From: Longimicrobiales bacterium
Lineage (GTDB): Bacteria; Gemmatimonadota; Gemmatimonadetes; Longimicrobiales; Gaopeijiaceae
DNA: 64,000 bases
Assembly (NCBI GenBank): GCA_958296005.1
Contig: CATQHQ010000001.1
Span: 760,134 to 824,133 of the forward strand
Reading direction: 5' to 3'
The notes under the pieces: generated by a model
What the model saw: the letters and a program-made list of their open reading frames with translations, nothing else
What the model was told of the DNA's origin: nothing
Databases searched by the model: none
Part shown: in pieces, positions 1 to 64,000 of the stretch
How positions within the stretch are numbered: the stretch's first letter is position 1
Layout of the letters: each line of letters starts with the position of its first letter
Program-made: the position numbers and the translations under genes

Positions 1-776
<776 letters not shown>

Positions 777-871
777 GGCTCCTCCTTCGTGTTCGGACGA
801 CCCTGGGCGGGAAGGACCGGCCGCCTGAGCGCCTAAGTCGCAGGGTTCCCAATCTAACCCGCCGGGCCGGG

Positions 872-902
872 TTGACGCATCCGCTCCATGCGCCTTTATA
901 TA
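872..902 (+). promoter_or_regulatory. Possible promoter of the gcv genes
   Basis: A TTGACG hexamer (872-877) is followed by the AT run TTTATATATT, with a TATATA at 897-902, in otherwise GC-rich intergenic DNA before gcvH. The 19-base spacing is longer than the usual 17, so this is only a tentative sigma-70-type promoter. The 176 bases between the divergent acyl-CoA dehydrogenase and gcvH hold nothing else recognisable. No glycine-riboswitch-like fold was evident by eye. Confidence 0.3.
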
Positions 903-952
903 TTCCCCCGTTTGGAGCAAGTTCCGGCGGCACCCCCCATGCGGAGACGGCG

Positions 953-1342
953 ATGTCCCACATTCCCGAAGGACTGCGGTACACCACGGAGCACGAGTAC
1001 CTCAAGGAAGCCGACGAAGAGGGCGTCTACTTCGTCGGGATCACCGACTACGCCCAGGGCGAGCTGGGCGACGTGGTGTACGTGGAGCTTCCGGAGCCCG
1101 GCAACATCTTCGGCGCGATGGAGACCTTCGGCACGATCGAGGCCGTCAAGGCGGTCACCGACCTCTACTGCCCTCTCGCCGGCGAGGTGGTGGCCGTCAA
1201 CGCGGGGCTGGACGACGACCCCGCCGTGGTGAACTCGGACCCCTACGGCGAGGGGTGGATGATCAAATTGCGGCTGGACGACCCCTCGGAGGCGGAGAAG
1301 CTGATGGACGAAGCCGCCTACGAGGTGCACGTCAGCGAGTAG
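953..1342 (+). CDS. gcvH: Glycine cleavage system H protein
   Basis: Lipoylated carrier of the glycine cleavage complex. It shuttles the aminomethyl group from P protein to T protein and then electrons to L protein in the cytoplasm. The 129-residue product has the normal family length. The lipoyl-domain hairpin is [15 protein letters not shown] with the lipoylation lysine at residue 66. The start ATG at 953 follows GGAG at 943-946. An upstream in-frame extension from 872 is rejected because it would cover the likely promoter and adds residues not found in the family. gcvP begins 20 bases downstream and a lipoate ligase gene lies three genes on, consistent with a unit that makes and modifies this protein. 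No gcvT is visible. Confidence 0.96.
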
Positions 1343-1362
1343 CGGGAGCCTTCGAAACGGCC

Positions 1363-4239
1363 ATGTCCATAAACCATCATCCCGATTTCCTGGCCCGCCA
1401 TCTGGGCCCCAGCCCCGACGACGTGCAGGAGATGCTGGACGCAGTGGGCCAGCAGACTCTTGACGGACTCATGCAGGAGACGGTTCCTGCCTCGATCCGC
1501 CTGGGGCGACCTCTCCGGCTTCCCGACGCCGTGCCCGAAGCCGAGCTGATCGACCGCCTGCGGGGGATCGCGTCGGAGAACGAACTCTGGCGCAGCTACC
1601 TCGGCATGGGGTACTCGGGGACGATCACCCCCGGCGTGATCCAGCGGAACATCCTGGAGAACCCGGGCTGGTACACCCAGTACACGCCGTACCAGGCCGA
1701 GATATCGCAGGGGCGCTTGGAGGCCCTCCTGAACTTCCAGACCGCCATCATAGACCTGACTGGGATGGACATCGCCAACGCCTCGCTGCTGGACGAGGCG
1801 ACCGCGGCGGCGGAGGCGATGTCGATGCTCTACGGAAGCGGGCGGAAGCGCAGGGGGCACGTCTTCCTCGTGGCCGACGACTGCCACCCCCAGACGATCG
1901 GCGTCGTCGCCACTCGGTCGGCGCCCCTGGGGATCGAGGTGCGGATCGGTCCCAGCCGGGACTTCGCGTTCGACGACTCCGTTTTCGGCGCCCTCGTCCA
2001 GTACCCGGCGACGGACGGCGGCGTCCACGACTACCGGGAGCTCTGCGCGGCCGCCCATGACGGCGGCGCAAAGGTGGTCGTGGCCGCGGACATCATGGCG
2101 CTGGCCCTCCTGACGCCCCCTGGCGAGTTCGGCGCCGACGTGGCCGTGGGCAACACGCAGCGCTTCGGCGTGCCCATGGGGTACGGCGGCCCCCACGCCG
2201 CCTACGTCGCTGCCCGGCAGGAGTTCAAGCGGCAGCTTCCCGGCCGCATAATCGGCGTCTCCACCGACCGCCACGGCGCTCCGGCTCTGCGGATGGCCCT
2301 CCAGACCAGGGAGCAGCACATCCGCCGGGAGAAGGCCACCTCCAACATCTGCACGGCCCAAGTCCTCCTGGCAGTGATGGCGGGGATGTACGCGGTGTAC
2401 CACGGCCCCGAGGGCATCCGCCGCATCGCCCAGCGCATCCGCAAGCAGACGGCGACGCTGGCGCTGGCTCTGGATCGGAAGGGACACGAGCTGGTCCACG
2501 ACGTCTACTTCGACACCCTGCGGGTTCGGCCCGCCGGCAAGCCCAGACTCGTGCTGAACGCGGCGAGGGAGGCACGGATCAACCTGCGGGAGTTCGACGA
2601 CGGGACGATCGGCGTCGCCCTGGACGAGACGGTTGCGCCGTCGGACCTGGACGACCTGATCGGCGTGTTCGGCGGCGTCGGTTCCTCCGAGCAGCTGGCC
2701 GGCTACTTCGAGCTTGCCGAGTACCCGACCGCCTTCGCCCGAACCAGCGGCTACCTGGAGCACCCGGTCTTCCACTCCCACCGGTCGGAGACGGAGATGC
2801 TCCGGTACATCCACCGGCTGGAGTCGCGGGACCTGTCGCTGAACACCAGCATGATTCCTCTGGGGTCGTGCACGATGAAGCTCAACGCCACCACCCAGAT
2901 GACGCCGGTCACGTGGCCCGAGTTCGGAAGCCTCCACCCCTTCGCGCCGCCGGAGCAGGCCAAGGGCTACGCCCGCATCGTGGCTGACCTGGAGGAGTGG
3001 CTGGCCGAGATCAGCGGATTGCCGGCCGTCTCGCTTCAGCCCAACTCCGGCGCCCAGGGGGAGTACGCCGGGCTTCTCGTGATCCGCGCGCGGCACCGGG
3101 CGCTGGGCCAGTCGGAGCGCGACGTGTGCCTGATACCGTCGTCCGCCCACGGGACCAACCCGGCCAGCGCGGTCATGGCGGGGATGAGGGTCGTGGTGGT
3201 GAAATGCGACGCCCGAGGCAACGTGGACGTGGAGGACTTGGAGGCGAAGGCCGCCGAGCACGCCGACAGGCTCGCCGCCGTGATGATCACGTACCCGTCC
3301 ACGCATGGCGTCTTCGAGGCGCGGGTCCGGGAGATCTGCGAGATCGTCCACCGCCGCGGCGGCTACGTCTACTTGGACGGCGCCAACCTGAATGCCCAGG
3401 TGGGACTCTGTCGTCCCGGCGACTACGGCGCCGACGTGATCCACATCAACCTCCACAAGACCTTCGCGATTCCCCACGGCGGCGGCGGCCCCGGCATGGG
3501 TCCGATCTGCGCGACGGAGGAGCTCGCGCCCTACCTGCCGAGCCACCCCGTGGTGCCCACCGGTGGCGCAGCGGGGGCCGGAGCCGTGTCGGCGGCGCCC
3601 TGGGGCAGCGCCAGCATCCTCCTCATCTCGTGGGCGTACATCGCCCTGTTGGGCAAGGAGGGGGTAGCGCAGGCGACCCGCGTCGCGATCCTCGCCGCCA
3701 ACTACATGGCCGAGAAGCTCGACGCCCACTTCGAGATCCTCTACTGGTGGGGACACGGCAGCGGCCGGGTGGCGCACGAGTTCATCGTGGACCTTCGGGC
3801 GATCCGAAAGGCGACGGGGATCACCGAGGAGGACGTGGCCAAGCGCCTCATGGACTACGGCTTCCACGCCCCCACGATGGCGTTTCCGGTGCCGGGGACG
3901 ATCATGATCGAGCCCACCGAGAGCGAATCGAAGGCCGAGCTGGACCGCTTCTGCGACGCCCTGGTCTTGATCAAGGCGGAGATCGACCAAGTTGAGATGG
4001 GCCTTCAGGACAGACGCGACAACGTCCTCAAGAACGCGCCCCACACCGCCCAGGTCGTCACCGCCGACGAGTGGGCCCACGGCTACGGCCGTCGCCAGGC
4101 CGCGTTCCCGGCGCCGTGGCTGTCGCAGCACAAGTTCTGGCCCCACGTCGGCCGGGTGGACAACGCCTGGGGGGACCGCAACTTGGTGTGCGCCTGCCCG
4201 CCGATCGAGAGCTACCAGACCGAACCCGCGGACGGTTAG
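1363..4239 (+). CDS. gcvP: Glycine dehydrogenase (decarboxylating), single-chain P protein
   Basis: PLP enzyme that decarboxylates glycine and loads the aminomethyl group onto lipoyl-GcvH. At 958 residues it is the fused homodimeric type, not the split GcvPA/GcvPB form. The N-terminal half is the degenerate aminotransferase-like domain ([20 protein letters not shown]). The C-terminal half carries the PLP site HINLHKTF with Schiff-base lysine 699, followed by the glycine-rich loop [12 protein letters not shown]. The product begins [15 protein letters not shown], and the AARHLG-like opening matches the family start, so the ATG at 1363 is preferred over an upstream in-frame codon inside gcvH. 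It is read directly after gcvH and is probably cotranscribed. Confidence 0.97.
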
Positions 4240-4297
4240 ACTCCGCCGCCCGTCCAGCCAGCCGTCAACCACCCCCAGCCCAGGGAGCCCGCGTCAC

Positions 4298-4984
4298 TTG
4301 GCCACACTCACGTTCCACGGCCACGCCACCTTCACGGCGGAGACCGCAGACGGAATCCGCATCGCCGTCGATCCCTACTTCGACGACAATCCGGCCTCGG
4401 ATATCAAGCGCGCTGAAGTCGGTCCGGTGGACTTCATACTCTGCACCCACGGCCACGCCGACCACTTCGCCGACGCGATTCCCCTGGCGAAGGAAACCGG
4501 AGCGACGCTGGTCTCCACCTTCGAGATCGTCGCGTTCGCCCAGACGCAGGGGCTGGAGAACGTCCACCCCTTGCACATCGGCGGCGGATGGGAGTTCCCG
4601 TTCGGACGGGCGGAGATGACGCCGGCGCACCACGGCGGGCTGGTCCACGGCGACGAGACGGGCTGCTTCACCACGGTCCCCGGCGGGTTCCTCTTCGACC
4701 TGGACGGGAAGCGCGTCTACCACGCCGGCGACACCGCTCTGATGCTGGACATGCAGCTGCTGAAGGGCAAGGTGGACGTGGCCATCCTCCCGATCGGTGA
4801 CAACTTCACGATGGGGCCGGAGGACGCGGCGCGGGCGGTGGAGTTCATCGAGCCGGAGGTGGTGGTGCCGATCCACTACGGCACTTGGCCTCTGATCGAG
4901 CAGGACCCGGAGCGGTTCAAGGAGATGGTGGGCGACCGAGCCCAGGTGCGCGTGATGAATCCAGGAGACGTCCTGGCTCTCTGA
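4298..4984 (+). CDS. UPF0173-type metal-dependent hydrolase (metallo-beta-lactamase fold)
   Basis: A 228-residue member of the YtkL/UPF0173 branch of the metallo-beta-lactamase superfamily; the physiological substrate of these proteins is not established. The metal site THGHADHF (His51, His53, Asp55, His56) is intact, with later ligands in PAHHGGLV, VYHAGDTAL and PIHYGTWP. The start is a TTG at 4298 with AGGGAG ten bases upstream; this gives the family's usual opening (M)ATLTFHGHA. The longer reading frame beginning inside gcvP is not used. It lies between gcvP and lplA, only two bases before the latter, suggesting one transcript. No link to glycine cleavage is known from the sequence. Confidence 0.9.
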   Translation: MATLTFHGHATFTAETADGIRIAVDPYFDDNPASDIKRAEVGPVDFILCTHGHADHFADAIPLAKETGATLVSTFEIVAFAQTQGLENVHPLHIGGGWEFPFGRAEMTPAHHGGLVHGDETGCFTTVPGGFLFDLDGKRVYHAGDTALMLDMQLLKGKVDVAILPIGDNFTMGPEDAARAVEFIEPEVVVPIHYGTWPLIEQDPERFKEMVGDRAQVRVMNPGDVLAL

Positions 4985-4986
4985 CG

Positions 4987-5763
4987 ATGACGATTCGATG
5001 GCGGGTACTCGTGGACCCGCCGACGTCGGGCGCCGTCAACATGGCCCGCGACCACGCGATGGCCGAAGCGTGCCGCCCAGGGACCGGCACGGTGCGCTTC
5101 TACCGGTGGGACCCGCCGGCGCTCTCCTTCGGACGCAACGAGCCGGTCACGGTGGGCTACCGGGATATCCTCCGCAGCCGCCCCGACCTCGGGGTCGTGC
5201 GCCGGCCCACCGGGGGACGGGCGGTGATCCACGATGGAGAGCTCACCTACTGCGTCGTCGTTCCCGCCCGGGCGCTGGGGGGCGTTCGCGAGGCGTACGG
5301 CAGGATCAACCTGGCGCTGGTCCACGGGCTGCGTCGGCTCGGCGTGGACGCCAGCAGCGCCGGGGCCGACGGGACGACGCCGGGACCGAACGCCGGTCCC
5401 TGCTTTCTGGGGCCGGTGGCGGGAGAGGTGACCGTGGCGGGGAGGAAGCTGGTGGGGAGCGCCCAGGCGCGGATCGGGAGTGCTGTACTTCAGCACGGCT
5501 CGCTGCTGCTGGCGACGGACCAGAGCGCATTGCTGGCCGACCGGGACGGGGAGCGCAACGGGGGGGTGCGGCGTCCGGTCACGCTGGGCGAGCTGCTGGG
5601 CGAGGTTCCGCCGTGGGAAGAGCTGGTGGGAGCGTTGCGGTCCGGCTTCGTGCACGCGTTGGGCGGGACGTGGGAGACGGGGGCGCTGAGCCATGGAGAG
5701 ACCGTCCTGGCGGCAGGACTGGAAAGACGCTACCGTTCTCGAGAGTGGACATGGCGGCGCTGA
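4987..5763 (+). CDS. lplA: Lipoate-protein ligase A family protein
   Basis: Predicted to attach lipoate or octanoate to lipoyl domains through an acyl-AMP intermediate. The 258-residue product carries the family motif RRPTGGRAVIH (72-82) and the acyl-adenylate-binding lysine near residue 154 in GRKLVGSAQ, followed by LQHGSLLL. It has only the catalytic domain and no evident C-terminal accessory domain, so it could be an LplA lacking the C-domain or a LipM-like octanoyltransferase. The latter would use a cysteine, and Cys89 in LTYCVV and Cys139 are the visible candidates. ATG at 4987 lies two bases after the preceding stop. Position next to gcvH suggests GcvH is the substrate. Confidence 0.85.
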   Translation: MTIRWRVLVDPPTSGAVNMARDHAMAEACRPGTGTVRFYRWDPPALSFGRNEPVTVGYRDILRSRPDLGVVRRPTGGRAVIHDGELTYCVVVPARALGGVREAYGRINLALVHGLRRLGVDASSAGADGTTPGPNAGPCFLGPVAGEVTVAGRKLVGSAQARIGSAVLQHGSLLLATDQSALLADRDGERNGGVRRPVTLGELLGEVPPWEELVGALRSGFVHALGGTWETGALSHGETVLAAGLERRYRSREWTWRR

Positions 5764-5838
5764 TCGGTCGAGGGAGTTTCGCGGACAGGCCCAGGTCGCC
5801 GATTCTCGGAGCTTGCCGACAGGAAATCGGCGGCGAAG

Positions 5839-5867
5839 TTGACAGCCCCGTTGATCGGGCTCATTAT
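5839..5867 (+). promoter_or_regulatory. Probable sigma-70-type promoter before the ExbB-like gene
   Basis: A perfect TTGACA (5839-5844), 17 bases, then CATTAT (5862-5867, four of six consensus positions). Transcription would start near 5874 and leave a leader of about 100 bases before the TTG start at 5972. It lies in the 208-base gap after lplA, the only sizeable gap in this plus-strand run. This suggests the channel gene is transcribed separately from the gcv-lplA group. Confidence 0.5.
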
Positions 5868-5971
5868 GGCAAGCCGTGCTATGCGGCCGATCCGGCCCGA
5901 GAGGCCGTAGCCGCGCCGAAGGGCGCGACCAACTCCAACCATCTGCACCGGACCGAAAGCGGGAGGTTCCT

Positions 5972-6664
5972 TTGACCAGCGCGACGACGACTCTCTACGG
6001 AGCTCTGCTCCAGCTCCCGGGCGTGGAAGGCCCGGACCTCACCTTCACCGAGCAGATGCAGCAGGCGTGGATCGACGCGGGGATGATGCGCTGGCCTCTT
6101 GGCCTGTGTCTCGTGGTGGGGATCCTCGTCATCATCTGGAAGTTCTTCGACCTGCTCTCGAAGGGCGGCGGCACGAAGAAGATCCTCCGAGAGGTGGACG
6201 AACTCCTGTCCCAGCAGCGGATCAAAGAGGCCCTCGAGGTCACCCGAGAATCCAACTCTCCTGCCGCCAACATCCTGCACGCGGGGTTGGAGCGGAAGGA
6301 AGAGGGGACCGACCGGGTGATGAAGGCGATCGAGAACCAGGGCCTCATCGAGCTCAGCAAGCTGGAGAGCGGGCTGGTCGTGCTGGCGACCCTCACCAAT
6401 GTGGCGCCGCTGCTCGGCTTCCTGGGGACGGTGCTCGGGATGATCGCGGCGTTCCAGGCGATCGAGCTTGCCGGCGAGGTGGACGCCCAGACGGTGGCGT
6501 CGGGGATCAAGATCGCCCTCACGACGACCGCCGCGGGCTTGGCGATCGCCATTCCCGTGAGCATCGGCCACAACTACTTCGTGTCGCGGATCGACCACTT
6601 GGTGATCGACATGGAGGAGTCGGCGCAGAAGATGATCGACGCCCTCTACGCCATGAAGAGGTAG
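5972..6664 (+). CDS. MotA/TolQ/ExbB proton-channel family protein (lone)
   Basis: Inner-membrane proton-channel subunit of the ExbB/TolQ type, which normally uses proton-motive force to energise envelope processes with an ExbD/TolR partner. The 230-residue product has three membrane segments: about 35-55 (GLCLVVGILVIIW), a second within LVVLATLTNVAPLLGFLGTV, and a third within TTTAAGLAIAIPVSI. The conserved threonine/alanine-rich face of the family is present. The start is a TTG at 5972 because GGGAGG lies five bases upstream; the longer frame has no ribosome site. No ExbD-like gene is adjacent. A complete tolQR set exists separately near 49 kb, so this copy may work with a partner elsewhere. 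Confidence 0.88.
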   Translation: MTSATTTLYGALLQLPGVEGPDLTFTEQMQQAWIDAGMMRWPLGLCLVVGILVIIWKFFDLLSKGGGTKKILREVDELLSQQRIKEALEVTRESNSPAANILHAGLERKEEGTDRVMKAIENQGLIELSKLESGLVVLATLTNVAPLLGFLGTVLGMIAAFQAIELAGEVDAQTVASGIKIALTTTAAGLAIAIPVSIGHNYFVSRIDHLVIDMEESAQKMIDALYAMKR

Positions 6665-6693
6665 CAACGTTCGCCGGAGGCTGATCGTCGCCG

Positions 6694-9141
6694 TTGAGGC
6701 CTGACCGGGTTCTCGGCCGGACGGCCGGCTGGGCTTTCGGGTCGCACGGCGGCCGCACGCGAAGCGATCGCGTCAAGGGGGGTCGCGCCTGTCGAGGGCG
6801 CGGCCCGCTTTGGCGTTTGGGGGTGATGTCGTTGCTGGCGGTCGCCGCTGTGACGGCCGCGGCCATGTCGGCAACCAAAGAGGCCGCGGCGGCCCAGCAG
6901 GCCTCCGTGCCCGAGTCCGTTTGGCGGGACTTGGCCGCCGACAGGTACTGGAGGGCGAGTCTGGCCCTGCGCGACCACTTGGCGCCGCTGGCGTCGGCCT
7001 CCATCGAGGATCGGATTGTCCTGGCGGAGGCGCAGGCCGGCTGGCGGAACTGGGACGGCGCCGTCGAGGCGCTGACGGCCGGCGACCCCGACACGGCCCA
7101 GGCGCCGCCCCGCTGGTGGTACGTCCTGGGCACGGCGCTGGCGGCCGCGGGGAACGACGAAGGGGCGGCCGCCGCGCTGGCCCGGTTTGTGGCGGCGATG
7201 CCGGAGGGGAACAGGGAAGCGGTGGCCGCCCGCTCCCGCGTGGTGCGGCTGGAGGTGGGTCGAGTGCCGCCGACCGTCACGGTGGAAGCGGTGGCGGAGC
7301 TGCGGGGCCTGTCGCCGGTGGCAGCCGGGTGGACGGCGCTGGAGGCGGCGCGGACGCTGGCGGAGGAAGGCGAGGCGGAGGCGGTGTGGGGACTCCTGGC
7401 ACTGGCCGGCGACCCGACCGTGCGGAACCGCGGCTGGAGGCTGGCGTCCGACGCTTGGGCCGTCCGGGGGGACACGGCCCGCGCGCTGGAGGCGCTGGCG
7501 GACGTCGCGCCCGGCGCCGAAGACGGCTCACCGAGCCAAGCCGCCGTGCTTGGGCTGACGTGGCGGTACCGACTTGCGCTCGGCGACACGGCAGCGGCGG
7601 TCTCGGCGATGTGGGACCTGCTCTCCCGCACCACTCGCGGCGCCGACGCAACGGAGGCGGCCCTCGCCCTCTGGAGCATGGACGTCGCCGGACCCGATCC
7701 GGACCGCTACCGACAGCTGGCCCGTGCGCTGGGGAATGGTCGAGAGTACGGTGCCGCGGTTCGGGCATGGGAGGCGGTGCTGGGGGCGGGCGCGAGCCTC
7801 TCGCAGGCGGAGCGGATGGCCCTGGCACGGGCCTACAACGGGAGCCGGGACCGGGACGCCGCCGTCGCCGTCTACCGAGAGCTGACGGCGTCGTCCAGCC
7901 CGGAGACGGCCGCCCGGGCGCTCCGCGCGTGGGCCGACATCCGTCGGGTCCAGGACCGCCACGGCGACATGCGCATCTTGGAGGACCGCTTGGTGGAGCG
8001 GTTCCCCGCTCATCCAGAGGCGCTGGACGTGATCTTCTTCGCCGGGGACGACCACCACGACGGGGGCCGCTTGGCCGAAGCCCTGGACCACTACCGCCAA
8101 GTCGTGTCGATGTCGTCGTCGGCGGACCGGGCGGGACTGGCGCGGATGCGCTGGGCCCAGATCCACCTGTCCCGAGGCGAGACGGCGGCTGCGGCGGAGG
8201 TCTTCCGCGGGTACTTGACGGAGTTTCCCAACGGACGTCGCTGGGAGGAGGCGGCGTTCTGGGGGAGCCAGGCCACGGCGGCGGAAGAGTCGGCTTCGTG
8301 GGTTGCCGAAGCGCTTGCCCGTCTCCAGCGGGACAGCCCTCTGTCCTACTACGCGCTCCTGGCCGCGGAGGCGGAGGACGCCGGGTTTGCCGCAGCTCTG
8401 CCGGAAGGTCCTCCGGTGCTCGCGCCCGACGGGGTGCTGAACGAAGAGCTGGAGTTGCTGGCGCTGCTGGAGGAGGCCGGGCTGGAGGAAGGCGCTGCAG
8501 TCCACGCGGCTTCCGTGGGCCAAGCAGCCCGTTCGGCGGAGGACTCGGACGACCTGCTGCTGCGACTGGCGATCGCGCTGAACGGGATCGGTCGCACCCG
8601 GGAGGCAATCGAACTGGGGTGGGAGCTGCGACGGCGGGGCCGCCCGTGGGACCGGACGCTGGCCCGGATCATCTTCCCCTTCCCCTATCAGGACTTGGTG
8701 ACGGCCCGTGCGGAGGAGCTGGGGCTGGACCCGTACCTGGTGGCGGGGCTGATCCGCCAGGAGAGCGCCTTCGCCCCGGCGGTGGTGTCGTCGGCGGGGG
8801 CCGTGGGCCTCATGCAGGTTCTGCCCGGCACCGGGGAGGAGCTGGCGGGGCGGGTGGGTCCACGGGGGTTCCGTGCCGAGTTCCTGAAGACGCCGGAGCT
8901 GAACGTCCACTTGGGGACCACGTACTTGGCCCGGCTGATGGAGCGCTACGAAGGCGACCTGCCGCTGGTGCTGTCGGCTTACAACGCAGGTCCCACCCGG
9001 GCCAACCGTTGGCGGCGCTTCCCGGAGGCGGAGGACCCACTGCGGTTCACGGAGCGGATCCCCTTCGGCGAGACCCGGAGCTACGTCAAGAACGTGACGC
9101 GGAACCGGGCGCTGTACCGCTGGTTGTACGAGGGCCGGTAG
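6694..9141 (+). CDS. Soluble lytic murein transglycosylase with TPR-rich superhelix
   Basis: Cleaves the MurNAc-GlcNAc bond of peptidoglycan with formation of a 1,6-anhydro end, acting in the periplasm. A basic N-terminus leads into a hydrophobic signal segment (MSLLAVAAVTAAAM, about 45-58). A long alpha-helical TPR-like region runs to about residue 650. The C-terminal SLT domain has catalytic glutamate near residue 690 in IRQESAF, then AVGLMQVLP and LSAYNAGP, the family GLMQ and AYNAG motifs. The 815-residue length resembles an enlarged Slt70. The start is uncertain: TTG at 6694 has GGAGG 13 bases upstream, while ATG at 6826 would leave almost no positively charged n-region. Confidence 0.88.
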   Translation: MRPDRVLGRTAGWAFGSHGGRTRSDRVKGGRACRGRGPLWRLGVMSLLAVAAVTAAAMSATKEAAAAQQASVPESVWRDLAADRYWRASLALRDHLAPLASASIEDRIVLAEAQAGWRNWDGAVEALTAGDPDTAQAPPRWWYVLGTALAAAGNDEGAAAALARFVAAMPEGNREAVAARSRVVRLEVGRVPPTVTVEAVAELRGLSPVAAGWTALEAARTLAEEGEAEAVWGLLALAGDPTVRNRGWRLASDAWAVRGDTARALEALADVAPGAEDGSPSQAAVLGLTWRYRLALGDTAAAVSAMWDLLSRTTRGADATEAALALWSMDVAGPDPDRYRQLARALGNGREYGAAVRAWEAVLGAGASLSQAERMALARAYNGSRDRDAAVAVYRELTASSSPETAARALRAWADIRRVQDRHGDMRILEDRLVERFPAHPEALDVIFFAGDDHHDGGRLAEALDHYRQVVSMSSSADRAGLARMRWAQIHLSRGETAAAAEVFRGYLTEFPNGRRWEEAAFWGSQATAAEESASWVAEALARLQRDSPLSYYALLAAEAEDAGFAAALPEGPPVLAPDGVLNEELELLALLEEAGLEEGAAVHAASVGQAARSAEDSDDLLLRLAIALNGIGRTREAIELGWELRRRGRPWDRTLARIIFPFPYQDLVTARAEELGLDPYLVAGLIRQESAFAPAVVSSAGAVGLMQVLPGTGEELAGRVGPRGFRAEFLKTPELNVHLGTTYLARLMERYEGDLPLVLSAYNAGPTRANRWRRFPEAEDPLRFTERIPFGETRSYVKNVTRNRALYRWLYEGR

Positions 9142-9161
9142 AGCTCAAGGCCGCTGGCGCG

Positions 9162-10883
9162 TCAGCTCCCGTTCAGGATTTCGTCGCGCACGCCGGTCAT
9201 CTCCCAGCGGACCAGCGTGACCGGGATCACGCCCGACGCATAGAACGTGTCGAAGAAGCGTTGGAGGGTGAAGGCGTCGCCCTCCTGGATCGCCCACTCG
9301 GCAATGAGCTCCTCGATCTCGATCTTGCCGGTCAGGTAGCTGGTGCCGTAGCCGGGCTGCTGCAGGTACAGGTGCTGCTCGTTGCGCACCAGCGCGGCGT
9401 CGGGGAGCCATCCTCGGGGCGTCCAGCGGGTGGAGTGGGCGACGGCCTCCTCCATGTCGAAGACGTTGCCGTGCAGGTACAGACCGCTCAAGGCGCGGGC
9501 TGCCCGCTGGGCCAACATGATCCACACCAGCTCCCGCGACCGCGGCTTCCCGGCGAAGAGCCCGGCGTGCATCATCATCTCCTCCATCCCCGTGGCCAGC
9601 CCTTCCGAGCGCGCGTCCCAGATGTTGTACAGCGACGGCACGCGGCGCACCGAGCTCGCGTGGGGCGCCTCGACCAACGTCGCCAGCTCGATCCAGTGAT
9701 GCAGGTGCGCGCGCATCACCACCGGGTCCCGGTAGTTGACTTCGCTGAAGAAGTTGCGGATCTCGCCTGGGGCAGCGGGCGTGAAGGCGCCGTTCTTGGC
9801 TCGTAGCGCCGGGTCCATGTACGCCTCGACGGTCTGGACGTCCCTCTCCTTGAGGAAGAGCATGTAGTCGTCCACGGCCTCGTTCAGCCGCCGGTCGTAC
9901 TCTTCGGGGGTGGCGATCCGCTCCAGCGGGGCGAGGTCGCGGTTGCGGTGCTCCTCCAGGCGAAGGGAAGAGTGGGCCCGGGCCAGCTCCCGCTGCATGA
10001 GGGTGACCTGCTCCTCCCACGAGTAGGAGACCAGGTGCACGTTCCGCATGTACCACGTGTAGTTCTCCCGTCCTACCCCCGACGGGCCGGTCTTCGAGTC
10101 CGCCAGCCCTTCAATCCAGTCGTGGAAGCCGAGCGTCGCCGCGTGGGCCGAGGCGATCGCCGCGTCCAAGGCGTCGCTGGTTCCCGCCACTTCTTCAGCC
10201 AGGGCGTCCAGCTCTGCGGCCTGCCGGCGGAACGAGCGGAGTCCGGCGACCCAAAGGTCGTGGGCGTTGCCGGTCAGGTTGGCACGGGCCTGCTCCAGGA
10301 GGGCGGGAACCGCGCCGATGCGGCCGGCCAGCTCGGCGGCGGCCTCGTCCGAAAGGGGGTAGTCGTACGTCCAGAGGTCGATCCAGCCGTGGATGACGGG
10401 GCCTTCGTGGGCGGGCACGTCGCTCTCTGCGGAGTAGATCGTGACGTAGAACGCCGGGTTGCGCTCCCACGGCCGGCGGACCCGGTGGTCGAAGTCGAGG
10501 CCGTTCATCTCCGCCCGCACCAAGTGCCAATCGATCTGATCGGCGACGGGCCAGCTACCGGAGTCGAGGGCGTCGAGGCGCGCCCGCCAGGCCGGGAGGG
10601 CGTCGTACTGGGCGGCCATGGCGTCGACGGAGTAGTCCGGCACGCCGTCGGTGAACTCTGGGGACTCGAACTCGCGCCACTCGGCGAAGAGAGCGGCGAG
10701 GTCGTCTGGGGTGGCGGTGGCGGCGGCGGAGTCCGGCACATCGGGCGCATCCGGAGGACCACAGGTGGCCAGGGCGATGATGAGGACCGGAGCCAGGATC
10801 GCTCCCGGGGCGGCGGCCAAGTCGGCGGCGACGGAGACCAGCCCGCGGACGTGAGACTCGAACTTCGGTTGCGGCGAGATCAT
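9162..10883 (-). CDS. DUF885-family secreted or lipoprotein-like enzyme
   Basis: A 573-residue DUF885 protein, a family related in sequence to zinc metallopeptidases but with poorly established substrates. Visible family features are the C-terminal segments EGLATGMEEMMMHAG, with a helical metal-site-like pattern, and YLQQPGYGTSYLTGKIEIE, the PGYxxSYxxGK-type motif. The N-terminus has a hydrophobic run APVLIIALATCGPP; the cysteine after LAT could be a lipid-attachment site, though Thr before Cys is not standard. The start ATG and its upstream sequence lie inside a 101-bp sequence repeated 1448 bp away, where a truncated copy of the same gene start is found. It converges on the transglycosylase gene with a 20-base gap and no terminator visible. 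Confidence 0.85.
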   Translation of the reverse strand: MISPQPKFESHVRGLVSVAADLAAAPGAILAPVLIIALATCGPPDAPDVPDSAAATATPDDLAALFAEWREFESPEFTDGVPDYSVDAMAAQYDALPAWRARLDALDSGSWPVADQIDWHLVRAEMNGLDFDHRVRRPWERNPAFYVTIYSAESDVPAHEGPVIHGWIDLWTYDYPLSDEAAAELAGRIGAVPALLEQARANLTGNAHDLWVAGLRSFRRQAAELDALAEEVAGTSDALDAAIASAHAATLGFHDWIEGLADSKTGPSGVGRENYTWYMRNVHLVSYSWEEQVTLMQRELARAHSSLRLEEHRNRDLAPLERIATPEEYDRRLNEAVDDYMLFLKERDVQTVEAYMDPALRAKNGAFTPAAPGEIRNFFSEVNYRDPVVMRAHLHHWIELATLVEAPHASSVRRVPSLYNIWDARSEGLATGMEEMMMHAGLFAGKPRSRELVWIMLAQRAARALSGLYLHGNVFDMEEAVAHSTRWTPRGWLPDAALVRNEQHLYLQQPGYGTSYLTGKIEIEELIAEWAIQEGDAFTLQRFFDTFYASGVIPVTLVRWEMTGVRDEILNGS

Positions 10884-10905
10884 CAGGAGTTCCTCCGAGT
10901 GGGAG
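10805..10905. repeat. 101-bp direct repeat, copy A
   Basis: This copy matches 12253-12353 at a constant offset of 1448 with six mismatches. The final 53 bases (10853-10905) are identical. It covers the ribosome-binding region, the start codon and the first 26 codons of the DUF885 gene. The two copies bracket a stretch of lower-GC DNA. Confidence 0.95.
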
Positions 10906-10918
10906 TCGTCAGGCGCGG

Positions 10919-11702
10919 TTGTTCACGGACCAGAAGTCCTCCGCCACGTTGGCCAAGATAAGCAACTTGTCTCCGCACGAGGCCAAGTTGGCGGACGCGG
11001 TGCGCGACGAGTCGCCGGACTTCATGCTGGACGAACTGCGCAAGAACCGGCCCGCCGTGAAGCTACATGACGTGTACGCCGTGCGCAGCGAGGACCCTGA
11101 CCTCCAGCGACGCGCACTGTCCGCCGTCAGGACCGGCAAGGCTACGCGGCTGGTTGTCGCGGTGAAGAACGAGAAGCTCCGGGACAAGCACGAGGAGATC
11201 GGCGAAGCCGCCAGGAAGCTGCCGGACACGAAGTACTCCGTCGTCTACATGGACCCGCCTTGGGACAAGATGGCACCGATCGACTTGACCGAGATGGACA
11301 TGTCGTTCGTGGCGGACACTGCGCTCCTGTTCATCTGTGTAGCACACGATAAGACAGGCACTGCTTGGCACGTGCTGAGCAAGTGGGGGTTCGAGCACGT
11401 CAGCACGATCATCTGGGACGCCAAGTGGTGGCCTGGCGGCGTCGAAGTCGGACGGCTGGGTGATGCGACGGCACGAGACGCTGTGGATCGCAGTGCGCGG
11501 CGACGTGCCCGGCCCGCCTGCGGAACTCAGGCCTCCCAGCGTGATCGCCGCCAAGAAGCGAGGAGTACGGCGGCCGAAGCCGCCCGAGTTTCGAGCAGTG
11601 GTGGAGAAGATGACGCCGGGTCACGACGGCGCGAGGATCGGCCTGTTCGTGGGCGAGGCCTCAGGTTGGGACACGTGGGACGTTTCAAGGGAAAGGCCTT
11701 GA
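10919..11702 (+). pseudogene. MT-A70-family DNA N6-adenine methyltransferase, frameshifted and truncated
   Basis: The first part, in the frame of 10919, carries an N-terminal ParB-like helical region (SSATLAKISNLSPHEAKL) and the catalytic motif YMDPPWDKM, then a strand ending TIIWDAKWW. The family's C-terminal half continues one frame over, from about 11430-11460: RRHETLWIAVRG, then KPPEF and GWDTWDVSRE, equivalent to the HE.L...RG, HS.KP.EF and GWD.WGNE motifs of phage and mobile-element MT-A70 enzymes. The ELFAR element is degenerate (GLFVG). The N-terminus also seems cut by the repeat boundary. A single-base shift explains the break, so assembly error is possible, but truncation plus motif decay favours a real pseudogene. 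Confidence 0.75.
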
Positions 11703-11781
11703 CAACCCTGTTATATTGCCTCGCGGTGGGCGATGCGTTCAAATTGATGTTGCCTGCAAGAAATGGGCTGGATACTTTTCG

Positions 11782-11973
11782 ATGAAAGTCGAAGCGAACC
11801 GTGCCAGGGCCATCACGACCATCAGGCTGCGGCCACAACCAAATGGTAACGGCACCGTAGTGATCATGTCCATCGACGCATGGCATCCCGACCGATATGT
11901 GCAATGCCAAGAAACAGCAACTGCTTACCGCAGAATTCAAGATATTCTCGACCCCACAAGGAGGACAAGATGA
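11782..11973 (+). CDS. Small hypothetical protein in the insert
   Basis: I do not recognise this 63-residue product (begins MKVEANRARAIT). It shows a possible strand-rich middle, TVVIMSIDAW, and a basic end. There is no good ribosome site before the ATG; a TTG at 11716 is an alternative start in the same frame. Its stop overlaps the ATG of the next gene by four bases (ATGA), the arrangement expected for translational coupling, which is the main support for it being real. Confidence 0.35.
   Translation: MKVEANRARAITTIRLRPQPNGNGTVVIMSIDAWHPDRYVQCQETATAYRRIQDILDPTRRTR
11958..11964 (+). promoter_or_regulatory. Strong Shine-Dalgarno AAGGAGG
   Basis: A full-consensus AAGGAGG lies five bases before the ATG at 11970. 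It decides the start of the small YozE-like gene and is among the best ribosome sites in the window, suggesting the gene was selected for expression. Confidence 0.7.
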
Positions 11974-12209
11974 CCATCGGTGACGTGTACGCCTCGGCCT
12001 CATTCTGGGAATGGGTGAACGAGCAGGAAGTGACTGACGACCCCGCTGGAGACTTCATAGACGACACCAAGACCGTCTACAGTGTTGGCGGAGCAAAAAG
12101 GTGTCAGTGGCGCATCTACGGCACAAGCCGTGCTGTACGTGCGGCTGGGCGAGAGGTTGCCACACGATGGCTAAAGCTTTCGGGAAAAAAGCTCACCCCG
12201 GAAGACTAG
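11970..12209 (+). CDS. YozE SAM-like domain small protein (phage-type)
   Basis: The 79-residue product has the segment SFWEWVNEQEVTDDPAGDF, which fits the pattern F..W...Q...DDP.GD of the YozE SAM-like fold (DUF1250). This fold is found in Firmicutes YozE and in many actinobacterial and phage small proteins of unknown function. The C-terminal half, with a basic segment near residues 55-75, is not recognised. The start is fixed by AAGGAGG five bases upstream and by the ATGA overlap with the preceding small frame. Base composition is lower in GC than neighbouring genes, consistent with transfer. The end overlaps the stop of the DUF885 remnant on the other strand. Confidence 0.6.
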   Translation: MTIGDVYASASFWEWVNEQEVTDDPAGDFIDDTKTVYSVGGAKRCQWRIYGTSRAVRAAGREVATRWLKLSGKKLTPED

Positions 12210-12331
12210 TCGCACCCATGGCCCGCGTCGAATCGTACCGCGACATGCTCCGCCGGGGCGGCGGCCAACTGGGTGGCGACGGCGACTAGCCCGCGGACGC
12301 GAGACTCGAACTTCGGTTGCGGCGAGATCAT
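12206..12331 (-). pseudogene. Truncated 5' remnant of a second DUF885 gene
   Basis: A 41-codon frame beginning MISPQPKFESRVRGLVAVAT. It is nearly the same as the first residues of the intact DUF885 protein, with four amino-acid differences in the first 24 codons. It then diverges at AEHV and stops. The upstream 22 bases are identical to those before the intact gene, so translation signals are kept, but the rest of the 573-codon gene is absent. It is best read as the leftover of a duplicated or tandem paralogue removed when the lower-GC DNA arrived. Confidence 0.7.
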
Positions 12332-12353
12332 CAGGAGTTCCTCCGAGTGGGAG
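12253..12353. repeat. 101-bp direct repeat, copy B
   Basis: Partner of 10805-10905, 95 of 101 positions identical, with 12301-12353 a perfect 53-bp match. Five of the six differences change the encoded residues in the minus-strand reading (His to Arg, Ser to Ala, Ala to Thr, Asp to Gln); one is silent. Confidence 0.95.
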
Positions 12354-12412
12354 CGGCGTTCCTCTCGACAGATCTGCGACCGAACCGCCGCCTTGTCTAG
12401 TCCAGCGGGCTG

Positions 12413-14473
12413 CTAGGAGACCGGCTGAGCGGCGCTCTCGTCGTTCGGCGCCTCCTCCCACGCCCACTCCCGGTCCATTACCCAGCGCTCGAACCAGTCC
12501 AGCTCGACGTTGGCCTTGTACAGGCGGTGGCGAAGCTCGCGCCAGCCGTGACCCTGGCGAGGCGCGACGTACAAGTGCGTGGGCACATCGTTGTGGCGGA
12601 GGCCGCGGAACATCTCGACCGACTGGGGCATCGGCACGCGGGCATCCTCCTCGCCGACCAGAAAGAGGGTGGGCGTCGTCACCTTCCACACCTCCCGCAG
12701 GGGCGAGTCCTGCCAGTACTGGTCGATATTCGCCCCTTCCTCCCATGGCGTCGTCCCGAACCACGGGGTCCTGTAGATGCGCACGTCGCTCTGACCGTAC
12801 ATCGACACCCAGTTGGCGGCGCCGGCGCCGGAGGACGCGGCTTTGAAGCGGTCGGTGTAGGTGACGATCTTGTTGGTCATGTGGCCGCCGGCGCTCCAGC
12901 CCATCTTGGCCATGCGGTCGCCGTCCACGAGTCCCTGCGCGATCAGGTGGTCCACGCCCGCCATCACGTCCCTGTGCGCCTGGTCGAAGTAGTTGCCCAC
13001 CATGTTGCGCAGAAAGTCGTCGCCGTAGCCGGTGCTGCCGCGGTAGTTGGGCTTGAGGACGAAGTAGCCCAGCGACGTCAGCACGGTCTCGTAGTTGTTG
13101 GACGACGGAAAGCGGAAGCGGTCCGACGACGCCGGTCCCCCGTGGGTCTGCACGACCAGCGGATGGCGCGCGTCGCTTGCGTAATCCAGCGGGTAGTAGA
13201 GGAGCCCTTCGACCGTGACGCCGTCCTCCCCCGGCCACTGGATCGCCTCCACCTCGGGCAGGCGGAAGCGGTCGGCGACGTCGGCGTTGACGGTGGTCGC
13301 TCTGGCCATTGCGCCGCCCGATCCGTCGAGCAGCCATACGTCGCCGGGTTCGGTGGGGCCGACCACGGTGACGGCGATCCGGTCCAGCGCGGGCCGGTAG
13401 TTGCCCAGCGACACGCTGTGGTTGCCCCGGGTGATCTGAGTGGCGGTTGCCGACGCCACGTTCACCGAGAACAACTCTTGGCGCACGCCCGTGTTGGCCT
13501 GCACGAGAACCGTCGACGCGTCCTTGCCCCAAACCGCTTGGCTGACTTCGTAGGGGAAGTCGCGGATGACCGGCCGGTAGGCGGCGTTGTCCCCGCCCTC
13601 GCCGCTCGCCGAGGCCAAGTACACCTTGTCGTTGTAGTAGAACTCGCCGTCGGCGTTGGAGTCGGCGCGGAAGACGACCCACTGGTTGTCCGGCGACAGC
13701 TCGGCGCCGTACTCGGGGACGGCGTTGCGGGTGATCTGGCGTGCCTCGGTGCCGTCGGCGTTCATCACCCAGACCTCGCCGTCGTCGTTGTCGTCGAAGA
13801 GGGGCGACGGTCCCCTGTCGTATGCGACCATGGCGCCGTCCCGGGACAGCCTGTACTCGTTGACCGAGTAGTCGCCGTCGGTGACCCGCGCGCTTGCGCC
13901 GTCCGCCAGCGACGCCCGCCAGAGGTGCCGCTGCGTGTAGTTCTCGTCGAAGGCGTAGACGTCGTCGCCCGCGGTCTTCCGCTCCTTCTCCTCCTCCGTC
14001 ATGTCGTCGGACGCCAGGAAGAACAGCCCGTCGCCGGTGGGCGCCCAAGCGATCGCCGACACCGCCGTCGGGTGGTCCGTGAGCCGCCGCGCTTCGCCGC
14101 CCCGGGTGTCGAGGACGTAGATCTGGCTGGCCTCGTCGTCTCCTCGGGTGGCGGTGAAGGCGACCAGCGAGCCGTCGGGGGACCATCTGGGGCTCGACTC
14201 CCCGTTCTCGCCCGCGGTGAGGCGCAGGTCGGGGCCGTCCCCAACGGTGGCCAGCCAGATGTGGCCGACCGTCCGGTTCTTCTCCCAGTCGGCGTCGGAA
14301 CGGACGTACAGGACGCGAGTTCCGTCGGGGCTCAGCCGGGGCGACGAGACCGACGGCACGTTGATCAGGTCCACGATCCCGGGCGCCCGCTGGGCGGCGG
14401 CTGGGGTGGGGGACAGGAGGACGGCGATGGCGGCCGCAGTCGTAGCGACGACGGACGGGAGGGAGCGGATCAT
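12413..14473 (-). CDS. S9-family serine peptidase (dipeptidyl/acylaminoacyl peptidase type)
   Basis: Exported serine peptidase, 686 residues. A signal peptide MIRSLPSVVATTAAAIAVLL ends in AAAQ. A WD40/TolB-like beta-propeller follows, with repeated elements of the SPDG type (SPRLSPDGTRVLYV, SPRWSPDGSLVAF). The C-terminal alpha/beta-hydrolase domain has the nucleophile Ser527 in GWSAGG, the acid Asp610 in GEEDARVP and His642 in QGHGWRE, all intact. The oxyanion region HGGPASSD is also normal. Such enzymes remove dipeptides or acylated residues from peptides in the periplasm. The start ATG at 14473 gives the proper signal peptide; the longer frame upstream is not used. It lies 81 bases from the relic DUF885 copy. 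Confidence 0.93.
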   Translation of the reverse strand: MIRSLPSVVATTAAAIAVLLSPTPAAAQRAPGIVDLINVPSVSSPRLSPDGTRVLYVRSDADWEKNRTVGHIWLATVGDGPDLRLTAGENGESSPRWSPDGSLVAFTATRGDDEASQIYVLDTRGGEARRLTDHPTAVSAIAWAPTGDGLFFLASDDMTEEEKERKTAGDDVYAFDENYTQRHLWRASLADGASARVTDGDYSVNEYRLSRDGAMVAYDRGPSPLFDDNDDGEVWVMNADGTEARQITRNAVPEYGAELSPDNQWVVFRADSNADGEFYYNDKVYLASASGEGGDNAAYRPVIRDFPYEVSQAVWGKDASTVLVQANTGVRQELFSVNVASATATQITRGNHSVSLGNYRPALDRIAVTVVGPTEPGDVWLLDGSGGAMARATTVNADVADRFRLPEVEAIQWPGEDGVTVEGLLYYPLDYASDARHPLVVQTHGGPASSDRFRFPSSNNYETVLTSLGYFVLKPNYRGSTGYGDDFLRNMVGNYFDQAHRDVMAGVDHLIAQGLVDGDRMAKMGWSAGGHMTNKIVTYTDRFKAASSGAGAANWVSMYGQSDVRIYRTPWFGTTPWEEGANIDQYWQDSPLREVWKVTTPTLFLVGEEDARVPMPQSVEMFRGLRHNDVPTHLYVAPRQGHGWRELRHRLYKANVELDWFERWVMDREWAWEEAPNDESAAQPVS

Positions 14474-14555
14474 GGCTGGACCTCGGGCGGGCGGCGGTTG
14501 CGCGACGGGACAAAGTCCGCACCGGCCGGACGCTCCGCAACTCGACCCTCGGCGT

Positions 14556-15824
14556 TCAAGCCACGTCGCCTCCAGCCTCCCACCACCGCCCCGGCGCCAT
14601 CCGCTTGCCACGTCCCTGCACCCGATCCAGCCACAGCGCCAAGCGCCGCAGCGGCGTCCCGGCGAGCCATTGCCACGCCCGGTGCCGCCAGCGAGCGTAG
14701 TCGCGGTTGTAGGGACAGACGCGGACGCAGATCGCGCAGTCCGTGTTCAGGTTGGACCAGAAGCGGAAGCACTTCTCCGCGTCGGTCGTCCACTTCTTGA
14801 CGCCCTGGATGTTGGAGCGGTTGTGCACGACGGTGGAGGGGCGCCCTCCGTCGATCGCCTTGGCCGGGCACGCGTCGGTGCACGCCCTGCAGATGTCGCA
14901 TGTCTCTTCGACGCCGAAGCGCAGCGGCTGGTCGTGGGCCAGCGGCAGGTCGGTGAAGATCTTGCCCAGGCGAACCCGGGGGCCGAACTGCGGTGTGATC
15001 AGCAGACCGTGCCGACCGTACTCGCCGAGCCCGGCCTTGACGGCGAAGGGGATCGCCAGCGCCGAGTCGTTCATCGTTGCCACCGCCCGGTACCCGAGGT
15101 TGGTGACGAACTGGGCGATCGACAGCAGCACGATCGTGTCCCGCGAGTAGCCGGCCCCCGTCGCGGCCCCGCTGAGCGCCGACGGCGCGGTGCGCAGCAG
15201 ATCCCGGTCCATCGACTGGGCCACCACAATCACGTTCTTCAGGTCACCCGACAGCTCTTGCGGCTTCTCTTCCTCCTGCTCGCGAGCGTAGTTGTGGGTG
15301 TATACCCAGCGCTCGTCGTAGCCGGTGACGCCCACCAAGTCGGCCCCCAGCGTCTTGGCCGCCCGCTTGAGCTGCCGGGCCATCTCTTCCGGCGACTCCA
15401 CCGGCGCGCGTCCCCCGGGGCCCTCGCGAACCGCCGTGTACGGGTCGAGGAAGCCCTCCCGTCGGTCGGCGCCCTCGTGAAGCTCGGCGAAGACGTCGGT
15501 CACGTGCCACGAGGCGTTGCGCAGCGCGTAGTCCCGCCGGTTGAAGCCGTCGGCGCTCCGCCACTTCATCTTGGGCGTGCGGTAGGTCTCGTAGAACATG
15601 TCGGAACGGTGGCTTCGCACCGACGGGTCCCAGAACGAGCGGCAGAAGACGTCGTCCCTCTGGGAGAACCGCTCGAACTCCGGCCCGACCTGGAAGCCGG
15701 CCTCCTCGTCGGTCGCGGTGGCGGCCGCAGAGCCGTCGCGGACCGCCGGTCGACCGCTGGACCCGGCGTCCTCCGCGGCCGCCCGCCGGCCGCCCTCTAG
15801 ACTCGGTAGTAGTCGCGGTACCAT
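14556..15824 (-). CDS. Reductive-dehalogenase-like cobalamin/double [4Fe-4S] protein
   Basis: The 422-residue product ends in a reductive dehalogenase (RdhA)-type iron-sulfur region. Cys309, 312, 315 and 319 lie in CDICRACTDACP; then comes the linker NIQGVKKWTTDAEKC; then Cys352, 363, 366 and 370 end in CAICVRVCPYN. The spacing and the GVKKW element match RdhA rather than QueG. The N-terminus has FERFSQRDDVFCRSFWD, like the RFDQRDTxF motif of non-respiratory RdhA homologues. No Tat signal (RRxFxK) and no RdhB anchor gene are present. The ATG at 15824 overlaps the upstream epimerase by 28 bases; no later ATG, GTG or TTG keeps the conserved N-terminus. Substrate is unknown; dehalogenation is inferred from family only. 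Confidence 0.82.
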   Translation of the reverse strand: MVPRLLPSLEGGRRAAAEDAGSSGRPAVRDGSAAATATDEEAGFQVGPEFERFSQRDDVFCRSFWDPSVRSHRSDMFYETYRTPKMKWRSADGFNRRDYALRNASWHVTDVFAELHEGADRREGFLDPYTAVREGPGGRAPVESPEEMARQLKRAAKTLGADLVGVTGYDERWVYTHNYAREQEEEKPQELSGDLKNVIVVAQSMDRDLLRTAPSALSGAATGAGYSRDTIVLLSIAQFVTNLGYRAVATMNDSALAIPFAVKAGLGEYGRHGLLITPQFGPRVRLGKIFTDLPLAHDQPLRFGVEETCDICRACTDACPAKAIDGGRPSTVVHNRSNIQGVKKWTTDAEKCFRFWSNLNTDCAICVRVCPYNRDYARWRHRAWQWLAGTPLRRLALWLDRVQGRGKRMAPGRWWEAGGDVA

Positions 15825-16804
15825 TCGACGAAGCGCGCTAGCCCCTCCCGCACGGGCGTCGAGGGCTCGTATCCCACGTCCCTTCGCAGCTCCTCCACAT
15901 CGGCGCACGTCTCCCGCACGTCCATCGGCCTGCGGGGCAACAGCAGCCGTTCGGCCTTGCGCCCGAGCAGCTCCTCCAAGATGCCTACGAGCTCTAGCAG
16001 GTGCACCGGACGGCCCGCGCCGATGTTGTACACCCGATACGGTGCTCGGCTTGCAGCCGGGTTGGGCTCTTCGCCGCTCCACGACTCGTCGCCTTGGGGC
16101 GGCTTCATGAGCGCCCGAACCACGCCCTCGGCGGTATCTTCCACGTATGTCCAGTCTCGCCAGTGGTTCCCGTGGTTGAAGAGCTTGATCGGCTCGCCAG
16201 CCAGAATCTGCCGGGTGAAGAGGAACGTCGCCATGTCGGGACGACCCCACGGACCGTAGACGGTGAAGAAGCGCAGCCCCGTCGCCGGCACGCCGTGCAG
16301 ATGGGCGTAGGCGTGGGCCATCGCCTCGTTGGCCTTCTTGGTGGCCGCGTACAGCGAGAGGGGGTGGTCCGTGGAGTCGCCCGTGGAGAACGGCAGCCGG
16401 GCGTTGGCGCCGTAGACGGAGCTGGTCGAAGCGTAGACCAAGTGCTCGATCCCGGTCCGCCGGCAACCCTCCAGGAGATGGGCGAAGCCGACCAGGTTGG
16501 AGTCCACGTAGGCCATTGGGTTCTCCAGCGAGTACGCCACTCCCGCTTGGGCGGCCAAGTGGACCACGCGGTTGAAGTCGTTGGCGGCAAAGCAGTCGGC
16601 GGTCGCGTGGGCGTCGCCCAGGTCCACGCGCTCGAACGAGAACTCGTCGTAGGCGGCCAAGCGGGCCAGTCGGTCGCGCTTCAGCTGGGGGTCGTAGTAG
16701 GGGCTCAGGTTGTCGATGCCGGCGACCTGATGTCCCGCGTCCAAGAGGCGGCGCGCCACGAAGTAGCCGATGAAGCCGGCGACGCCGGTGACCAGGACCC
16801 TCAC
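15797..16804 (-). CDS. UDP-glucuronate 4-epimerase-like extended SDR
   Basis: NAD-dependent sugar-nucleotide epimerase of 335 residues. The Rossmann motif is GVAGFIGYFVARRLL, followed by GIDNLSPYYDPQLKRDRL; the YYD..LK..RL element is characteristic of UDP-glucuronate 4-epimerases (UDP-GlcA to UDP-GalA). The catalytic tyrosine/lysine pair is in YAATKK and the substrate loop is YGPWGRPDMA. The start is a GTG. The stop lies inside the dehalogenase-like gene by 28 bases, implying cotranscription, although the two functions have no obvious link. The product could supply galacturonate to the surface polysaccharides encoded elsewhere in the window. Confidence 0.87.
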   Translation of the reverse strand: MRVLVTGVAGFIGYFVARRLLDAGHQVAGIDNLSPYYDPQLKRDRLARLAAYDEFSFERVDLGDAHATADCFAANDFNRVVHLAAQAGVAYSLENPMAYVDSNLVGFAHLLEGCRRTGIEHLVYASTSSVYGANARLPFSTGDSTDHPLSLYAATKKANEAMAHAYAHLHGVPATGLRFFTVYGPWGRPDMATFLFTRQILAGEPIKLFNHGNHWRDWTYVEDTAEGVVRALMKPPQGDESWSGEEPNPAASRAPYRVYNIGAGRPVHLLELVGILEELLGRKAERLLLPRRPMDVRETCADVEELRRDVGYEPSTPVREGLARFVEWYRDYYRV

Positions 16805-16890
16805 GACGTGCTCTCGGTGGCGTGCCTGGTGCCGGCCGACGGGCTAGAATCGAACGTTGCGCCCGCGCCGTCCCCCCAGCACGCGATGCG

Positions 16891-17790
16891 ATGACCAGAG
16901 CGGAGCTGTCCCCGATCGGGCTTCCGCGGCCCGCCGTTTCCGTCGCTTGGCTTGCCGACAACTTGGGTGCGCCGGGCCTTGTGGTGCTCGACTGCTCTTG
17001 GTACCTGCCCGGCTCTGGACGCGATCCAGCCCGCGAGTTCGAGGCGGAACGGATCCCCGGCGCGCGCTTCTTCGACTTGGACGCCAGCTGCGACCCGGAC
17101 GCGCCGTTGCCCCACACTCTTCCCGCACCCGACCACTTCAAGGCCCAGGCCGAAGCTGCGGGGGTCTCCGACTCTTCGGCCGTCGTGGTCTACGACGCGT
17201 CGGGCGTCAATATCAGCGCTCCCCGGGTGTGGTGGACCTTTCGTTGCTTCGGATTCGACAACATCGCCGTCCTGGACGGCGGGTTCAAGCACTGGAAGGC
17301 CTCGGGGTCTCCCGTCGCTTCCGGCGCGGCCCAACGACCTCCCGCGGCGCCGGCCAAGATCACGCCGGTCCCCCGTCCCGAGCTGGTCCGCAACGCAGAG
17401 CAGGTGCTGCGGGCGATCGGCGACGGCGACGTTGCGATCGTGGACGTGCGCCCGCGCGGCCGGTTTGCGGGCAGGGAGCCGGAACCGAGGCCCGGGTTGC
17501 GGCTGGGACACGTCCCGGGCAGCAGGAACCTGCCCTACACGGAGCTGGTGGACGGCGGAACGGGAAAGGGCGTCGGCGCGGACGCCCTCTCTGCGCTTCT
17601 CGACCGCGCCGGCGTGGACCCGGCCAAGGAGCTGGTGGCGACGTGCGGGTCGGGAACCAGCGCCTGCGCCTTCGCTTGGAGCATGGCCAGGGCGGGCTGC
17701 TGGGACGTAGCGGTCTACGACGGTTCGTGGTCGGAGTGGGGGGGCCGGGACGAGCTGCCCGTGGAGACGGGGCCGACGTCGCCCTCGTAG
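16891..17790 (+). CDS. sseA: 3-mercaptopyruvate/thiosulfate sulfurtransferase (two rhodanese domains)
   Basis: Transfers sulfane sulfur from mercaptopyruvate or thiosulfate to an acceptor. The 299-residue product has an N-terminal inactive rhodanese domain (LDCSWYLPGSGRDP, then HIPGA-like RIPGARFFD) and a C-terminal catalytic one with Cys252 in TCGSGTSAC. The CGSG.(S/T)A loop is closer to mercaptopyruvate sulfurtransferases than to the CRKG-type thiosulfate enzymes. The start ATG at 16891 gives the normal length. It is divergent from the epimerase and its last 76 bases overlap a small lipoprotein gene on the other strand. Confidence 0.9.
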   Translation: MTRAELSPIGLPRPAVSVAWLADNLGAPGLVVLDCSWYLPGSGRDPAREFEAERIPGARFFDLDASCDPDAPLPHTLPAPDHFKAQAEAAGVSDSSAVVVYDASGVNISAPRVWWTFRCFGFDNIAVLDGGFKHWKASGSPVASGAAQRPPAAPAKITPVPRPELVRNAEQVLRAIGDGDVAIVDVRPRGRFAGREPEPRPGLRLGHVPGSRNLPYTELVDGGTGKGVGADALSALLDRAGVDPAKELVATCGSGTSACAFAWSMARAGCWDVAVYDGSWSEWGGRDELPVETGPTSPS

Positions 17791-18185
17791 TAGGGCCGTC
17801 GCTTCTCTGCGGTGGCAGTGCCGCGCTGCGCGCCCATCACCCAGTTGCCCGAGAAGAACTCTCCGTCCGTGGCCAACCGAAGGACGACGATCCCCCCACC
17901 CGTGTCGGCCTCGACGCGCATGTGGCCCGGCCCGGGCTCCACCCGCCGGACGACGGCGACGATCCCCCCGACCGAGAGTCGCCCAACGTACGATCCGGCC
18001 TCGCCGGAGATCTCCATCGTCCCTTCCGACACCATGTGGCCTGACGAGAGGACGACGTCGTACATCCCAACGGGATCGTGCCCACTCGCCGCGTGCTGGG
18101 GCGCGTCTGCTGGGCTCTGAGGGCCGGCCGCTCCCGGTCCGCCGGCGCAAGACGCCAAGAGAACCGGCGGGACCAGCGGAATCAG
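17715..18185 (-). CDS. Small putative lipoprotein, beta-rich
   Basis: I do not recognise the family. The frame encodes a hydrophobic leader IPLVPPVLLASCAGG with a lipobox (LASC), an alanine/proline linker, and a strand-rich domain (EGTMEISGEAGSYVGRLSV, then VVLRLATDGEFFSGNWVMG). This resembles small beta-barrel domains that report on ligand or matrix content. No ATG, GTG or TTG sits at a sensible place. A CTG at 18185 overlaps the preceding stop as CTGA, mirroring the ATGA overlaps common here, and is taken as the start; this is uncertain. The 3' end runs 76 bases into the convergent sulfurtransferase gene. Confidence 0.55.
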   Translation of the reverse strand: MIPLVPPVLLASCAGGPGAAGPQSPADAPQHAASGHDPVGMYDVVLSSGHMVSEGTMEISGEAGSYVGRLSVGGIVAVVRRVEPGPGHMRVEADTGGGIVVLRLATDGEFFSGNWVMGAQRGTATAEKRRPYYEGDVGPVSTGSSSRPPHSDHEPS

Positions 18186-18448
18186 CCGGAAGACGCTCTG
18201 GCGACCACCCAGTCGGCGACGCTGCGGATGCCGCTCATCACTCCGTCGCCCACGGCGACGAGGGTGTCGCCCACCGTGGTCTGGTCCAGCCATCCGAGCC
18301 ACACCGCCACGCCCAAGAGAGCGGCCGCCGGCAGGAGAAGCTTGAGGGCGGCCCGCGCGACCTCCCGGAAGACGATCCACACCAAGCCGATCGCCAGGAT
18401 CAGCACCACCCCTTCGCCTACGAGAGCGGGCGCAACCAGTTCGCTCAC
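18182..18448 (-). CDS. Small inner-membrane protein, unknown function
   Basis: An 88-residue protein with two hydrophobic stretches, GEGVVLILAIGLVWIVFREV and KLLLPAAALLGVAVWLGWL, followed by an amphipathic tail (SGIRSVADWVVARASSG). No family recognised. The GTG at 18448 is selected because GGGAGG sits five bases upstream; the longer frame from 18478 lacks a ribosome site. Its stop overlaps the putative CTG start of the lipoprotein gene, suggesting the two act together at the envelope. Confidence 0.7.
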   Translation of the reverse strand: MSELVAPALVGEGVVLILAIGLVWIVFREVARAALKLLLPAAALLGVAVWLGWLDQTTVGDTLVAVGDGVMSGIRSVADWVVARASSG

Positions 18449-18453
18449 GACTT

Positions 18454-18459
18454 CCTCCC
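18454..18459 (-). promoter_or_regulatory. Shine-Dalgarno GGGAGG deciding the small membrane gene start
   Basis: On the minus strand GGGAGG lies five bases before GTG at 18448 and supports that start over a GTG ten codons earlier. Confidence 0.6.
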
Positions 18460-18603
18460 TGGTCCGAAGAGATCCCACGACTTCTGTGGCACGCCCTACG
18501 CGAAACCGCGAGGAACGTTTTCACTCCCGCGGCCTCCGTCCGCTTCGGCACGCCGCGCCGGCCCGACCCCTTCGGCGGTCCCGGCCTCTTCGCTGCCGCC
18601 CGC

Positions 18604-18897
18604 TTAGGCGATGGAGTCCTTCAGCTTCTTGGCGGCCTTGAAGGAGGGGTGTTTCCGCGCCGGGACCTGGACCTGCTCGCCGGTGCGCGGGTTCCGAGCG
18701 GTGCGCGCCGCTCGCTCCCGCACCTGGAAGGTACCGAAGCCTCCGATGGCGACCTTGGAGTCCGTCCCTTGCGCGAGTTCGGTGGCGATCACCCCATCGC
18801 TCGGGTCGAAGAGAGCGTCCAGGACGTTGCCGGCTACGAACTGGGTCAGGCCGTCGACCTTGCTCGCGAGTTCCTTGGCCATCTGGGTCTTGTTCAC
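18604..18897 (-). CDS. HU/IHF-family DNA-binding protein
   Basis: Histone-like nucleoid protein, 97 residues. It shows an N-terminal helical dimerisation part (MNKTQMAKELASKVDGLT), the strand IGGFGTFQVRERAAR corresponding to the conserved GFGTF.V..R.AR, and the DNA-contacting arm RNPRTGEQVQVPARKHPSF with the proline-bearing NP.TGE motif. The start is a GTG with AAGGAGA seven bases upstream. A short insertion (FDPSDGVIATELAQGTD) lies between the helical part and the saddle strand. The 125 bases between it and the next minus-strand gene hold nothing evident. It is divergent from the alcohol dehydrogenase, with a 182-base gap that should contain both promoters. Confidence 0.93.
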   Translation of the reverse strand: MNKTQMAKELASKVDGLTQFVAGNVLDALFDPSDGVIATELAQGTDSKVAIGGFGTFQVRERAARTARNPRTGEQVQVPARKHPSFKAAKKLKDSIA

Positions 18898-19079
18898 GCA
18901 AACTTCTCCTTGGGTGGTATGCCTGCCCGTCCCTCGTGGCGGGCGGATCAAAGACGAGTGGGGAACAACTGGACTGCCGGTCGTCGACGCCACCATAGAC
19001 GCGGACTCATGAAGATGTAACCGATCGCCCCCGGATGGAAGGGCTGGGCGAAGAGCAGCGAACTGAAGGAGGTGCTCCA

Positions 19080-20120
19080 ATGAAGGCGGCGATCTACAGA
19101 GAATACCGAGGTCCGATCTCGATCGAGTCCCTGCCCGACCCGGCGCCGGCGCCGGACGGCGTGGTGTTGCGGGTCGAGGCCAACGGCGTCTGCCGAAGCG
19201 ACTGGCACGGGTGGGTGGGCCACGACCCCGACATCGTGCTGCCACACGTGCCCGGCCACGAGATCGCCGGCGTGGTGGAAGAGGTGGGCCGGGAGGTGAC
19301 CCGCTGGCGACCGGGCGACCGGGCGTCGGTGCCGTTCATCGCCGGGTGCGGGCGGTGCGTCCACTGCCGGGCCGGCGACCAGCAGGTCTGCGGCCGCCAG
19401 TTCCAGCCGGGGTTCCACGGCTGGGGCGGCTTCGCGGAGAAGGTGGCGCTGCGTCACGCCGATCTGACGCTGGTGGCGCTTCCGGACGATGTGGAGTTCG
19501 TGACGGCGGCCAGCCTGGGCTGCCGCTTCGCCACGGCGTTTCGTGCGGTGCAGGCCCAGGGTCGGGTGTCGGGGGGCGAGTGGGTGGCGGTGCACGGCTG
19601 CGGCGGGGTCGGGTTGGCGGCGGTGATGATCGCGACGGCGCTGGGCGCCCCCGTGGTCGCGGTGGACATACGCCGGGAAGCGCTGGAAATGGCCGTGAAG
19701 GTGGGCGCGGCGAGAGTGGTGGACGCGTCCCGGTCCCCGGACGTGGTGGACGAGGTGAGGGAGCTGACCGGCGGCGGTGCCCACATGTCGCTGGATGCGC
19801 TGGGCCACCCCAGCACCTGCTTCAACTCCGTCGCCTGCCTGCGGAGGCGGGGACGCCACGTCCAGGCGGGCCTCATGACCGGCGAGCACCGTCACCCCCG
19901 CGTGCCGATGGACCGGGTGATCGGCTGGGAGCTGGAGATCGTGGGTACCCATGGGATGCCGGCCCACGAGTACGACCGGATGTTGCGCATGATCGCAACG
20001 GGCTTGGTGGATCCGAGCCAGCTGGTGACCCGGACCGTCTCTCTGGCCGAAGGCGTGGAGGTCTTGAAGGGCATGGACGGCTACGACCTGCTGGGGATCG
20101 CGGTGATCGACAGCTTCTAG
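19080..20120 (+). CDS. Zinc-dependent medium-chain alcohol dehydrogenase
   Basis: NAD(P)-dependent oxidoreductase of 346 residues. The catalytic zinc ligands are Cys38 and the His60-Glu61 pair in GHEIAG. The structural zinc cysteines are 90, 93, 96 and 104 in [15 protein letters not shown]. The cofactor motif is [14 protein letters not shown], a GxGGxG fingerprint. The acidic residue after the second strand (VVAVDIRRE) suggests NAD rather than NADP. The start ATG has AAGGAGG seven bases upstream. Substrate is not evident. Its stop overlaps the stop of the convergent aminotransferase gene by four bases. Confidence 0.92.
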
Positions 20121-21262
20121 CGGCCCGAGCGCAGGACGTCCCGAACCGCCTCCGCGACCTGCTCCATCTCCTCCGGCGTGTTGTAGAGGTGGGGCGAAGC
20201 GCGGATCCAACCCCGCCGGAGCGACGCCACCACGTCCCGCTCGCCCAGTCCGTCCAGCAGCCGTTCCCCGTCGATCCCGGGGTGGCGGAAGACTAGGATG
20301 TGGCGCCTCTGGGCCGGCGTCGGGCCCGTCTCGCATCCCAGCGCCTCCAAGCGCCGCGCCAGGTCGTCCACCAGGGTTTCCACATGGGCTGCCACCGCTT
20401 CGATCCCAGCTTCCTCCAAGAGGGCCAGCGCCTCCGAGAAGCCGGCGATCAAGGGATAGGCGAGGCTGCCTTCCTCGAAGCGGCCGGCGGTGTCCTGGAG
20501 TTCGAAGTGGACCCGGTCGAAGTCGAATGCTTCGGTGGTGCTCCGCCATCCCAGGAGAGGCGGATGGACGCGGCGGACGATCGACCGGTCCACGAAGACG
20601 GCGCCGATCCCCATCATGCCCATCATCCACTTGTGGCTGTCGGCGGAGAGGAAGTGGACGCCCGCGTCCTTCACGTCCAGCGGCAGGGCGCCCACGGTCT
20701 GGATGCCGTCCACGCACAGCACGACTCCCCGTTCGCGACACAGCTCGCCGAGCCCCGTCAGGTCGGTGACCGCCCCGGTGGCGTACTGGGCGGAGCTCAC
20801 GGCGAGCACGCGGGTGCCGGGCCTCATCGCCGCGGCCGCCGTCTCGGGGGTCACGGTGCCGTCGTCGCCTTCGATGCGGTCCAGAGCGACGGTTCCGCGC
20901 CGCTCCAGGTCCATCCAGGGATAGACGTTGGACGGGTACTCGACGGAGGTCGCCGCGGCCACCCGGTCGCCGGCCCGCCAGTCCAGCCCCGAAGCCAGCA
21001 GCGACAGCCCGTGGGACGTGTTGCGCACGAAGGCGATCTCCTCCGGCTCGGCGCCCACCAGGCGGGCGAAGCGAGCCCGGCACTCGTCGGCGAGGGCTTC
21101 CCAATCCTCGAAGCTCGGCCGGCCCACGGTGGCCAAGGAGTCCATGAAGCGGTGGACGGCCTCGACCACCCGCCTCGATGTGGGACCGACGCCGGCGTGG
21201 TTCAGAAAGACGAAGTTGCGGGCGACGGGAAACTCGTCGCGGAAGGAACGGAGGTGGCTCAT
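20117..21262 (-). CDS. Class V aminotransferase (cysteine-desulfurase-like fold)
   Basis: PLP enzyme of 381 residues. The Schiff-base lysine is Lys211 in [10 protein letters not shown], and a cofactor-binding segment with [13 protein letters not shown] supplies the usual aspartate. The N-terminal [14 protein letters not shown] matches class V enzymes of the isopenicillin-N-epimerase/CsdA group. No mobile-loop cysteine typical of true desulfurases was found in the C-terminal part, so an amino-acid epimerase, lyase or aminotransferase is more likely. It is translated with the upstream glycosyltransferase gene (ATGA overlap) and so belongs to the lipopolysaccharide core unit, where it could act on an amino sugar or amino acid; this is inference. 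Confidence 0.88.
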
Positions 21263-22119
21263 CGGTGGCCTCGTTGTTGCGGCGTCCGCTCGCGGCCGGC
21301 AGAGTCCGGCTGGCGCTGGTCGATCCCGTGGGGCGTCCAGGTGCGGCGTTCCGAGCGGGTCCGCTGCCGGATCGCCTTGTTCTGGTTGATGGCGTCGAGG
21401 GTCTTGTAGCCACGGTCGTGGTCCAGATGAACGCACGCGGCCCGGTAGCGGATCTGGACCCCTCTGACGCCGGCGTTCTCCAGCCGTTCGCCGAACTCCC
21501 GGTCCTCTCCGCCGTAGCCCATGCGCTCGTCGAAGCCGTTGGCGGCCAAGACGTCCTTGCGCCAGCTGGAAGCGTTGCCGCCGTTCCACGTCGGTCGCGT
21601 GGTGGTGAGACGGTCGGCGAGAGGGGCGGCGGAACGGGGGAGGACCAGCTTGGCGGCTGACTTGAGGTCGCAGCCGCCGCGAGCCCGGACCCAACTCGGG
21701 GAGAAGACGCGCTGCGCCGCCACGTCGGCCTGTCCGACGGCGAGGCTGGCCGCCCGGGAGAGCCTGGCGCAGCCGCCGGAGAGGAAGCGGTCCTTCCGGG
21801 CCAGCGATGCGTGCACCGCCAAGAAGTCGGCCCGGGGGATGCAGTCGCCGTCGGAGAAGACGAGGTACCCGCCACGGGAGGCGCGGACCGCCTTGTTGAG
21901 GATGCGGGACTTCCGGAAGCCTCGGTCGGGTTGCCAGACGTGGCGCAGCCTGAACCCCGAGTCCCCGAAGCGGTCCAGAAGCTGGGCGGTCTCGGGGGAC
22001 GAGCCGTCGTCGGCCACCAGCAGCTCGAACTCCCGGTGGGTCTGGGCCATGTAGCCCCACAGCACCTTCTCCAGCCACTCGGGGGACTGGTAGGTGCTGA
22101 CGATCACCGAGATGAACAT
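21259..22119 (-). CDS. GT2-family glycosyltransferase (galactosyltransferase C-terminal type)
   Basis: Inverting GT-A glycosyltransferase, 286 residues. The N-terminal domain begins SVIVSTYQSPEWL and has the nucleotide site LLVADDGSSPE and the metal-binding FSDGDCIPR. The C-terminal domain, NGGNASSWRKDVLAANGFDE followed by GGEDREFGERL, fits the Glyco_transf_7C type in chondroitin-polymerase-like and LPS core enzymes. It is probably cytoplasmic and membrane-associated, adding one sugar to lipid A-core. It sits three bases after a GT4 gene and overlaps the aminotransferase start. Donor and acceptor cannot be told. Confidence 0.88.
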   Translation of the reverse strand: MFISVIVSTYQSPEWLEKVLWGYMAQTHREFELLVADDGSSPETAQLLDRFGDSGFRLRHVWQPDRGFRKSRILNKAVRASRGGYLVFSDGDCIPRADFLAVHASLARKDRFLSGGCARLSRAASLAVGQADVAAQRVFSPSWVRARGGCDLKSAAKLVLPRSAAPLADRLTTTRPTWNGGNASSWRKDVLAANGFDERMGYGGEDREFGERLENAGVRGVQIRYRAACVHLDHDRGYKTLDAINQNKAIRQRTRSERRTWTPHGIDQRQPDSAGRERTPQQRGHR

Positions 22120-22122
22120 CGC

Positions 22123-23310
22123 CTACTGCACCAGCGCCAGCTGCGGCCTCGACCGCTCGGCCTCGATTCCCTGCCACTCCGGGCCGAGGACGGAGCGGTA
22201 GACGTCCAGGTAGCCGTTCACCATCGAGTCCACCGAGAAGAACTTCTGAACGCGGCGCCGGCCTCGGCGTCCCATTTCGCGGGCCGGTACGCGCGCCCCG
22301 CCGCTGGAGACGGCGGCAAGGGTGGCGGCGAGTTCGACGGGGTCGCCCAGCTTGAACAGAAAGCCGGTCTTGCCGTCCTCCACGACCTCGGGAACGCCGC
22401 CGGCCTTGGAGGCGACCACGGGTATTCCAGCAGCCGCCGCTTGCAGGACCGCCACGCCCAGCCCCTCCGCTGTTGCCGGATGGATCAGGAAGTCGAAGGC
22501 CCCCAGCCACTTCGGGAGGTCGTCCCGGTAGCCGGCGAAGCGGATCAGGTCCGCCACGCCCGCGCTCTTGGCGAACCCGACGACGCGCTTTTCGAGAGGA
22601 CCTTGGCCGAAGAGCACCACCGTGGGCATGCGACGCTGGACCAGCGCCTTGGCTTGGTCGCGGGCGTCCCACTCGTTGCGCTGCCGCAGGAGGGCCAGGG
22701 CTTCCACCAGCAGCCGGTGGCCCTTTCGGGGGATGAACTGGGCCACCATGGCGGCTGCGGGTGCGCCGGGCGCCAAGTCAAACTCGCGGTCCAGCGCGCT
22801 TCGGGTTCGGGGAGTTCTCCACTCGGACACGTCCACCGCCGACCGCACAAGGGAGATCTTCTCCGGCGGGACGCCGCTGCCGGCCAGCACCTGGCGAACC
22901 GCTTCGGAGATCGCCACCACGTGGCAGTAGGCCGGGTACTTTCGGCGGGCGGCCCAGGCGGGCTCCGCGTTGTCGACGCGACGCGTCAGGACCGCCGGGA
23001 CGTTGGCCCGCCACGCGGCGACGCCCCCGAACGTGTCGGCCCCCCGGCGAGAGTGGACGTGAACCAGCAGCGCTCTGCTCTTCTGGAACCGGCGCTTCAT
23101 CCGCCATATGGCGGTGAGGTCGGCCTCGCCCCAGTAGGGGAACTCGTCGGTTGGCAGGCCCCAGGCCCGGGCCGTCGAGGCAACCTGGGAGCCCGTGGGC
23201 GCCAGGATCACGCTCGGCACCCCCCTGCGGAGCAGACCACGCACCAAGTAGAGGACCTGCAACGCGCCGCCGTAAAGCCGGCGGCCGGTTTCGACGTGGA
23301 TGATCGTCAT
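22123..23310 (-). CDS. GT4-family glycosyltransferase
   Basis: Retaining GT-B glycosyltransferase of 395 residues. The N-terminal acceptor domain has the glycine-rich loop GRRLYGGALQVLYLV and the segment VHVHSRRG. The C-terminal donor domain has AQFIPRKGH, LFGQGPLEK, RFAGYRDDLPKWL and the E..G....EA-like signature HPATAEGLGVAVLQAAAAG, followed by GGVPEVVEDGKTGFL. The start ATG overlaps the stop of the preceding heptosyltransferase-type gene (ATGA), placing it in the core unit. Likely role is addition of a hexose to the LPS core, by context. Confidence 0.9.
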   Translation of the reverse strand: MTIIHVETGRRLYGGALQVLYLVRGLLRRGVPSVILAPTGSQVASTARAWGLPTDEFPYWGEADLTAIWRMKRRFQKSRALLVHVHSRRGADTFGGVAAWRANVPAVLTRRVDNAEPAWAARRKYPAYCHVVAISEAVRQVLAGSGVPPEKISLVRSAVDVSEWRTPRTRSALDREFDLAPGAPAAAMVAQFIPRKGHRLLVEALALLRQRNEWDARDQAKALVQRRMPTVVLFGQGPLEKRVVGFAKSAGVADLIRFAGYRDDLPKWLGAFDFLIHPATAEGLGVAVLQAAAAGIPVVASKAGGVPEVVEDGKTGFLFKLGDPVELAATLAAVSSGGARVPAREMGRRGRRRVQKFFSVDSMVNGYLDVYRSVLGPEWQGIEAERSRPQLALVQ

Positions 23311-24464
23311 GGGGGTGGGGGTGTCCTCGGCGAGAGCGAGCGGGGCTGGGGGACGGCCGCCAGGCGCGCCTCCACCTCCGCCAGGACGCGCTCGACGGAG
23401 AGATCGGCCATGCAGTCGATCCGTCCGTCGCAGACCAGCTTCCCCCGGCACGGGGAACAGGGCCGCCCGGAGTGGAGGATCGACGCCGACGGGCCGGGCG
23501 GGTCCAGGTAGGGAGTGTTGGAGCCGAAAAGCAACACCGCCGGGCGGTCGTAGGCGTGAGCCATGTGGGAGAGCCCCGTGTCGACGCCCACGAGGACGCT
23601 GCACATCGCCACCAGGGCGGAGGCTTCGGCCAGCGTGGTGCGGCCCACCAAGTTCGCGACGGGGGTTGCGGGCGGCCCCGGGGCAACCTTGGCTCCTACC
23701 AGTATTCGGTCCGCGGCGGCCCGGTCGGCGGGGCCGCCCAGCAAGACCACGCCCAGCCCCGTGCGCGCCGGGAGGAGTCGGATCAGGCGCGACCACCGGT
23801 CCTCGAACCAGTGCTTGTACGGGCGAGTGGTGAACGGACAAGCCGCGACGAACGCTACGGGCGGCGCCTGCGGGTCCGGCGGTGCTTGCGGGTCCGGCGG
23901 CGCGAGTCCGCACTCCGCCAGCAGCCGGAGCGCGGCCGCCGTTTCCTTCGGGCTGCGGGGGACCTCCAGCGGGAACGGCTCTGCGGGAAGGTTCAGGACC
24001 GAGGCCAAGTAGGCGTACTCGGAGGCGATCTTGCGCGAATCTCCCCCGCGCTCCACCAAGTGGGTCATGAGGAAGCGGGAGCCTTCCCGGGAGCCGAGGC
24101 CGATCCGCACCGGCGCACCCGTCAAGAACGCCAGAAGGCCGCTGCGGAGGAGCCCCTGGACGTCGATGACGGCGTCGAAGCGGCGGTCGCGGAGGGCGTC
24201 GCCGAAGTCGGTCGCGGCCCGGACCAAGGCGTTCAAGCGCCCCCGCCGCAGCATCTGCCTCCACGCCGCCCGCTCCCAGACGATCACCTCGTCCAGGTGA
24301 GGGTTGTGGCGGACGACGTCGGCGGTGCGCTCCTCGGCTGCCCAGGCGATGCGCGCTCGGGGGAAGCGCCGGCGAAGGGCCTGGGCCAGCGGGGACGCGA
24401 ACACCAAGTCGCCCCGGGCCGACAGGCGGACCACCAAGATCGAGCGAGCGTGTCGGGGAATCAT
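23307..24464 (-). CDS. GT9-family (heptosyltransferase-like) glycosyltransferase
   Basis: LPS core glycosyltransferase of the WaaC/WaaF type, 385 residues. N-terminal ILVVRLSARGDLVFASPLA is the family opening (RLS..GD...t.P). The C-terminal half has CPFTTRPYKHW, GVVLLGGPADR and VGVDTGLSHMAHAYDRPAVLLFG, equivalent to the conserved D.G..H.A...P...lfG block. An 18-base tandem duplication encodes PPDPQA twice (23869-23900). Near the C-terminus CSPCRGK..C resembles a four-cysteine cluster seen in some GT9 proteins. It is first gene of the minus-strand core unit and divergent from waaA across only 51 bases. ADP-heptose as donor is assumed from the family. Confidence 0.9.
   Translation of the reverse strand: MIPRHARSILVVRLSARGDLVFASPLAQALRRRFPRARIAWAAEERTADVVRHNPHLDEVIVWERAAWRQMLRRGRLNALVRAATDFGDALRDRRFDAVIDVQGLLRSGLLAFLTGAPVRIGLGSREGSRFLMTHLVERGGDSRKIASEYAYLASVLNLPAEPFPLEVPRSPKETAAALRLLAECGLAPPDPQAPPDPQAPPVAFVAACPFTTRPYKHWFEDRWSRLIRLLPARTGLGVVLLGGPADRAAADRILVGAKVAPGPPATPVANLVGRTTLAEASALVAMCSVLVGVDTGLSHMAHAYDRPAVLLFGSNTPYLDPPGPSASILHSGRPCSPCRGKLVCDGRIDCMADLSVERVLAEVEARLAAVPQPRSLSPRTPPPP
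23869..23900. repeat. 18-bp tandem duplication in GT9 gene
   Basis: The 14-base unit TGCGGGTCCGGCGG occurs at 23869-23882 and 23887-23900 (period 18). In frame it duplicates Pro-Pro-Asp-Pro-Gln-Ala in a loop between the two domains, so it is probably neutral. Confidence 0.8.
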
Positions 24465-24515
24465 GAAGGAAGGTTATCATTTGCCCCGCCCATCCCCAAA
24501 GAAAGTGCGCGCCAG

Positions 24516-25781
24516 ATGACCGGAGTGCTTCGCGATCTCGTTCTGGCGACGGGGCTGGCCGCCTACTGCGTGAGGAAGCGGGTCGCGACTGGGTCTTGGC
24601 CCGCGGGCTGGCGGGACCGAGACGGCGCCGTCGGTCCGGTTCCGCGGCGGGCGACGGGGCCGCGGGTTCTGGTGCACGGCGTGAGCGTCGGCGAGATCAA
24701 CGCGCTGGGACCTTTCGTGGAGGCGCTGGCGGCTTCGCCCGCAAGCCCGGACGTGGTGGTGAGCGCCGGCACCGCGACGGGGTTCGCGCGGGCCCGTCAG
24801 CTCCACGGCGGGTCGCGGGAGGTCGTCCGGTTCCCCCTGGACTTCACCTGGACGGCGCGACGCTTCCTCGATGCGGTCGCCCCCCGGCTGGTGGTGCTGG
24901 CCGAGCTGGAGCTGTGGCCGAGCTTCATGGCGGCGTGCGCCCGTGAGGGCGTCCCCGTCTGCGTGGTGAACGGCAGGCTGTCGGCGCGGAGCTACCGGGG
25001 GTATCGGGCGGGGCGGCCCCTGGGCCGGCGGATCTTCGGCGGGCTGTCGTTCGTGGCGGCGCAGACGGAGACGTACCGGCAGCGGTTCGTGTCGGTCGGC
25101 GTTCCGCCCGACCGCGTGGTCGTCACCGGGAGCTTCAAGTGGGATGCGGCCCGGCGTCCGCCGGACGCCGAGGCGGCGGAAGCGTTGGCGGCGTCGCTGG
25201 GGATCGACCGGACACGGCCCCTGGTCGTGGCGGGCTCCACCGGGCCGGGGGAGGAGAAGCGCCTGCTGGAGGGCCTCCCCGATCGGTGTCAGCTGCTGTT
25301 GGCGCCCCGGGACCCGAACCGCTGGGACGACGTGGCCGCGCTTTGCCCGGGGTTGGTTCGCCGAAGCCGCCGACCTGGGAGCGCTTCGAGAGGAGCGTCA
25401 CGGGGCGCGGGCGAGAGCGTCTTCCTCTTGGACACGCTGGGCGAACTTCCCGACGCCTACCTGCTGGCCGACGCGGTGTTCGTGGGTCGAACTCTGGCGC
25501 CCCTCGGCGGCTCCAACCCCCTGGAGCCGTTGGCGCTGGGCAAGCCCACCGTCGTCGGTCCCCACTGGGAGCACTTCGAGGGCGTCGTGACCGAGCTTCT
25601 CCGCACGGGCGGAATCGCGGTCAGCGACGATCCGATGGGGGTGATCGCGAAGTGGCTGGCCGATCCCGCCGTCGGGGAGGCGGTGGCCGCAGGCGCTCGG
25701 CGAGCGTTCAAGAGGAACCAGGGAAGCTCGGCCCGGACGGCGGAGATCGCCGCCAGAGCGCTGCCGCCTCCCAGTCGATGA
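24516..25781 (+). CDS. waaA: 3-deoxy-D-manno-octulosonic-acid transferase
   Basis: Adds KDO from CMP-KDO to lipid IVA at the inner membrane. The 421-residue product has an N-terminal anchor (VLRDLVLATGLAAYC), the catalytic-base segment VHGVSVGEINAL, the family marker AELELWPSF, VNGRLSARSYRGY, and the C-terminal donor site GGSNPLEPLALGKPTVVGPHW, which is highly characteristic. Between the nucleotide-binding strands the sequence is somewhat shortened (STGPGEEKRLLEG). The start ATG lacks a strong ribosome site. It is divergent from the other core genes. The number of KDO residues added cannot be inferred. Confidence 0.94.
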   Translation: MTGVLRDLVLATGLAAYCVRKRVATGSWPAGWRDRDGAVGPVPRRATGPRVLVHGVSVGEINALGPFVEALAASPASPDVVVSAGTATGFARARQLHGGSREVVRFPLDFTWTARRFLDAVAPRLVVLAELELWPSFMAACAREGVPVCVVNGRLSARSYRGYRAGRPLGRRIFGGLSFVAAQTETYRQRFVSVGVPPDRVVVTGSFKWDAARRPPDAEAAEALAASLGIDRTRPLVVAGSTGPGEEKRLLEGLPDRCQLLLAPRDPNRWDDVAALCPGLVRRSRRPGSASRGASRGAGESVFLLDTLGELPDAYLLADAVFVGRTLAPLGGSNPLEPLALGKPTVVGPHWEHFEGVVTELLRTGGIAVSDDPMGVIAKWLADPAVGEAVAAGARRAFKRNQGSSARTAEIAARALPPPSR

Positions 25782-25806
25782 GCCGCGCCCGAGGGCAACG
25801 CGACGC

Positions 25807-27261
25807 TCACGCGCAGGCAGATGCGACCACGCCCTCCAGGTCGTGCTCGCCCGCTTCCACGATCTCCGCGATCACGATGTCGCCCGGTTCGGCGCTGGTC
25901 GCGCCGGCAAGGAACGTCTGGCCGTCCACTTCCGGTCCCTGACCCCACGTGCGGCCTACGGCCTTGCCCAAGTGCTCGCCGCCCGCAGGTGCCGCCGAGT
26001 CCACCAGCACCGGCAGCCGACGACCCACGAGTGCAAGGTTGGCCTCGTGGGAGAGTCCCCGCTGGTGGTCTTCCAGCCGTTCCAGTCGTTCCGCCTTGAG
26101 ATCGTCGGGAACTTGGTCGGGCATCTCCGCCGCCACGGTGCCTTCCTCCACCGAGTACGGGAAGGCGCCCACCCGGTCGAAGCGCAGCTCGTCGAGCAGT
26201 TCGAGCATCACCGTGAAGTCGTCCTCGGTTTCGCCGGGGAAGCCCACGATGACGGTCGTGCGCAGGGCCAGGTCGTCGATGCGGTCCCGTAGCCAGCCCA
26301 CCCGCTCCCGGATCGTGGCCTGCCGCTCGGGGCGGCGCATCCGCTTCAGCATCCGGTCGCTCCCGTGCTGCAGGGGCATGTCCAGATAGGGCAGAAGGCG
26401 GCGCTCCCGGGAGATCAGCTCCGCCAGCTCTCGCGTGATCCCCGACGGGTACATGTAGAAGAGCCGGAACCACTCCACGTCCGTACCGTCCAGCAACGCC
26501 GACAGGAGATCGGGGAGCAGCGGCGCCGATCTGTCTCGCCGCCGCAGGTCGCGCCCGTACCATGTCGTGTCCTGGGAGACCAAGTTCAGCTCGCGCACGC
26601 CTGCCTCGCCCAACGCCCTGGCCTCGGCTACCAGGTCCGCGAGGGGTGCGGAGCGGTGGAGCCCCCGCATGTGGGGGATCGCACAGAACGCGCACGTGTG
26701 GTCGCAGCCCTCGCTGATCTTGAGGAAGGTGCTGTGGCGGCTCGCGGAGGAGAGGATCCGCAACGGCCGCTCCATCGTCGGCACGAAGTCGTCCGGGAGG
26801 AGCCGCCGTCCGCGCAGCTCGGCGACCAGCTGCCCCATCTCGGCGATGCCCAGGAAGAGGTCCACCTCGGGAACCTCCCGGGCAAGCTCCGTCTGGTAGC
26901 GCTGGACCAGGCACCCCACGGCCGCGACCGCCTTCACTTGGCCCTGCTCCTTGAGCGCGCACGCCTCCAGAATGGTGTCGATCGACTCTTCCTTGGCGGC
27001 CTCGATGAAGCCGCACGTGTTCACCACCACGACGTCCGCCGTCTCCACGTCCTCCACGACTTGAGCCCCTGCCGACACGAGCGCCGCCGTCATGTGCTCC
27101 GAGTCCACCGTGTTCTTGTCGCAGCCCAGCGTGACGATGCCCAGGCGCGGCGCGTTCGCGGGGTGGTTCCCGAGGCGAAGGGAGCCAGCCGTCCGCACTC
27201 GCGGGGCCGGAGCTTCGGACGACACCGGGAAGACGGGGAGGTCCCGGGTGCGAAGCCTCAT
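25807..27261 (-). CDS. rimO: Ribosomal protein S12 methylthiotransferase
   Basis: Radical-SAM enzyme that methylthiolates an aspartate of ribosomal protein S12. The 484-residue product has the N-terminal MTTase domain with cluster cysteines 47, 83 and 117 (TLGCDKNTVDSE, NTCGF, GCLVQRY). The GC.KN.VDSE form identifies RimO rather than MiaB. The radical-SAM cluster is Cys186, 190 and 193 in CDHTCAFC, and a TRAM-like C-terminal domain follows (GRRLPVLVDS to the end). The ATG overlaps the lolA stop (ATGA). A 40-residue N-terminal extension precedes the conserved domain; an internal start is possible but not needed. Confidence 0.94.
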   Translation of the reverse strand: MRLRTRDLPVFPVSSEAPAPRVRTAGSLRLGNHPANAPRLGIVTLGCDKNTVDSEHMTAALVSAGAQVVEDVETADVVVVNTCGFIEAAKEESIDTILEACALKEQGQVKAVAAVGCLVQRYQTELAREVPEVDLFLGIAEMGQLVAELRGRRLLPDDFVPTMERPLRILSSASRHSTFLKISEGCDHTCAFCAIPHMRGLHRSAPLADLVAEARALGEAGVRELNLVSQDTTWYGRDLRRRDRSAPLLPDLLSALLDGTDVEWFRLFYMYPSGITRELAELISRERRLLPYLDMPLQHGSDRMLKRMRRPERQATIRERVGWLRDRIDDLALRTTVIVGFPGETEDDFTVMLELLDELRFDRVGAFPYSVEEGTVAAEMPDQVPDDLKAERLERLEDHQRGLSHEANLALVGRRLPVLVDSAAPAGGEHLGKAVGRTWGQGPEVDGQTFLAGATSAEPGDIVIAEIVEAGEHDLEGVVASACA

Positions 27262-27977
27262 CCGCCGGGGCGCGACGGGGCGTCCATCACCCTGGCGCCC
27301 TCCGGAACGCGGAAGGTGAAGAAGTCGGGACCCAGCGAGGGGGCCAGGTCCGGGTTGCGAAGGGAAAGGGTCCGCACCGAGCCGTTCTCTTGGTGGAGTT
27401 CCAGCCGACGGACGAGGTGGTCCTCGGCGTCGAGCCAGAGCCGGGCGCGTTGGTAGGCGGCTTCGCCCCTGGGCGCCAGCTCCACGATCCGACACTCGCG
27501 GCCGTCCACCCGCTCGACGCCCCCGTCTCGCGCGACGTACTTGGCGCCGGGATCGTCCAGAAACTCCCGGTAGAAGTCGTAGCCGCCAGGCGAGCGAGCG
27601 ACCGAGTAGCGGACCACCTGCGCCGTGTCCAGGCTGGGGTAGTAGATCCAGAAGTGCTCCCCGTCGGATAGGACGATGTCCCCGTCGGGGTCGCTGAAGC
27701 GCATGGAGAAGAGGTTCGGCCGCCGCTGGCACACCCGCCCCGCGCTTTCCACACGCCGCCCCAGCAGACGCACGTCCACGACCTGCTCGAAGTTGGCGCA
27801 GGCCGCCTGCACTTGGCTGTACCTTTCCGCCGCCGCCTCGAGGGCTCGCAGGGCGGCGTCGTGGGGCTCGCCGGGCGCGGACTGCTGGGCGGCGGTGGGC
27901 GGGGGCGGCAGGAGCGTTGCCGCGACGACCAGCATCAGAGCCGCAGATCGCTCGATGCGAGGTGCCCGGCTCGTCAA
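27258..27977 (-). CDS. lolA: Outer-membrane lipoprotein carrier protein LolA
   Basis: Periplasmic chaperone carrying lipoproteins from LolCDE to the outer membrane. The 239-residue product has a signal peptide (hydrophobic core LMLVVAATLLPPPP, cut near TAAQQ) and the LolA fold: FEQVVDVRLLGRR, then GRVCQRRPNLFSMRFSDPDGD, then SDGEHFWIYYPSLDTAQV. The latter two correspond to the G.....P...R......P....l..dG...w.Y.P segment. A TTG start at 27977 overlaps the ftsK stop as TTGA and provides the basic n-region; the ATG at 27935 would give a poor signal peptide. It sits between ftsK and rimO, a common neighbourhood for lolA next to ftsK. Confidence 0.88.
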   Translation of the reverse strand: MTSRAPRIERSAALMLVVAATLLPPPPTAAQQSAPGEPHDAALRALEAAAERYSQVQAACANFEQVVDVRLLGRRVESAGRVCQRRPNLFSMRFSDPDGDIVLSDGEHFWIYYPSLDTAQVVRYSVARSPGGYDFYREFLDDPGAKYVARDGGVERVDGRECRIVELAPRGEAAYQRARLWLDAEDHLVRRLELHQENGSVRTLSLRNPDLAPSLGPDFFTFRVPEGARVMDAPSRPGG

Positions 27978-30514
27978 CTGGGACAGATCTCGTCCAGCCC
28001 GCCGGGACCTACCATCACCTCCCTGGGCTTGGAGCCGTCGGGGGGACCGAGCACTCCGGCGTCGTGCAGCTGGTCGACGATCCGAGCTGCCCGTCCGTAG
28101 CCGATCCGCAGCCGCCGCTGAAGCAGCGACGTGGAGCCGCCGCCCTGCTGGATGCACGCTACCGCGGCCTCCCGGAAGAGGTCGTCCCAGTCCCCCGCGA
28201 TCGGCCCGTCGCCTCCGTCCTCGTCGGCGTCCTCCGTCGCCCGAACCGCCTCCAGGATGTCGTCCTCGTTCCTCGTCACCCGGGCCTTGACCGCTTCCAG
28301 CGTGCCGGCCTGCTCCCGGTACCAACCCATGAGGGCCTCCGTGTCCTCGGTCGATATGAAGGCGCCCTGCATCCGCACGAGTCCGCTCTGGCCCGGGGGC
28401 AGGAAGAGCATGTCGCCGTGGCCCAAGAGGGAGTCGGCGCCGTTCTGGTCCAGGATCGTGCGGGAGTCGGTCTTCGACGCGACCCGAAATGCGATCCGGC
28501 ACGGGAAGTTGGCTTTGATCAGGCCGGTCACGACGTTCACCGTGGGTCGTTGGGTCGCCACCAGCAGGTGAATGCCGATCGCTCGGGCCTTCTGGGCCAG
28601 CTGGGCAAGAGGTTTCTCGACGTCGGCCTGGACCTGCATCATCAGGTCCGCCAGTTCGTCCACCACGACGACGACGTAGGGAAGGGGACCGTCGTTGTAC
28701 AGCCAGCGGTCCTCGTCCCCTTCGGGTCCGTCGGGCTCGGTACGCCGCAGCGGGACGTCGTTCTCGACGCGGGCGTTGAACTCCTTCAGCGACCGTACTC
28801 CGTTGGCGCTGAGGAGGGCGTATCGGCGCTCCATCTCCAGCACTGCCCACTTGAGCACCCCGGCGGCGTCCTTGGGGTCCGTCACCACGGGGTGGCGGAG
28901 GTGGGGCAGGTCCGAGTACGCCGAAAGCTCGACCATCTTGGGGTCGATGAGGAGCAGGCGAAGGCGGTCGGGGCCGTTCTTGTAGACCAGACTGGTGATG
29001 ATCGTGTTCAGGCAGACCGACTTGCCGGATCCGGTGGCGCCGGCGATGAGGGCGTGGGGCATCTTCGTCAGGTCGGTGACGTAGGGTCGCCCCGTGAGGT
29101 CCTTGCCCAGCGCCAGGGGAAGGGCTGCGCCGGAGCGGGCGAACGCCGCGGCGCCGAGGATCTCGCGGAGGCGCACCATCTCCGGCTCCGGGTTGGGGAT
29201 CTCGACGCCGACGGCGCCCTTGCCGGGGATCGGCGCCACGATCCGCACGCTGCGGGCCTTCGTCGCCAGAGCCAAGTCGGCGTCCAAGCTGGCGATCCGG
29301 TTTACCTTGACGCCGGCTGCGGGGACGACTTCGAACTGCGTGACGGCAGGACCGGTCGTCCGCCCGCCGATCGAGGACCGGATGTTGAAGGTGGCGAGGG
29401 TCTTCACCAGCACCTCTCCCAAGTGGTCGAGCTCCCTCTCCATGCCCAGGCGATCCCGGTGTTCAGGCGGAGCAAGAAGCTCCAGGCTCGGCCAGGGCTG
29501 GCTGGCGACGGGGGGCGGGTCTTCCTGCATGGGGGTGGAGGCGGGAGCGGGCTCCTCGGCGGCCGGCGGCTCGTTGGCGGCCGGTGCCGGAGCAGTCGCA
29601 GCTGTCGCGGATCGCGGCGGACTCGCGCTGTCGGGCGGCAGCAGCTCTCCGGTCTTCGGCACGTACTCTTCCTCCGGCAGATCGAAGGGCGCTTCGGCCT
29701 CCCATGGAAGGTCCTCGTGGGTAGCGGCAGGCTCCGCAGGTGCTTCCGCCCGCCCGGCCGCTGCCTGTTCCTGCCGGGCCGTTGCCTCCCGAGCCGCCTC
29801 GGCGGCGATGGCAGCAGCCCTCTTCTCTTCCGCCGCCTGCCTGCGTCGCGCTCGGTAGCCTGCCGCGGCCTCGCCCGCAGCGCCAGCGACGTAGCGAGCC
29901 GCCCGTCCGGCCCCTCTGGAGGCCCTGACCACGCCGTTCCCCGCCAAGGTCACGGGGTTGAAGCCGAAGACCCACACCGACATCGCGACCCATCCGGCCC
30001 CGGCCAGCAACGTCGTCCCGAACCACCCGACCACGCCGCACAGCAGGCCCCCGGTCAACTGAGCGCCCAGAAAGCCCGTCCATTCGCTGCGCAGCGTGTC
30101 CGGCGGACAGCCGGTCTCGGGCAGCAGGGGGCGCGCCAGCACGTACGCCGTGAGGGGAAGGAGGAAGAGCAGCCCGCCGGAGAGGATCCAAGCGCGCTTG
30201 CGCGTCTGGCGCGACCACCGTCCGCTCAAGGAGACGGCCGTGGAGAGCAGGCAGAGAGGTACCGCCGCGCTGCCTAGACCGAGCGCCGTGACCAGCCAAG
30301 AGCGCACTTTTTCGCCGGCGGGGCCCAGTGGGTTGCCCGGCGGCAGGCCCGGCAGTTCGAAGGGGAAGATCGCCACGGCAACCAAGAACGCCGCGATCGC
30401 GGCCACGACGGGCAAGGTCTGCTGGGAGCCCTGGCCGCTTCCCTTGCCGGCCCTCTTGCGCCCCGCCTTGTCGGTCCCAGAGGCGGAACTGCGCTTGCCC
30501 GGCCCCTTCGCCAT
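27974..30514 (-). CDS. ftsK: DNA translocase FtsK/SpoIIIE
   Basis: Septal ATP-driven DNA pump that clears chromosome ends before division. The 846-residue product has an N-terminal membrane domain with about four segments within residues 30-190 and an alanine/proline/glutamate-rich linker to about 330. The motor domain has Walker A GATGSGKS (Lys498) and Walker B VVVVDELADLMM (Asp619), followed by ATQRPTVNVVTGLIKANFP. A C-terminal winged-helix gamma domain ends the protein (QGGGSTSLLQRRLRIGYGRAARIVDQL), the part that reads KOPS sites. The ATG overlaps the comB stop by one base. The linker is shorter than in Escherichia coli. Confidence 0.96.
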   Translation of the reverse strand: MAKGPGKRSSASGTDKAGRKRAGKGSGQGSQQTLPVVAAIAAFLVAVAIFPFELPGLPPGNPLGPAGEKVRSWLVTALGLGSAAVPLCLLSTAVSLSGRWSRQTRKRAWILSGGLLFLLPLTAYVLARPLLPETGCPPDTLRSEWTGFLGAQLTGGLLCGVVGWFGTTLLAGAGWVAMSVWVFGFNPVTLAGNGVVRASRGAGRAARYVAGAAGEAAAGYRARRRQAAEEKRAAAIAAEAAREATARQEQAAAGRAEAPAEPAATHEDLPWEAEAPFDLPEEEYVPKTGELLPPDSASPPRSATAATAPAPAANEPPAAEEPAPASTPMQEDPPPVASQPWPSLELLAPPEHRDRLGMERELDHLGEVLVKTLATFNIRSSIGGRTTGPAVTQFEVVPAAGVKVNRIASLDADLALATKARSVRIVAPIPGKGAVGVEIPNPEPEMVRLREILGAAAFARSGAALPLALGKDLTGRPYVTDLTKMPHALIAGATGSGKSVCLNTIITSLVYKNGPDRLRLLLIDPKMVELSAYSDLPHLRHPVVTDPKDAAGVLKWAVLEMERRYALLSANGVRSLKEFNARVENDVPLRRTEPDGPEGDEDRWLYNDGPLPYVVVVVDELADLMMQVQADVEKPLAQLAQKARAIGIHLLVATQRPTVNVVTGLIKANFPCRIAFRVASKTDSRTILDQNGADSLLGHGDMLFLPPGQSGLVRMQGAFISTEDTEALMGWYREQAGTLEAVKARVTRNEDDILEAVRATEDADEDGGDGPIAGDWDDLFREAAVACIQQGGGSTSLLQRRLRIGYGRAARIVDQLHDAGVLGPPDGSKPREVMVGPGGLDEICPS

Positions 30515-31248
30515 TAGTCCCCGGAGAGGACGATGGCGCGGTCGTGCATCACGGGCACCACGTCGTGCCGGTCCACCTCCGCGCAGAACTCCAGGTCGGA
30601 TGCCATCTCCGCGTCCACCAAGGCCCGACCGGCGGCTGAGGCGGCGAACGTCTGCGCGTCGGGTCCGTACGAGCCGGCGAGCTTCGCCGCAGCCGACGCC
30701 CCATCGTCCAGCCCGACGTCTCCGTCCGCCTGCTCCATGATCGTCAGCACCAGGTGACCGGCGCACACGGTGTCGTCCAACGAGAAGCACCCTTCCTTGC
30801 CGGCGCACACCACCGCGACCTCCGAGTCGTTGGCGACTTCCTGGGCCACGGCGCTCAGGTTGAAGAGGGAGGCCACCAGAGTCCGGCGTGCGCGGCGCGT
30901 GGCGACCAACGCCTGAGTGCCGTTGGTGGTCGTCATGATCAGCTGCTTGTCGGTGATCATCTCGGGCGTGAACTCGGTCGGGGAGTTGCCCAGGTCGAAC
31001 CCGCCGATGCGGAGCCCTTTCCGCTCCCCGCAAAGCAGGGTGCGGTCCAGGTCGAGAGAGTCCCGCAGCGCCATCGCGTCGTCGACGGACTCGGTGGGGA
31101 AGATCGCCGCGGCTCCGTTGGCCATCGCCTCCACGATGCAGGACGTGGCGCGCAACACGTCGATCACGACGGCCGTCTTCCCTTCGACGCCCCGACCACC
31201 AAGCTCGGCGGGCGTGAAGAAGACCTGTACCGAGGGGCCGTCAGCCAC
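30514..31248 (-). CDS. comB: 2-phosphosulfolactate phosphatase family protein
   Basis: ComB-type magnesium phosphatase, known from archaeal coenzyme M synthesis but widespread in bacteria where its role is unclear. The 244-residue product has the hallmark segments [38 protein letters not shown] and [16 protein letters not shown], plus [20 protein letters not shown] at 31248 begins eight bases inside the end of accC, so the two are read together. In bacteria it could relate to sulfolactate metabolism; no other genes of coenzyme M or sulfolactate pathways are seen here. Confidence 0.88.
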
Positions 31249-32590
31249 GGCCGTTCCCGAACCTGTCTACGAAGCTTGTGTCCACGTTGCCCTCTTGGAA
31301 CGCCTTGTCTCGGGTGATGTTCGACAGGTAGCCGATCGTGGTGAAGATGCCCTCCACGACGAACGACTCCAGCGCTTCCCGTCCCCTTGCGACAGCCTCC
31401 TGCCGGGTGTTCCCCCAGACCACCACCTTGGCGAGCAAGGAGTCGTAGTACGGCGGGACCCGGTAGCCGGAGTAGACGTGGGTGTCCACGCGGACACCTG
31501 GTCCCCCCGGCTGGTGGAAGGTCGTGATCTCTCCGGGCGAAGGCGCGAAGTCCCGAGCCGGGTCCTCTGCGTTCACGCGAAACTCTATGGCGTGGCCCCG
31601 GTGGATCATCTCCTCGGAGGGAAACGACAAAGGGTAGCCCGCGGCGACCAGGATCTGCTCCTTCACCAAGTCCAGCCCCGTCGTCGCCTCGGTGACCGGG
31701 TGCTCGACCTGGATGCGCGTGTTCATCTCGATGAAGTAGAACTCGCCGGATCGATCCAGCAGGAACTCCACGGTGCCCGCTCCCACGTAGCCGATCGCCT
31801 GGGCCGCTCGGACGGCCGCCTCGCCCATCTCCGCGCGAAGCCGGTCGTCGAGGGCCGGCGAAGGAGCCTCCTCGATGAGCTTCTGATGGCGTCGCTGGAT
31901 TGAGCAGTCCCGCTCTCCCAGGTGCACCACCCGGCCCTGGCGGTCGCCGAAGACCTGAAACTCCACGTGGCGGGGCCGCAAGACGAGGCGCTCCAGGTAC
32001 AGCCCACCGTCTCCGAACGCCGCAGCCGCCTCCGCCTGCGCCGCTACGAAGCTGCGGGAGAAGGAAGACTCGTCCTCGGCGATCCGCATTCCTTTGCCGC
32101 CGCCGCCGGCCGATGCCTTGATCATGACCGGAAAGCCGATCTCGCGGGCCGTCGCCAGAGCCTCGTCCGAGTCGGAGACCAAGCCGTCGGAGCCCGGCAC
32201 CACCGGCACGCCGGCGTCCCGCATCGCCTTCCGGGCCGTGGCTTTGTCGCCCATCGTCCGGATCTGCTCCGGCGTCGGTCCGACGAAGACGAGCTCGGAC
32301 TGCTGGCAGATCTCCGCAAACTCGGCGTTCTCCGCTAGGAAACCGTACCCGGGATGAACCGCCTCCGCACCGGTGATCTCCGCCGCCGAGATGATCTGGG
32401 GCACGTTCAGGTACGAGCGGGAGGCCGCGGCGGGACCGATGCACACCGCCTCGTCGGCGAAACGCACGTGAAGGGACTCCCGATCCACCTCCGAGTGCAC
32501 CGCCACCGTCTTCACGCCCAGCTCCCGGCAGGCCCGAACGACCCGAAGGGCGATCTCCCCCCGGTTGGCGACTAGCAGCTTCTCGAACAT
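31241..32590 (-). CDS. accC: Acetyl-CoA carboxylase biotin carboxylase subunit
   Basis: ATP-dependent carboxylation of biotin on AccB, the first half-reaction of fatty-acid synthesis. The 449-residue length is normal. Seen in order: N-terminal [20 protein letters not shown]; the glycine-rich ATP loop [36 protein letters not shown] with [11 protein letters not shown]; and the catalytic [14 protein letters not shown]. It lies 13 bases downstream of accB. The carboxyltransferase genes accA and accD are not in the window. Confidence 0.97.
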
Positions 32591-32603
32591 GCGTCCGGCG
32601 TCC

Positions 32604-33092
32604 TCAGGCCGGTTCCACCCGGAAGAGGACCTGGCCGTAGTCCACGGGTTCGGCGTTCCCGACGCACACCTCGACGATGCGCCCGGCGGTCTCGCACTGC
32701 AGCTCGTTCATGAGCTTCATCGCCTCGATGACGCACAGCACGTCGCCTACGTCCACGTCGGCGCCGGTCTTGACGTAGGGGTCCGCCTCCGGCGACGGTG
32801 CCCGATAGAAGGTGCCGACCATCGGAGACGCGATCTCCACCAGCTTGGCGCCGGCCGACTCGGGGGCGGAACCTCCGGGCGCGGCCGCCGCGGGGGCCGG
32901 CGTCGCGACGGAGGGCCGGTCGGCGGCAGAAGGAAGGGTGGCCGGCGGGGACGCCGAAGCTGCGGTGGCCGGGGCGCCGGCGGGAGACTTGGCCAAGCGG
33001 ATCCGCATGCCGCCCCGCTCGATCTCCAGGCTGTCCAGGGACGACTCGTCGAGGAGCCGCACCAGGGATTCGAGAAACTCCCGGTCGATCAT
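32604..33092 (-). CDS. accB: Biotin carboxyl carrier protein of acetyl-CoA carboxylase
   Basis: Carries carboxybiotin between AccC and the carboxyltransferase. The 162-residue product has an N-terminal helical part, an alanine/proline-rich flexible linker (about 36-82), and a biotinyl domain with EAMKLMNE where Lys126 is biotinylated. The thumb-like segment [16 protein letters not shown] before it is the usual BCCP feature. It starts four bases after efp stops and precedes accC, the conserved efp-accB-accC order. Confidence 0.97.
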
Positions 33093-33096
33093 CTTG

Positions 33097-33663
33097 TCAC
33101 CCGCTCACCCGCGACAGGTACTTGTCCTCCCGCCGGTCGATCTTGAGCCTGTCGCCCACGTCCACGAAGAGGGGGACCTGAACCACGGCGCCCGTCTCCA
33201 GCGTGGCAGGCTTGGTTGCCCCTTGTGCGGTATCGCCCTTGTGGCCCGGGTCGGTCCGCGCGACTTCGAGCTCGACGAACGCCGGAATCTCGACGGCGAT
33301 CACGTTGTCGTCGTGGACCAGCCCTTCGCACTCCATGTTTTCCTTCAGGTACTTCAGTTGGTTCTCGCCCAGCATCTCGCTCGAGACGGGGATCAGGTCC
33401 CAGCTTTCCTGGTCCATGAAGTGGTAGAACTCTCCGTCGGTGTAGGAGTAGCTGACGGGTCGGCGCTCCAGTCGGACGCTCGACACCCGTTCGCCAGCGC
33501 GGAACGTCCTGTCCACGACCGCGCCTGAGAGCACGTTCTTCAGCTTCGTGCGCACGAAGGCGCCGCCCTTGCCGGGCTTCACGTGCTGAAAGTAGGTGAT
33601 CGTCCAGAGGTCTCCTTCGATCTCCAGAACCATCCCGTTGCGAAAGTCGGCCGTGGTTGCCAT
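33097..33663 (-). CDS. efp: Translation elongation factor P
   Basis: Binds between the P and E sites of the ribosome to relieve stalling at polyproline stretches. This is relevant here because several window proteins (TonB-like, FtsK linker, GT9) carry proline runs. The 188-residue product has the three domains in order. The loop VKPGKGGAF has Lys32 at the position that is post-translationally modified in EF-P(Lys) types, so a beta-lysylation system (EpmA/EpmB) or another modifier may be used; neither is in the window. The C-terminal signature ends GDRLKIDRREDKYLSR. Confidence 0.97.
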   Translation of the reverse strand: MATTADFRNGMVLEIEGDLWTITYFQHVKPGKGGAFVRTKLKNVLSGAVVDRTFRAGERVSSVRLERRPVSYSYTDGEFYHFMDQESWDLIPVSSEMLGENQLKYLKENMECEGLVHDDNVIAVEIPAFVELEVARTDPGHKGDTAQGATKPATLETGAVVQVPLFVDVGDRLKIDRREDKYLSRVSG

Positions 33664-33713
33664 TCGGTGTCGGTTCGTTCTCCGTCCCGCGGCTGTGGAG
33701 GCCCGGTCGCGTG

Positions 33714-34202
33714 CTACTCCGCGACGCCTCGTTGCCGAACCAAGAAGTTACAGAGGCAGCGCAACCCTGAAAGATAGCTGTCCACCCCGAACCCTGCGAC
33801 TACGCCCGTGGCCGCCGAGGCGATCATCGACCGTTGCCGGAAGGACTCTCGGCTCGCCGGGTTGCTCAGGTGCACTTCCACGAAGGGCTTGGACGTGCCC
33901 AGCAGGCCATCCAGCAGCGCTACCGAGGTATGGCCCAGTCCTGCGGGGTTTATGAGCACTCCATCCACCCGATCCCTGGCGTCGGCCAAGTAGTCCAGTA
34001 TCGAGCCCTCGGAGTTGGACTGGAAGCACTCCACGCCGACGCCGATCGCCGCCGCTTCCCCTTCGATCGCCCGGTTCACGTCGGCCAGGGTTTTCGTCCC
34101 GTAGACGTGGGGCTCGCGGACGCCGAGCAGGTTCAGGTTCGGTCCGTGCACGACGGCCACCGCCAAGGGTTGCCGGGGTGCGGCTTCGGGAGGTGGGGGC
34201 AC
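33714..34202 (-). CDS. aroQ: Type II 3-dehydroquinate dehydratase
   Basis: Third step of the shikimate pathway: 3-dehydroquinate to 3-dehydroshikimate. The 162-residue product has the type II motifs HGPNLNLLGVREPHVYG, with the catalytic tyrosine at 34 and the lid arginine, then SNSEGSILDYLADA, INPAGLGHTSVAL with the catalytic histidine, and VEVHLSNPASRESFRQRS. The start is a GTG giving a short extra N-terminus. It is the first gene of the minus-strand chain. The 230 bases upstream, shared with the divergent ppiD-like gene, must hold promoters but none stands out by eye. Confidence 0.95.
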   Translation of the reverse strand: MPPPPEAAPRQPLAVAVVHGPNLNLLGVREPHVYGTKTLADVNRAIEGEAAAIGVGVECFQSNSEGSILDYLADARDRVDGVLINPAGLGHTSVALLDGLLGTSKPFVEVHLSNPASRESFRQRSMIASAATGVVAGFGVDSYLSGLRCLCNFLVRQRGVAE

Positions 34203-34432
34203 GGAGCGGTTCTGCCTTCGGAAGAGACGTGGACGCGGCCGACGCGCGACGGTTGGACCAAGCTACTCCGCGACGGAAAACGGCGTCAACAAGACGCGCA
34301 GCGCCGACTGGAAGGTCCCACGGCTGGAGCGGGCCGTGGCCGAACCGGGTTCGTGGCCCGACGGCTTTCCTTTGGTTGAACTAAGGTCGCGGCGACGGTT
34401 AGCTTTCTCCGCAACCAAAGGAGGCAAGCCCA

Positions 34433-36280
34433 ATGATGCGGCAGATGCGGAACAACACGAAGTGGATCATGATCCTGGCGGCTCTCGCCTTTGGGGGGCT
34501 GTTGTTCTTCGAGTGGGGGATGGACATCACGGGGCAGACGGCAGGCTCCATGGGCGTGTACGGCGAGCTCGGCCAGGTCAACGGCACGCCCGTGACGTAC
34601 GACGCCTACATGGCGTCCTACCGCTACATCTACGACCAGGTCCAGAGCAGCCAGGAAGAACCGGTCACCACCGTTCAGAACACGGAGATCGAGGACCAAG
34701 CGTGGGACGAGGTGGTCAACGCCATTCTCGTGCAGCAGGAACTGCGTCGGCGCGGGATCGTGGTCACCGACGAGGAAGTGGTCAACGCGGCCCGCTTCAA
34801 CCCGCCCCCCGACTTCGCGTCGAGCCCCGCTTTTCAGACCGACGGCCAGTTCGACATCGCCAAGTACCAGCAGTTCGTGGCCGGGGCCACTCCCGAGCAG
34901 CTCATGGGGCTGGAGGCGTACTACCGCGACGTAATCCCCCGGGGGAAGCTCGCGCGCCAGATCTCGTCGGGCGTCCACGTTTCCGACGCCGAGCTGTGGG
35001 GCGACTACCGGAACGAGAACGAGAGGGCCAGCGTTCGTTACGTGGGGTTCGACCCACTGATACGGGTGAGCGACGACCAGATCGAGACCACGGCCGACGA
35101 GGTGTCCCGGCACTACTCCGACAACCGCGAGGACTACGCCGTTCCCACGACGGCGTCGGTGATCTCCGTCGCCCTTCCCAAGGTGCCGACGCCGGCCGAC
35201 ACGGCGGCGGTGGAGCAGAGGGTCGCCGACCTGCGGGAGGCGATCTTGGGCGGCGAGGAGTTTGCCGAGCTGGCCCGCGAGGAGTCCTCGGACGAGGGAA
35301 CGGCCCCGGCGGGAGGCGATCTGGGCGTCTTCGCCAAGGGATCGATGGTGCAGGCGTTCGACTCGGCGGTCTTCGCGGCCCGCCTCGACCAAGTGACGGA
35401 GCCGGTGCGGACGCAGTTCGGCATGCACTTGATCGAGGTTTCCCAGCGTTGGGGACAAGATTCGGCCCAGGCACGCCACATCCTCCTGCCGTTCGAGCGC
35501 ACGGACGAGTCCGAGTTCGACCTGCTGGAGATGGCCGACACGCTGGAGGAGCTGGGGGAATCGATGCCGTTGGCCGAGGCGGCGGCGGCGCTGGGGTTCG
35601 AGGCCGACACGCTGGAGATGACGGAGAGCTTTCCCTTGATTCCCGGCGCCGGCCAAGTGCCCGAAGGCGGCGAGTGGATCTTCGACCCCGAGACGGCACC
35701 GGGCGACGTGAGCCCGGTATTCGAGAACAGAGGAGCGTTCTACGCCCTGGAGCTGGTCTCTGTGGACCTCGGCGGCTACCTGACGGAAGTGGAGGCCGAG
35801 ACGGCGATCCGCCAGACGCTGGGCGTGCAGAAGAAGGTGGCCGCCGCCTTGGAGGAGGCCCAGGAGCTGTCCGACGAGGTGCGCGGCGGGCGTCCGCTGG
35901 ACGAGGTGGCCCGGGAGATGGGACTGGAGGTGCAGGAGGCCGGCCCGTTCGTCCGCAGCGAGTTCGTGCCGGGGCTAGGGTTCCGCACGGTCGCGGTGGG
36001 CGTCGCGTTCGGGTTGGAGGTGGGGGAGGTATCGAACGCGGTCGAAGCGAACCAGAACGCCTTCGTCGTCGAGAAGACCGGGTGGGAGGCTGCCGACAGC
36101 TTGGCCTGGGTCGGCCAGGTCGACGCGCAGCGCTCCCAGCTCGTGGCCGCGGTACGAAACCAGCGCCTCGCCCAGTGGATCGACGGCCTGCGGGAGTCGG
36201 CGCGGATCGTGGACCGGCGCGAAGAGGTGCTGGCACCGCCGGACGAGACCCAGCAAACCGGGTTGCCGCCGATCTTCTGA
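34433..36280 (+). CDS. PpiD/SurA-like peptidyl-prolyl isomerase
   Basis: Membrane-anchored periplasmic folding factor, 615 residues. A single N-terminal membrane segment (WIMILAALAFGGLLFFEWG, about 11-29) is followed by a SurA_N-like helical region (to about 210). The parvulin domain spans about 240-345 (TADEVSRHYSDN leading to EFAELAREESSDEG, then GGDLGVFAKGSMVQAFDSAVF and EPVRTQFGMHLIEV). A second, more degenerate parvulin-like domain follows about 350-470 and a C-terminal helical part closes the chain. AAAGGAGG lies eight bases before the first of two adjacent ATGs. The layout matches PpiD, which assists outer-membrane protein folding; LptD and Tol genes nearby fit. Confidence 0.88.
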   Translation: MMRQMRNNTKWIMILAALAFGGLLFFEWGMDITGQTAGSMGVYGELGQVNGTPVTYDAYMASYRYIYDQVQSSQEEPVTTVQNTEIEDQAWDEVVNAILVQQELRRRGIVVTDEEVVNAARFNPPPDFASSPAFQTDGQFDIAKYQQFVAGATPEQLMGLEAYYRDVIPRGKLARQISSGVHVSDAELWGDYRNENERASVRYVGFDPLIRVSDDQIETTADEVSRHYSDNREDYAVPTTASVISVALPKVPTPADTAAVEQRVADLREAILGGEEFAELAREESSDEGTAPAGGDLGVFAKGSMVQAFDSAVFAARLDQVTEPVRTQFGMHLIEVSQRWGQDSAQARHILLPFERTDESEFDLLEMADTLEELGESMPLAEAAAALGFEADTLEMTESFPLIPGAGQVPEGGEWIFDPETAPGDVSPVFENRGAFYALELVSVDLGGYLTEVEAETAIRQTLGVQKKVAAALEEAQELSDEVRGGRPLDEVAREMGLEVQEAGPFVRSEFVPGLGFRTVAVGVAFGLEVGEVSNAVEANQNAFVVEKTGWEAADSLAWVGQVDAQRSQLVAAVRNQRLAQWIDGLRESARIVDRREEVLAPPDETQQTGLPPIF

Positions 36281-36334
36281 AGACCCTAGTGCCTGTAGCC
36301 GTTCGCGCCGACTGGAGCCGAGCCGCCTAGCGCG

Positions 36335-36366
36335 AAGTCGGGTCGGTCGGGAAAGTCGGGTCGGTC
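36335..36366. repeat. Short direct repeat at a convergent gene junction
   Basis: AAGTCGGGTCGGTC occurs at 36335-36348 and again at 36353-36366 (period 18), between the ppiD-like stop and the tatA stop. It does not form a hairpin with a T run, so it is not called a terminator. Confidence 0.6.
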
Positions 36367-36610
36367 AGCTGGTCGTCAGTCGCCGGGGCGTACCGTCGTC
36401 GTTGCGGTCGGCGCTCTTGGACGTCGAGGATTTTTCCTCGATCGAAGGCGGCGTCTTGATCTCGGTTTCGATCTCTCGAACCGAGGACTTGAACTCCCTG
36501 ATGCCCTTGCCCAGAGACGTTCCGAGCTCGGGCAGCCGCTTTGCCCCGAAGACGAGCAAGACGACCAGGAAGATCAGGATCATCTCCCCCATGCCAAGAC
36601 CAAAGGGCAT
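36365..36610 (-). CDS. tatA: Sec-independent translocase protein TatA
   Basis: Forms the protein-conducting element of the twin-arginine pathway. The 81-residue product has a short N-terminal membrane helix (MGEMILIFLVVLLVFG), the conserved FGAKRLPELGTSLGKGIREFK hinge and amphipathic helix, and a charged tail. ATG at 36610 has AAAGGAGG five bases upstream. It converges on the ppiD-like gene. tatC lies 6.6 kb away on the same strand; no tatB is seen, as expected for a minimal TatAC system. Confidence 0.93.
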   Translation of the reverse strand: MPFGLGMGEMILIFLVVLLVFGAKRLPELGTSLGKGIREFKSSVREIETEIKTPPSIEEKSSTSKSADRNDDGTPRRLTTS

Positions 36611-36708
36611 TCTCGCCTCCTTTATCCTGTAGTCGATGCGCTTGCGAAAAGCTGGTCGCCGTTGCCCGGCAACCGGGGAAGGAAGGTAACCCGCACCCGG
36701 CGGCGTGG

Positions 36709-36981
36709 CTACATCCAGGAACGGACGACGAACGCCACGACGGCGACGCCGACCAGCGTCAGCACGTTCAGCGCGAAGAAAACGGGGCCGATCGTGATGC
36801 CGAAAGAAACCACGTCTATCAGGAACGGACCGAAGCTGGCCGTCACCGAGGCCGTAAGGAAGTCCCGGGCGGTGCTGGCAGGCATGAGGTTGGCCAGCGC
36901 GGTAAGCAGGCCCCCGAGGACGAAGCCCAGGCCCAGGGTCCAGAACCCCCGGGTGACGCTCCGCTTCCGGTTGGGCAGCAC
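36709..36981 (-). CDS. Small membrane protein, DUF4321-like
   Basis: A 90-residue protein with two hydrophobic segments: GFWTLGLGFVLGGLLTALAN near the N-terminus and FALNVLTLVGVAVVAFVV at the end. Between them is a glycine/proline-poor amphipathic stretch (DFLTASVTASFGPFLIDVVS). The spacing resembles the DUF4321 family of short bacterial membrane proteins, but this is a weak assignment. GTG start. It sits 15 bases after the prenyl synthase stop, on the same strand. Confidence 0.6.
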   Translation of the reverse strand: MLPNRKRSVTRGFWTLGLGFVLGGLLTALANLMPASTARDFLTASVTASFGPFLIDVVSFGITIGPVFFALNVLTLVGVAVVAFVVRSWM

Positions 36982-36996
36982 GGGCTCGGCCGACCT

Positions 36997-38001
36997 CTAC
37001 CGCGAACGGTTCACGGCGTAGACGACGGAGTGCCGCAAGCCGTCCAACGCTGGGCACGGAGCGAGGCCCGCGAGAGCGGCCTCGGCAGAGTCGGCGTACT
37101 CCACCGCCTTCCGCTGGGCGTAGTCCAGGCCGCCGTTTCGCCGGACGAGTTCGATCGTGTCGCGCACTTCCGCGTCCCCCGGCTCCACCATCGTGAAGAC
37201 ATGGCGCACTTGCTCCACTTCTGCCGGGGACATCTCCCGGAGGGCGCCCACCAACGGGAGCGTGACCTTTCTCCCCCGCAGGTCCAGCCCCGCCGGCTTC
37301 CCCGTGACGTCCGCGTTGCCCGTGTAGTCCAGCATGTCGTCGGCGATCTGGAACGCCATCCCCAGCGCTCTGCCGAAGCGCCTAAGGGGTGCCCGGTACG
37401 CCTTGTTGCCGGCCAGGGCGCCCATCTCGCACGCCGCCGACATGAGGGACGCGGTCTTGGCGGCGATGAGACGGAAGTACTCGCCCTCCGTGAAGCTCAC
37501 GTCGTCGTAGGACAGGAGCTGCCGCATCTCGCCGACGCTCATCTCGTTGGCGGCGGCGGCGAGGACCCGCACGGCTTCCAGCTTCCCGAGGCGCGCCAGC
37601 TCCGCGACCGACCGGCTGTACAGGTAGTCGCCCATGATGATGGCGATCTGATGCGTCCACAGGGCGTTGACAGTGGGCATCCCCCGGCGCAACGGGGAGT
37701 GGTCCACGGCATCGTCGTGCACCAGGGTCGCGATGTGGACGAGCTCCACTGCGGCCGCCAGCGTGACGGCGTCTTCCGGCGGGTCGGCGCCGACTTCGCT
37801 GGAGAGGAGGAGCAGCGTGGGTCGGAAGAACTTGCCGGGGACCGCTAGGAGGTACGCGTTCACCTCCTCGATCATCGAGAAGTCCGGCACCGCGACGCGG
37901 CGGATTTCCTCGGCCACCAAGTCCAGACGCGCGCGAACGGGGGCCTGTATCCGGGACAAGTCCAGCGGCGCCTGTACCAACGCCGATGTGGGATTGGTCA
38001 T
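36997..38001 (-). CDS. Long-chain trans-polyprenyl diphosphate synthase
   Basis: Condenses isopentenyl diphosphate onto allylic diphosphates, probably making the side chain of menaquinone or another quinone. The 334-residue product has GKFFRPTLLLLSSE (the GK..RP element), the first aspartate motif LVHDDAVD (Asp96, 97, 100) and the second ADDMLDYTG, followed by GKPAGLDLRGRKVTLPL. The residues before the first motif (VELVHIATL) lack bulky blockers, in line with a long product; exact length cannot be read. ATG overlaps the stop of the formiminotransferase gene (ATGA). Confidence 0.92.
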   Translation of the reverse strand: MTNPTSALVQAPLDLSRIQAPVRARLDLVAEEIRRVAVPDFSMIEEVNAYLLAVPGKFFRPTLLLLSSEVGADPPEDAVTLAAAVELVHIATLVHDDAVDHSPLRRGMPTVNALWTHQIAIIMGDYLYSRSVAELARLGKLEAVRVLAAAANEMSVGEMRQLLSYDDVSFTEGEYFRLIAAKTASLMSAACEMGALAGNKAYRAPLRRFGRALGMAFQIADDMLDYTGNADVTGKPAGLDLRGRKVTLPLVGALREMSPAEVEQVRHVFTMVEPGDAEVRDTIELVRRNGGLDYAQRKAVEYADSAEAALAGLAPCPALDGLRHSVVYAVNRSR

Positions 38002-39002
38002 GCCCCAAAGGTAATACCTGCTCGGGCCGCGTTGCGCCCCGCCGAGCTCCTTGCCGCCAAGTAGGCCTGCAGCCGGCGGCCCAGCAGCCGGTCCTCCGAC
38101 CACCCTCGAACGGCGGTCGCCGGGGCGACGGCGGGATCCGACAGGGGATCGGGGATCATCCCGATCACTTCGACGCCGGCGACCCGGCCGCCCCGTTGCC
38201 GCACCCCGCGCTCGACCGCGCGAAAGACCGACAGCGGATCGGTCGCCGACGGGTCTTCCAAGTTCATGGAGACTTGAAGCCGTCCTTGCCTCGGCAGGCG
38301 CACTCCAAGGGCGCGCACGCCCGGGAAGCCGCCCCCCGACTCGCGGACGCTGGCGGCGATCTCGCGGGTGTCCTCTTGGGAGACGCCCTCCACGTCTACG
38401 TTCCACGCCAGGAGGACTTGGCGCGCGCCGACGCAGACGGCGCCGGCGGACGGATGGGCGAAGCGGTGCACAGGTGCTCCGTCGGCGTCTTGGCCGGGCA
38501 GGTCTGCCGCCGCCCGGTTGGCGGAACCCGGGCGGCCGTCGTCCTCGGCGTCGGCGGCCAGCGCCAGCGCCTCGAACCCTCCGCGACGGATCGACGCCAG
38601 TGGCCGTCCGGGCGGGTCCGAGGCTTGGCCGTAGAAGTACACGGGGATCCCCAGCGCCGCGATCCGGTGCCCCGCGCGACGGGCCAGACGCGCCACCTCC
38701 TCCATCGAGATGCCGTAGAAGGGCACGAAGGGAAGCACGTCCAAGGCCCCCACTCTGGGGTGGACGCCCTCGTGGTGCCGCATGTCGATCTCCCTCATGG
38801 CAACGATGGAGGCTGCGACCGCTCCGTCTTCCACCGCCTCCGGCGGCCCGGCGACGGTGATTACGGATCGGTGGTGGTCCGGGTCGGACGTGACGTGGAA
38901 CACCTCGCAACCGGCCTCGGCGAAGGCGTCCGCGACGGCGTCCGGGAACCGAGGGTCTCGGCCCTCGCTGAAGTTGGGGACCGCCCCCACGACGGGGGTC
39001 AC
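37998..39002 (-). CDS. Glutamate formiminotransferase (FTCD N-terminal type)
   Basis: Transfers the formimino group of N-formimino-L-glutamate to tetrahydrofolate, or formyl groups in reverse. The 334-residue product has AVPNFSEGRDP, the family opening, the histidine-rich substrate region DPDHHRSVITVAGPPEAV and MRHHEGVHPRVGALDVLPFVP, and PVYFYGQAS. It lacks the cyclodeaminase domain found in mammalian FTCD. A linker of about 30 acidic and alanine-rich residues (around DGRPGSANRAAADLPGQDAD) between the two halves appears inserted. GTG start. Histidine-degradation genes are not nearby, so its role may be in one-carbon metabolism. Confidence 0.88.
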   Translation of the reverse strand: MTPVVGAVPNFSEGRDPRFPDAVADAFAEAGCEVFHVTSDPDHHRSVITVAGPPEAVEDGAVAASIVAMREIDMRHHEGVHPRVGALDVLPFVPFYGISMEEVARLARRAGHRIAALGIPVYFYGQASDPPGRPLASIRRGGFEALALAADAEDDGRPGSANRAAADLPGQDADGAPVHRFAHPSAGAVCVGARQVLLAWNVDVEGVSQEDTREIAASVRESGGGFPGVRALGVRLPRQGRLQVSMNLEDPSATDPLSVFRAVERGVRQRGGRVAGVEVIGMIPDPLSDPAVAPATAVRGWSEDRLLGRRLQAYLAARSSAGRNAARAGITFGA

Positions 39003-39054
39003 CGGGGGCCGAGAACCCCTCGTTGCGCGGCGTCGGGCCGGCGACCGCGCCGGC

Positions 39055-40182
39055 TCACCGGAAGCTTGAAGCGCTGTCCAGGTAGCGGTTGCCGGGTTGG
39101 GTCTGGTACGCCCAGTCCAGCACGACGAGCTCGCGGTCCGCCTGGTCCAGGCCGGTCAAGGCGATCCGCACCGCGCCGTACCGCACCTTCCCGTCCTCGC
39201 CGAGCACGCGGAAGACGTAGGCCAGCGACGGCCCCGCCTCGATCGGTGCCGGTGCGTACCCGGACCTGGGCGCCACCTCCCACGAGACGCAGTCTGGATC
39301 CGACCCCGGACCGCACTTGAGAGCCGTCGTCCACCGGCTCTCGGCGTGAACCTCGACCCCCGATCCGGGGACCAGCCAAAGCGCCACCGAGTCCGCCTCC
39401 AGCCGGAAGTGGCGGGTCGGATCGGCGCCGGGGACCACCGCTTGGGCCAGCTCCGTCTCCTGAAAGCGGAACCCGGAGACTTCGGCGCTGTCCTGATATG
39501 CGTACACCACCTCCCCGCCGTAGTCCGGCCTGGGGGTGGCAGATGCCGCTTCTCCGTAGTCGCTTTCGTGTCCCTGGTCGTCCAGCGACGTGACGAAGTA
39601 CGTGTACGTGACGCCGTTCTTCGCCAGGAAATCCACGAAGCCCGGCGAATCGGTTTCGCCAAGCAGGACGTTCTCGCCGTCGTTCCGAACGTACACGCGG
39701 TAGACCGCGAAGTCCTCTTGCGAGGACGGCTCGTCGTCCCAATGCAGATACACGGCTTGGTCCAGCGCGACCGCCTGGGCGCCCTCCGGGGCCGGGGGCG
39801 GTGTCGGACGAGGAACGTGCACCTCCACCGAGTATGCGCTTTCGGCCTCCGCTCCCGAGTCCGGGTCCACCGCCGCCACGTAGTACTCGTAGACGACGCC
39901 GGACGACACGTTGGTGTCCCGGTAGCTGCACCAACCGTCGATGCAGCTCGTCGTCTCGGCGATCGGGAAGAACGCCTGGTCCCGCCTCTCCTTTCCGTAG
40001 ACGCGGAACGCCTCGCCGTCCCAGCCTGTGCCCAGCCGCCACGACAAGTCCACGCCGTAGGCATAGTACGATCCCTGCAGGTCCTCCGGCGGGGCGGGCA
40101 CGCCGGTCACCAAAAGAAAATCCTCCTCGCACGCGGCGACCAGCACCGCCACCGCCACCGCACCCGTCTTCCACCGTCCCAT
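39055..40182 (-). CDS. Lipoprotein with fibronectin type III-like domains
   Basis: A 375-residue predicted lipoprotein: signal segment AVAVAVLVAACEEDF with a lipobox (VAAC). Two FN3-like domains follow, the first about 25-125 (VDLSWRLGTGWDGEAFRVYG, ending VYEYYVAAVDPDSG) and the second about 130-215 (VYLHWDDEPSSQEDFAVYRVY, ending TYTYFVTSLDDQGHES). A C-terminal beta-rich region carries a disulfide candidate (KCGPGSDPDC). GAGGAGG lies eight bases before the ATG. Not otherwise recognised. Lipoproteins of this build are common in Gemmatimonadota and Bacteroidota. The 141 bases to lptD hold no gene. Confidence 0.8.
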   Translation of the reverse strand: MGRWKTGAVAVAVLVAACEEDFLLVTGVPAPPEDLQGSYYAYGVDLSWRLGTGWDGEAFRVYGKERRDQAFFPIAETTSCIDGWCSYRDTNVSSGVVYEYYVAAVDPDSGAEAESAYSVEVHVPRPTPPPAPEGAQAVALDQAVYLHWDDEPSSQEDFAVYRVYVRNDGENVLLGETDSPGFVDFLAKNGVTYTYFVTSLDDQGHESDYGEAASATPRPDYGGEVVYAYQDSAEVSGFRFQETELAQAVVPGADPTRHFRLEADSVALWLVPGSGVEVHAESRWTTALKCGPGSDPDCVSWEVAPRSGYAPAPIEAGPSLAYVFRVLGEDGKVRYGAVRIALTGLDQADRELVVLDWAYQTQPGNRYLDSASSFR

Positions 40183-40323
40183 CGTTGCCACCTCCTCTTG
40201 GGGAAGCGGCTCCCTGCGAGCCGCTCGGCAACGAGTTAAGTGCAAGCATCGTACCAAAGTTGAGGATCGACGTGGAAGGCGACGGCCCCCGGTGGGCCGT
40301 CCAAGATCGGCGGCGGTCCCAAG

Positions 40324-43245
40324 TCAGCGGAACTCGCCGCCACTCCGTTGCTCGTAGTCGAAGTGCAGGTCGCGGTTGTCGGACAGCGCCACTTCGAACA
40401 TGAAGCTCCAGTTGCCCGTGGCCGTCTGGCGGAAGGCGAAGTCGGCTTCCCATCGGTGCAGGTCTCGAGTCAGACGGATCACGTGGTCGTTGAAGCCGCC
40501 TGCCGCCACGTTGTACGACGTCCTCCAGTCCACCGACCACTTCTCCGTAGGCTGGAACCGCAGGGACCCTTGCAGCATCTGCTCGGGGGGCACGTCCGAG
40601 CCCCGCAGGCGAGCCAGCGAGTAGGAGACCGACGCGTCCCACTTCCCGGTCTCCCCCTGCTGGGGCCGTGGCGCGCTCCGGTCCTGGTCGTCGCCGGCTC
40701 GCGGCACCACGGTTGCGTCGCCCAGGTCCGCCGTCTCGAAGCCCGACGGATCCGCCGGGTCCAACTCCTCGTCTTCCTCGGGTTCGGGCTCGGGCTCCGG
40801 CTCGTCCGCGCCGCTGCCCATCCTTCGGATCCAGCGAAAGAGCGCGGACTGGTTGTTCATCGAGAACGACATGTTCACGCTGGAGAAGAACGGAGCGAAG
40901 CGCCGGCTGCCGGCGTCGGCGGTCACGCCCGAATCGTCGAAGAGGCCGTGGTCCAGCGAGAGCGAGAGGCCCCGCAAGTAGTCCGAGCTGACTTGGTGGG
41001 AAAGGGTCAGGTTGTCGGCGAACCCCCGGGTGAAGTGGCCCGCCCGGCCCGCCTCCTCGAAGTCGTAGGTAACCGCGCTGGTCCGCAGGGCCAGGAGCAT
41101 CACCTTCTCGGCGGTCTGAAGCCGACGGGGACCATCGACGGCGGCGGTTTCCGCGCTGGCGGAGTCGGCGTCCTCGTCCGCCTTCTTGGCCTCGAAGGTT
41201 TGGCTGATGCCGATCCGAATCTCGTTCCTCGGGTTGATCGCGCGGCCGCCGAAGGTGGCCTGCTGGAGCGGCGTGGGGTTGGTGGCGGGGGAGTAGCTGT
41301 ACTCGAACGTCGGCGACACCTTGTGGCGGAGCGTGCCGCCCCGGTAGAAGCCGAAGATGTCGGACTGAAGCTGGGCGCCGAGGCTGAAGCGCGTGGGCGC
41401 TGAAACGAAGCCGCCGCCGCCCGCCGAAGCGGTGTCGGAGCGGATCGAGCGGCCGGAGAACGACACCCGGGGCGTGAGGGTCGTGGAGCCCACCAGCGTC
41501 TGTTGCCAGTCGATCCCGGTAGACCACATGAGTTCCTGGGCGTTGAAGTCGCTCGGCCCGGAGGCGGCCTGCTGGAAGAAGACGGAGCGCTGAAGGTCGG
41601 CGACGCTCCCGATCCCCGCTGTCGTCGGAGGTTCCACGGGGTTGAAGAAGTCCACCGGCAGGTCGCGGGTGGTGTTGCGGTTCCAGCTCATGCTCTGGGA
41701 GATCGACAAGGCCCCTGCCGACAGCGAGGTGTTGAAGCCGCCCCGAAGCGTCTGCTTGTCGGCTTGCCCGAAGCTGAAGGGCTCGTCGGCCGGTTGGGCG
41801 GGCTGATCGCGGACCGAGCGGGCGAAGTTGCCCGATGCGGACCACGTCATGTTGTTGTAGAAGCGGGAGCGGTTCGGGGGCGCGGCAAAGAGGGTGATCG
41901 TGGACAACGACAGGTTGGCCGTCGGGAGGGTCGTTTCGACCCGGTCGTCGGAGAGGAACTGCCGGCGGTTGGCGCTCACCGAGACCTGCCCCCAGTCGAA
42001 GCGACGGCTGAAGCCCCCTTCCGAGTCGATCGACTGGGTAACCTCGCGCGGGTCGAAGGAGTTGCGGCGCACGAAGTCGGCGCTGGAGGCGTAGCGGGCG
42101 GAGACGCTGAGCCGGGAGCGCTCCGACATCCTCCACTCGTGGTTGGTGTCGAACGCCAGCTCGGTCCCCCCGCCGGTGCGCCAGAACTGGCGGAAGTTGG
42201 CGTTGCCCTCCAGGAACTGGCGAGACCAGTTGTAGCGAACGCGGCCGTTGAGCCCCATGTAGTTGCTGCTCCACCAGTCGAAGGCCATCTGGGCGTCGGC
42301 GTAGTCGCCGAGCGGGAAGTAGTAGCCCAGGTTCGAGATGCGGCGGGAGTAGTTGCTGGACGTGCGGACGATGTCGTTGACCGAGAAGGTGATCGGCAGG
42401 AGCCCTCGCCGCCGGCCCCGTTCCGTGCTCTGGGCCAAGAAGGGGAGCGGGAAGACGCGCACGTCGGCGAAGTAGAGCCAGACGCCCCTGGCCACCAGCG
42501 TGCCGCCGGGGCTCACCTTGAGCTCCTTGGCCAGAAAGTGGTAGTGCGGCTCCTCCTCCTCGCAGCTGGTGAAGGTGATATCGTGGCCGAAGGAGACGTC
42601 CCGGCTCACGGAGGGGAAGTCGCCCCGGACGATCCACTCCCCCATCCCGGCGTTCATGCGGGTGCGGACGTCGGTGGCCGTCCCTCGGTTCTCGCCGACG
42701 TCGAAGATCAACCGCCGGGTCACCACTTCATCGCCCTGGTCAGGGCGGTAGGTCGCCTCCTGGCCGATCGTCACCAGTCGGCCCGTCCTCTCGTCGAACA
42801 CGAGCGCCGAGTCGGCCGCCAGCTCCATCCCTTCGCGGTTCAGCAACGCCTGCGTTCCGTCGGCGCCCATGAGCGTGAGAACCCGGGATTCGGTCTCGAA
42901 CTGGGCCGACTGACCTCGGTACTGGACCAGGTCGTAGCCGGGGAGCGACAGCAGCGCCTGCAAGGTGGAGTCGGTGGTCGCGCCCGACAGCTGCGAGGCC
43001 GCGTCGGTCGAGTCGGGGGGCATGAGCCCAGTCGAGTCGCCGAGGCGGCGGTCGAGGCGCTCCAGGCGCAGCCGCAGGGCGTCTTGCAGCGAGTCGCTCA
43101 CCTCTTCTTGCTGCACGGCCGCGAGAGGCGCGGCCCCGGAGAGGCCGGGCAGGGCGGAAGCGGCGACACCGGCGGCGACCGACAGCGCCAGGACCGCGGA
43201 CTTCCGAACGCCGTTGCCGGGCCGCCTACTCGTCGGGGGGGTCAC
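40324..43245 (-). CDS. lptD: LPS-assembly outer-membrane protein LptD
   Basis: Large outer-membrane barrel that inserts lipopolysaccharide into the outer leaflet. The 973-residue product has a signal peptide (VLALSVAAGVAASALPG), an OstA/LptA-like beta-jellyroll about 100-210 (YRGQSAQFETESRVLTLMG onward), and then the conserved segment GVWLYFADVRVFPLPFLAQS, the Y-F..iPvFy-P type element before the barrel. Many alternating aromatic strands follow. A very acidic run of proline/glutamate (EPEPEPEPEEDEELDP) interrupts the barrel region near residue 815, probably a surface or periplasmic loop. GTG start overlaps the tatC end by 20 bases. LptE was not seen. Confidence 0.87.
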   Translation of the reverse strand: MTPPTSRRPGNGVRKSAVLALSVAAGVAASALPGLSGAAPLAAVQQEEVSDSLQDALRLRLERLDRRLGDSTGLMPPDSTDAASQLSGATTDSTLQALLSLPGYDLVQYRGQSAQFETESRVLTLMGADGTQALLNREGMELAADSALVFDERTGRLVTIGQEATYRPDQGDEVVTRRLIFDVGENRGTATDVRTRMNAGMGEWIVRGDFPSVSRDVSFGHDITFTSCEEEEPHYHFLAKELKVSPGGTLVARGVWLYFADVRVFPLPFLAQSTERGRRRGLLPITFSVNDIVRTSSNYSRRISNLGYYFPLGDYADAQMAFDWWSSNYMGLNGRVRYNWSRQFLEGNANFRQFWRTGGGTELAFDTNHEWRMSERSRLSVSARYASSADFVRRNSFDPREVTQSIDSEGGFSRRFDWGQVSVSANRRQFLSDDRVETTLPTANLSLSTITLFAAPPNRSRFYNNMTWSASGNFARSVRDQPAQPADEPFSFGQADKQTLRGGFNTSLSAGALSISQSMSWNRNTTRDLPVDFFNPVEPPTTAGIGSVADLQRSVFFQQAASGPSDFNAQELMWSTGIDWQQTLVGSTTLTPRVSFSGRSIRSDTASAGGGGFVSAPTRFSLGAQLQSDIFGFYRGGTLRHKVSPTFEYSYSPATNPTPLQQATFGGRAINPRNEIRIGISQTFEAKKADEDADSASAETAAVDGPRRLQTAEKVMLLALRTSAVTYDFEEAGRAGHFTRGFADNLTLSHQVSSDYLRGLSLSLDHGLFDDSGVTADAGSRRFAPFFSSVNMSFSMNNQSALFRWIRRMGSGADEPEPEPEPEEDEELDPADPSGFETADLGDATVVPRAGDDQDRSAPRPQQGETGKWDASVSYSLARLRGSDVPPEQMLQGSLRFQPTEKWSVDWRTSYNVAAGGFNDHVIRLTRDLHRWEADFAFRQTATGNWSFMFEVALSDNRDLHFDYEQRSGGEFR

Positions 43246-44170
43246 CCGAGTCCTGCTCCCGGGCCGGGTCCCCGTGGCCGTAGGGGCTCGCTTCGGCTTC
43301 CGCGTCGATCGTCTCGGCCACCGCGTTCTCGGGCGGGGCCGGCGGCTCGGGGTCTTCTTCCGCCGGGCCGGCGTGCCCGCTTCGCGCGTCTCGCTTCCGC
43401 CACATCAACTCCGAGAGAAGGATGCTGAACTCGTAGAGCAGGAACATGGGGAACATCATCAGGGCGGTCAGCCATATGATGTCGCCTGGAGACAGCATGG
43501 CGGCGACCACCGTGATCACGACCATCGCCCACCGCCGCTTCGACCTGAGGAAGGCGGGAGTGACCAGTCCCAAGGCACTGAGGATCATCACCACCACAGG
43601 CAGCTCGAAGACCACTCCGAACCCCAGCAGAACTCTGACGACGAAGCCGAAGTAGTGGGTTGCCGTGTACGTGGGCTGCAGGACGTCGGCCAGGAGGTTG
43701 CTGAGGAACCGCAGCGAGATGTCGATCGCGATGAAGTAGGCCATCGCCACGCCCGCCACGAAGAGCACCAGCCCCAAGTAGAGCGCCGGAACGATCGCGC
43801 GCTTTTCCTGCTTCTCGAGCGCGGGCGAGAGGAACGACCACACGTGGTAGATGACGATCGGCGACGCCAGGACGAGGCCGATCGCCAACGACATCTGCAG
43901 GATGATGAAGAACGAATCCGCGGGCCCCAGGTAGATGAGTGCGGCGTCCTCTCCGAAGACCTCTCGGTACGGGGCGATCAGCAAGGTCACGACCTCGAAG
44001 TACTGGACGAGCGCCAGTCCGACGAAGGTGCACGCGATCACCGCGAGCAGGCTCCACAGCAGCCGCCAACGCAGCTCCTCCAAGTGCTCCAGGAAGGGCA
44101 TTTCCGCCCGGGGGTTCCGGCCCTTGCGTCCGAGCAGGCCGTGCTCCAGCACCTCCTTGAGCGGGCTCAT
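43226..44170 (-). CDS. tatC: Sec-independent translocase protein TatC
   Basis: Receptor for twin-arginine signal peptides. The 314-residue product has six membrane segments. Key segments are MPFLEHLEELRWRLLWSLLA (F..HL.ELR.R), FSLPF-like GPADSFFIILQMSLAIGLVLASPIVIYHVWSFLSPAL (P......W.F..P.L), and FGVVFELPVVVMILSALGLVTPAFLRSKRRWA. A long charged C-terminal tail of about 60 residues, rich in proline and glutamate, is beyond the family norm. ATG overlaps the nrdR stop (ATGA). Confidence 0.96.
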   Translation of the reverse strand: MSPLKEVLEHGLLGRKGRNPRAEMPFLEHLEELRWRLLWSLLAVIACTFVGLALVQYFEVVTLLIAPYREVFGEDAALIYLGPADSFFIILQMSLAIGLVLASPIVIYHVWSFLSPALEKQEKRAIVPALYLGLVLFVAGVAMAYFIAIDISLRFLSNLLADVLQPTYTATHYFGFVVRVLLGFGVVFELPVVVMILSALGLVTPAFLRSKRRWAMVVITVVAAMLSPGDIIWLTALMMFPMFLLYEFSILLSELMWRKRDARSGHAGPAEEDPEPPAPPENAVAETIDAEAEASPYGHGDPAREQDSGDPPDE

Positions 44171-44700
44171 CGGTCTCCTTCCTCAACCGAACCGCCGCCG
44201 CCGGGGAGGGAAAGTTCGCCCTGAAAGCGGGCGCGGAGGTCGTGCCGCTCCCGAAGGTTGAGTTCGTCCACCATCTCCTGAAACTCGTCAATGTCCTGGA
44301 ACTGCCGATACACCGAGGCGTAACGGATGTAGGCGACACGGTCCAGCGGCTTCAGCTCCTGCATGACCAGCTTGCCGATCTCCGACGAGGGAACCTCCAC
44401 CCCAACCGACTCCGAGACGGCGTCCTCGACCCGGTCCACCAAAGCCTCCACCTGGGCCGAGGACACAGGGCGCTTGGCGCAGGCGATGGCGATCCCCGCG
44501 CGCACCTTCTCCCGTCGAAACTCCTCGGCGCTGCCGTCGCGCTTGAGAACCTGAAGCGGACGCTCCTCAAGCGATTCGTATGTGGTAAAGCGGCACCCGC
44601 ACTCCAGGCACTCCCTTCGCCGGCGGATTGCCCGGCGATCCCGAGCCGCACGGGAGTCCACCACCCGGTTCGACATCGACTGGCAACTAGGGCACCGCAT
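44167..44700 (-). CDS. nrdR: Transcriptional repressor NrdR
   Basis: ATP/dATP-sensing repressor of ribonucleotide reductase operons. The 177-residue product has the N-terminal zinc ribbon with Cys3, Cys6, Cys31 and Cys34 (RCPSCQ and CLECGCRFTTYE), then the ATP-cone domain (VLKRDGSAEEFRREKVRAGIAIACAKRPVS). A C-terminal extension of about 25 residues (LRARFQGELSLPGGGGS) is longer than usual. No NrdR box pairs were recognised in this window and no ribonucleotide reductase genes are near. Confidence 0.96.
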   Translation of the reverse strand: MRCPSCQSMSNRVVDSRAARDRRAIRRRRECLECGCRFTTYESLEERPLQVLKRDGSAEEFRREKVRAGIAIACAKRPVSSAQVEALVDRVEDAVSESVGVEVPSSEIGKLVMQELKPLDRVAYIRYASVYRQFQDIDEFQEMVDELNLRERHDLRARFQGELSLPGGGGSVEEGDR

Positions 44701-44766
44701 GATCGAGTCCGCAGGAAGCCGAGGCCGGCGTTCGCCGGTGGCGTCAGTGGGCCCAGGCCCAGGAAG

Positions 44767-45621
44767 TCAGGGACACTCCAGCAACCGATCCTGGGCCCGG
44801 GAGGCCAGCATGTGCTCCCCGTAGGAGTTTACGACGCGGCTCAGGTACTGGGTGGCCTGCTCGCAGTCCTCCAACTCGATGTACAGCACGCCGGCCCTGT
44901 ACAGGGCGTCGGGAACCGCCTCGGACGCGGGGAAGAGCTCGAGGATCCTCAGGTAGTGGTCGAGGGCTTCGTCGAGCAGGTCTTCGTTGCTGGCCAGCTC
45001 CCCCAGATGCAGGTACGCCAAGGGCGTCAGCTCGTGGTTGGGGTGCTCGACGACGAACTGCTGGAACCCTCGCCGGGCGGTGCCGAAGTTTCCTCGGTCC
45101 AAGGTGTTGGACGCGGCTCGGTACAGGTCCTCGGCCGGGTCGTTGATTTCGGCGTCGGCCGGGTTCGGATCCTCGGCGGGCGGGTCGTCGGCGCCGGCGG
45201 GTTCGGACCCCTCTGCCGCCGAGTCCGCCTCCGCGGCGGCTCGGGCGGCCTCTTGCTGCCGTTCCAACGCCAGCTGCTGGGCGTTCACGTCGCTCTGCAA
45301 GTCCTGCAGGCTGCGCTGGCTCTGACCCACCAGCTCGCCCACCCGAAGCTGCTGCTCCTGAATCGACTGGAGGCGCTGGTTCACCTCACCTCGGAAGTCG
45401 AAGAGCTCCCCGGCCAAGGCACGCACCGAGTCCAGCGCGGCTTCGTTTCCATAGGCGACGGCCCGCATCAACGCCCGAAACGCCGAGTCCTGGCGGGCCG
45501 ACATGACGCGCACCTCGTTGCGGACCTCCGCCACTTCCTGCGAAGTAGCGCACGCGGCGGACACTACCGTCAGCAAGCCGATGCCGACCATTCTTCGAAG
45601 ATCGTCTACACCCTGCGACAC
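44767..45621 (-). CDS. cpoB: Tol-Pal system protein CpoB (YbgF), lipoprotein form
   Basis: Periplasmic regulator coordinating Tol-Pal with peptidoglycan synthesis. The 284-residue product has signal MVGIGLLTVVSAACATS with a possible lipobox (SAAC). An N-terminal coiled coil follows (VRNEVRVMSARQDSAFRALM through QQLALERQQEAARAA), then an acidic linker and a C-terminal TPR domain (DLYRAASNTLDRGNFGTARRG; YLHLGELASNEDLLDEALDHY; ALYRAGVLYIELEDCEQA). GTG at 45621 has GGGAGG five bases upstream, preferred over a longer frame. It follows pal in the usual tol-pal order. Confidence 0.88.
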   Translation of the reverse strand: MSQGVDDLRRMVGIGLLTVVSAACATSQEVAEVRNEVRVMSARQDSAFRALMRAVAYGNEAALDSVRALAGELFDFRGEVNQRLQSIQEQQLRVGELVGQSQRSLQDLQSDVNAQQLALERQQEAARAAAEADSAAEGSEPAGADDPPAEDPNPADAEINDPAEDLYRAASNTLDRGNFGTARRGFQQFVVEHPNHELTPLAYLHLGELASNEDLLDEALDHYLRILELFPASEAVPDALYRAGVLYIELEDCEQATQYLSRVVNSYGEHMLASRAQDRLLECP

Positions 45622-45685
45622 TGCCCCCTCCCTTCGTCCAGCCGGCGGAGCAAGGCTCCGGCGCGGTGGTGCACACGGTGGTTCT

Positions 45686-46264
45686 CTACCGCAGTTCGTC
45701 TCCGCCGGCCGTGATGACGAACTCCACACGTCGGTTGCGGCTCCACGCGGACTCGTTGGAGCCCTGCGCCATCGGACGCTCTTCCCCGTAGGACACGGAG
45801 GAGAAGCGGTTCGCGTCCAAGCCGAAGCCGGTCAGGGTCTGGATCACTGCTTCGGCGCGCTCGTTTCCCAAGGCGATGTTGTACTCGGAGGTTCCTCGCT
45901 CGTCGGCGTGGCCCTCCATGCGCAAAGAGACCCCGGGGTTGCCCCGCAGGACGTCCGCCTTGGCCCGGAGCTTCTCCTGGGTGTCCGACCGGATGTTCGA
46001 CTGGTCGTAGTCGAAGTAGACGACCTCGCGAAGGGTTCGGCGAAGGGATTCCGCGCGCCGGGCGGCTTCCCTTTCCATCTGCTCCTGCTCGGCCCTCATG
46101 CGGGCCTCTTCTGCCGCCTGGACCCGAGCGATCGAGTCCTGCCTACGTCTTTCGAGCTCCTCGGGCGTTGGTCCTGTCGGCGCAGGCGGGGGGGCGGGTT
46201 CGCTGCCGCATGCGGCAACCAGCGCTACGACGAACGTGGCGACGAGCAGGCGAGTCTTGTACAT
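45686..46264 (-). CDS. pal: Peptidoglycan-associated lipoprotein Pal
   Basis: Outer-membrane lipoprotein that binds peptidoglycan and TolB. The 192-residue product has signal MYKTRLLVATFVVALVAAC with lipobox VAAC. A helical, arginine/glutamate-rich spacer (about 45-85) follows, then an OmpA-like domain: VYFDYDQSNIRSDT, MEGHADERGTSEYNIALGNE and RRVEFVI. The GHADERGT..YN..LG..RA motif is complete. ATG at 46264 has GGAG nine bases upstream; an in-frame upstream codon at 46300 is rejected because it would displace the signal peptide. Confidence 0.96.
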   Translation of the reverse strand: MYKTRLLVATFVVALVAACGSEPAPPPAPTGPTPEELERRRQDSIARVQAAEEARMRAEQEQMEREAARRAESLRRTLREVVYFDYDQSNIRSDTQEKLRAKADVLRGNPGVSLRMEGHADERGTSEYNIALGNERAEAVIQTLTGFGLDANRFSSVSYGEERPMAQGSNESAWSRNRRVEFVITAGGDELR

Positions 46265-46309
46265 CCCTTCTCCAGTCGGTGAGGGTGCGAGGCGCAACAC
46301 GACACACTG

Positions 46310-46338
46310 TATATAAGCTATGGGCTAGACCGTTGCAA
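46310..46338 (-). promoter_or_regulatory. Possible promoter for pal
   Basis: In the 78-base gap between tolB and pal the minus strand reads TTGCAA (46338-46333), 17 bases, TATATA (46315-46310). AT-rich DNA is rare here. Transcription would begin about 38 bases before the pal ATG and allow pal-cpoB expression independent of the upstream tol genes. Confidence 0.35.
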
Positions 46339-46342
46339 GACT

Positions 46343-47773
46343 TTATTCCCGTCCCAACAAGGGAGACCAGTCCACGTCCTCGGCCCGAACGCCGGCCACC
46401 AGCGTGCGGGTTCGTCCGGTCCCGGTGTCAACGACGAAGACGCCGTGACCGCTGCTTCGTTCTCCGGTGAATACGATGTGGCGGCCGTTGGGCGCCCAAC
46501 TCGGGTCTTCGTTGTTTCCTTCCCGGGTCAGCTGAACCAGGCGGTTGGTCCCCGCCTCCAAGTCGGCGACCAGGATCTGGTAGCGCATGATCCCCCCGAC
46601 GCGGGTGCGTCCCGTGTCCACTCGGCCCGCGAAGGCGATCTTGCTCGAGAGGGGAGACCAGTCCGGGTCGGTGAAGTAGCTGCGCTCGCCGTATCGGTAG
46701 GGGGAGATCAGGACGGCGTCCCCTCCGTCGGCGGGCATGACGTATATCTGGGGCGTCGGCGTGCCCAGCCGGTTGGACGTGAACGCGATCCGGCGGCCGT
46801 CCTGGGAGTAGGTGGGCTGCAAGTTCTTGTGGAAGCCTTCGCCGAGCCGTCTGGAGAGGCAGCAGCGCTGGCGGGCGTCGTAGCTGTGGAGGTCGCTGCG
46901 GCGGCCGGCCAGGAGGGCGAAGGTGATCGTGCTGCCGTTGGGGTGGTAGGTGGGGGTGATCTGCTGGCCGTCCTGTCCCGTGTCGAGCGGATGCTCCTGA
47001 CCGCTGGCCAGTTCCCGTTCGTAGATGACGGGGATGCCGGACTTGTACGACGTGTAGGCGACCCGGTCTCCTTGAGGCGACCACGTGGGCGACACGACGA
47101 TGCTCTCGTCCCACGTCACCCGTTGCAGGTTTTCACCGTCGGAGTCGACGGCGTACAGCTCCTTGCTCCTGCCCTCCGGGTCGCCCCACGGGCGCATCGC
47201 AAAGACGATCCGGCTCGCGGCCATCCCGTTGTCTCCGGTGACCCACGTCACGACGGCGTCCGACGCCTGATGGACTGCCAAGCGGAAGTCCGGGTCGCCG
47301 GAACCGGGCAACGGGAAGCGGCGACGCTCCCGCAGGCTGGCGAAGACGATGTCGTGAAGCTCGATCTCCAGGACGACCTCGCCTGTCCCCGTCCGTTCGA
47401 GCACGCCGGTCAACGCCCAGTCGGCGCCCAGCCCGTCCCACAGACCGTAGTCGATGCCTTCCCCGGGAAGGGCCGGCAGGGAGTCGATCACCGTGAAGCG
47501 GTCGCTGAAGCGCAGGTCCCTGGCCACGATCTGCCGCACGGCCTCTGCTTGGCTTTCGTCGCCCCCGCCGCTGCGAAAGGGCAGCACGGCGATCGGCGGG
47601 ACGTAGGTCGTCTCGTAGACCAGTCCCAGCGCCACTCCCGGGATGACCTGTTCAGCTTCCTGAGCGGACAAGGGACCGGTCGGGAGCCAAGTCGCCGAGA
47701 CCGGCAGGAGAAGCGCCGCCAGCAGGGGAACCACCGGGGTCCTCGGGGCGGTCGCGCGTGTTCGGACGCTCAT
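46343..47773 (-). CDS. tolB: Tol-Pal system beta-propeller protein TolB
   Basis: Periplasmic hub contacting Pal and the TolA C-terminus. The 476-residue product has a signal peptide (VVPLLAALLLPVSATWL, cut near LSAQ). An N-terminal alpha/beta domain about 60-190 includes VIDSLPALPGEGIDY and GADWALTGVLERT. A six-bladed propeller has repeated blades of the W.P.g..iaf type (SPTWSPQGDRVAYTSY, QPTYSQDGRRIAFTSNR, DPDWSPLSSKIAFAGR, DPSWAPNGRHIVFTGE). The start ATG follows the tolA-type stop by seven bases. Confidence 0.94.
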   Translation of the reverse strand: MSVRTRATAPRTPVVPLLAALLLPVSATWLPTGPLSAQEAEQVIPGVALGLVYETTYVPPIAVLPFRSGGGDESQAEAVRQIVARDLRFSDRFTVIDSLPALPGEGIDYGLWDGLGADWALTGVLERTGTGEVVLEIELHDIVFASLRERRRFPLPGSGDPDFRLAVHQASDAVVTWVTGDNGMAASRIVFAMRPWGDPEGRSKELYAVDSDGENLQRVTWDESIVVSPTWSPQGDRVAYTSYKSGIPVIYERELASGQEHPLDTGQDGQQITPTYHPNGSTITFALLAGRRSDLHSYDARQRCCLSRRLGEGFHKNLQPTYSQDGRRIAFTSNRLGTPTPQIYVMPADGGDAVLISPYRYGERSYFTDPDWSPLSSKIAFAGRVDTGRTRVGGIMRYQILVADLEAGTNRLVQLTREGNNEDPSWAPNGRHIVFTGERSSGHGVFVVDTGTGRTRTLVAGVRAEDVDWSPLLGRE

Positions 47774-47780
47774 GGACGCC

Positions 47781-48536
47781 TCACCTTCTCTTGGGGCTGA
47801 AGCTGAACAGGATCGGGAGCACTTCCAGCGGATAGTCGTCGGGGAGAGGACCCAGGCGCCCGCTCTTTCCCGCGCACTCGGCCGCCTCCTGCGCTGCCAG
47901 GTCGAAGACGAAGCTGCTCGAGGAGCGGGCCACGTCGATCTCGCCGGTCGTGCCGTCCCGCCGGACCACGAAGCTCACCGTGGCCTCGCGGGTCTGGCTC
48001 GGGGGGCGGAAGCACCGTCGCATCTGCACCACGATGTTGCCGTAGTAGTCGGGATAGTCGCGGCTGAACGCTTCCTGTCGGACGTCGATATCCAGGCCGC
48101 CTTCTTCGGCGTCTTCCCTACTCTCGGTTTCCGCGGCCGCCTCGGCTTCCTCGGGCGGGGGCTCCGTCGTCGGCGGAGGGGGATCGGCGGGCGGCTCGTC
48201 GACCGGCGTTTCCTGAACCGGCGGATCCTCGGGAGCGGCTTCCTCGGGCGGGGGTTCCGGCTCCGGTTCCGGTTCGGCGGGCGCCGCCTCGGGCTCGGGT
48301 TCGGGCTCTTCCGCAGGGGGTTCCGGCTCCGGGGTCTCCACGATCAGCTCGTCTTCCGGCTCGGGAGGCGCCGTCTCCTCCTCGGGCGGGGCGGGCGCGG
48401 GCGGCGGGGAGTAGATCTGGATGTTGACGACCTCGTAGAGCACATCGTCCCGAGAGATCGGCGCCACCAACAGCACGACGAGCGTGGCGACGTGGATCAG
48501 GACGGAGGCGACGAGCGAGGTCCGATCCAGAGTCAC
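47781..48536 (-). CDS. TolA/TonB-type energy transducer with Pro-Glu-rich spacer
   Basis: Links the TolQR motor in the inner membrane to TolB/Pal. The 251-residue product has an N-terminal membrane anchor (SLVASVLIHVATLVVLLVAP, with the SHLxH-like histidine). An extended spacer of about 95 residues made largely of Pro, Glu and Ala (repeated EPEP and PPAEEP units) follows. The C-terminal TolA/TonB-like domain (DYYGNIVVQMRRCFRPPSQT, then ATVSFVVRRDGTTGEIDVARSS and PLEVLPILFSF) ends the chain. The spacer is PE-rich like TonB, whereas typical TolA uses a long alanine/lysine helix; context favours a TolA role. GTG start overlaps the tolR stop. Confidence 0.85.
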   Translation of the reverse strand: MTLDRTSLVASVLIHVATLVVLLVAPISRDDVLYEVVNIQIYSPPPAPAPPEEETAPPEPEDELIVETPEPEPPAEEPEPEPEAAPAEPEPEPEPPPEEAAPEDPPVQETPVDEPPADPPPPTTEPPPEEAEAAAETESREDAEEGGLDIDVRQEAFSRDYPDYYGNIVVQMRRCFRPPSQTREATVSFVVRRDGTTGEIDVARSSSSFVFDLAAQEAAECAGKSGRLGPLPDDYPLEVLPILFSFSPKRR

Positions 48537-48952
48537 GGAATGATCTCCCGTCCGATCAAGCTGACGCCGACGCCCTCCTGAACGGCGGCGCGGCTGATGA
48601 CGTCGAAGACCCGCCCGTACTGGGCTGCCGAGTCGCCCTTCACGTACACCATCTGCACGGACATCGACCGGATCAGCTGGCCGAGGGCGGCCTCCATGCT
48701 GTCGGGAGAAACCGGCGTCTCGTTGAGGTACACCGTCCCGTCCCGGTCGATCGCCACGATGAGCATCTCGTCGCTCGCGGGCACGACGCCCACGTCTCCT
48801 TCGGGCAGGTCCACGTCCACGCCTCCCTGCAGGACCGGCGCCGTGATGATGAAGATCACCAAGAGGGTGAACGCCACGTCCACGAGGCTGGTCACGTTGA
48901 TCTCCGCTCGAGCCGCCAGTAACGAACGGCCTCGTCGGTGGCGGCGGCTCAC
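48533..48952 (-). CDS. tolR: TolR/ExbD-type membrane protein
   Basis: Proton-channel partner of TolQ. The 139-residue product has a short cytoplasmic basic N-terminus and one membrane segment, INVTSLVDVAFTLLVIFIIT. The aspartate of LVDV is the conserved protonatable residue. A periplasmic domain with the DVDLPEGDV strand and VYVKGDSAAQYGRVFDVIS follows. GTG start. It overlaps the tolA-type gene (GTGA) and lies 28 bases after tolQ. ExbD and TolR cannot be separated by sequence alone; the tol neighbours decide. Confidence 0.93.
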   Translation of the reverse strand: MSRRHRRGRSLLAARAEINVTSLVDVAFTLLVIFIITAPVLQGGVDVDLPEGDVGVVPASDEMLIVAIDRDGTVYLNETPVSPDSMEAALGQLIRSMSVQMVYVKGDSAAQYGRVFDVISRAAVQEGVGVSLIGREIIP

Positions 48953-48980
48953 GCCCGTCCGCCGTTCGCCCTACGGGGAG

Positions 48981-49742
48981 TCATACCAGTCGTTCCTTCG
49001 CAAGGGTCCCGATGAACTCGCTGGCGAAGCCTTGCAGCTCGCCGAGGACCAAGTTGAGGCGGGAGGCGAAGTGGTTGTACGCGATCACGGACGGGATCGC
49101 TACGGTCAGTCCCGCTACCGTGGTGATCAGCGCTTCGGCGACGCCGGGCGCCACGGCCTGAATGTTGGCCGATCCGGCCTGCTGGATGCCCAGGAAGGTG
49201 TTCATGATGCCGATCACGGTGCCCATCAGCCCGAGAAGGGGCGAGACGGAGCCGATCACCGCCAGCCAGGTGAGGCCGTGGGAGAGCTCGTCGGCCTCCT
49301 CGGCCTCCACCTTTTCCAGCACCATCCGCAGGGCCTCCAGCTGCGTGAGGGAGAGACCGGGCGTCTCCACCGTGCCTTGCCTGGCGTTCTTCAGCGCCCC
49401 GGGGCGGAGTTCGTCCACGAAGGCGAGGCCGCTGCGGAAGAGGCGGGTGTAGGGGGACTCGGGAAGGGCCGTCAGGGCTTCGCGGGCGCCGTCCAGACTG
49501 GCGGCTTGCTCCATCTGGTCGAGGAAGCTGTCGCCGTGACGGCGGACGTTGCGGTAGTGGCGAACCTTGGCCAGGATCACCCACAGGGAGGCTACGGAGA
49601 AGAGCCCGAGCACGCCGAGCACCACCAGAGTGGGCCCGCTGGCGTCCGCCACCATGTCCAGCATCCCCTGGCGCGCGTTCTGAGGGGCGACGAGACCCGT
49701 GCCGGCGGCGAAGGCGGAGGCGAACGCCGGGGTAAGGGTCAT
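48981..49742 (-). CDS. tolQ: TolQ/ExbB-type proton channel protein
   Basis: Inner-membrane channel subunit of the Tol motor, 253 residues, three membrane segments: PTLVVLGVLGLFSVASLWVI, WLAVIGSVSPLLGLMGTVIGI and ITTVAGLTVAIPSVIAY. The GSVSPLLGLMGTVIGIMNTF element is the family signature. An N-terminal alanine-rich 30-residue extension may act as an uncleaved leader. ATG overlaps the stop of the upstream SDR gene, so the tol unit is read through from polysaccharide genes. Confidence 0.94.
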   Translation of the reverse strand: MTLTPAFASAFAAGTGLVAPQNARQGMLDMVADASGPTLVVLGVLGLFSVASLWVILAKVRHYRNVRRHGDSFLDQMEQAASLDGAREALTALPESPYTRLFRSGLAFVDELRPGALKNARQGTVETPGLSLTQLEALRMVLEKVEAEEADELSHGLTWLAVIGSVSPLLGLMGTVIGIMNTFLGIQQAGSANIQAVAPGVAEALITTVAGLTVAIPSVIAYNHFASRLNLVLGELQGFASEFIGTLAKERLV

Positions 49743-50701
49743 GCCGTCGTCGGCGCCGCAGCGACGTGCTCGAACGTACGGCGGAAGCCTTCCGCCAAGC
49801 CTACGGCGGGCGTCCAGCCAAGAGCCCGGAGCTTGGCCGTGGCCAGGACCGAACGGACGATCTCGCCAGGACGGGCGTCCCGGTGGCGACGGCGGCGAGG
49901 AGCGCCGCTGGCTCGCTCCAGCAGCTCGGCCACGGTGTTCACGCTGGTAGCCACCTCCATTCCTACGTTGAAAGCCCGGGCGTTGATGCCGGGCGCGTCG
50001 GAAAGGGCGGTCTCCGACACGATCAAGTTGGCTTGGGCCACGTCCCCGACGAAGACGTAGTCCCGCGTCTGCTCGCCGTCTCCGTAGATCGTCAGGTCTT
50101 TGCCGGTCAGGAGCCGCTCCAAGAAGATCGCCACCACGCCGGCCTCTCCGTGGGGGTCTTGGCGGGGTCCGTAGACGTTCCCGTAGCGCAGGGCCGCGTA
50201 CTCCAGCCCGTAGACCGCCCGGTAGTAGTCGAGGTAGTGCTCCCCGGCCAGCTTGGTCACGCCGTAGGGGGAGATGGCGCCCTTGGGGGCACTCTCGGAA
50301 GTGGGAAAGGTCTCCGGCTCCCCGTACACCACGCCGCCGCTGGAGGCGAAGACGAAGCGCTTGGTTCCGGCTCGGCGGGCTGCTTCCAGAACGTTGATGA
50401 GCCCGAGGACGTTGATCGATGCGTCCCGCGCCGGGTCGGCCACGGAGATGCGCACGTCGATCTGGGCGGCGTGGTGGTTGATGAGGTCGAAGCGCTCCCG
50501 GAGGATCAGGCGGGACGCCTCTTCGCTGCCGATGTCGGCTTGGAGGAACGCCGCCTGGGGCGGCACGTTCTCCATCCGTCCCGACGACAGGTCGTCCACG
50601 ATCCAGACCCTGTCGCCCCGGCCAAGGTGGGCGTCGGCGACATGGCTCCCGATGAAGCCGGCGCCGCCGGTGACGAGGACTTTCCGGCTTTCGTTGGGCA
50701 T
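49739..50701 (-). CDS. NAD-dependent sugar-nucleotide epimerase/dehydratase
   Basis: Extended SDR of 320 residues. Rossmann motif GGAGFIGSHVADAHLGRGD, cofactor aspartates in VDDLSSGRMENVP, substrate-region FASSGGVVYGEP, catalytic pair in SPYGVTKLAGE, and RYGNVYGPRQDPHGEAGVV. Residues around DLSSGRxENxP resemble UDP-glucose/UDP-GlcNAc 4-epimerases (GalE-like, archaeal-type subgroup). The exact reaction is uncertain. A CAGGAG lies just before the ATG with unusually short spacing. It overlaps tolQ by four bases. Confidence 0.85.
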   Translation of the reverse strand: MPNESRKVLVTGGAGFIGSHVADAHLGRGDRVWIVDDLSSGRMENVPPQAAFLQADIGSEEASRLILRERFDLINHHAAQIDVRISVADPARDASINVLGLINVLEAARRAGTKRFVFASSGGVVYGEPETFPTSESAPKGAISPYGVTKLAGEHYLDYYRAVYGLEYAALRYGNVYGPRQDPHGEAGVVAIFLERLLTGKDLTIYGDGEQTRDYVFVGDVAQANLIVSETALSDAPGINARAFNVGMEVATSVNTVAELLERASGAPRRRRHRDARPGEIVRSVLATAKLRALGWTPAVGLAEGFRRTFEHVAAAPTTA

Positions 50702-50811
50702 CTGCTCCTGGTCCGGCGGATCGGGGATGCTTCGGGCAGGCGGCGGTCGCAGAAATCTAGTGGCAACTGGGTTGCAGTGTTGCGGGGCCGGCTGGGCGCA
50801 ACGGAGCTCCG

Positions 50812-52362
50812 TTAACTGCGGCGCCCTGCCAGACGGTTCTGGAGAAGCCTGGCCAGCCGGTCGTAGAGGGGAACGCGACACAGCCTTCCGGCGGCGAGGA
50901 CCAGGACGCACCACGAGAGACCGGCGGCGGACACGACTCCGAGGCGAAGGAGTTCGCTGGCTTGGCCGGGCTCGGGGAGGGCCGCGACGACGAGCAGGAG
51001 GAGGATCGCCGGGCCCGTGGTGGCGGCGGCGATGCGGCCAACTCCATGGAAGGCGGCGGCGACGCGGCGGCCGGGGGCCAGTTCGGGGGGAGCGGAGAGC
51101 CAGAACGCTCCAGCGACGACGGCGTTCATCGCCACCTGAGCGGCTACGAGTCCCGCGAACGACCACAGCCATGTCGCCGGGACCAGCGCCAGGGCCCGAA
51201 AGACGTGGCCGACCACCTGCACGCGGTTGACCAAGGCGGAACGACCTGTGGCGAAAGCCGCCTGGAACGCCAGCTGGTTCCGGCCCTGGACCACCACGCC
51301 GGCCATGAACAGGGCCATGCTGGCGGACACCGGGCCAAGCATCCCATCTCGGGCCAGCTCGCCCCGACCGAAGAGGAGCGCCGCGATCCACGGCGACATG
51401 ACGGCGACGAAGACGGCCACGGGAACGGCGGCTGCGGAGAGGCTCTCCAGCGCGGAGGCGAGGGCGGTGCCGGGGTTGCGGTCCGGCGCACGGGAGAAGC
51501 GGGCCAGCGCCATCGTGGACGACGAGTCGTTGAGCGCTCCGTGGAGGAGGTCGTGGACCATGCGGCCGAAGACGACGGCGGTGAACAGCCCCGGGCCCAA
51601 AGTCGAGGCGGCGACCCGGTACACCCATTCGCCGCCCGTGGTCGCGGCGTTGCTCCAGCCGAGACCGGCCCAGCGCCTCCATACGCGCCGGGCGGCCTGC
51701 CGGTGAACCGCGGTTCCGGCCGGTGGGCTGGAGGGACGAGGTGCTTCGCGGCGCGTCCACGCCAGCAGCGCCAAGCCGCCCGCCGCTGTGCCCGTCATGC
51801 CCGCCCAGCCAAGGCCGGTCACCCCGAAGCGGTCGCCTAGAACGACGACGAGGAGGACCGTCGCGGCTGCGGGCAGGACCTTGTTCCCGAGCGCCACTCG
51901 CCCGAAGCGGTTCGACGCTTCCAACGCCACCAGCGAGGTGGTCGTCAGGGCCAGGAACGCCAGCGCGGGCGACCGGATGCGCAGGAGGGCGACGGTCAGT
52001 GCGCGCTGCTCGCCGTCGTAGCCGGGCGCGAAGGCGTCCACCAGCCACGGGGCGAAGACCAATGCCGCGGTTGCCGCCAGCAGTGCCGCCGACCCCGCTT
52101 GGCGGCGAACCCGGGCCAGGAGCAGCGTTCCGTCGCGGGAACGGACGCCGAGCCCCGCATACTCCGGAAGGGCGATCGACTTCAGGGGCCCGAACATGAA
52201 CGCCTTTGCCAGGAAGGCCACGATGTAGAGGCTCATGAAGTAGGCGTCGGTCTCGGCGCCCGCTCCAAAGAAGAAGCCGATCATCGACTGGAGCGCCAAG
52301 CCCAGGACGGCGGCGGCGACGGTTCCCGCCCCCAAGGCGCCCAGGCCGCGGGCGGAGCTCAT
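50812..52362 (-). CDS. MurJ/MviN-like lipid-linked oligosaccharide flippase
   Basis: Multidrug/oligosaccharidyl-lipid/polysaccharide (MOP) exporter, 516 residues with about 13-14 membrane segments. The N-terminal part TVAAAVLGLALQSMIGFFFGAGAETDAYFMSLYI is typical of MurJ (GFxR..lia..fGag...DAf..A). The seventh and eighth segments and the cytoplasmic basic loop RRVWRRW are present. Because it sits among polysaccharide genes and beside an initiating transferase, it more likely flips a surface-polysaccharide repeat unit (Wzx role) than lipid II. ATG start; ribosome site weak. Confidence 0.83.
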   Translation of the reverse strand: MSSARGLGALGAGTVAAAVLGLALQSMIGFFFGAGAETDAYFMSLYIVAFLAKAFMFGPLKSIALPEYAGLGVRSRDGTLLLARVRRQAGSAALLAATAALVFAPWLVDAFAPGYDGEQRALTVALLRIRSPALAFLALTTTSLVALEASNRFGRVALGNKVLPAAATVLLVVVLGDRFGVTGLGWAGMTGTAAGGLALLAWTRREAPRPSSPPAGTAVHRQAARRVWRRWAGLGWSNAATTGGEWVYRVAASTLGPGLFTAVVFGRMVHDLLHGALNDSSSTMALARFSRAPDRNPGTALASALESLSAAAVPVAVFVAVMSPWIAALLFGRGELARDGMLGPVSASMALFMAGVVVQGRNQLAFQAAFATGRSALVNRVQVVGHVFRALALVPATWLWSFAGLVAAQVAMNAVVAGAFWLSAPPELAPGRRVAAAFHGVGRIAAATTGPAILLLLVVAALPEPGQASELLRLGVVSAAGLSWCVLVLAAGRLCRVPLYDRLARLLQNRLAGRRS

Positions 52363-52379
52363 CTCCTGGCGACGGTCTC

Positions 52380-54215
52380 CTACGCGGTCCTGCCGCCGCC
52401 GACGCGGTTGCGACGCGCGAGCCAGGTGCGGCCGGACACGATCTCGAGCTTTATGACCTCGGCCGTCAGGCCCGCCGCCAGCGCTGCCTGCAGGTGGGTC
52501 TCCACGTCGATCCCGGACCCCTTGGGGTAGGCCAAGACGACATGCTCGGCCTGGGCCAGCCGGGCCAGCGGCACGAGCCTCGAGATCGGACCCAGGACGG
52601 GCACTCCCTGGATTCGACCCCCCGCGATCCGGGGGCCCGCCTCCGCGAAGCCGACGACATGGTAGTCGCCTCCGTTACGGGCCCGGATCTCCCGATAGGC
52701 GGAGATCGCCCCGTCGGAGGAACCGGCGATGATCGTGCGCTTGCCCTCCCTCGCTTCGCGCTCTCGGGCGGTCACTTCGCCCAGTCGTCGGACGCCCAGG
52801 CGGGTGCCGGCGACGAAGAGCAGGGTGAGCATCCCTTCGATGACGACCACGGTCCGGGGAAACGAGGGCAGGCGCAACGCCAGGAGGAGGGTCGCAAAGA
52901 GGAGGGAGCCGAGGAGCACCGTCCCAGCCAGGCGAAAGGTGTCCGGGGTGGATGCAAAGCGCCATCGCGTGTCGTAGATCCCCCTCATGAGAGCCAGCCC
53001 CACCCGGAAGAGGAGGAGGTACGGAAGGACGGCGGCCATGTTCTGGAGCTGGTCGGCGGGGATCACGCCGTCGAAGCGAAGGTGGAAGGCCAGGTACAGC
53101 GCCGCGAAGACGAGGAGCACGTCCCCGGAGACGGCGCCGAAGAGCATCACCCATCGGTACCAGGGCGACTGTTCCCAGCCCCGGCGGGACGGCTTCACGA
53201 GGAAGTCCCGGAAGCGCTCCTGGACGTGTCCGTCGTAGAGAAAGGCGCCGGCGTAGAAGAGGATGACGAGGAAGAGGGCGGCGCCCGCGGCGTACGTGAG
53301 CGGAGCGACGGTGATCGCCATTAGGCCGAGGACGCCGGCGACCACCGAAAGGGCGTAGACCGCCACTAGGGCGCGACCGTGGGAGAGGCCGTGGGCCAGA
53401 AGGCGGTAGTTGATGTGGTCGGCTTGTCCCCGGCTCACCGGCACTCCGCGAAGCTTGCGCGTGAGGGTGACGAAGGTGGCGTTGAAGATCGGGACCGCGA
53501 GGAGCATCGCCGGCGCCAGCACGGTCATGCCCACATGGGTCATTCCCCGCCAAGAGTCCCCTATCGCCAAGCCCGCCAAGAGGAAGCCCAGGAACATGGA
53601 GCCGGAGTCGCCCAGCAGAATCCGGGCGGGCGGAAGGTTGTGGCGCAGGAAGCCCAGAGATGCGCCGGCCACGGCCCATGATAAGAGACCCGTCGCGGTC
53701 CGGTCCGTGGCGAACGCGAAGAATCCGACGAACACGGCGGCGGCGGCGGCGACCCCCGGGAGCATGCCGTCCATGTTGTCGATCAGGTTGAAGGCGTTGC
53801 ACAGCCCCACGAGCCAGAAGAGGGTAAGGGGAACTGCCACCCACTCCATGCCGGGCCCTAGTGGGAACGTCACGCCCGAGACGATCACCAGGGTGGCGGC
53901 GGCCAGCTGCGCCAGCAACTTGGTTCGCGGCGCCAGCGGGTAGGCGTCGTCCCAGAGGCCGGCGAGGAAGAGGCACGTCGCGCCGGCGAAGATGTTGGCC
54001 AGCGGCGCCGGCGGATAGCCCCGCACGCCGATCACCACGAACGCCAGGAGAGCGACTGCCCAGAGGACGATTCCGCCTCCCACGGGCACGGCGACGGGGT
54101 GGTTCGGGTCCGGCTTGGAGAGGAGGCCGAGGCGCGGCAGTGCCCGAACGGCGAAGTGGGTCAGGAGGTATCCGGCGAGTGCGGCGACTCCCGCGAAGCC
54201 GAGGGCTTCGAGCAT
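52380..54215 (-). CDS. WecA/MraY-type sugar-1-phosphate transferase fused to FlaA1/CapD N-terminal module
   Basis: Two modules in one 611-residue chain. Residues 1-335: a polytopic undecaprenyl-phosphate HexNAc-1-phosphate transferase, with the metal/UDP site GLWDDAYPLAPRTK (Asp89, Asp90), NAFNLIDNMDG (140-150), GDSGSMFLG and ADHINYRLLAHGLSHGRA. Residues 350-611: four membrane segments and a CoA_binding_3-like Rossmann domain (RLGVRRLGE, TIIAGSSDGAIS, ending in a basic tail), as seen at the N-terminus of CapD/FlaA1/WbpM sugar dehydratases but without the catalytic dehydratase domain. The stop-start TGATG links it to an SDR gene. Probably starts lipid-linked repeat-unit synthesis; the second module may tether or regulate. 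Confidence 0.85.
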   Translation of the reverse strand: MLEALGFAGVAALAGYLLTHFAVRALPRLGLLSKPDPNHPVAVPVGGGIVLWAVALLAFVVIGVRGYPPAPLANIFAGATCLFLAGLWDDAYPLAPRTKLLAQLAAATLVIVSGVTFPLGPGMEWVAVPLTLFWLVGLCNAFNLIDNMDGMLPGVAAAAAVFVGFFAFATDRTATGLLSWAVAGASLGFLRHNLPPARILLGDSGSMFLGFLLAGLAIGDSWRGMTHVGMTVLAPAMLLAVPIFNATFVTLTRKLRGVPVSRGQADHINYRLLAHGLSHGRALVAVYALSVVAGVLGLMAITVAPLTYAAGAALFLVILFYAGAFLYDGHVQERFRDFLVKPSRRGWEQSPWYRWVMLFGAVSGDVLLVFAALYLAFHLRFDGVIPADQLQNMAAVLPYLLLFRVGLALMRGIYDTRWRFASTPDTFRLAGTVLLGSLLFATLLLALRLPSFPRTVVVIEGMLTLLFVAGTRLGVRRLGEVTAREREAREGKRTIIAGSSDGAISAYREIRARNGGDYHVVGFAEAGPRIAGGRIQGVPVLGPISRLVPLARLAQAEHVVLAYPKGSGIDVETHLQAALAAGLTAEVIKLEIVSGRTWLARRNRVGGGRTA

Positions 54216-55234
54216 CAGGCGGCCGGGTGCCGACCGGCGGGCAGGTTGCGCGCGTACCACTCGGCCGTCGCCAGGATCGCCTCGGCGAGCTCGACCCTGG
54301 GTTGGAACCCCAGCAGCTCGAACGCCCTGGCCATGCGGGGGACGCGCACGTCGATGTCGGAGAAGTCGATCTTGCGGAACACGATCTCGGAGCTGGAGCC
54401 CAAGAGGGAGACGACGCGACGCGCCAGGTCGTAGATCGTGAGGGTGTTGCGCGGGTTGCCGATGTTGAAGGTTTGGCCGACGGCGGCTGGGCGTTCGAGG
54501 GCGCGGAGGAGGGCGTCCACGAAGTCGTCGATGTAGCACCACGACCGGATCTGGGTGCCGTCGCCGTGTACTTCCAAGGGATCGCCGCGCTGTGCGGCAG
54601 TGATGAAGCGGAGCATGGCGTGGTCGCCCAGCCGGAGGCGTCCGAAGACGTTGAAGGGCCGGATCGTGACGGTGGGCAGCTCCCTCTCTCGGTGGTAGCA
54701 GTAGACCAGATGCTCGCCGGCCAGCTTGGCGATCGAGTAGGTCCAGCGCGCCTCGCCCACGGGACCGATCGTGGCCGGGGAATCTTCGCCGGCGCGGAAG
54801 GCGTTGATTCCGCTGACCTCGGAGGTCGAGAAGTACACGAAGCGGTGCAGGCCGTCCTGGCCGTCCACGGCTCGGAGCAGGTTGCGGGTTCCGGTGAAGT
54901 TGGTCTCGATCGTGTCGAGTCCCCGGGCGCGGACGTGGTTCACTCCGACGACCGCCGCCAAGTGGACGATGGTGTCGTGGCCCCGGACAGCCTTGCTCAA
55001 GCTGGGCTCGTCCAAGACCGATCCTTCGACCAGCCGCAGCGACGGATGCTTCCACGCCCGGCTCAGGGCGACGGCGTTGCCGCGGAAGGACTGGTCGTAG
55101 AGGGTGACTTGGTTGGCGCCGACCAAGCGCTCCGCCAGCGCCGACCCGATAAAGCCGCCTCCGCCGGTGATGAGGACCCGGTGGCCGGCGATCGGCGGCG
55201 GAGCGGGCGAGGGTGGGGAGGCGAAGCCGGTCAT
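54215..55234 (-). CDS. NAD-dependent epimerase/dehydratase (UDP-glucuronate decarboxylase-like)
   Basis: Extended SDR of 339 residues: ITGGGGFIGSALAERLVG, then YFSTSEVSGI and YSIAKLAGEHLV with the catalytic Tyr/Lys, IRPFNVFGRLRLGDHAMLRFI, SWCYIDDFVDALL and TFNIGNPRNTLTI. The PFNVFG and FNIGNP elements are shared by UDP-xylose synthases and dTDP-glucose 4,6-dehydratases; the STSEV-type substrate loop points to a decarboxylase or 4-epimerase. It overlaps the fused transferase gene by one base. It likely makes an activated sugar for this locus. Confidence 0.83.
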   Translation of the reverse strand: MTGFASPPSPAPPPIAGHRVLITGGGGFIGSALAERLVGANQVTLYDQSFRGNAVALSRAWKHPSLRLVEGSVLDEPSLSKAVRGHDTIVHLAAVVGVNHVRARGLDTIETNFTGTRNLLRAVDGQDGLHRFVYFSTSEVSGINAFRAGEDSPATIGPVGEARWTYSIAKLAGEHLVYCYHRERELPTVTIRPFNVFGRLRLGDHAMLRFITAAQRGDPLEVHGDGTQIRSWCYIDDFVDALLRALERPAAVGQTFNIGNPRNTLTIYDLARRVVSLLGSSSEIVFRKIDFSDIDVRVPRMARAFELLGFQPRVELAEAILATAEWYARNLPAGRHPAA

Positions 55235-55256
55235 TGTGTTCGTAAATATAAGCGCG

Positions 55257-55907
55257 TCAAAGGGGCTTGGCAGGCACGCCGGCGACCCGCGCCCCCTCGG
55301 CGACGTCCGCGACTGCGACCGCCCCAGCGCCGACCACGGCGTCGGCTCCGATCGTGCAACCGGGCGCCACGACCGATCCGGTTCCGAGGAAGACCCGGGG
55401 TCCGACCACGACCCGTCCCGCGAGGTGCACGCCGGGGCAGATCACCGCGTCGTCGCCGATGCGAGCGTGGTGAGCGACGGTGGCGCCGGGGTTCACCACG
55501 ACGTTGCGGCCCACCTCTACGTCTACGGTGAAGGAGGTGGAGTCCATGATCAGGCAACCGTCGCCGAAGGAGACGCTGCTGGTGCGGACGGCGTCGGGGT
55601 GGACCCAGGTGGCCAGGGTTGCGCCGAAGCCCTGAACGCGCCGGCGCAGGGCGGCCCGGGCGGTCGGGTCCCCCACGGCGATCAGCGCCGCGAAGTCGCC
55701 TGCGCGGCTTTCCAGCCAAGCGACGGGGCCGAGGACGGGGAAGCCGTGGACGGAGCACCCCTGTAGGGCGGGGGAGTCGTCCAGGTAGCCGGCCAAGCGG
55801 TGGGGCGGGTCGGCGGCGGGTCGGCGGACCGCGGCAAGCGCCTCGTGAACGGAGATGGCGTCGGCGCCGAGGTCGCCTGCCCCCACCAGCACGACGTGGC
55901 GGCTCAC
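55257..55907 (-). CDS. PglD/NeuD-type sugar acyltransferase
   Basis: Acetyl-CoA-dependent N- or O-acyltransferase, 216 residues. The N-terminal Rossmann-like domain starts RHVVLVGAGDLGADAI. The C-terminal left-handed beta-helix has hexapeptide turns (VNPGATVAHHARIGDDAVICPGVHLAGRVVVG; VAPGCTIGADAVVGAGAVAVADV) and the typical end GVPAKPL. The catalytic histidine would be in VAHHARIG. GTG start overlaps the stop of the upstream GT4 gene (GTGA). It probably acetylates an amino sugar of the repeat unit. Confidence 0.88.
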   Translation of the reverse strand: MSRHVVLVGAGDLGADAISVHEALAAVRRPAADPPHRLAGYLDDSPALQGCSVHGFPVLGPVAWLESRAGDFAALIAVGDPTARAALRRRVQGFGATLATWVHPDAVRTSSVSFGDGCLIMDSTSFTVDVEVGRNVVVNPGATVAHHARIGDDAVICPGVHLAGRVVVGPRVFLGTGSVVAPGCTIGADAVVGAGAVAVADVAEGARVAGVPAKPL

Positions 55908-57076
55908 CGGCGGGTGGGGGCGCCTTGGCCGTGCGCCCGGGGCAACGCCGAAGCGCAGGCTTCACGGTAGAGGCGGAAGCGCTCCTCCCACGTGGGGAAG
56001 TGGCGGAGGCGCTCGAACCCGGCGTTGCGAAGGGCTTGGCGCCTCGCCGGATCGGTGAGGACGCGGGCCAGTCCCCGGGCGCAGTCCGCCGGGTCGAGCG
56101 GGTCCACGTACTCGGCGGCCGGGCCGCACGTCTCCTTGGCGAAGTCGTAGGCGCTGGTCACTAGAGGCACGCCGAAGTGCATGGCCTCGACGTAGGAGGC
56201 GGAAAAGGACTCCAGCAGCGACGGCAGGAAGACGGCGTCGGCGTCGCGGTAGAGGGGGCCGAGTTCCGAGTGAGGCACCCGGCCCACGCGCTCGATGGGG
56301 ACGACTTCTCCCCAGCGGCGGAGAGCGTCGCGGAACGGCTCCAGCCATGGCTCGCGATCGGACGAAATCGTCATGACGAAGCGGCCTGGACCGACGTCGA
56401 GCTCCTGGAGGCGCGCCCCGGTCTCGGGGACGACGGCGAAGTTCTTGAGCGGCTTGGGAACTCCGATGACCAAGACCGTCCATGGTTTCCGGGGCCGCCC
56501 GTTCTCGGGGGCGGGCCTCTCGTCGGAGAGAAAGGTGGAAGGGCCGTTGGGCACCAAGACGAACCGTTCGGGAGGGATCCGCCAGCGGGCCGAGAGGCGG
56601 TTGGCCATGGTTCTGGTCTGGACGCATACCCGGCGCGCCCGTCGCACGGCCAGGGAAGCATAGAAGCGCCTGGCACGGTCCTGGAGCCGCCAAGACCCGG
56701 ACAGCGGCCGCCGAAGCGGGGAGTTGGGGTACGCCGCAGTGGGGTCGTGCCAGCCGACGACCGTGGGCACGGGGGCGCGGAGCGGGCCGGCGCCCGCCAA
56801 CGTGAAGACGACGTCGGCACCCCACTTCTTGGCCAGCCCTGGCAGCCAGCGGTTCTCCAGAGCCAAGCGGCCGGCCAGCCCACGGGGGCTCGCGGAGATC
56901 GCGTCCTGCCAGGAACGGGTCGTCAGGGCTCCGATCCCCAAGCCGGGCCGGGCGACGCACAGCCACTCGTCGTGACCGCCCCAGGTTGCGACCGCCCGCC
57001 AAAAGTTGGCGGCGTTCTGCAGGCCGCCGGCGGCGGAGGAAGGGGGAAGGGGAAGAAGGTTGACGAGAACCTTCAT
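55904..57076 (-). CDS. GT4-family glycosyltransferase
   Basis: Retaining GT-B enzyme, 390 residues. N-terminal MKVLVNLLPLPPSSAAGGLQ contains the glycine-rich acceptor loop. The C-terminal half has the nucleotide-sugar segments VLVIGVPKPLKNF, RVGRVPHSELGPLYRDADAVFLPSLLESFSASYVEAMHFG (with the E.F....EA variant of the EX7E motif) and SAYDFAKETCG. The ATG at 57076 begins the normal fold; the longer upstream frame would cross the divergent promoter region. It is first gene of the minus-strand block and divergent from the export genes. Confidence 0.87.
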   Translation of the reverse strand: MKVLVNLLPLPPSSAAGGLQNAANFWRAVATWGGHDEWLCVARPGLGIGALTTRSWQDAISASPRGLAGRLALENRWLPGLAKKWGADVVFTLAGAGPLRAPVPTVVGWHDPTAAYPNSPLRRPLSGSWRLQDRARRFYASLAVRRARRVCVQTRTMANRLSARWRIPPERFVLVPNGPSTFLSDERPAPENGRPRKPWTVLVIGVPKPLKNFAVVPETGARLQELDVGPGRFVMTISSDREPWLEPFRDALRRWGEVVPIERVGRVPHSELGPLYRDADAVFLPSLLESFSASYVEAMHFGVPLVTSAYDFAKETCGPAAEYVDPLDPADCARGLARVLTDPARRQALRNAGFERLRHFPTWEERFRLYREACASALPRAHGQGAPTRR

Positions 57077-57125
57077 ACGTGCTCGCGAGTCGTAGTCGTG
57101 GGGCGGTGCAGGGTCCGAGACTTCG

Positions 57126-57151
57126 TTGGAAGGCCGTCCACATACTATACT
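57126..57151 (+). promoter_or_regulatory. AT-rich divergent promoter region
   Basis: In the 128 bases between the GT4 gene and the export gene there is a cluster CATACTATACTACATT. TATACT at 57146-57151 fits a -10 hexamer on the plus strand, and the reverse complement offers TATAGT for the minus strand. TTGGAA (57126-57131) is the only -35-like element but spacing is 14, so the -35 assignment is weak. Confidence 0.35.
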
Positions 57152-57204
57152 ACATTTCCACCCCCGGGCCTCCGCGACGCCTCGTCGCCTTGCCACAGGA
57201 CCTC

Positions 57205-57849
57205 GTGAAGACGCGATTTGTTGCCCCCGTGCTTGCCCTGGTCGCCATCGGGGTGCCGTGCGCTGTTACCTCCCAGACGGTCGTCGCTCGGGATGAAGAT
57301 CCCGTTCGGGACAGCGGTCCGGTCGGGGCCCTTTTGCCGGGCGACGTGATCGATGTCCAGATCTGGCGGGAGGAGACCCTCTCTGGCCAGTTCGCGGTCG
57401 ACGAATCGGGCACGGTGGTTCTTCCCTTGATCGGAGCGAGGAACGTTGCGGGCGTATCGGCTCAGGACCTTCGCGACGAACTGGCCTCGGCATACGCGGA
57501 GTTCCTCAACAACCCTTCGATCAACGTGAAGCTCTTGCGCCGGATCACCGTCGCCGGCGAGGTGCGGGTCCCTGGACTGTACACGGTCGACGCGACCGTG
57601 AGCATCGCCGATCTCATCGCCCAAGCTGGCGGGCTGAACATTGACGCCGACGCCGACAAGATCACCCTGTTCAGAGAGGGCCAGCGCTTTGAACTGGACC
57701 TGAACGGGGCCACGGTGGTGGGCCAAGCCGGCATCCGCTCCGGCGACCGGGTCTCGGTGGGGCAGCGCAGCTGGCTGTCCCGCAACTTTCCTTCGGTGGT
57801 GGGGATCATGTCGATCGTCAGCAACGTGATCCTCATTGCAAGACGGTAG
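57205..57849 (+). CDS. Polysaccharide export protein (OPX/Wza-like, short form)
   Basis: A 214-residue export protein. The basic signal TRFVAPVLALVAIGVPCAV is followed by the Poly_export domain (LLPGDVIDVQIWREETLSG, DESGTVVLPLIGARNV, LNNPSINVKLL) and one SLBB repeat (RITVAGEVRVPGLYTVDATVSIADLIAQAGG). A C-terminal hydrophobic helix VVGIMSIVSNVILI follows. It is much shorter than Wza and ends with the helix soon after the SLBB domain, so it may span or contact the outer membrane differently. The GTG at 57205 has AGGA just upstream and gives a good signal peptide. It is followed four bases later by the BY-kinase gene. Confidence 0.88.
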   Translation: MKTRFVAPVLALVAIGVPCAVTSQTVVARDEDPVRDSGPVGALLPGDVIDVQIWREETLSGQFAVDESGTVVLPLIGARNVAGVSAQDLRDELASAYAEFLNNPSINVKLLRRITVAGEVRVPGLYTVDATVSIADLIAQAGGLNIDADADKITLFREGQRFELDLNGATVVGQAGIRSGDRVSVGQRSWLSRNFPSVVGIMSIVSNVILIARR

Positions 57850-57853
57850 CGCT

Positions 57854-60232
57854 GTGGCGCAAAACGGCGGAGCGCCCGCGCTGGAAGCGTCGCCGGAGGA
57901 GTCCCCGTTCAGGGACTTGGTCAACCTCCTCCGCCGGAACCTGTGGCTCATCCTGGCGTCCACGGTGCTCTTCGGCGGCGCGACGGCCTACTACGTGTGG
58001 ACCGTCCGACCGGTTTACGAGGCCGCCGCCACGGTTCACGTGGACGCCAGCCGGCCCGTCACCCAGGAGTTCGCCTTCATTGCGGAGGTTCTCCGTATGG
58101 GCGACGTGGACACGGAGATGGCGTTGCTGGGCGCCCGAAGCTTGGCGGAAACCGCCGTCGACTCCCTGGCCTTGCAGGTCGTCTTCGAGAAGCCGTCCAG
58201 CCTGGGACGAGAAGACGTGTTCTCGGCGGTCAGCGCCGGCGCGGCGACGACGGCGGAGCGGTACGACTTCCGCCGCGAGGGCGAAGACCCCGGAGCGCCG
58301 TACGCGATCTCGGATTCCGAGGGTCGGGAGATCGGCCGGATCGCCCAGGGAGAGGCCCTGGTCTTCAACGGCGCGCGCATCGTGCTGGCGGCGGGGGAAC
58401 TGCCGGAGGAGTTCCGGATCAGGACGCTGGGGTTCCGAGAGGCCGTCGAGACCTTGGTGCAGGAGTTGGCCGTCGTCCGACCCAACCGCGAGGCGTCGGT
58501 CATGTCGGTGTCCTACCGGGGGACGGACCGGGCGTTGGTGGCGAAGGTCCCGAACTTGGTCGCTTCGCTCTACCTGGAGCGGCGCAACCAGGCCAAGCGG
58601 CTCGAAGCCGACTCCACCGTGGCTTTTCTGAAGAGGCAGATACGGGAGCACGGCGACAGTCTGCAGAACGCCGAGGAAGCTCGGTTGCAGTTTCAGCAGG
58701 GCGCGCAGGTCGTGGACTTGGCGGCTGAAGGCGCGGCGCAGGTGCGTCTGCGCGCCGACGCCCAAGCCGAGAAGCGCAGGCTGGAGGCCGAGCTGGCTTC
58801 GTTGACTTTCGTGCTGGACGCCATCGCGGCGCAGGGGGGGGCTGCCAGTCGGGATGCCGGGGAGCGGTCGCCGTACCGGGAACTGGCGGCGTTCGCGACG
58901 TTCCTGGAGAACCAAGCCGTCACAGAGCTGTTGTCCGAACTGAACCGCATCGAGACCGAGCGGACGGCCCAGCTGGAGCTGCGCACGCCGGCGCACCCGG
59001 AAGTGGTGTCGATGGACGCCCAGGTCCGCCAGCTGGAAGACGAGCTCTACCAGCTCGCGGTGAACTACCAAGGGAACTTGCGTGCTCAAGTCGAGTCGGC
59101 CGACGAACAGCTTGCCCAGTTCGGGGTGCAGCTGGAGCGGATCCCGGCCAACACCGTGCAGCTCAGCCGCTTGGAACGGCAAGTCGGGAACCTGTCGGAG
59201 ATCTACGCGACGCTTCAGTCCCGGCTACAACAGGCGCGGGTCGCCCAGGGGGTGCGCGCGGGAGACGTGCGGATCATCGACCCGGCGATCGAGCCGACCC
59301 GCCCGATCCGGCCCCGAAAGGCGCGGGGGCTGGCGCTGGCGTTGTTCTTCGGCTTCGTCGCTGGGACGGGGCTGGCGGCCGCTCGGGACCATATGGACGA
59401 GCGGATCCACTCTCGGCAGGAGCTGGCTCGGCTGGCCGGCGCGCCAGTGCTGGCGGTGATCCCGCGGATCACGGGCGTCAAGTCCAACGGCCGGATCGCC
59501 GGGGCTCCCCGAAGGGACAAGAATCGGCCTCTGGTGGTCGGCGACGCGGCGCTTCGGGGGTCGCCCGTGTCGGAGGCGTACCGAGCGTTCCGTACGAACA
59601 TCACCTTCCTGAACGTGGACCGTCCGCTTCAGACGGTGCTGGTGACGAGTCCCGGACCTTCCGAGGGCAAGTCCACGTGCACCGGCAACTTGGCGTTGAC
59701 GCTCGTGCAGCAGGACGCCGATGTGCTTCTCGTGGACGCGGACCTTCGGCGAGGCGTGATACACCAGATGTTCGGAGGGCGCGCGGAGCCGGGGCTTACC
59801 AATGTGCTGAAAGGCGACGTGGAGCTGGAAGATGCCGTCCAGACGGTGGAGGTGCCGGGGGGCAAGACGCTCCAGTACCTGCCCACGGGGACGCTCCCCC
59901 CGAACCCTTCGGAGCTGCTGGGCTCCGGCCAGATGGCGTCGTTGGTGGAGGCGCTTCGAGGACGGAACAAGGTCGTCCTCTTCGACTCCCCGCCCCTAAA
60001 CTTGGTGACCGATGCGGCCGTTCTGGGGACTCTGGCCGACGGCGTGATCCTCGTGGCTCGGGCGGGGATCACCCTTCAGGGCGCGCTGGGGTTTGCCCGT
60101 GGGCAGCTGGGTGCCGTCGGCGCGCCTCTTGCGGGCGTGGTGCTCAACGACGTGGATGCCAGCGGGCGGGGACGGTACTACGGCGACGACTACGGATACT
60201 ACCAGCGGTACTATAAGACGGCGGACGCCTGA
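57854..60232 (+). CDS. Wzc-like polysaccharide co-polymerase and BY tyrosine autokinase
   Basis: Inner-membrane protein controlling chain length and export, 792 residues. N-terminal Wzz-type domain with TM1 (NLWLILASTVLFGGATAYYV), a long periplasmic coiled coil about 240-420, a second membrane segment (LALALFFGFVAGTGLAAA), then the cytoplasmic kinase. Walker A is SPGPSEGKST (Lys606), Walker A' VLLVDADLRRG, Walker B VVLFDSPP. Seven tyrosines crowd the C-terminus (775, 776, 780, 782, 783, 786, 787), the expected autophosphorylation cluster. GTG at 57854 chosen; a TTG at 57836 would overlap the previous gene. The matching phosphatase (Wzb) is not visible. Confidence 0.92.
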   Translation: MAQNGGAPALEASPEESPFRDLVNLLRRNLWLILASTVLFGGATAYYVWTVRPVYEAAATVHVDASRPVTQEFAFIAEVLRMGDVDTEMALLGARSLAETAVDSLALQVVFEKPSSLGREDVFSAVSAGAATTAERYDFRREGEDPGAPYAISDSEGREIGRIAQGEALVFNGARIVLAAGELPEEFRIRTLGFREAVETLVQELAVVRPNREASVMSVSYRGTDRALVAKVPNLVASLYLERRNQAKRLEADSTVAFLKRQIREHGDSLQNAEEARLQFQQGAQVVDLAAEGAAQVRLRADAQAEKRRLEAELASLTFVLDAIAAQGGAASRDAGERSPYRELAAFATFLENQAVTELLSELNRIETERTAQLELRTPAHPEVVSMDAQVRQLEDELYQLAVNYQGNLRAQVESADEQLAQFGVQLERIPANTVQLSRLERQVGNLSEIYATLQSRLQQARVAQGVRAGDVRIIDPAIEPTRPIRPRKARGLALALFFGFVAGTGLAAARDHMDERIHSRQELARLAGAPVLAVIPRITGVKSNGRIAGAPRRDKNRPLVVGDAALRGSPVSEAYRAFRTNITFLNVDRPLQTVLVTSPGPSEGKSTCTGNLALTLVQQDADVLLVDADLRRGVIHQMFGGRAEPGLTNVLKGDVELEDAVQTVEVPGGKTLQYLPTGTLPPNPSELLGSGQMASLVEALRGRNKVVLFDSPPLNLVTDAAVLGTLADGVILVARAGITLQGALGFARGQLGAVGAPLAGVVLNDVDASGRGRYYGDDYGYYQRYYKTADA

Positions 60233-60252
60233 GGCCGCTTCTCGCTACCGGT

Positions 60253-61305
60253 CTAGCGCCCGGCGACGGCCGCCCGCAGGCGGGGGTACTGCACGTGGCT
60301 CCATATCCGTTCCTCGATCACGGCCCGAGCGGCGGTGCCGACCCGTCCTCCGAAGGCGGGATCCTTGGCCAGCCGAAGCAAGTGGGCGCGAAAGCCGGCG
60401 GGCGAATCGGCGAAGAGGGCGCTCTCGCCGTCCCGGGCCAGATCCTCCACTCCTCCTCCGCTCTCCAGCACCACAGGCAACGCCGCCGCCATGCTGTTCA
60501 GCACCGAGACCCGGCCTCCCCGACCTTGGCTCCAGGCATCTCGCGCCAACGGCGCCACGGCGGCGTCCATGGAGGCCAGCGCCCGCAGCTCGTTCTCCTC
60601 GGACCAGGGAATGAACACGATTCTGTCCGGGGGCAAGGGATGGAGGTTAGGTGCCTTGCCGCTGCACACCACGAGCTTGAAGTGCGGCAGCTCCTCCGCC
60701 AGGGACGCCAGCGCGTCGGCGAGGGACGCAAGGTAGTGCAGGTTCCGATCGTGTCCGATCCACCCTACCCGGAACGCTTCAGAGGCGGTGCGCTTTGGAC
60801 GGGGAAAGTCGCCGAACCGGCAGGCGTCCAGGCTGGGGTAGATCACGGCGACGTTGGGGTTGCGTCGCTCCGCGTAGCGCCTCAACGGCTCGGACCCGAC
60901 GATCACTTGGTCGGCGAGGTGCAAGGTGCTGTCCAGCCGCCGCCGGCGGGCGGCCGTCGTCGCCGGAGCTTCGCCGTTGGACGCCCGCGCGTAAAGGGCG
61001 TCGTCCAAGTCGTACACGATGCGCGTGCCCGGCGACTTCCAAGCGTTGACCAGGGCACCGGGGAAGAGGAGCTTCTGGATCAGCACGACATCCGCCGACG
61101 AGGCGCCCTGCCACGCCCTGAAGACGCACGCGACGCGCTTGCGGGCGGCAGCCGGGGACCATCCCGCCGGTCCGCCGTACTCGACCCAGCGGAAGGGAGA
61201 GAAGTCCCGCTCCAGAGCGGCGCGGTAGTTCCACAGGCGATGACGGGTGCTGGCGGCACTTCTGGTGCCGGCGGCCACCACCAGCAAGGAAGGCTTGGCT
61301 GGCAT
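60253..61305 (-). CDS. GT4-like glycosyltransferase
   Basis: A 350-residue GT-B-type protein. N-terminal SLLVVAAGTRSAASTRHRLW has the R.R.W acceptor pattern seen in a group of GT4 enzymes that lack a clear glycine-rich loop. YDLDDALYARASNGEAP and IVGSEPLRRYAERR follow. The donor domain has VGWIGHDRNLHYLAS, VVCSGKAP, IPWSEENELRALASMDAAVAPL, and GRVSVLNSMAAALPVVLESGG. Codons upstream to a TTG at 61341 are possible. It converges on the BY-kinase gene with a 20-base gap. Donor and acceptor unknown. Confidence 0.8.
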   Translation of the reverse strand: MPAKPSLLVVAAGTRSAASTRHRLWNYRAALERDFSPFRWVEYGGPAGWSPAAARKRVACVFRAWQGASSADVVLIQKLLFPGALVNAWKSPGTRIVYDLDDALYARASNGEAPATTAARRRRLDSTLHLADQVIVGSEPLRRYAERRNPNVAVIYPSLDACRFGDFPRPKRTASEAFRVGWIGHDRNLHYLASLADALASLAEELPHFKLVVCSGKAPNLHPLPPDRIVFIPWSEENELRALASMDAAVAPLARDAWSQGRGGRVSVLNSMAAALPVVLESGGGVEDLARDGESALFADSPAGFRAHLLRLAKDPAFGGRVGTAARAVIEERIWSHVQYPRLRAAVAGR

Positions 61306-61382
61306 GTCTTGGAAGCTACGGGAGAGCAGGGGGGGACTCAAGCTGTGCGGAGCTCGCCAGGCGAAGCGGCGGGAGGCCGACG

Positions 61383-63305
61383 ATGTGCGGCATAGCCGGC
61401 TTTGCGGGGCGGCCGTCCGCCGCCGGACTCGACCGGATGACCGCGGTCCTGCGCCACAGGGGCCCCGACGGCGAAGGCGCCCGCACCTTCCTCGGGCCGT
61501 TGGGCTGGACCGGGCTGGCGAGCACCCGCTTGGCGGTTCAGGACCTGGGCAGGGCCGCGGAGATGCCGATGTCCACCGAGGACGGGCGCTTCACGATCGT
61601 GTACAACGGGGAGGTGTACAACTTTCCTGCGCTGCGTAGCGAGCTGGTTGCGAAAGGCCATCGCTTCCGCTCCAGCGGCGACACGGAGGTGGTGCTGGCG
61701 GCCTATCGGGAGTGGGGACCTGGGTGCCTGCAACGCTTCAACGGGATATTCGCGATCGCTGTTTGGGACAGCAGGGAGCACACGCTCTTCCTGGCCAGGG
61801 ACCACTTCGGCATCAAGCCGCTGTACGTGGCGCGCCTGCCCGGCGGGGTGGCGTTTGCGTCGGAAGCGAAGGCGCTGCTGGAGCTGCCCGAGATCGAAGC
61901 CGCCGTGGACCCGGGGGCGATGGCTCGTTACCTGGCGTTCCTGTGGGTGCCGGAGCCGGGGTCGATCTTTCGGGGGCTGGAGAAGCTTCCCGCGGCCCAC
62001 TACTGCCTGTACGAGGGGGAGTGCCCGACGTACGTCCGCTGGTGGGACGTCCGCTTCCCACCGGCCTCGGCGCCGCCGTCGGGTCGCTCGGCGAGTGATG
62101 TCGCCGCCGAGCTGCGGAGTCGCTTTGCGGCGGCGGTACGGGCCCAGATGCTCTCGGATGTGCCGGTCGGCGCCTTTCTGAGTGCAGGGCTGGACTCCAG
62201 TAGTGTCGTCGCGATGATGGCAGCCGAGAGTTCGGCGCCGGTGCGGACGTTCACGGTCGCGGTTCCGTCGCAGGGGGCGCGGGGCGCATACGGATTCGAC
62301 GACCCGGCGGTGGCCGCACGGACGGCGGAGCGGCTGGGGTGCGTGCACCAGTCCTTGTTTCTCGACGCGAACGTGGCGGAGCTGCTGCCGCGCTTGGCAT
62401 GGCATCTGGACGACCCAGTGGCCGACCCGGCGGTCTTCGCTGCCTACTTGGTGAGCCGGGCCGCGTCCGACCACGTCAAGGTGCTGTTGTCGGGGATGGG
62501 CGGCGACGAGGTGTTCGCCGGGTACCGAAAGTACAGAGCGCACTACTTGGCGCTGAAGTACCAACGGCTGCCGCGGTTTCTGCGTAGCCGCATGCTGGAG
62601 CCGGCGGCGGCCGGGATGCCGCTGGCAACCGGCACGCGCTTGGCGCCGATCGTTCGCCTCGCCAAGAAGATGGCGCGTAGCGGGTCCCTCGCTCCCGTCG
62701 ACAGGTTCATAGCAGACGGCATGCGAATGAACGGCGGCGAGGTGGCGGCGCTGCTCGCCGACGACCTGCGGGAGGAAGCCTGCGCCGGCGACCTCCGGGA
62801 GGCTCACCTCCAAGCCTTCGACCGGACCGACGACGCGGACTTCCTGGACCAGATGCTCTACGTGGACATGGCCACGTTCATGCCCAGCCTCAACCTGCTG
62901 TACAGCGACAGGATGAGCATGGCGGCGTCGGTGGAGCTGCGCGTCCCGTTCCTGGACAAGGAGCTGGTGGAGTGGGTTGCCGCTGCGGTGGCCCCTCGCT
63001 TGAAGCTCGCGGGGAGCACGACCAAGTACGTCTTGCGCGAGGCGATGGGCAACGCGGTCGGACGGGAGGTGCTTCGCCAGCCAAAGGCGGGGTTCGGTGC
63101 ACCTGTGGACGTGTGGCTTCGCGGCGAGTTGGCGGAGATGCTTGGCGACCTCCTGTCGCCGGCGCGGTTGAGGCGCAGAGGGTTCTTCAAGCCGGAGGCC
63201 GTGCAGGCGTTGCTCAAGCGCCACGAGGCGGGCAAGGAAGATCTGTCGTATCAGCTGTGGCAGCTTCTAGCGTTCGAGGCGTGGGCGGAGCGGTTCCTGG
63301 GGTAG
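61383..63305 (+). CDS. asnB: Glutamine-hydrolysing asparagine synthetase
   Basis: Converts aspartate and glutamine to asparagine; such genes in polysaccharide loci may instead amidate sugars. The 640-residue product has the N-terminal nucleophile Cys2 (MCGIAGFAG), RHRGPDGEG, VYNGEVYNF, and GDTEVVLAAYREWG of the glutaminase domain. The synthetase domain has the PPi loop near residue 267, written SAGLDSSSV where the usual form is SGGLDSS, then GMGGDEVFAGYRKY and DRMSMAASVELRVPFLD. Its last 39 bases overlap the polymerase-like gene on the other strand. Start matches the strictly conserved MCG. Confidence 0.93.
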   Translation: MCGIAGFAGRPSAAGLDRMTAVLRHRGPDGEGARTFLGPLGWTGLASTRLAVQDLGRAAEMPMSTEDGRFTIVYNGEVYNFPALRSELVAKGHRFRSSGDTEVVLAAYREWGPGCLQRFNGIFAIAVWDSREHTLFLARDHFGIKPLYVARLPGGVAFASEAKALLELPEIEAAVDPGAMARYLAFLWVPEPGSIFRGLEKLPAAHYCLYEGECPTYVRWWDVRFPPASAPPSGRSASDVAAELRSRFAAAVRAQMLSDVPVGAFLSAGLDSSSVVAMMAAESSAPVRTFTVAVPSQGARGAYGFDDPAVAARTAERLGCVHQSLFLDANVAELLPRLAWHLDDPVADPAVFAAYLVSRAASDHVKVLLSGMGGDEVFAGYRKYRAHYLALKYQRLPRFLRSRMLEPAAAGMPLATGTRLAPIVRLAKKMARSGSLAPVDRFIADGMRMNGGEVAALLADDLREEACAGDLREAHLQAFDRTDDADFLDQMLYVDMATFMPSLNLLYSDRMSMAASVELRVPFLDKELVEWVAAAVAPRLKLAGSTTKYVLREAMGNAVGREVLRQPKAGFGAPVDVWLRGELAEMLGDLLSPARLRRRGFFKPEAVQALLKRHEAGKEDLSYQLWQLLAFEAWAERFLG

Positions 63306-64000
63306 GGGACGGGGGGCGTCGCCGCTGGCGGGCAGCTGGGCATCGCCGGCCCCTCGGCGGCTGTCGAGGAGGAGCTGGATGGCGTAGGCAGTTCCAGCGA
63401 AGAAGATCAAGTTGTTGCCCAGGAAGCGGTGTGTGCGGAACGAGAGCAGCACGGCCAGGAAGAAGTCGATGTACACGACCAACCAAAACAGGTTGCCCTT
63501 GCTCAGGAAGCGGTTGTAGGCGATTGCGACGAGGGCGCCGTACACGCCGGGCATGAACAACAGGCCCGCAAGGCCGAAGTCGAAGTAGAGGAAGCCCAGG
63601 AAGGTGGGCGTGTTGTGGGTGCCGTAGAGGTGGCTGATCTGGAGGCCCACGTCCCGCGTCTCGGGGACGAGGGTTCGGAGCATGTCGAAGCTGTTGAGCC
63701 CCATCGTCAGCGGGCTGTCCTGCTCGACGGTCAGCTGAAGGTTCTTGAAGCTGGCGCCGGTATGTGCCCAAGCAGTGGCGAGGGCGCCTATGTCGACCCT
63801 CGGGTTCTGAATCTCCGGCGTTTCCTGGAACTCGCGACGACGGGCGGTCTCGACAGCCACGAAGATCGCGAGTCCCAGCACGGCAAACAGCGCCGCGGTG
63901 CGCCGTCGCCGGAGAGGAAGCGCGTACGCGACGTACACGCCTGCCCACGCAAGGGCGGCCAGCGCCGAGACCCGCACGCCCCCGAACATCAGCATGACGA
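63267..64000 (-). CDS. Wzy-like oligosaccharide repeat-unit polymerase (5' end outside window)
   Basis: The C-terminal 243 residues or more of a membrane protein. The visible parts are segments VYVAYALPLRRRR, TAALFAVLGLAIFVAVE, a periplasmic loop about SFKNLQLTVEQDSPLTMG, then THNTPTFLGFLYFDFGLAGLL and several further helices ending FFAGTAYAIQLLLDSRR. The T-P-F..g...fdfG..G motif fits O-antigen polymerase/OapB-type proteins. The reading frame is open to the window edge, so the true start is not seen; an internal ATG lies near the edge. In context it probably joins repeat units in the periplasm. Confidence 0.75.
   Translation of the reverse strand, partial: VMLMFGGVRVSALAALAWAGVYVAYALPLRRRRTAALFAVLGLAIFVAVETARRREFQETPEIQNPRVDIGALATAWAHTGASFKNLQLTVEQDSPLTMGLNSFDMLRTLVPETRDVGLQISHLYGTHNTPTFLGFLYFDFGLAGLLFMPGVYGALVAIAYNRFLSKGNLFWLVVYIDFFLAVLLSFRTHRFLGNNLIFFAGTAYAIQLLLDSRRGAGDAQLPASGDAPRPLPQEPLRPRLER

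Follow-up and report, generated by a model that had tools for sequence, protein, structure and literature searches.

The question raised by this locus is how 1.35 kb of atypical DNA came to lie between two copies of the beginning of one gene. The window, the 64-kb stretch of a Longimicrobiales genome analysed here, contains an intact DUF885 gene (9162–10883, minus strand; Pfam PF05960, E = 2e-27) that encodes a likely lipoprotein of 573 aa and whose 5′ end forms one member of a pair of direct repeats (10805–10905 and 12253–12353, 101 nt each, 95/101 identical). The match gains 5 bp on the gene side if a 2-bp gap is allowed. This pair is far beyond chance expectation, and there are no other long (at least 40 nt) direct repeats in the window. 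The initial annotation described the repeats correctly: the copies differ at six positions (10821, 10823, 10826, 10835, 10839 and 10852), share a 53-bp perfect run (10853–10905) and contain a ribosome-binding site followed by the first DUF885 codons, which we count as 26.

The two copies have different surroundings. The gene-linked copy (10805–10905, minus strand) comprises DUF885 codons 26 to 1, including the ATG at 10883 that was chosen independently by our home-made gene caller, together with the ribosome-binding site GGAGGA and 22 bp of upstream sequence. The orphan copy (12253–12353, minus strand) has the ribosome-binding site, an ATG at 12331 and 26 codons, but the rest of the gene is missing; its reading frame is 41 codons long before a stop. 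Upstream of the two starts, the flanking sequences are mutually unrelated. The repeats have a host-like GC content (0.693) and, in a search of the 3.06-Mb genome, only two copies of the 101-bp sequence were found, both in the window (E = 2.5e-47 and 3.4e-39); the next-best match had an E-value of 5e-4 over 26 bp. The occurrence of only two copies rules out a dispersed genomic element. No tRNA gene or Rfam element was found in the repeat, and an integron attC site was rejected, since the folding of the repeat is not better than that of shuffled sequences (z = +1.5). A transposon target-site duplication, which the initial annotation had rightly dismissed, is ruled out by the 101-bp length, the 6% divergence, the gene-start content and the lack of a transposase among the ORFs.

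The DNA between the repeats (10906–12252, 1347 bp, not assigned to a strand) is, as had been noted, visibly poorer in GC than its surroundings: no other 1.35-kb stretch of the window has a GC content as low as its 0.607 (window mean 0.690, s.d. 0.022), which breaks down into 0.643 for positions 10906–11710 and 0.554 for positions 11711–12252. Directly abutting the left repeat is the 5′ part of an adenine methyltransferase gene of the MT-A70/phrog_359 type (10907–11455, plus strand), which has the DPPW motif and lacks its N-terminus; the second part follows in another frame (11442–11702, plus strand) and is thus frameshifted. In profile searches, both halves match successive positions of phrog_359, a family of phage DNA methyltransferases (E = 1.4e-5 for the first part; E = 4e-4, positions 220–290, for the second), while the MT-A70 score is weak, under Pfam's cut-off. 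Two further small ORFs on the plus strand (11716–11973; 11880–12209, 109 aa) match no family that was tried. The 'phage-type genes' reported earlier are therefore reduced to one broken methyltransferase. The insert is foreign and dead, having decayed by truncation and frameshift.

There was no match to the DNA of the insert in about 98 related genomes or elsewhere in those parts of its own genome that were sampled, and nothing similar to its proteins in the same related genomes. A candidate donor was sought among phages, plasmids and viral contigs, with nothing beyond the weak methyltransferase match, and the methyltransferase had no relative in the viral contigs. No donor that carries a divergent start allele next to the insert was found in the relatives, phages, plasmids or viral contigs. 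The same genome does encode a second phrog_359 gene (C2:87326), which has no DNA similarity to the methyltransferase of the insert.

On the other side of the orphan start lies an S9-family peptidase gene (12413–14611, minus strand; Pfam Peptidase_S9, E = 2e-46), whose 3′ end faces that start and is separated from the orphan ATG by 82 bp. This gene is the probable original upstream neighbour of DUF885. Before the insertion, the DUF885 start would probably have been located 82 bp past the S9 stop codon, so the two genes were probably co-transcribed. DUF885 is now 1.35 kb away from the S9 gene, with mostly oppositely oriented debris in between, and the only promoter-like match on the DUF885 strand (11872–11843) is not significant. 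The consequence for the window is that a dead insert has parted DUF885 from its probable operon partner.

Because the second phrog_359 gene adjoined another set of diverged direct repeats, we surveyed 1.28 Mb (about 42%) of the same genome and 0.4 Mb of each of three relatives for comparable scars, with gene positions from the home-made gene caller. The genome contains several such scars: other DNA, often of low GC content, is bracketed by an intact gene and an orphaned fragment of it. The closest and cleanest parallel to the window locus is L186:7767–9834 (G000:C2:650000–669999), where a 1.7-kb insert with a GC content of 0.582 and a DUF1828 gene separates an intact GntR/FCD gene from an orphaned copy of its 5′ end (179 bp, 91% identity). 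The orphan differs from the intact GntR gene by an in-frame 51-bp difference and one frameshift, and the former indicates that both copies had evolved as genes. L171, L178 and L148 are looser parallels. L171:9730–14140 (G000:C1:500000–519999) holds a Fic gene start and pieces of a helicase gene, representing a partly decayed duplication of a helicase–Fic pair, and L178 has an rsmB-like gene start together with a duplicated neighbour. At L148:2021–4018 and L166:12470–14539 (G000:C1) an Eco57I-type methylase gene is represented by an orphan of its first 19 codons (57 bp, 89% identity); PIN-like and HTH/IrrE genes lie between the L148 orphan and its partner, and a full-length paralogue (70%) is found about 7.5 kb away. 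At L142:1–8490 (G000:C2:78000–97900), a low-GC insert is surrounded by parts of Rpn, M20 peptidase and multicopper oxidase genes that are duplicated in diverged form. Two genes in that insert share a strand and may form a defence pair, one a TOPRIM-like ORF and the other apparently encoding an ATPase. Decayed tandem duplications are also present at L150 and L174. Near older duplications of 90–95% identity, the latter region has 632-bp direct repeats that are 99.7% identical (L174:9544–10175 and 13438–14069; G000:C1:700000–719999), which suggests recent gene conversion or duplication. The relatives have a few comparable scars (L217, L232 and L235), and one of them (G039) has almost none.

These parallels bear on whether the arrangement in the window might be an assembly artefact, the joining of two contigs from mixed metagenome strains. 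The closest genomes are metagenome-assembled, and alleles that are 94% alike could in principle stem from two strains. However, the genome consists of only two contigs, with 92% completeness and 0.8% contamination, an assembler would have found no shared sequence to join on at the junction between orphan codon 26 and the insert, and similar scars occur at other loci. We consider an artefact highly improbable.

The survey also gives some weight to a proposal of the initial annotation, that a tandem DUF885 paralogue has been replaced by foreign DNA. In this scheme, DUF885 (or a larger unit) underwent a partial tandem duplication, after which the upstream copy was lost except for 26 codons, with foreign DNA in its place. 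Decayed tandem duplications are common in the genome (L142, L171, L178, L150 and L174) and resemble the window in that an intact gene is preceded by an orphaned 5′ fragment; for L148, L171, L178 and L142, decayed tandem paralogues are the better reading, which raises the standing of this alternative. The methylase of the L148 orphan has its further paralogue nearby, and one relative (G034) encodes tandem, distant paralogues of DUF885. In contrast to such duplications, the window has no other piece of the gene: no trace of the DUF885 body or of an S9-gene remnant was found in the insert, which is unrelated to its flanks, and the dissimilar sequences upstream of the two starts likewise argue against a duplicated unit. 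The scheme also needs duplication, deletion and insertion at one spot.

Comparison with related genomes does not favour a lost paralogue either. DUF885 orthologues are found in many Gemmatimonadota relatives (56–82% identity), but their N-termini, including those of the closest ones (82%), cannot be aligned with the first ~20 residues of the protein encoded here, so that the native state of the start is unreadable from them. The paired start, for which the initial annotation had suggested looking in the form of an uninterrupted tandem pair, was seen upstream of DUF885 in 0 of 28 relatives' loci, with the window as the positive control; two 18-bp matches among these loci are negligible. Neither the repeat DNA nor its peptide was found in the relatives' genomes, and two weak matches (L017 and L135) were judged to be due to chance; the genes concerned are HAD-like and TonB-receptor-like. 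Synteny with the S9 gene was discarded as a test, S9 not being adjacent to DUF885 in the relatives.

The distribution of the differences between the repeats points in the same direction. All six mismatches fall within the gene-side 48 bp (P of about 0.01 if placed at random), which is unexpected if the copies were identical at birth, and they comprise two GC>AT, two AT>GC and two GC/CG changes, without a GC-to-AT bias. Unbiased and clustered mismatches are expected if the copies were already different alleles when they were joined. On balance, we regard the replacement of a tandem paralogue as rather unlikely but still a live alternative.

A further alternative is site-specific integration. 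The locus would then be the remnant of a prophage or integrative element inserted in the 5′ end of DUF885, with the repeats as attL and attR; attP would have carried its own version of the gene start, restoring the gene, and most of the element, including the integrase, would have been deleted later. Attachment sites in gene ends have good precedents: Rac occupies the 5′ end of ttcA, and e14 uses the 3′ end of icd, with a repeat of 163 bp (PMC6379469). These elements share with the window long, imperfect repeats made from a gene end, which are typical of such sites (PMC6379469), a restored gene and foreign DNA in between. The phage-type methyltransferase, the foreign GC content and the heavy decay of the insert are all consistent with such an origin, as are the direct repeats at both ends (101 bp, 94%), which by themselves are not specific.

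Unlike Rac and e14, the window insert has no integrase among its ORFs, and just 1.35 kb of it is left. Genome-wide, there are only two genes with the PF00589 domain, both XerC/XerD-like (the search was for tyrosine recombinases). No tRNA gene was found in the insert, and the exact repeat core had no match in the viral contigs, where the methyltransferase also lacks relatives. The same anatomy is seen at unrelated genes, and one att specificity would not yield such a set of scars. Integration at an att site thus appears unlikely, if still worth weighing. The related suggestion of the initial annotation, a cassette that uses the gene start as its junction, finds no support, given the lack of an integrase in the insert and the absence of the 101-bp sequence from the rest of the genome.

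We therefore favour, with a probability of roughly one half, an insertion-duplication scar produced by general recombination, without a dedicated mobile element; our reasons are the similar scars at unrelated genes, the lack of an integrase, the unbiased and clustered differences between the copies and the experimental precedent. The data themselves show the anatomy of the locus, its uniqueness, the foreign composition and decay of the insert and the parallel scars, whereas the donor, the order of events and the identity of the native copy are what we infer here. The incoming foreign DNA would already have been linked to a divergent DUF885-start allele of about 94% identity. It could have entered by a single crossover of a circularised fragment that carried the gene-start stretch, or by homologous recombination in the gene combined with an illegitimate join on the other side. 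Either way, the foreign DNA would have been placed between two copies of the gene start, of which the one joined to the gene body would keep DUF885 intact, while the resident 5′ end, broken off near codon 26, would be left orphaned beside the S9 gene. Truncation and frameshift would then have cost the insert, which bears the phage-type methyltransferase, some of its genes.

Several observations agree with insertion-duplication. Repeats of host composition (0.693) surround low-GC DNA (0.607), and the reading frame is intact only in the copy beside the gene body. Foreign DNA lies between direct copies of one host segment, an arrangement for which no recombinase is needed, and comparable scars involve several target genes elsewhere in the genome. 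In Escherichia coli conjugation, 56 of 60 clones had a partial lacZ duplication, and the 14 duplications that were sequenced (109–950 bp) were attributed to one crossover event involving a shortened circle (PMC3240628). These insertions resemble the window in having foreign DNA between direct copies of a ~0.1–1 kb part of a host gene, although the lacZ copies derived from a cloned fragment of identical sequence, whereas the copies in the window are 6% apart and no donor was found. For Vibrio, an orphan-leaving displacement by homology-facilitated illegitimate recombination has been proposed (PMC5361080), which has in common with the window homology on one side, an unrelated join on the other and an orphaned piece of the resident sequence. 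In the classical products of that process, resident DNA is deleted, whereas here the gene start is duplicated.

Several points weigh against insertion-duplication: homologous recombination across only ~100 bp at 94% identity would be inefficient, neither a donor nor an empty site was found in our searches, the orthologues do not reveal the native copy, and the parallel loci, some of them probably decayed paralogues, come from less than half of the genome. The candidate mechanisms are mainly recombinational insertion-duplication and, with lower probability, an integrated element that has become grounded. The locus is real, but it looks like an ordinary horizontal-transfer scar of a known kind and not like a new mobile element. 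Such a scar means that foreign genes can be trapped beside a working gene without a dedicated integration system, with the orphan gene start as its recognisable mark.

By hand count, the survey yielded about nine clean orphan/intact pairs, of which five involve gene 5′ ends (the window, L148, L171, L178 and L186), about two internal segments and about two 3′ ends. This amounts to a weak bias towards gene starts; the pairs are too few to claim targeting, and for several of them the decay of tandem paralogues is the better explanation. We accordingly find it very doubtful that small, integrase-less cassettes of symbiotic Gemmatimonadota enter preferentially at gene starts, with a replacement start that keeps the target gene alive.

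The genome seems to be rich in orphan/insert scars, and it also has about ten copies of Rpn-family nuclease genes. These Rpn/YhgA-like (PF04754) genes occupy about ten loci (e.g. C2:83194–83658 and C2:861857–862324), none of them in the window. Identity among the six copies in the sampled stretches is 87–96%, and 170-bp direct repeats lie on either side of one of them (L189). In E. coli, the Rpn family promotes RecA-independent recombination (PMC5350276); a link between these nucleases and the abundance of scars is speculation. Very long arrays of ~762-bp tandem repeats are found inside giant ORFs at L155:1–11700 and L183:1–19979 (G000:C2), and one giant repeat-bearing ORF spans almost all of a 20-kb stretch.

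Follow-up and report, generated by a model that had tools for sequence, protein, structure and literature searches.

A single uninterrupted reading frame on the minus strand of the window (the whole stretch of 64,000 nucleotides analysed here) encodes a WecA/WbpL/MraY-type polytopic phosphoglycosyl transferase (polyPGT) that continues into a membrane module of four helices and a Rossmann-like domain, with no dehydratase behind the module. This fusion is a real and recurrent domain architecture, for which we found no published description in the open-licence literature. The transferase half retains its conserved acidic residues, the module is closest to the N-terminal half of the WbpM/PglF/CapD dehydratases, and the gene lies next to a short-chain dehydrogenase/reductase (SDR) gene among polysaccharide genes.

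Results

A transferase and a membrane-Rossmann module in one protein

The frame runs from an ATG at 54215 to a stop at 52380 and encodes 611 residues (Table 1). Pfam placed PF00953 at residues 75-218 (112.7 bits, cut-off 27) and PF13727 at residues 411-564 (35.2 bits, cut-off 25), and detected neither the dehydratase domain PF02719 nor the Bac_transf domain PF02397 anywhere in the 611 residues. The missing dehydratase agrees with the original prediction. Neither of these two domains was listed for any of the 68 aligned fusions described below. The architecture of the large monotopic PGTs, PF13727 followed by PF02397, was likewise listed for 0 of the 68, and PF02397 was not found in the window genome assembly.

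The transferase half is complete, as had been proposed. D89, D90, N140-D146, G202-D203 and D266-H267 are invariant across the 68 aligned proteins; the acidic DD and NxxNxxDxxD motifs are kept (D89, D90, N140, N143 and D146 invariant, D149 nearly so). From work on WecA and MraY, we take these conserved acidic residues to be catalytic.

An AlphaFold2 model built with the 68 sequences (mean pLDDT 89.8, pTM 0.86) consists of an MraY fold (residues 1-303), one extra helix (305-328), four long helices (351-489) and a five-stranded Rossmann-like domain (490-603), and the frame stops about 20 residues past the last strand of this domain. Together with the PF13727 match, the model bears out the four helices and Rossmann-like domain that the original prediction had placed after the transferase. 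Residues 1-303 superpose on MraY (6oyh; Z 32.7, rmsd 2.2, 279 aligned). Ten helices of the fusion match those of MraY and one more precedes the four-helix bundle; by helix parity, the Rossmann-like domain would lie on the cytosolic side. Residues 490-595 match 3nkl (Z 13.0, 102 aligned), which is entered as a UDP-D-quinovosamine 4-dehydrogenase of Vibrio fischeri; Rex repressors also match the domain (Z 13.2 and less). Foldseek returned WbaP (8t53) with a probability of 1.00, but its superposition on residues 358-590 (Z 12.0) has an rmsd of 11.1, and the likeness to WbaP therefore covers the domains but not necessarily their relative arrangement. The C-terminal dimer hairpin of WbaP was not seen in the fusion model, whose Rossmann-like domain has five strands only. 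By sequence, the profile of the 68-member alignment matches MraY, 3nkl (46 bits) and WbaP (42 bits).

Table 1. The fusion gene, its domains and the neighbouring genes, in window positions
Feature	Position	Strand	Basis
Fusion protein, 611 aa: polyPGT + four-helix/Rossmann-like module	52380..54215	-	ORF, Pfam, alignment, AlphaFold2 model
WecA/WbpL/MraY-type transferase domain, aa 1-328	53232..54215	-	Invariant columns; MraY 6oyh match
Four membrane helices, WbpM/PglF/CapD-type module, aa 351-489	52749..53165	-	Model secondary structure; 8t53 match 358-590
PF13727 Rossmann-like domain, aa 490-604; glycine motif degenerate (GSSDGA)	52404..52748	-	Pfam, structure match
Extended SDR, 339 aa, TSE/YxxxK, UXS/ArnA/LegB-like	54215..55234	-	Pfam, NCBIfam, structure-chain profile matches
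NeuD/PglD-family sugar acetyltransferase	55257..55907	-	TIGR03570 172.9 bits, above its cut-off
GT4-type glycosyltransferase	55904..57196	-	Pfam
MurJ/Wzx-like flippase	50812..52362	-	TIGR01695 102 bits, below its cut-off 235
Second extended SDR, inside ORF 49739-52048	49739..50701	-	ORF
Polysaccharide export protein (Wza-like), divergent	57079..57849	+	Pfam
Wzz/BY-kinase-like chain-length protein, divergent	57836..60232	+	Pfam

The fusion recurs in nine named phyla

A domain-architecture search for the same fusion in related genomes, proposed with the original prediction, aligned the joined frame in 67 further loci (68 members with the window protein). Pfam lists PF00953 in 68/68 members and PF13727 in 61/68, and identity to the window protein ranges from 25 to 60%. 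The 67 loci cover nine named phyla: Thermodesulfobacteriota (26), Gemmatimonadota (2 + 15, the 15 from the window's own order), Myxococcota (9), Acidobacteriota (6), Nitrospinota (3), Omnitrophota (2), and Methylomirabilota, Rokuibacteriota and Planctomycetota (one each); one further locus is unassigned.

Fifty-two of the aligned loci came from a scan of genome contigs, which gave 80 loci: 54 fused, one masked (L062, left out) and 25 unfused or cut. The scan patterns were peptides from both halves, and the fused share among these loci is therefore no frequency. L014, whose 5' end is cut, and L037 are fused but were left out of the alignment. Searching 154 genomes of the window's order supplied the other 15 rows. 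L082 and L083 duplicate L002 and L003, L085 is cut, L069 has only part of the module, and L147 was dropped because it had no module match.

Recurrence in 67 further loci from nine named phyla shows that the fusion does not stem from a frameshift or a local accident. A frameshift, split genes and an assembly error were each considered and rejected, since the joined frame recurs uninterrupted and no split halves, which would have spoken against the predicted fusion, were found among the loci examined. Beside unfused polyPGTs, no separate downstream module was seen except a full CapD in one locus (L071).

The adjacent SDR and its operon

By its predicted gene content, the window locus is of the Wzx/Wzy polysaccharide type. 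The SDR stop and the fusion start share one base (TGATG), in agreement with the overlap first described; the flippase gene starts 17 nt after the fusion, and the NeuD-like gene lies 22 nt from the SDR gene. The SDR gene had also been taken as the start of the transcript. This no longer holds, as the NeuD-like and glycosyltransferase genes come earlier on the same strand. A promoter scan matched two promoter-like sequences where the SDR gene starts, one of them across its start codon; no conclusion here rests on them.

Of the 63 fused loci with at least 700 nt of upstream sequence, 26 have an SDR gene of the STSE signature as the direct upstream neighbour, on the same strand and no more than 500 nt away; among unfused polyPGT loci the figure is 2 of 33 (Fisher p 1.6e-4, loci treated as independent despite kinship). 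The unfused control was reduced from 36 to 34 loci by removing two at contig ends (L058 and L078), and 33 of these had upstream room. By group, the SDR is upstream in 2/2 loci of Gemmatimonadota, 2/8 of the window's family, 4/5 of the window's order, 1/2 of Omnitrophota, 1/1 of Methylomirabilota, 10/25 of Thermodesulfobacteriota, 4/9 of Myxococcota, 2/6 of Acidobacteriota, 0/1 of Planctomycetota, 0/3 of Nitrospinota and 0/1 unassigned; the Rokuibacteriota locus, with too little upstream sequence, lies outside the count.

The operon of the nearest relatives reads NeuD-DegT-SDR-fusion-flippase, with NeuD, DegT, SDR and fusion in this order in L002, L003, L004 and L005, and partly in L084; of the two queries used, only AT1 counts as DegT, AT2 being a glycosyltransferase. 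Judged from the encoded families, this gene order is a putative route to a UDP-4-amino sugar. Two DegT proteins that were scanned are PseC/ArnB/LegC-like, below cut-off. DegT is absent from the window at the junction 55234-55257, where L002, L003, L004 and L005 have it between NeuD and SDR. The window genome has two full-length DegT genes elsewhere, with 37% and 34% identity to the L002 DegT.

The closest solved chain to the window SDR is 8vr2 (302 bits), followed by UDP-glucuronic acid decarboxylase 1 (UXS1, 124 bits). Its signature is STSE...YSIAK with an invariant R297, and it stays below all NCBIfam cut-offs. An excerpt of PMC8987622 gives TDKxnMx3K as the WbpM/PglF fingerprint, [ST]DE for UDP-GlcNAc retaining dehydratases and [ST]SE for GDP-mannose dehydratase, and TSE is assigned to most glucuronic acid decarboxylases in a passage of PMC10338323. 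TDE, TDK and TDKxnMx3K, the fingerprints of UDP-GlcNAc dehydratases and WbpM, were not found in the window SDR sequence. On these comparisons, the SDR probably makes a UDP-4-keto sugar or a pentose and is probably not a WbpM-type dehydratase. An SDR of the same signature also lies beside unfused polyPGTs in L059 and L071, which ties the SDR to the transferase and not to the module.

These data bear on the proposal that the SDR supplies the missing dehydratase in trans. Its place as a conserved neighbour stands; as a substitute for the lost dehydratase it is weakly supported, given the misfit of the signature and L071, and it may make another 4-keto sugar instead. A broader form of the proposal has the SDR docking on the module and supplying the lost activity, with the 4-keto sugar then aminated, acetylated and passed to the transferase. 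The upstream SDR in fused as against unfused loci and the gene order of the four relatives (and in part L084) would fit such a split metabolon, as would a window genome with neither a full CapD (no match at 1e-50) nor a large monotopic PGT. However, the SDR resembles UDP-glucuronate decarboxylases, the place is empty in 37 of the 63 fused loci, the window operon contains no DegT while the two in the genome lie elsewhere, and in L071 the SDR sits beside an unfused polyPGT although a full CapD follows 2 kb on, as it does beside the unfused polyPGT of L059. We therefore regard this arrangement as possible but unlikely.

Kind and ancestry of the module

A profile of the fusion modules scored the CapD-type N-termini of the same order at 118-219 bits and 17 large monotopic PGTs (monoPGTs) of that order at 8-54 bits. 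Seventy module-bearing frames of the order were examined: 47 CapD-type, 17 large monoPGT, 5 polyPGT and one weak spurious frame, counted per locus, so that overlapping loci enter more than once. Their labels were set by catalytic domain, and Pfam agreed for the proteins submitted to it, five large PGTs and three CapD. None of the 70 is a transporter; occurrence of the module in unrelated transporters had been named as evidence that would count against the predicted fusion.

In a module tree of 87 rows, with assumed rooting and 42 of the 68 fusions, each of the three kinds of module (42 from fusions, 30 from CapD and 15 from large monoPGTs) can be cut off from the rest at a single branch. The branch supports are moderate for the fusions (77/84), 96/81 for CapD and 92/76 for the large monoPGTs, and the mean path is 3.95 from fusion to CapD vs 5.60 from fusion to large PGT. 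This tree leaves out a spurious frame of 192 aa (L156) and two long branches (L188 and L194) that were present in an earlier module tree. The WbaP/WcaJ kind had been suggested as nearest by the best NCBIfam match of the C-terminal part (TIGR03025 EPS_sugtrans, 64 bits), and was overturned by the profile and the tree against CapD and large-PGT modules of the same order. The nearest kin of the fusion module is thus the N-terminal half of WbpM/PglF/CapD, with the WbaP-type module further off. Of the earlier label "FlaA1-type", the dehydratase-front kind is upheld by the profile scores, while WbpM/PglF/CapD-type is the better name.

In trees of the transferase half (one of which left out six rows, two cut and four long or odd), fused and unfused rows are intermixed and there is no single fused clade. 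Well-supported sister pairs differ in the module (L057/L059, 99/89; L072/L064, 99/90), which indicates that some lineages can do without it. These trees would fit one lineage of the module followed by losses, or a spread of the module.

It is natural to infer that adjacent wbpL-like and wbpM-like genes fused and the dehydratase was then lost. In P. aeruginosa, according to a section of PMC6804347, the SDR gene wbpK immediately precedes wbpL, with wbpM downstream of the two, and a wbpVL operon is drawn in PMC4773840. L071 (Falkowbacteria), at 5028-10980, contains a TSE-type SDR, an unfused DNMDG polyPGT, a protein of 549 aa that Pfam does not match and, about 2 kb beyond the polyPGT, a full-length CapD. 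It is a possible unfused counterpart of the fusion.

The GAG motif of the Rossmann-like domain is kept in 51/67 fusions and the DDD motif in 52/67. The window protein (GSSDGA) and its three nearest relatives (L002, L003 and L084) have a degenerate glycine motif; the window protein may therefore no longer bind nucleotides, and the role of the domain may be only structural. In this clade, judged from the motif, a purely structural or protein-docking role seems as likely as nucleotide sensing. Strongly altered glycine motifs also occur in L057, L072, L086, L089, L090, L092-L096 and L099. These are scattered over the earlier module tree, which suggests repeated loss of nucleotide binding.

The same gene history could have left the module as a remnant, its helices now serving only as a membrane anchor or stabiliser. 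The P. aeruginosa gene order and L071, with its SDR, unfused polyPGT and full CapD, are consistent with this, as are the degenerate Rossmann motifs in some fusions, and part of PMC8987622 describes the N-terminal region of WbpM as anchoring the protein in the membrane without being needed for dehydratase activity. With about ten membrane helices of its own, however, a polyPGT needs no added anchor, and the module is kept at 25-60% identity with its GAG and DDD motifs in most fusions. We consider a mere remnant rather improbable.

Genome context and a second polyPGT fusion

The fusion is the sole PF00953 and the sole PF13727 match in the window genome assembly (3.06 Mb, two contigs, 92% complete). 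In this assembly, the MraY model TIGR00445 matched only the fusion, under its cut-off, whereas most relatives show an MraY-like match, and the MurG model TIGR01133 gave no match. With no MraY above cut-off and no MurG, the assembly probably lacks a region, and it would be unsafe to call the fusion the only initiating transferase of the genome. The absence of MraY and MurG could reflect an assembly gap or an oddity in the cell wall genes. We also considered that the fusion replaced the only large monoPGT of the genome but did not press this reading, as some relatives have the fusion together with a CapD or large PGT.

Eleven DGxDG polyPGTs of the same order (L100-L110; for example, L100:877-2520) carry another kind of C-terminal part, about 150 aa long, to which Pfam gives no match. 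An AlphaFold2 model of L100 (pLDDT 74.7) matches MraY over residues 1-317; from about 346 to 490 it matches GAF domains, namely 3e98 (Z 9.3, rmsd 4.0), 8jrc (Z 8.8, rmsd 3.8) and also DosP 9bkv (Z 9.4). Proteins of this type are apparently polyPGT-GAF fusions, as modelled. Their presence beside the PF13727 fusion in one order indicates that sensor-like additions to polyPGTs occur twice.

Discussion

We lean modestly towards the explanation that the fusion is the initiating transferase of a Wzx/Wzy-type polysaccharide locus, joined to a non-catalytic module for tethering, dimerisation or regulation and supplied with a UDP-sugar made by the SDR. The polyPGT half would transfer a sugar-1-phosphate from this UDP-sugar to undecaprenyl phosphate, and the module would sit beside it in the same membrane, with the Rossmann-like domain in the cytosol, where the UDP-sugar enters and UMP leaves. 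The operon SDR would make the sugar to be loaded, joined in the relatives by the DegT aminotransferase and the NeuD acetyltransferase. Lacking a catalytic domain, the module may act as a tether, a dimerisation part or a regulatory part, by analogy with WbaP. The degenerate glycine motif of the window protein and its closest kin, and the sister pairs that differ in the module, count against this explanation.

That the transferase half is inactive or loads another acceptor is very improbable: in the window clade HINYR takes the place of the HIHHR/HLHHR of unfused DGxDG polyPGTs, and DNMDG replaces DGxDG in 42/42 fused rows checked, but the catalytic acids are invariant or nearly so in all 68 aligned proteins, most unfused polyPGTs collected also have DNMDG (a count biased by a scan that used that peptide), and flippase, export and chain-length genes lie in the same locus.

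The fusion is kept in nine named phyla without a catalytic domain behind the module, which indicates that the module is useful by itself. In the sections of PMC10942596 cited here, the WbaP DUF (PF13727) is stabilised by UMP, UDP and UTP, provides most dimer contacts and is proposed as a regulator, and its sharing by WbaP and PglF-like dehydratases is termed puzzling. The large PGT EpsZ is activated by a response regulator that is modelled as touching its DUF (an excerpt of PMC12802240). The most likely role of the fused module, by this analogy and as proposed for WbaP, is in docking, dimerisation or regulation of the polyPGT.

Tentatively, and with somewhat less confidence than an even chance would warrant, the fusions may represent a third enzyme class with a membrane-Rossmann module, namely polytopic PGTs that are nucleotide-gated or tethered to a metabolon. 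If so, the module would serve UDP-sugar pathways at the membrane in general, as a receptor or for docking, and, together with the polyPGT-GAF group, would point to regulation of the first committed step through sensor parts at the cytosolic C-termini of polyPGTs. The module can be removed without touching the transferase fold, which makes regulation, dimerisation and tethering testable in one protein.

Comparison with known systems

The window SDR shares TSE, YxxxK, the extended SDR type and an invariant arginine-proline stretch with UDP-glucuronate decarboxylase, ArnA and LegB-like SDRs, but differs in scoring below every NCBIfam cut-off; its nearest chain, 8vr2, is listed without a reaction.

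The fusion has the fold, the catalytic residues and the position in a polysaccharide locus of WecA/WbpL-type polytopic PGTs, as well as an SDR neighbour as in wbpK-wbpL; it differs from them by its C-terminal four-helix and PF13727 module. In Table 1 of PMC10942596, the part of that source used here, poly-PGTs are entered as "PGT only", and the fusion corrects this view of polytopic PGTs as a transferase alone.

With the WbpM/PglF/CapD (Cap5D) dehydratases, to which the profile scores and the tree place the module nearest, the fusion shares the four helices and PF13727. It differs in that the PF02719 dehydratase is absent and a transferase stands ahead of the module instead.

The large monotopic PGTs WbaP, WcaJ and EpsZ belong to the same reaction class, that of initiating PGTs, and are joined to the same kind of module. 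However, their catalytic domain is unrelated and follows the module rather than preceding it, and their module is more distant from that of the fusion. EpsZ, in the portion of PMC12802240 consulted, has no C-terminal hairpin, like the fusion model and unlike WbaP. The fusion thus gives the module a third, unrelated catalytic partner without a dehydratase, in which its function is separable from the neighbouring chemistry.
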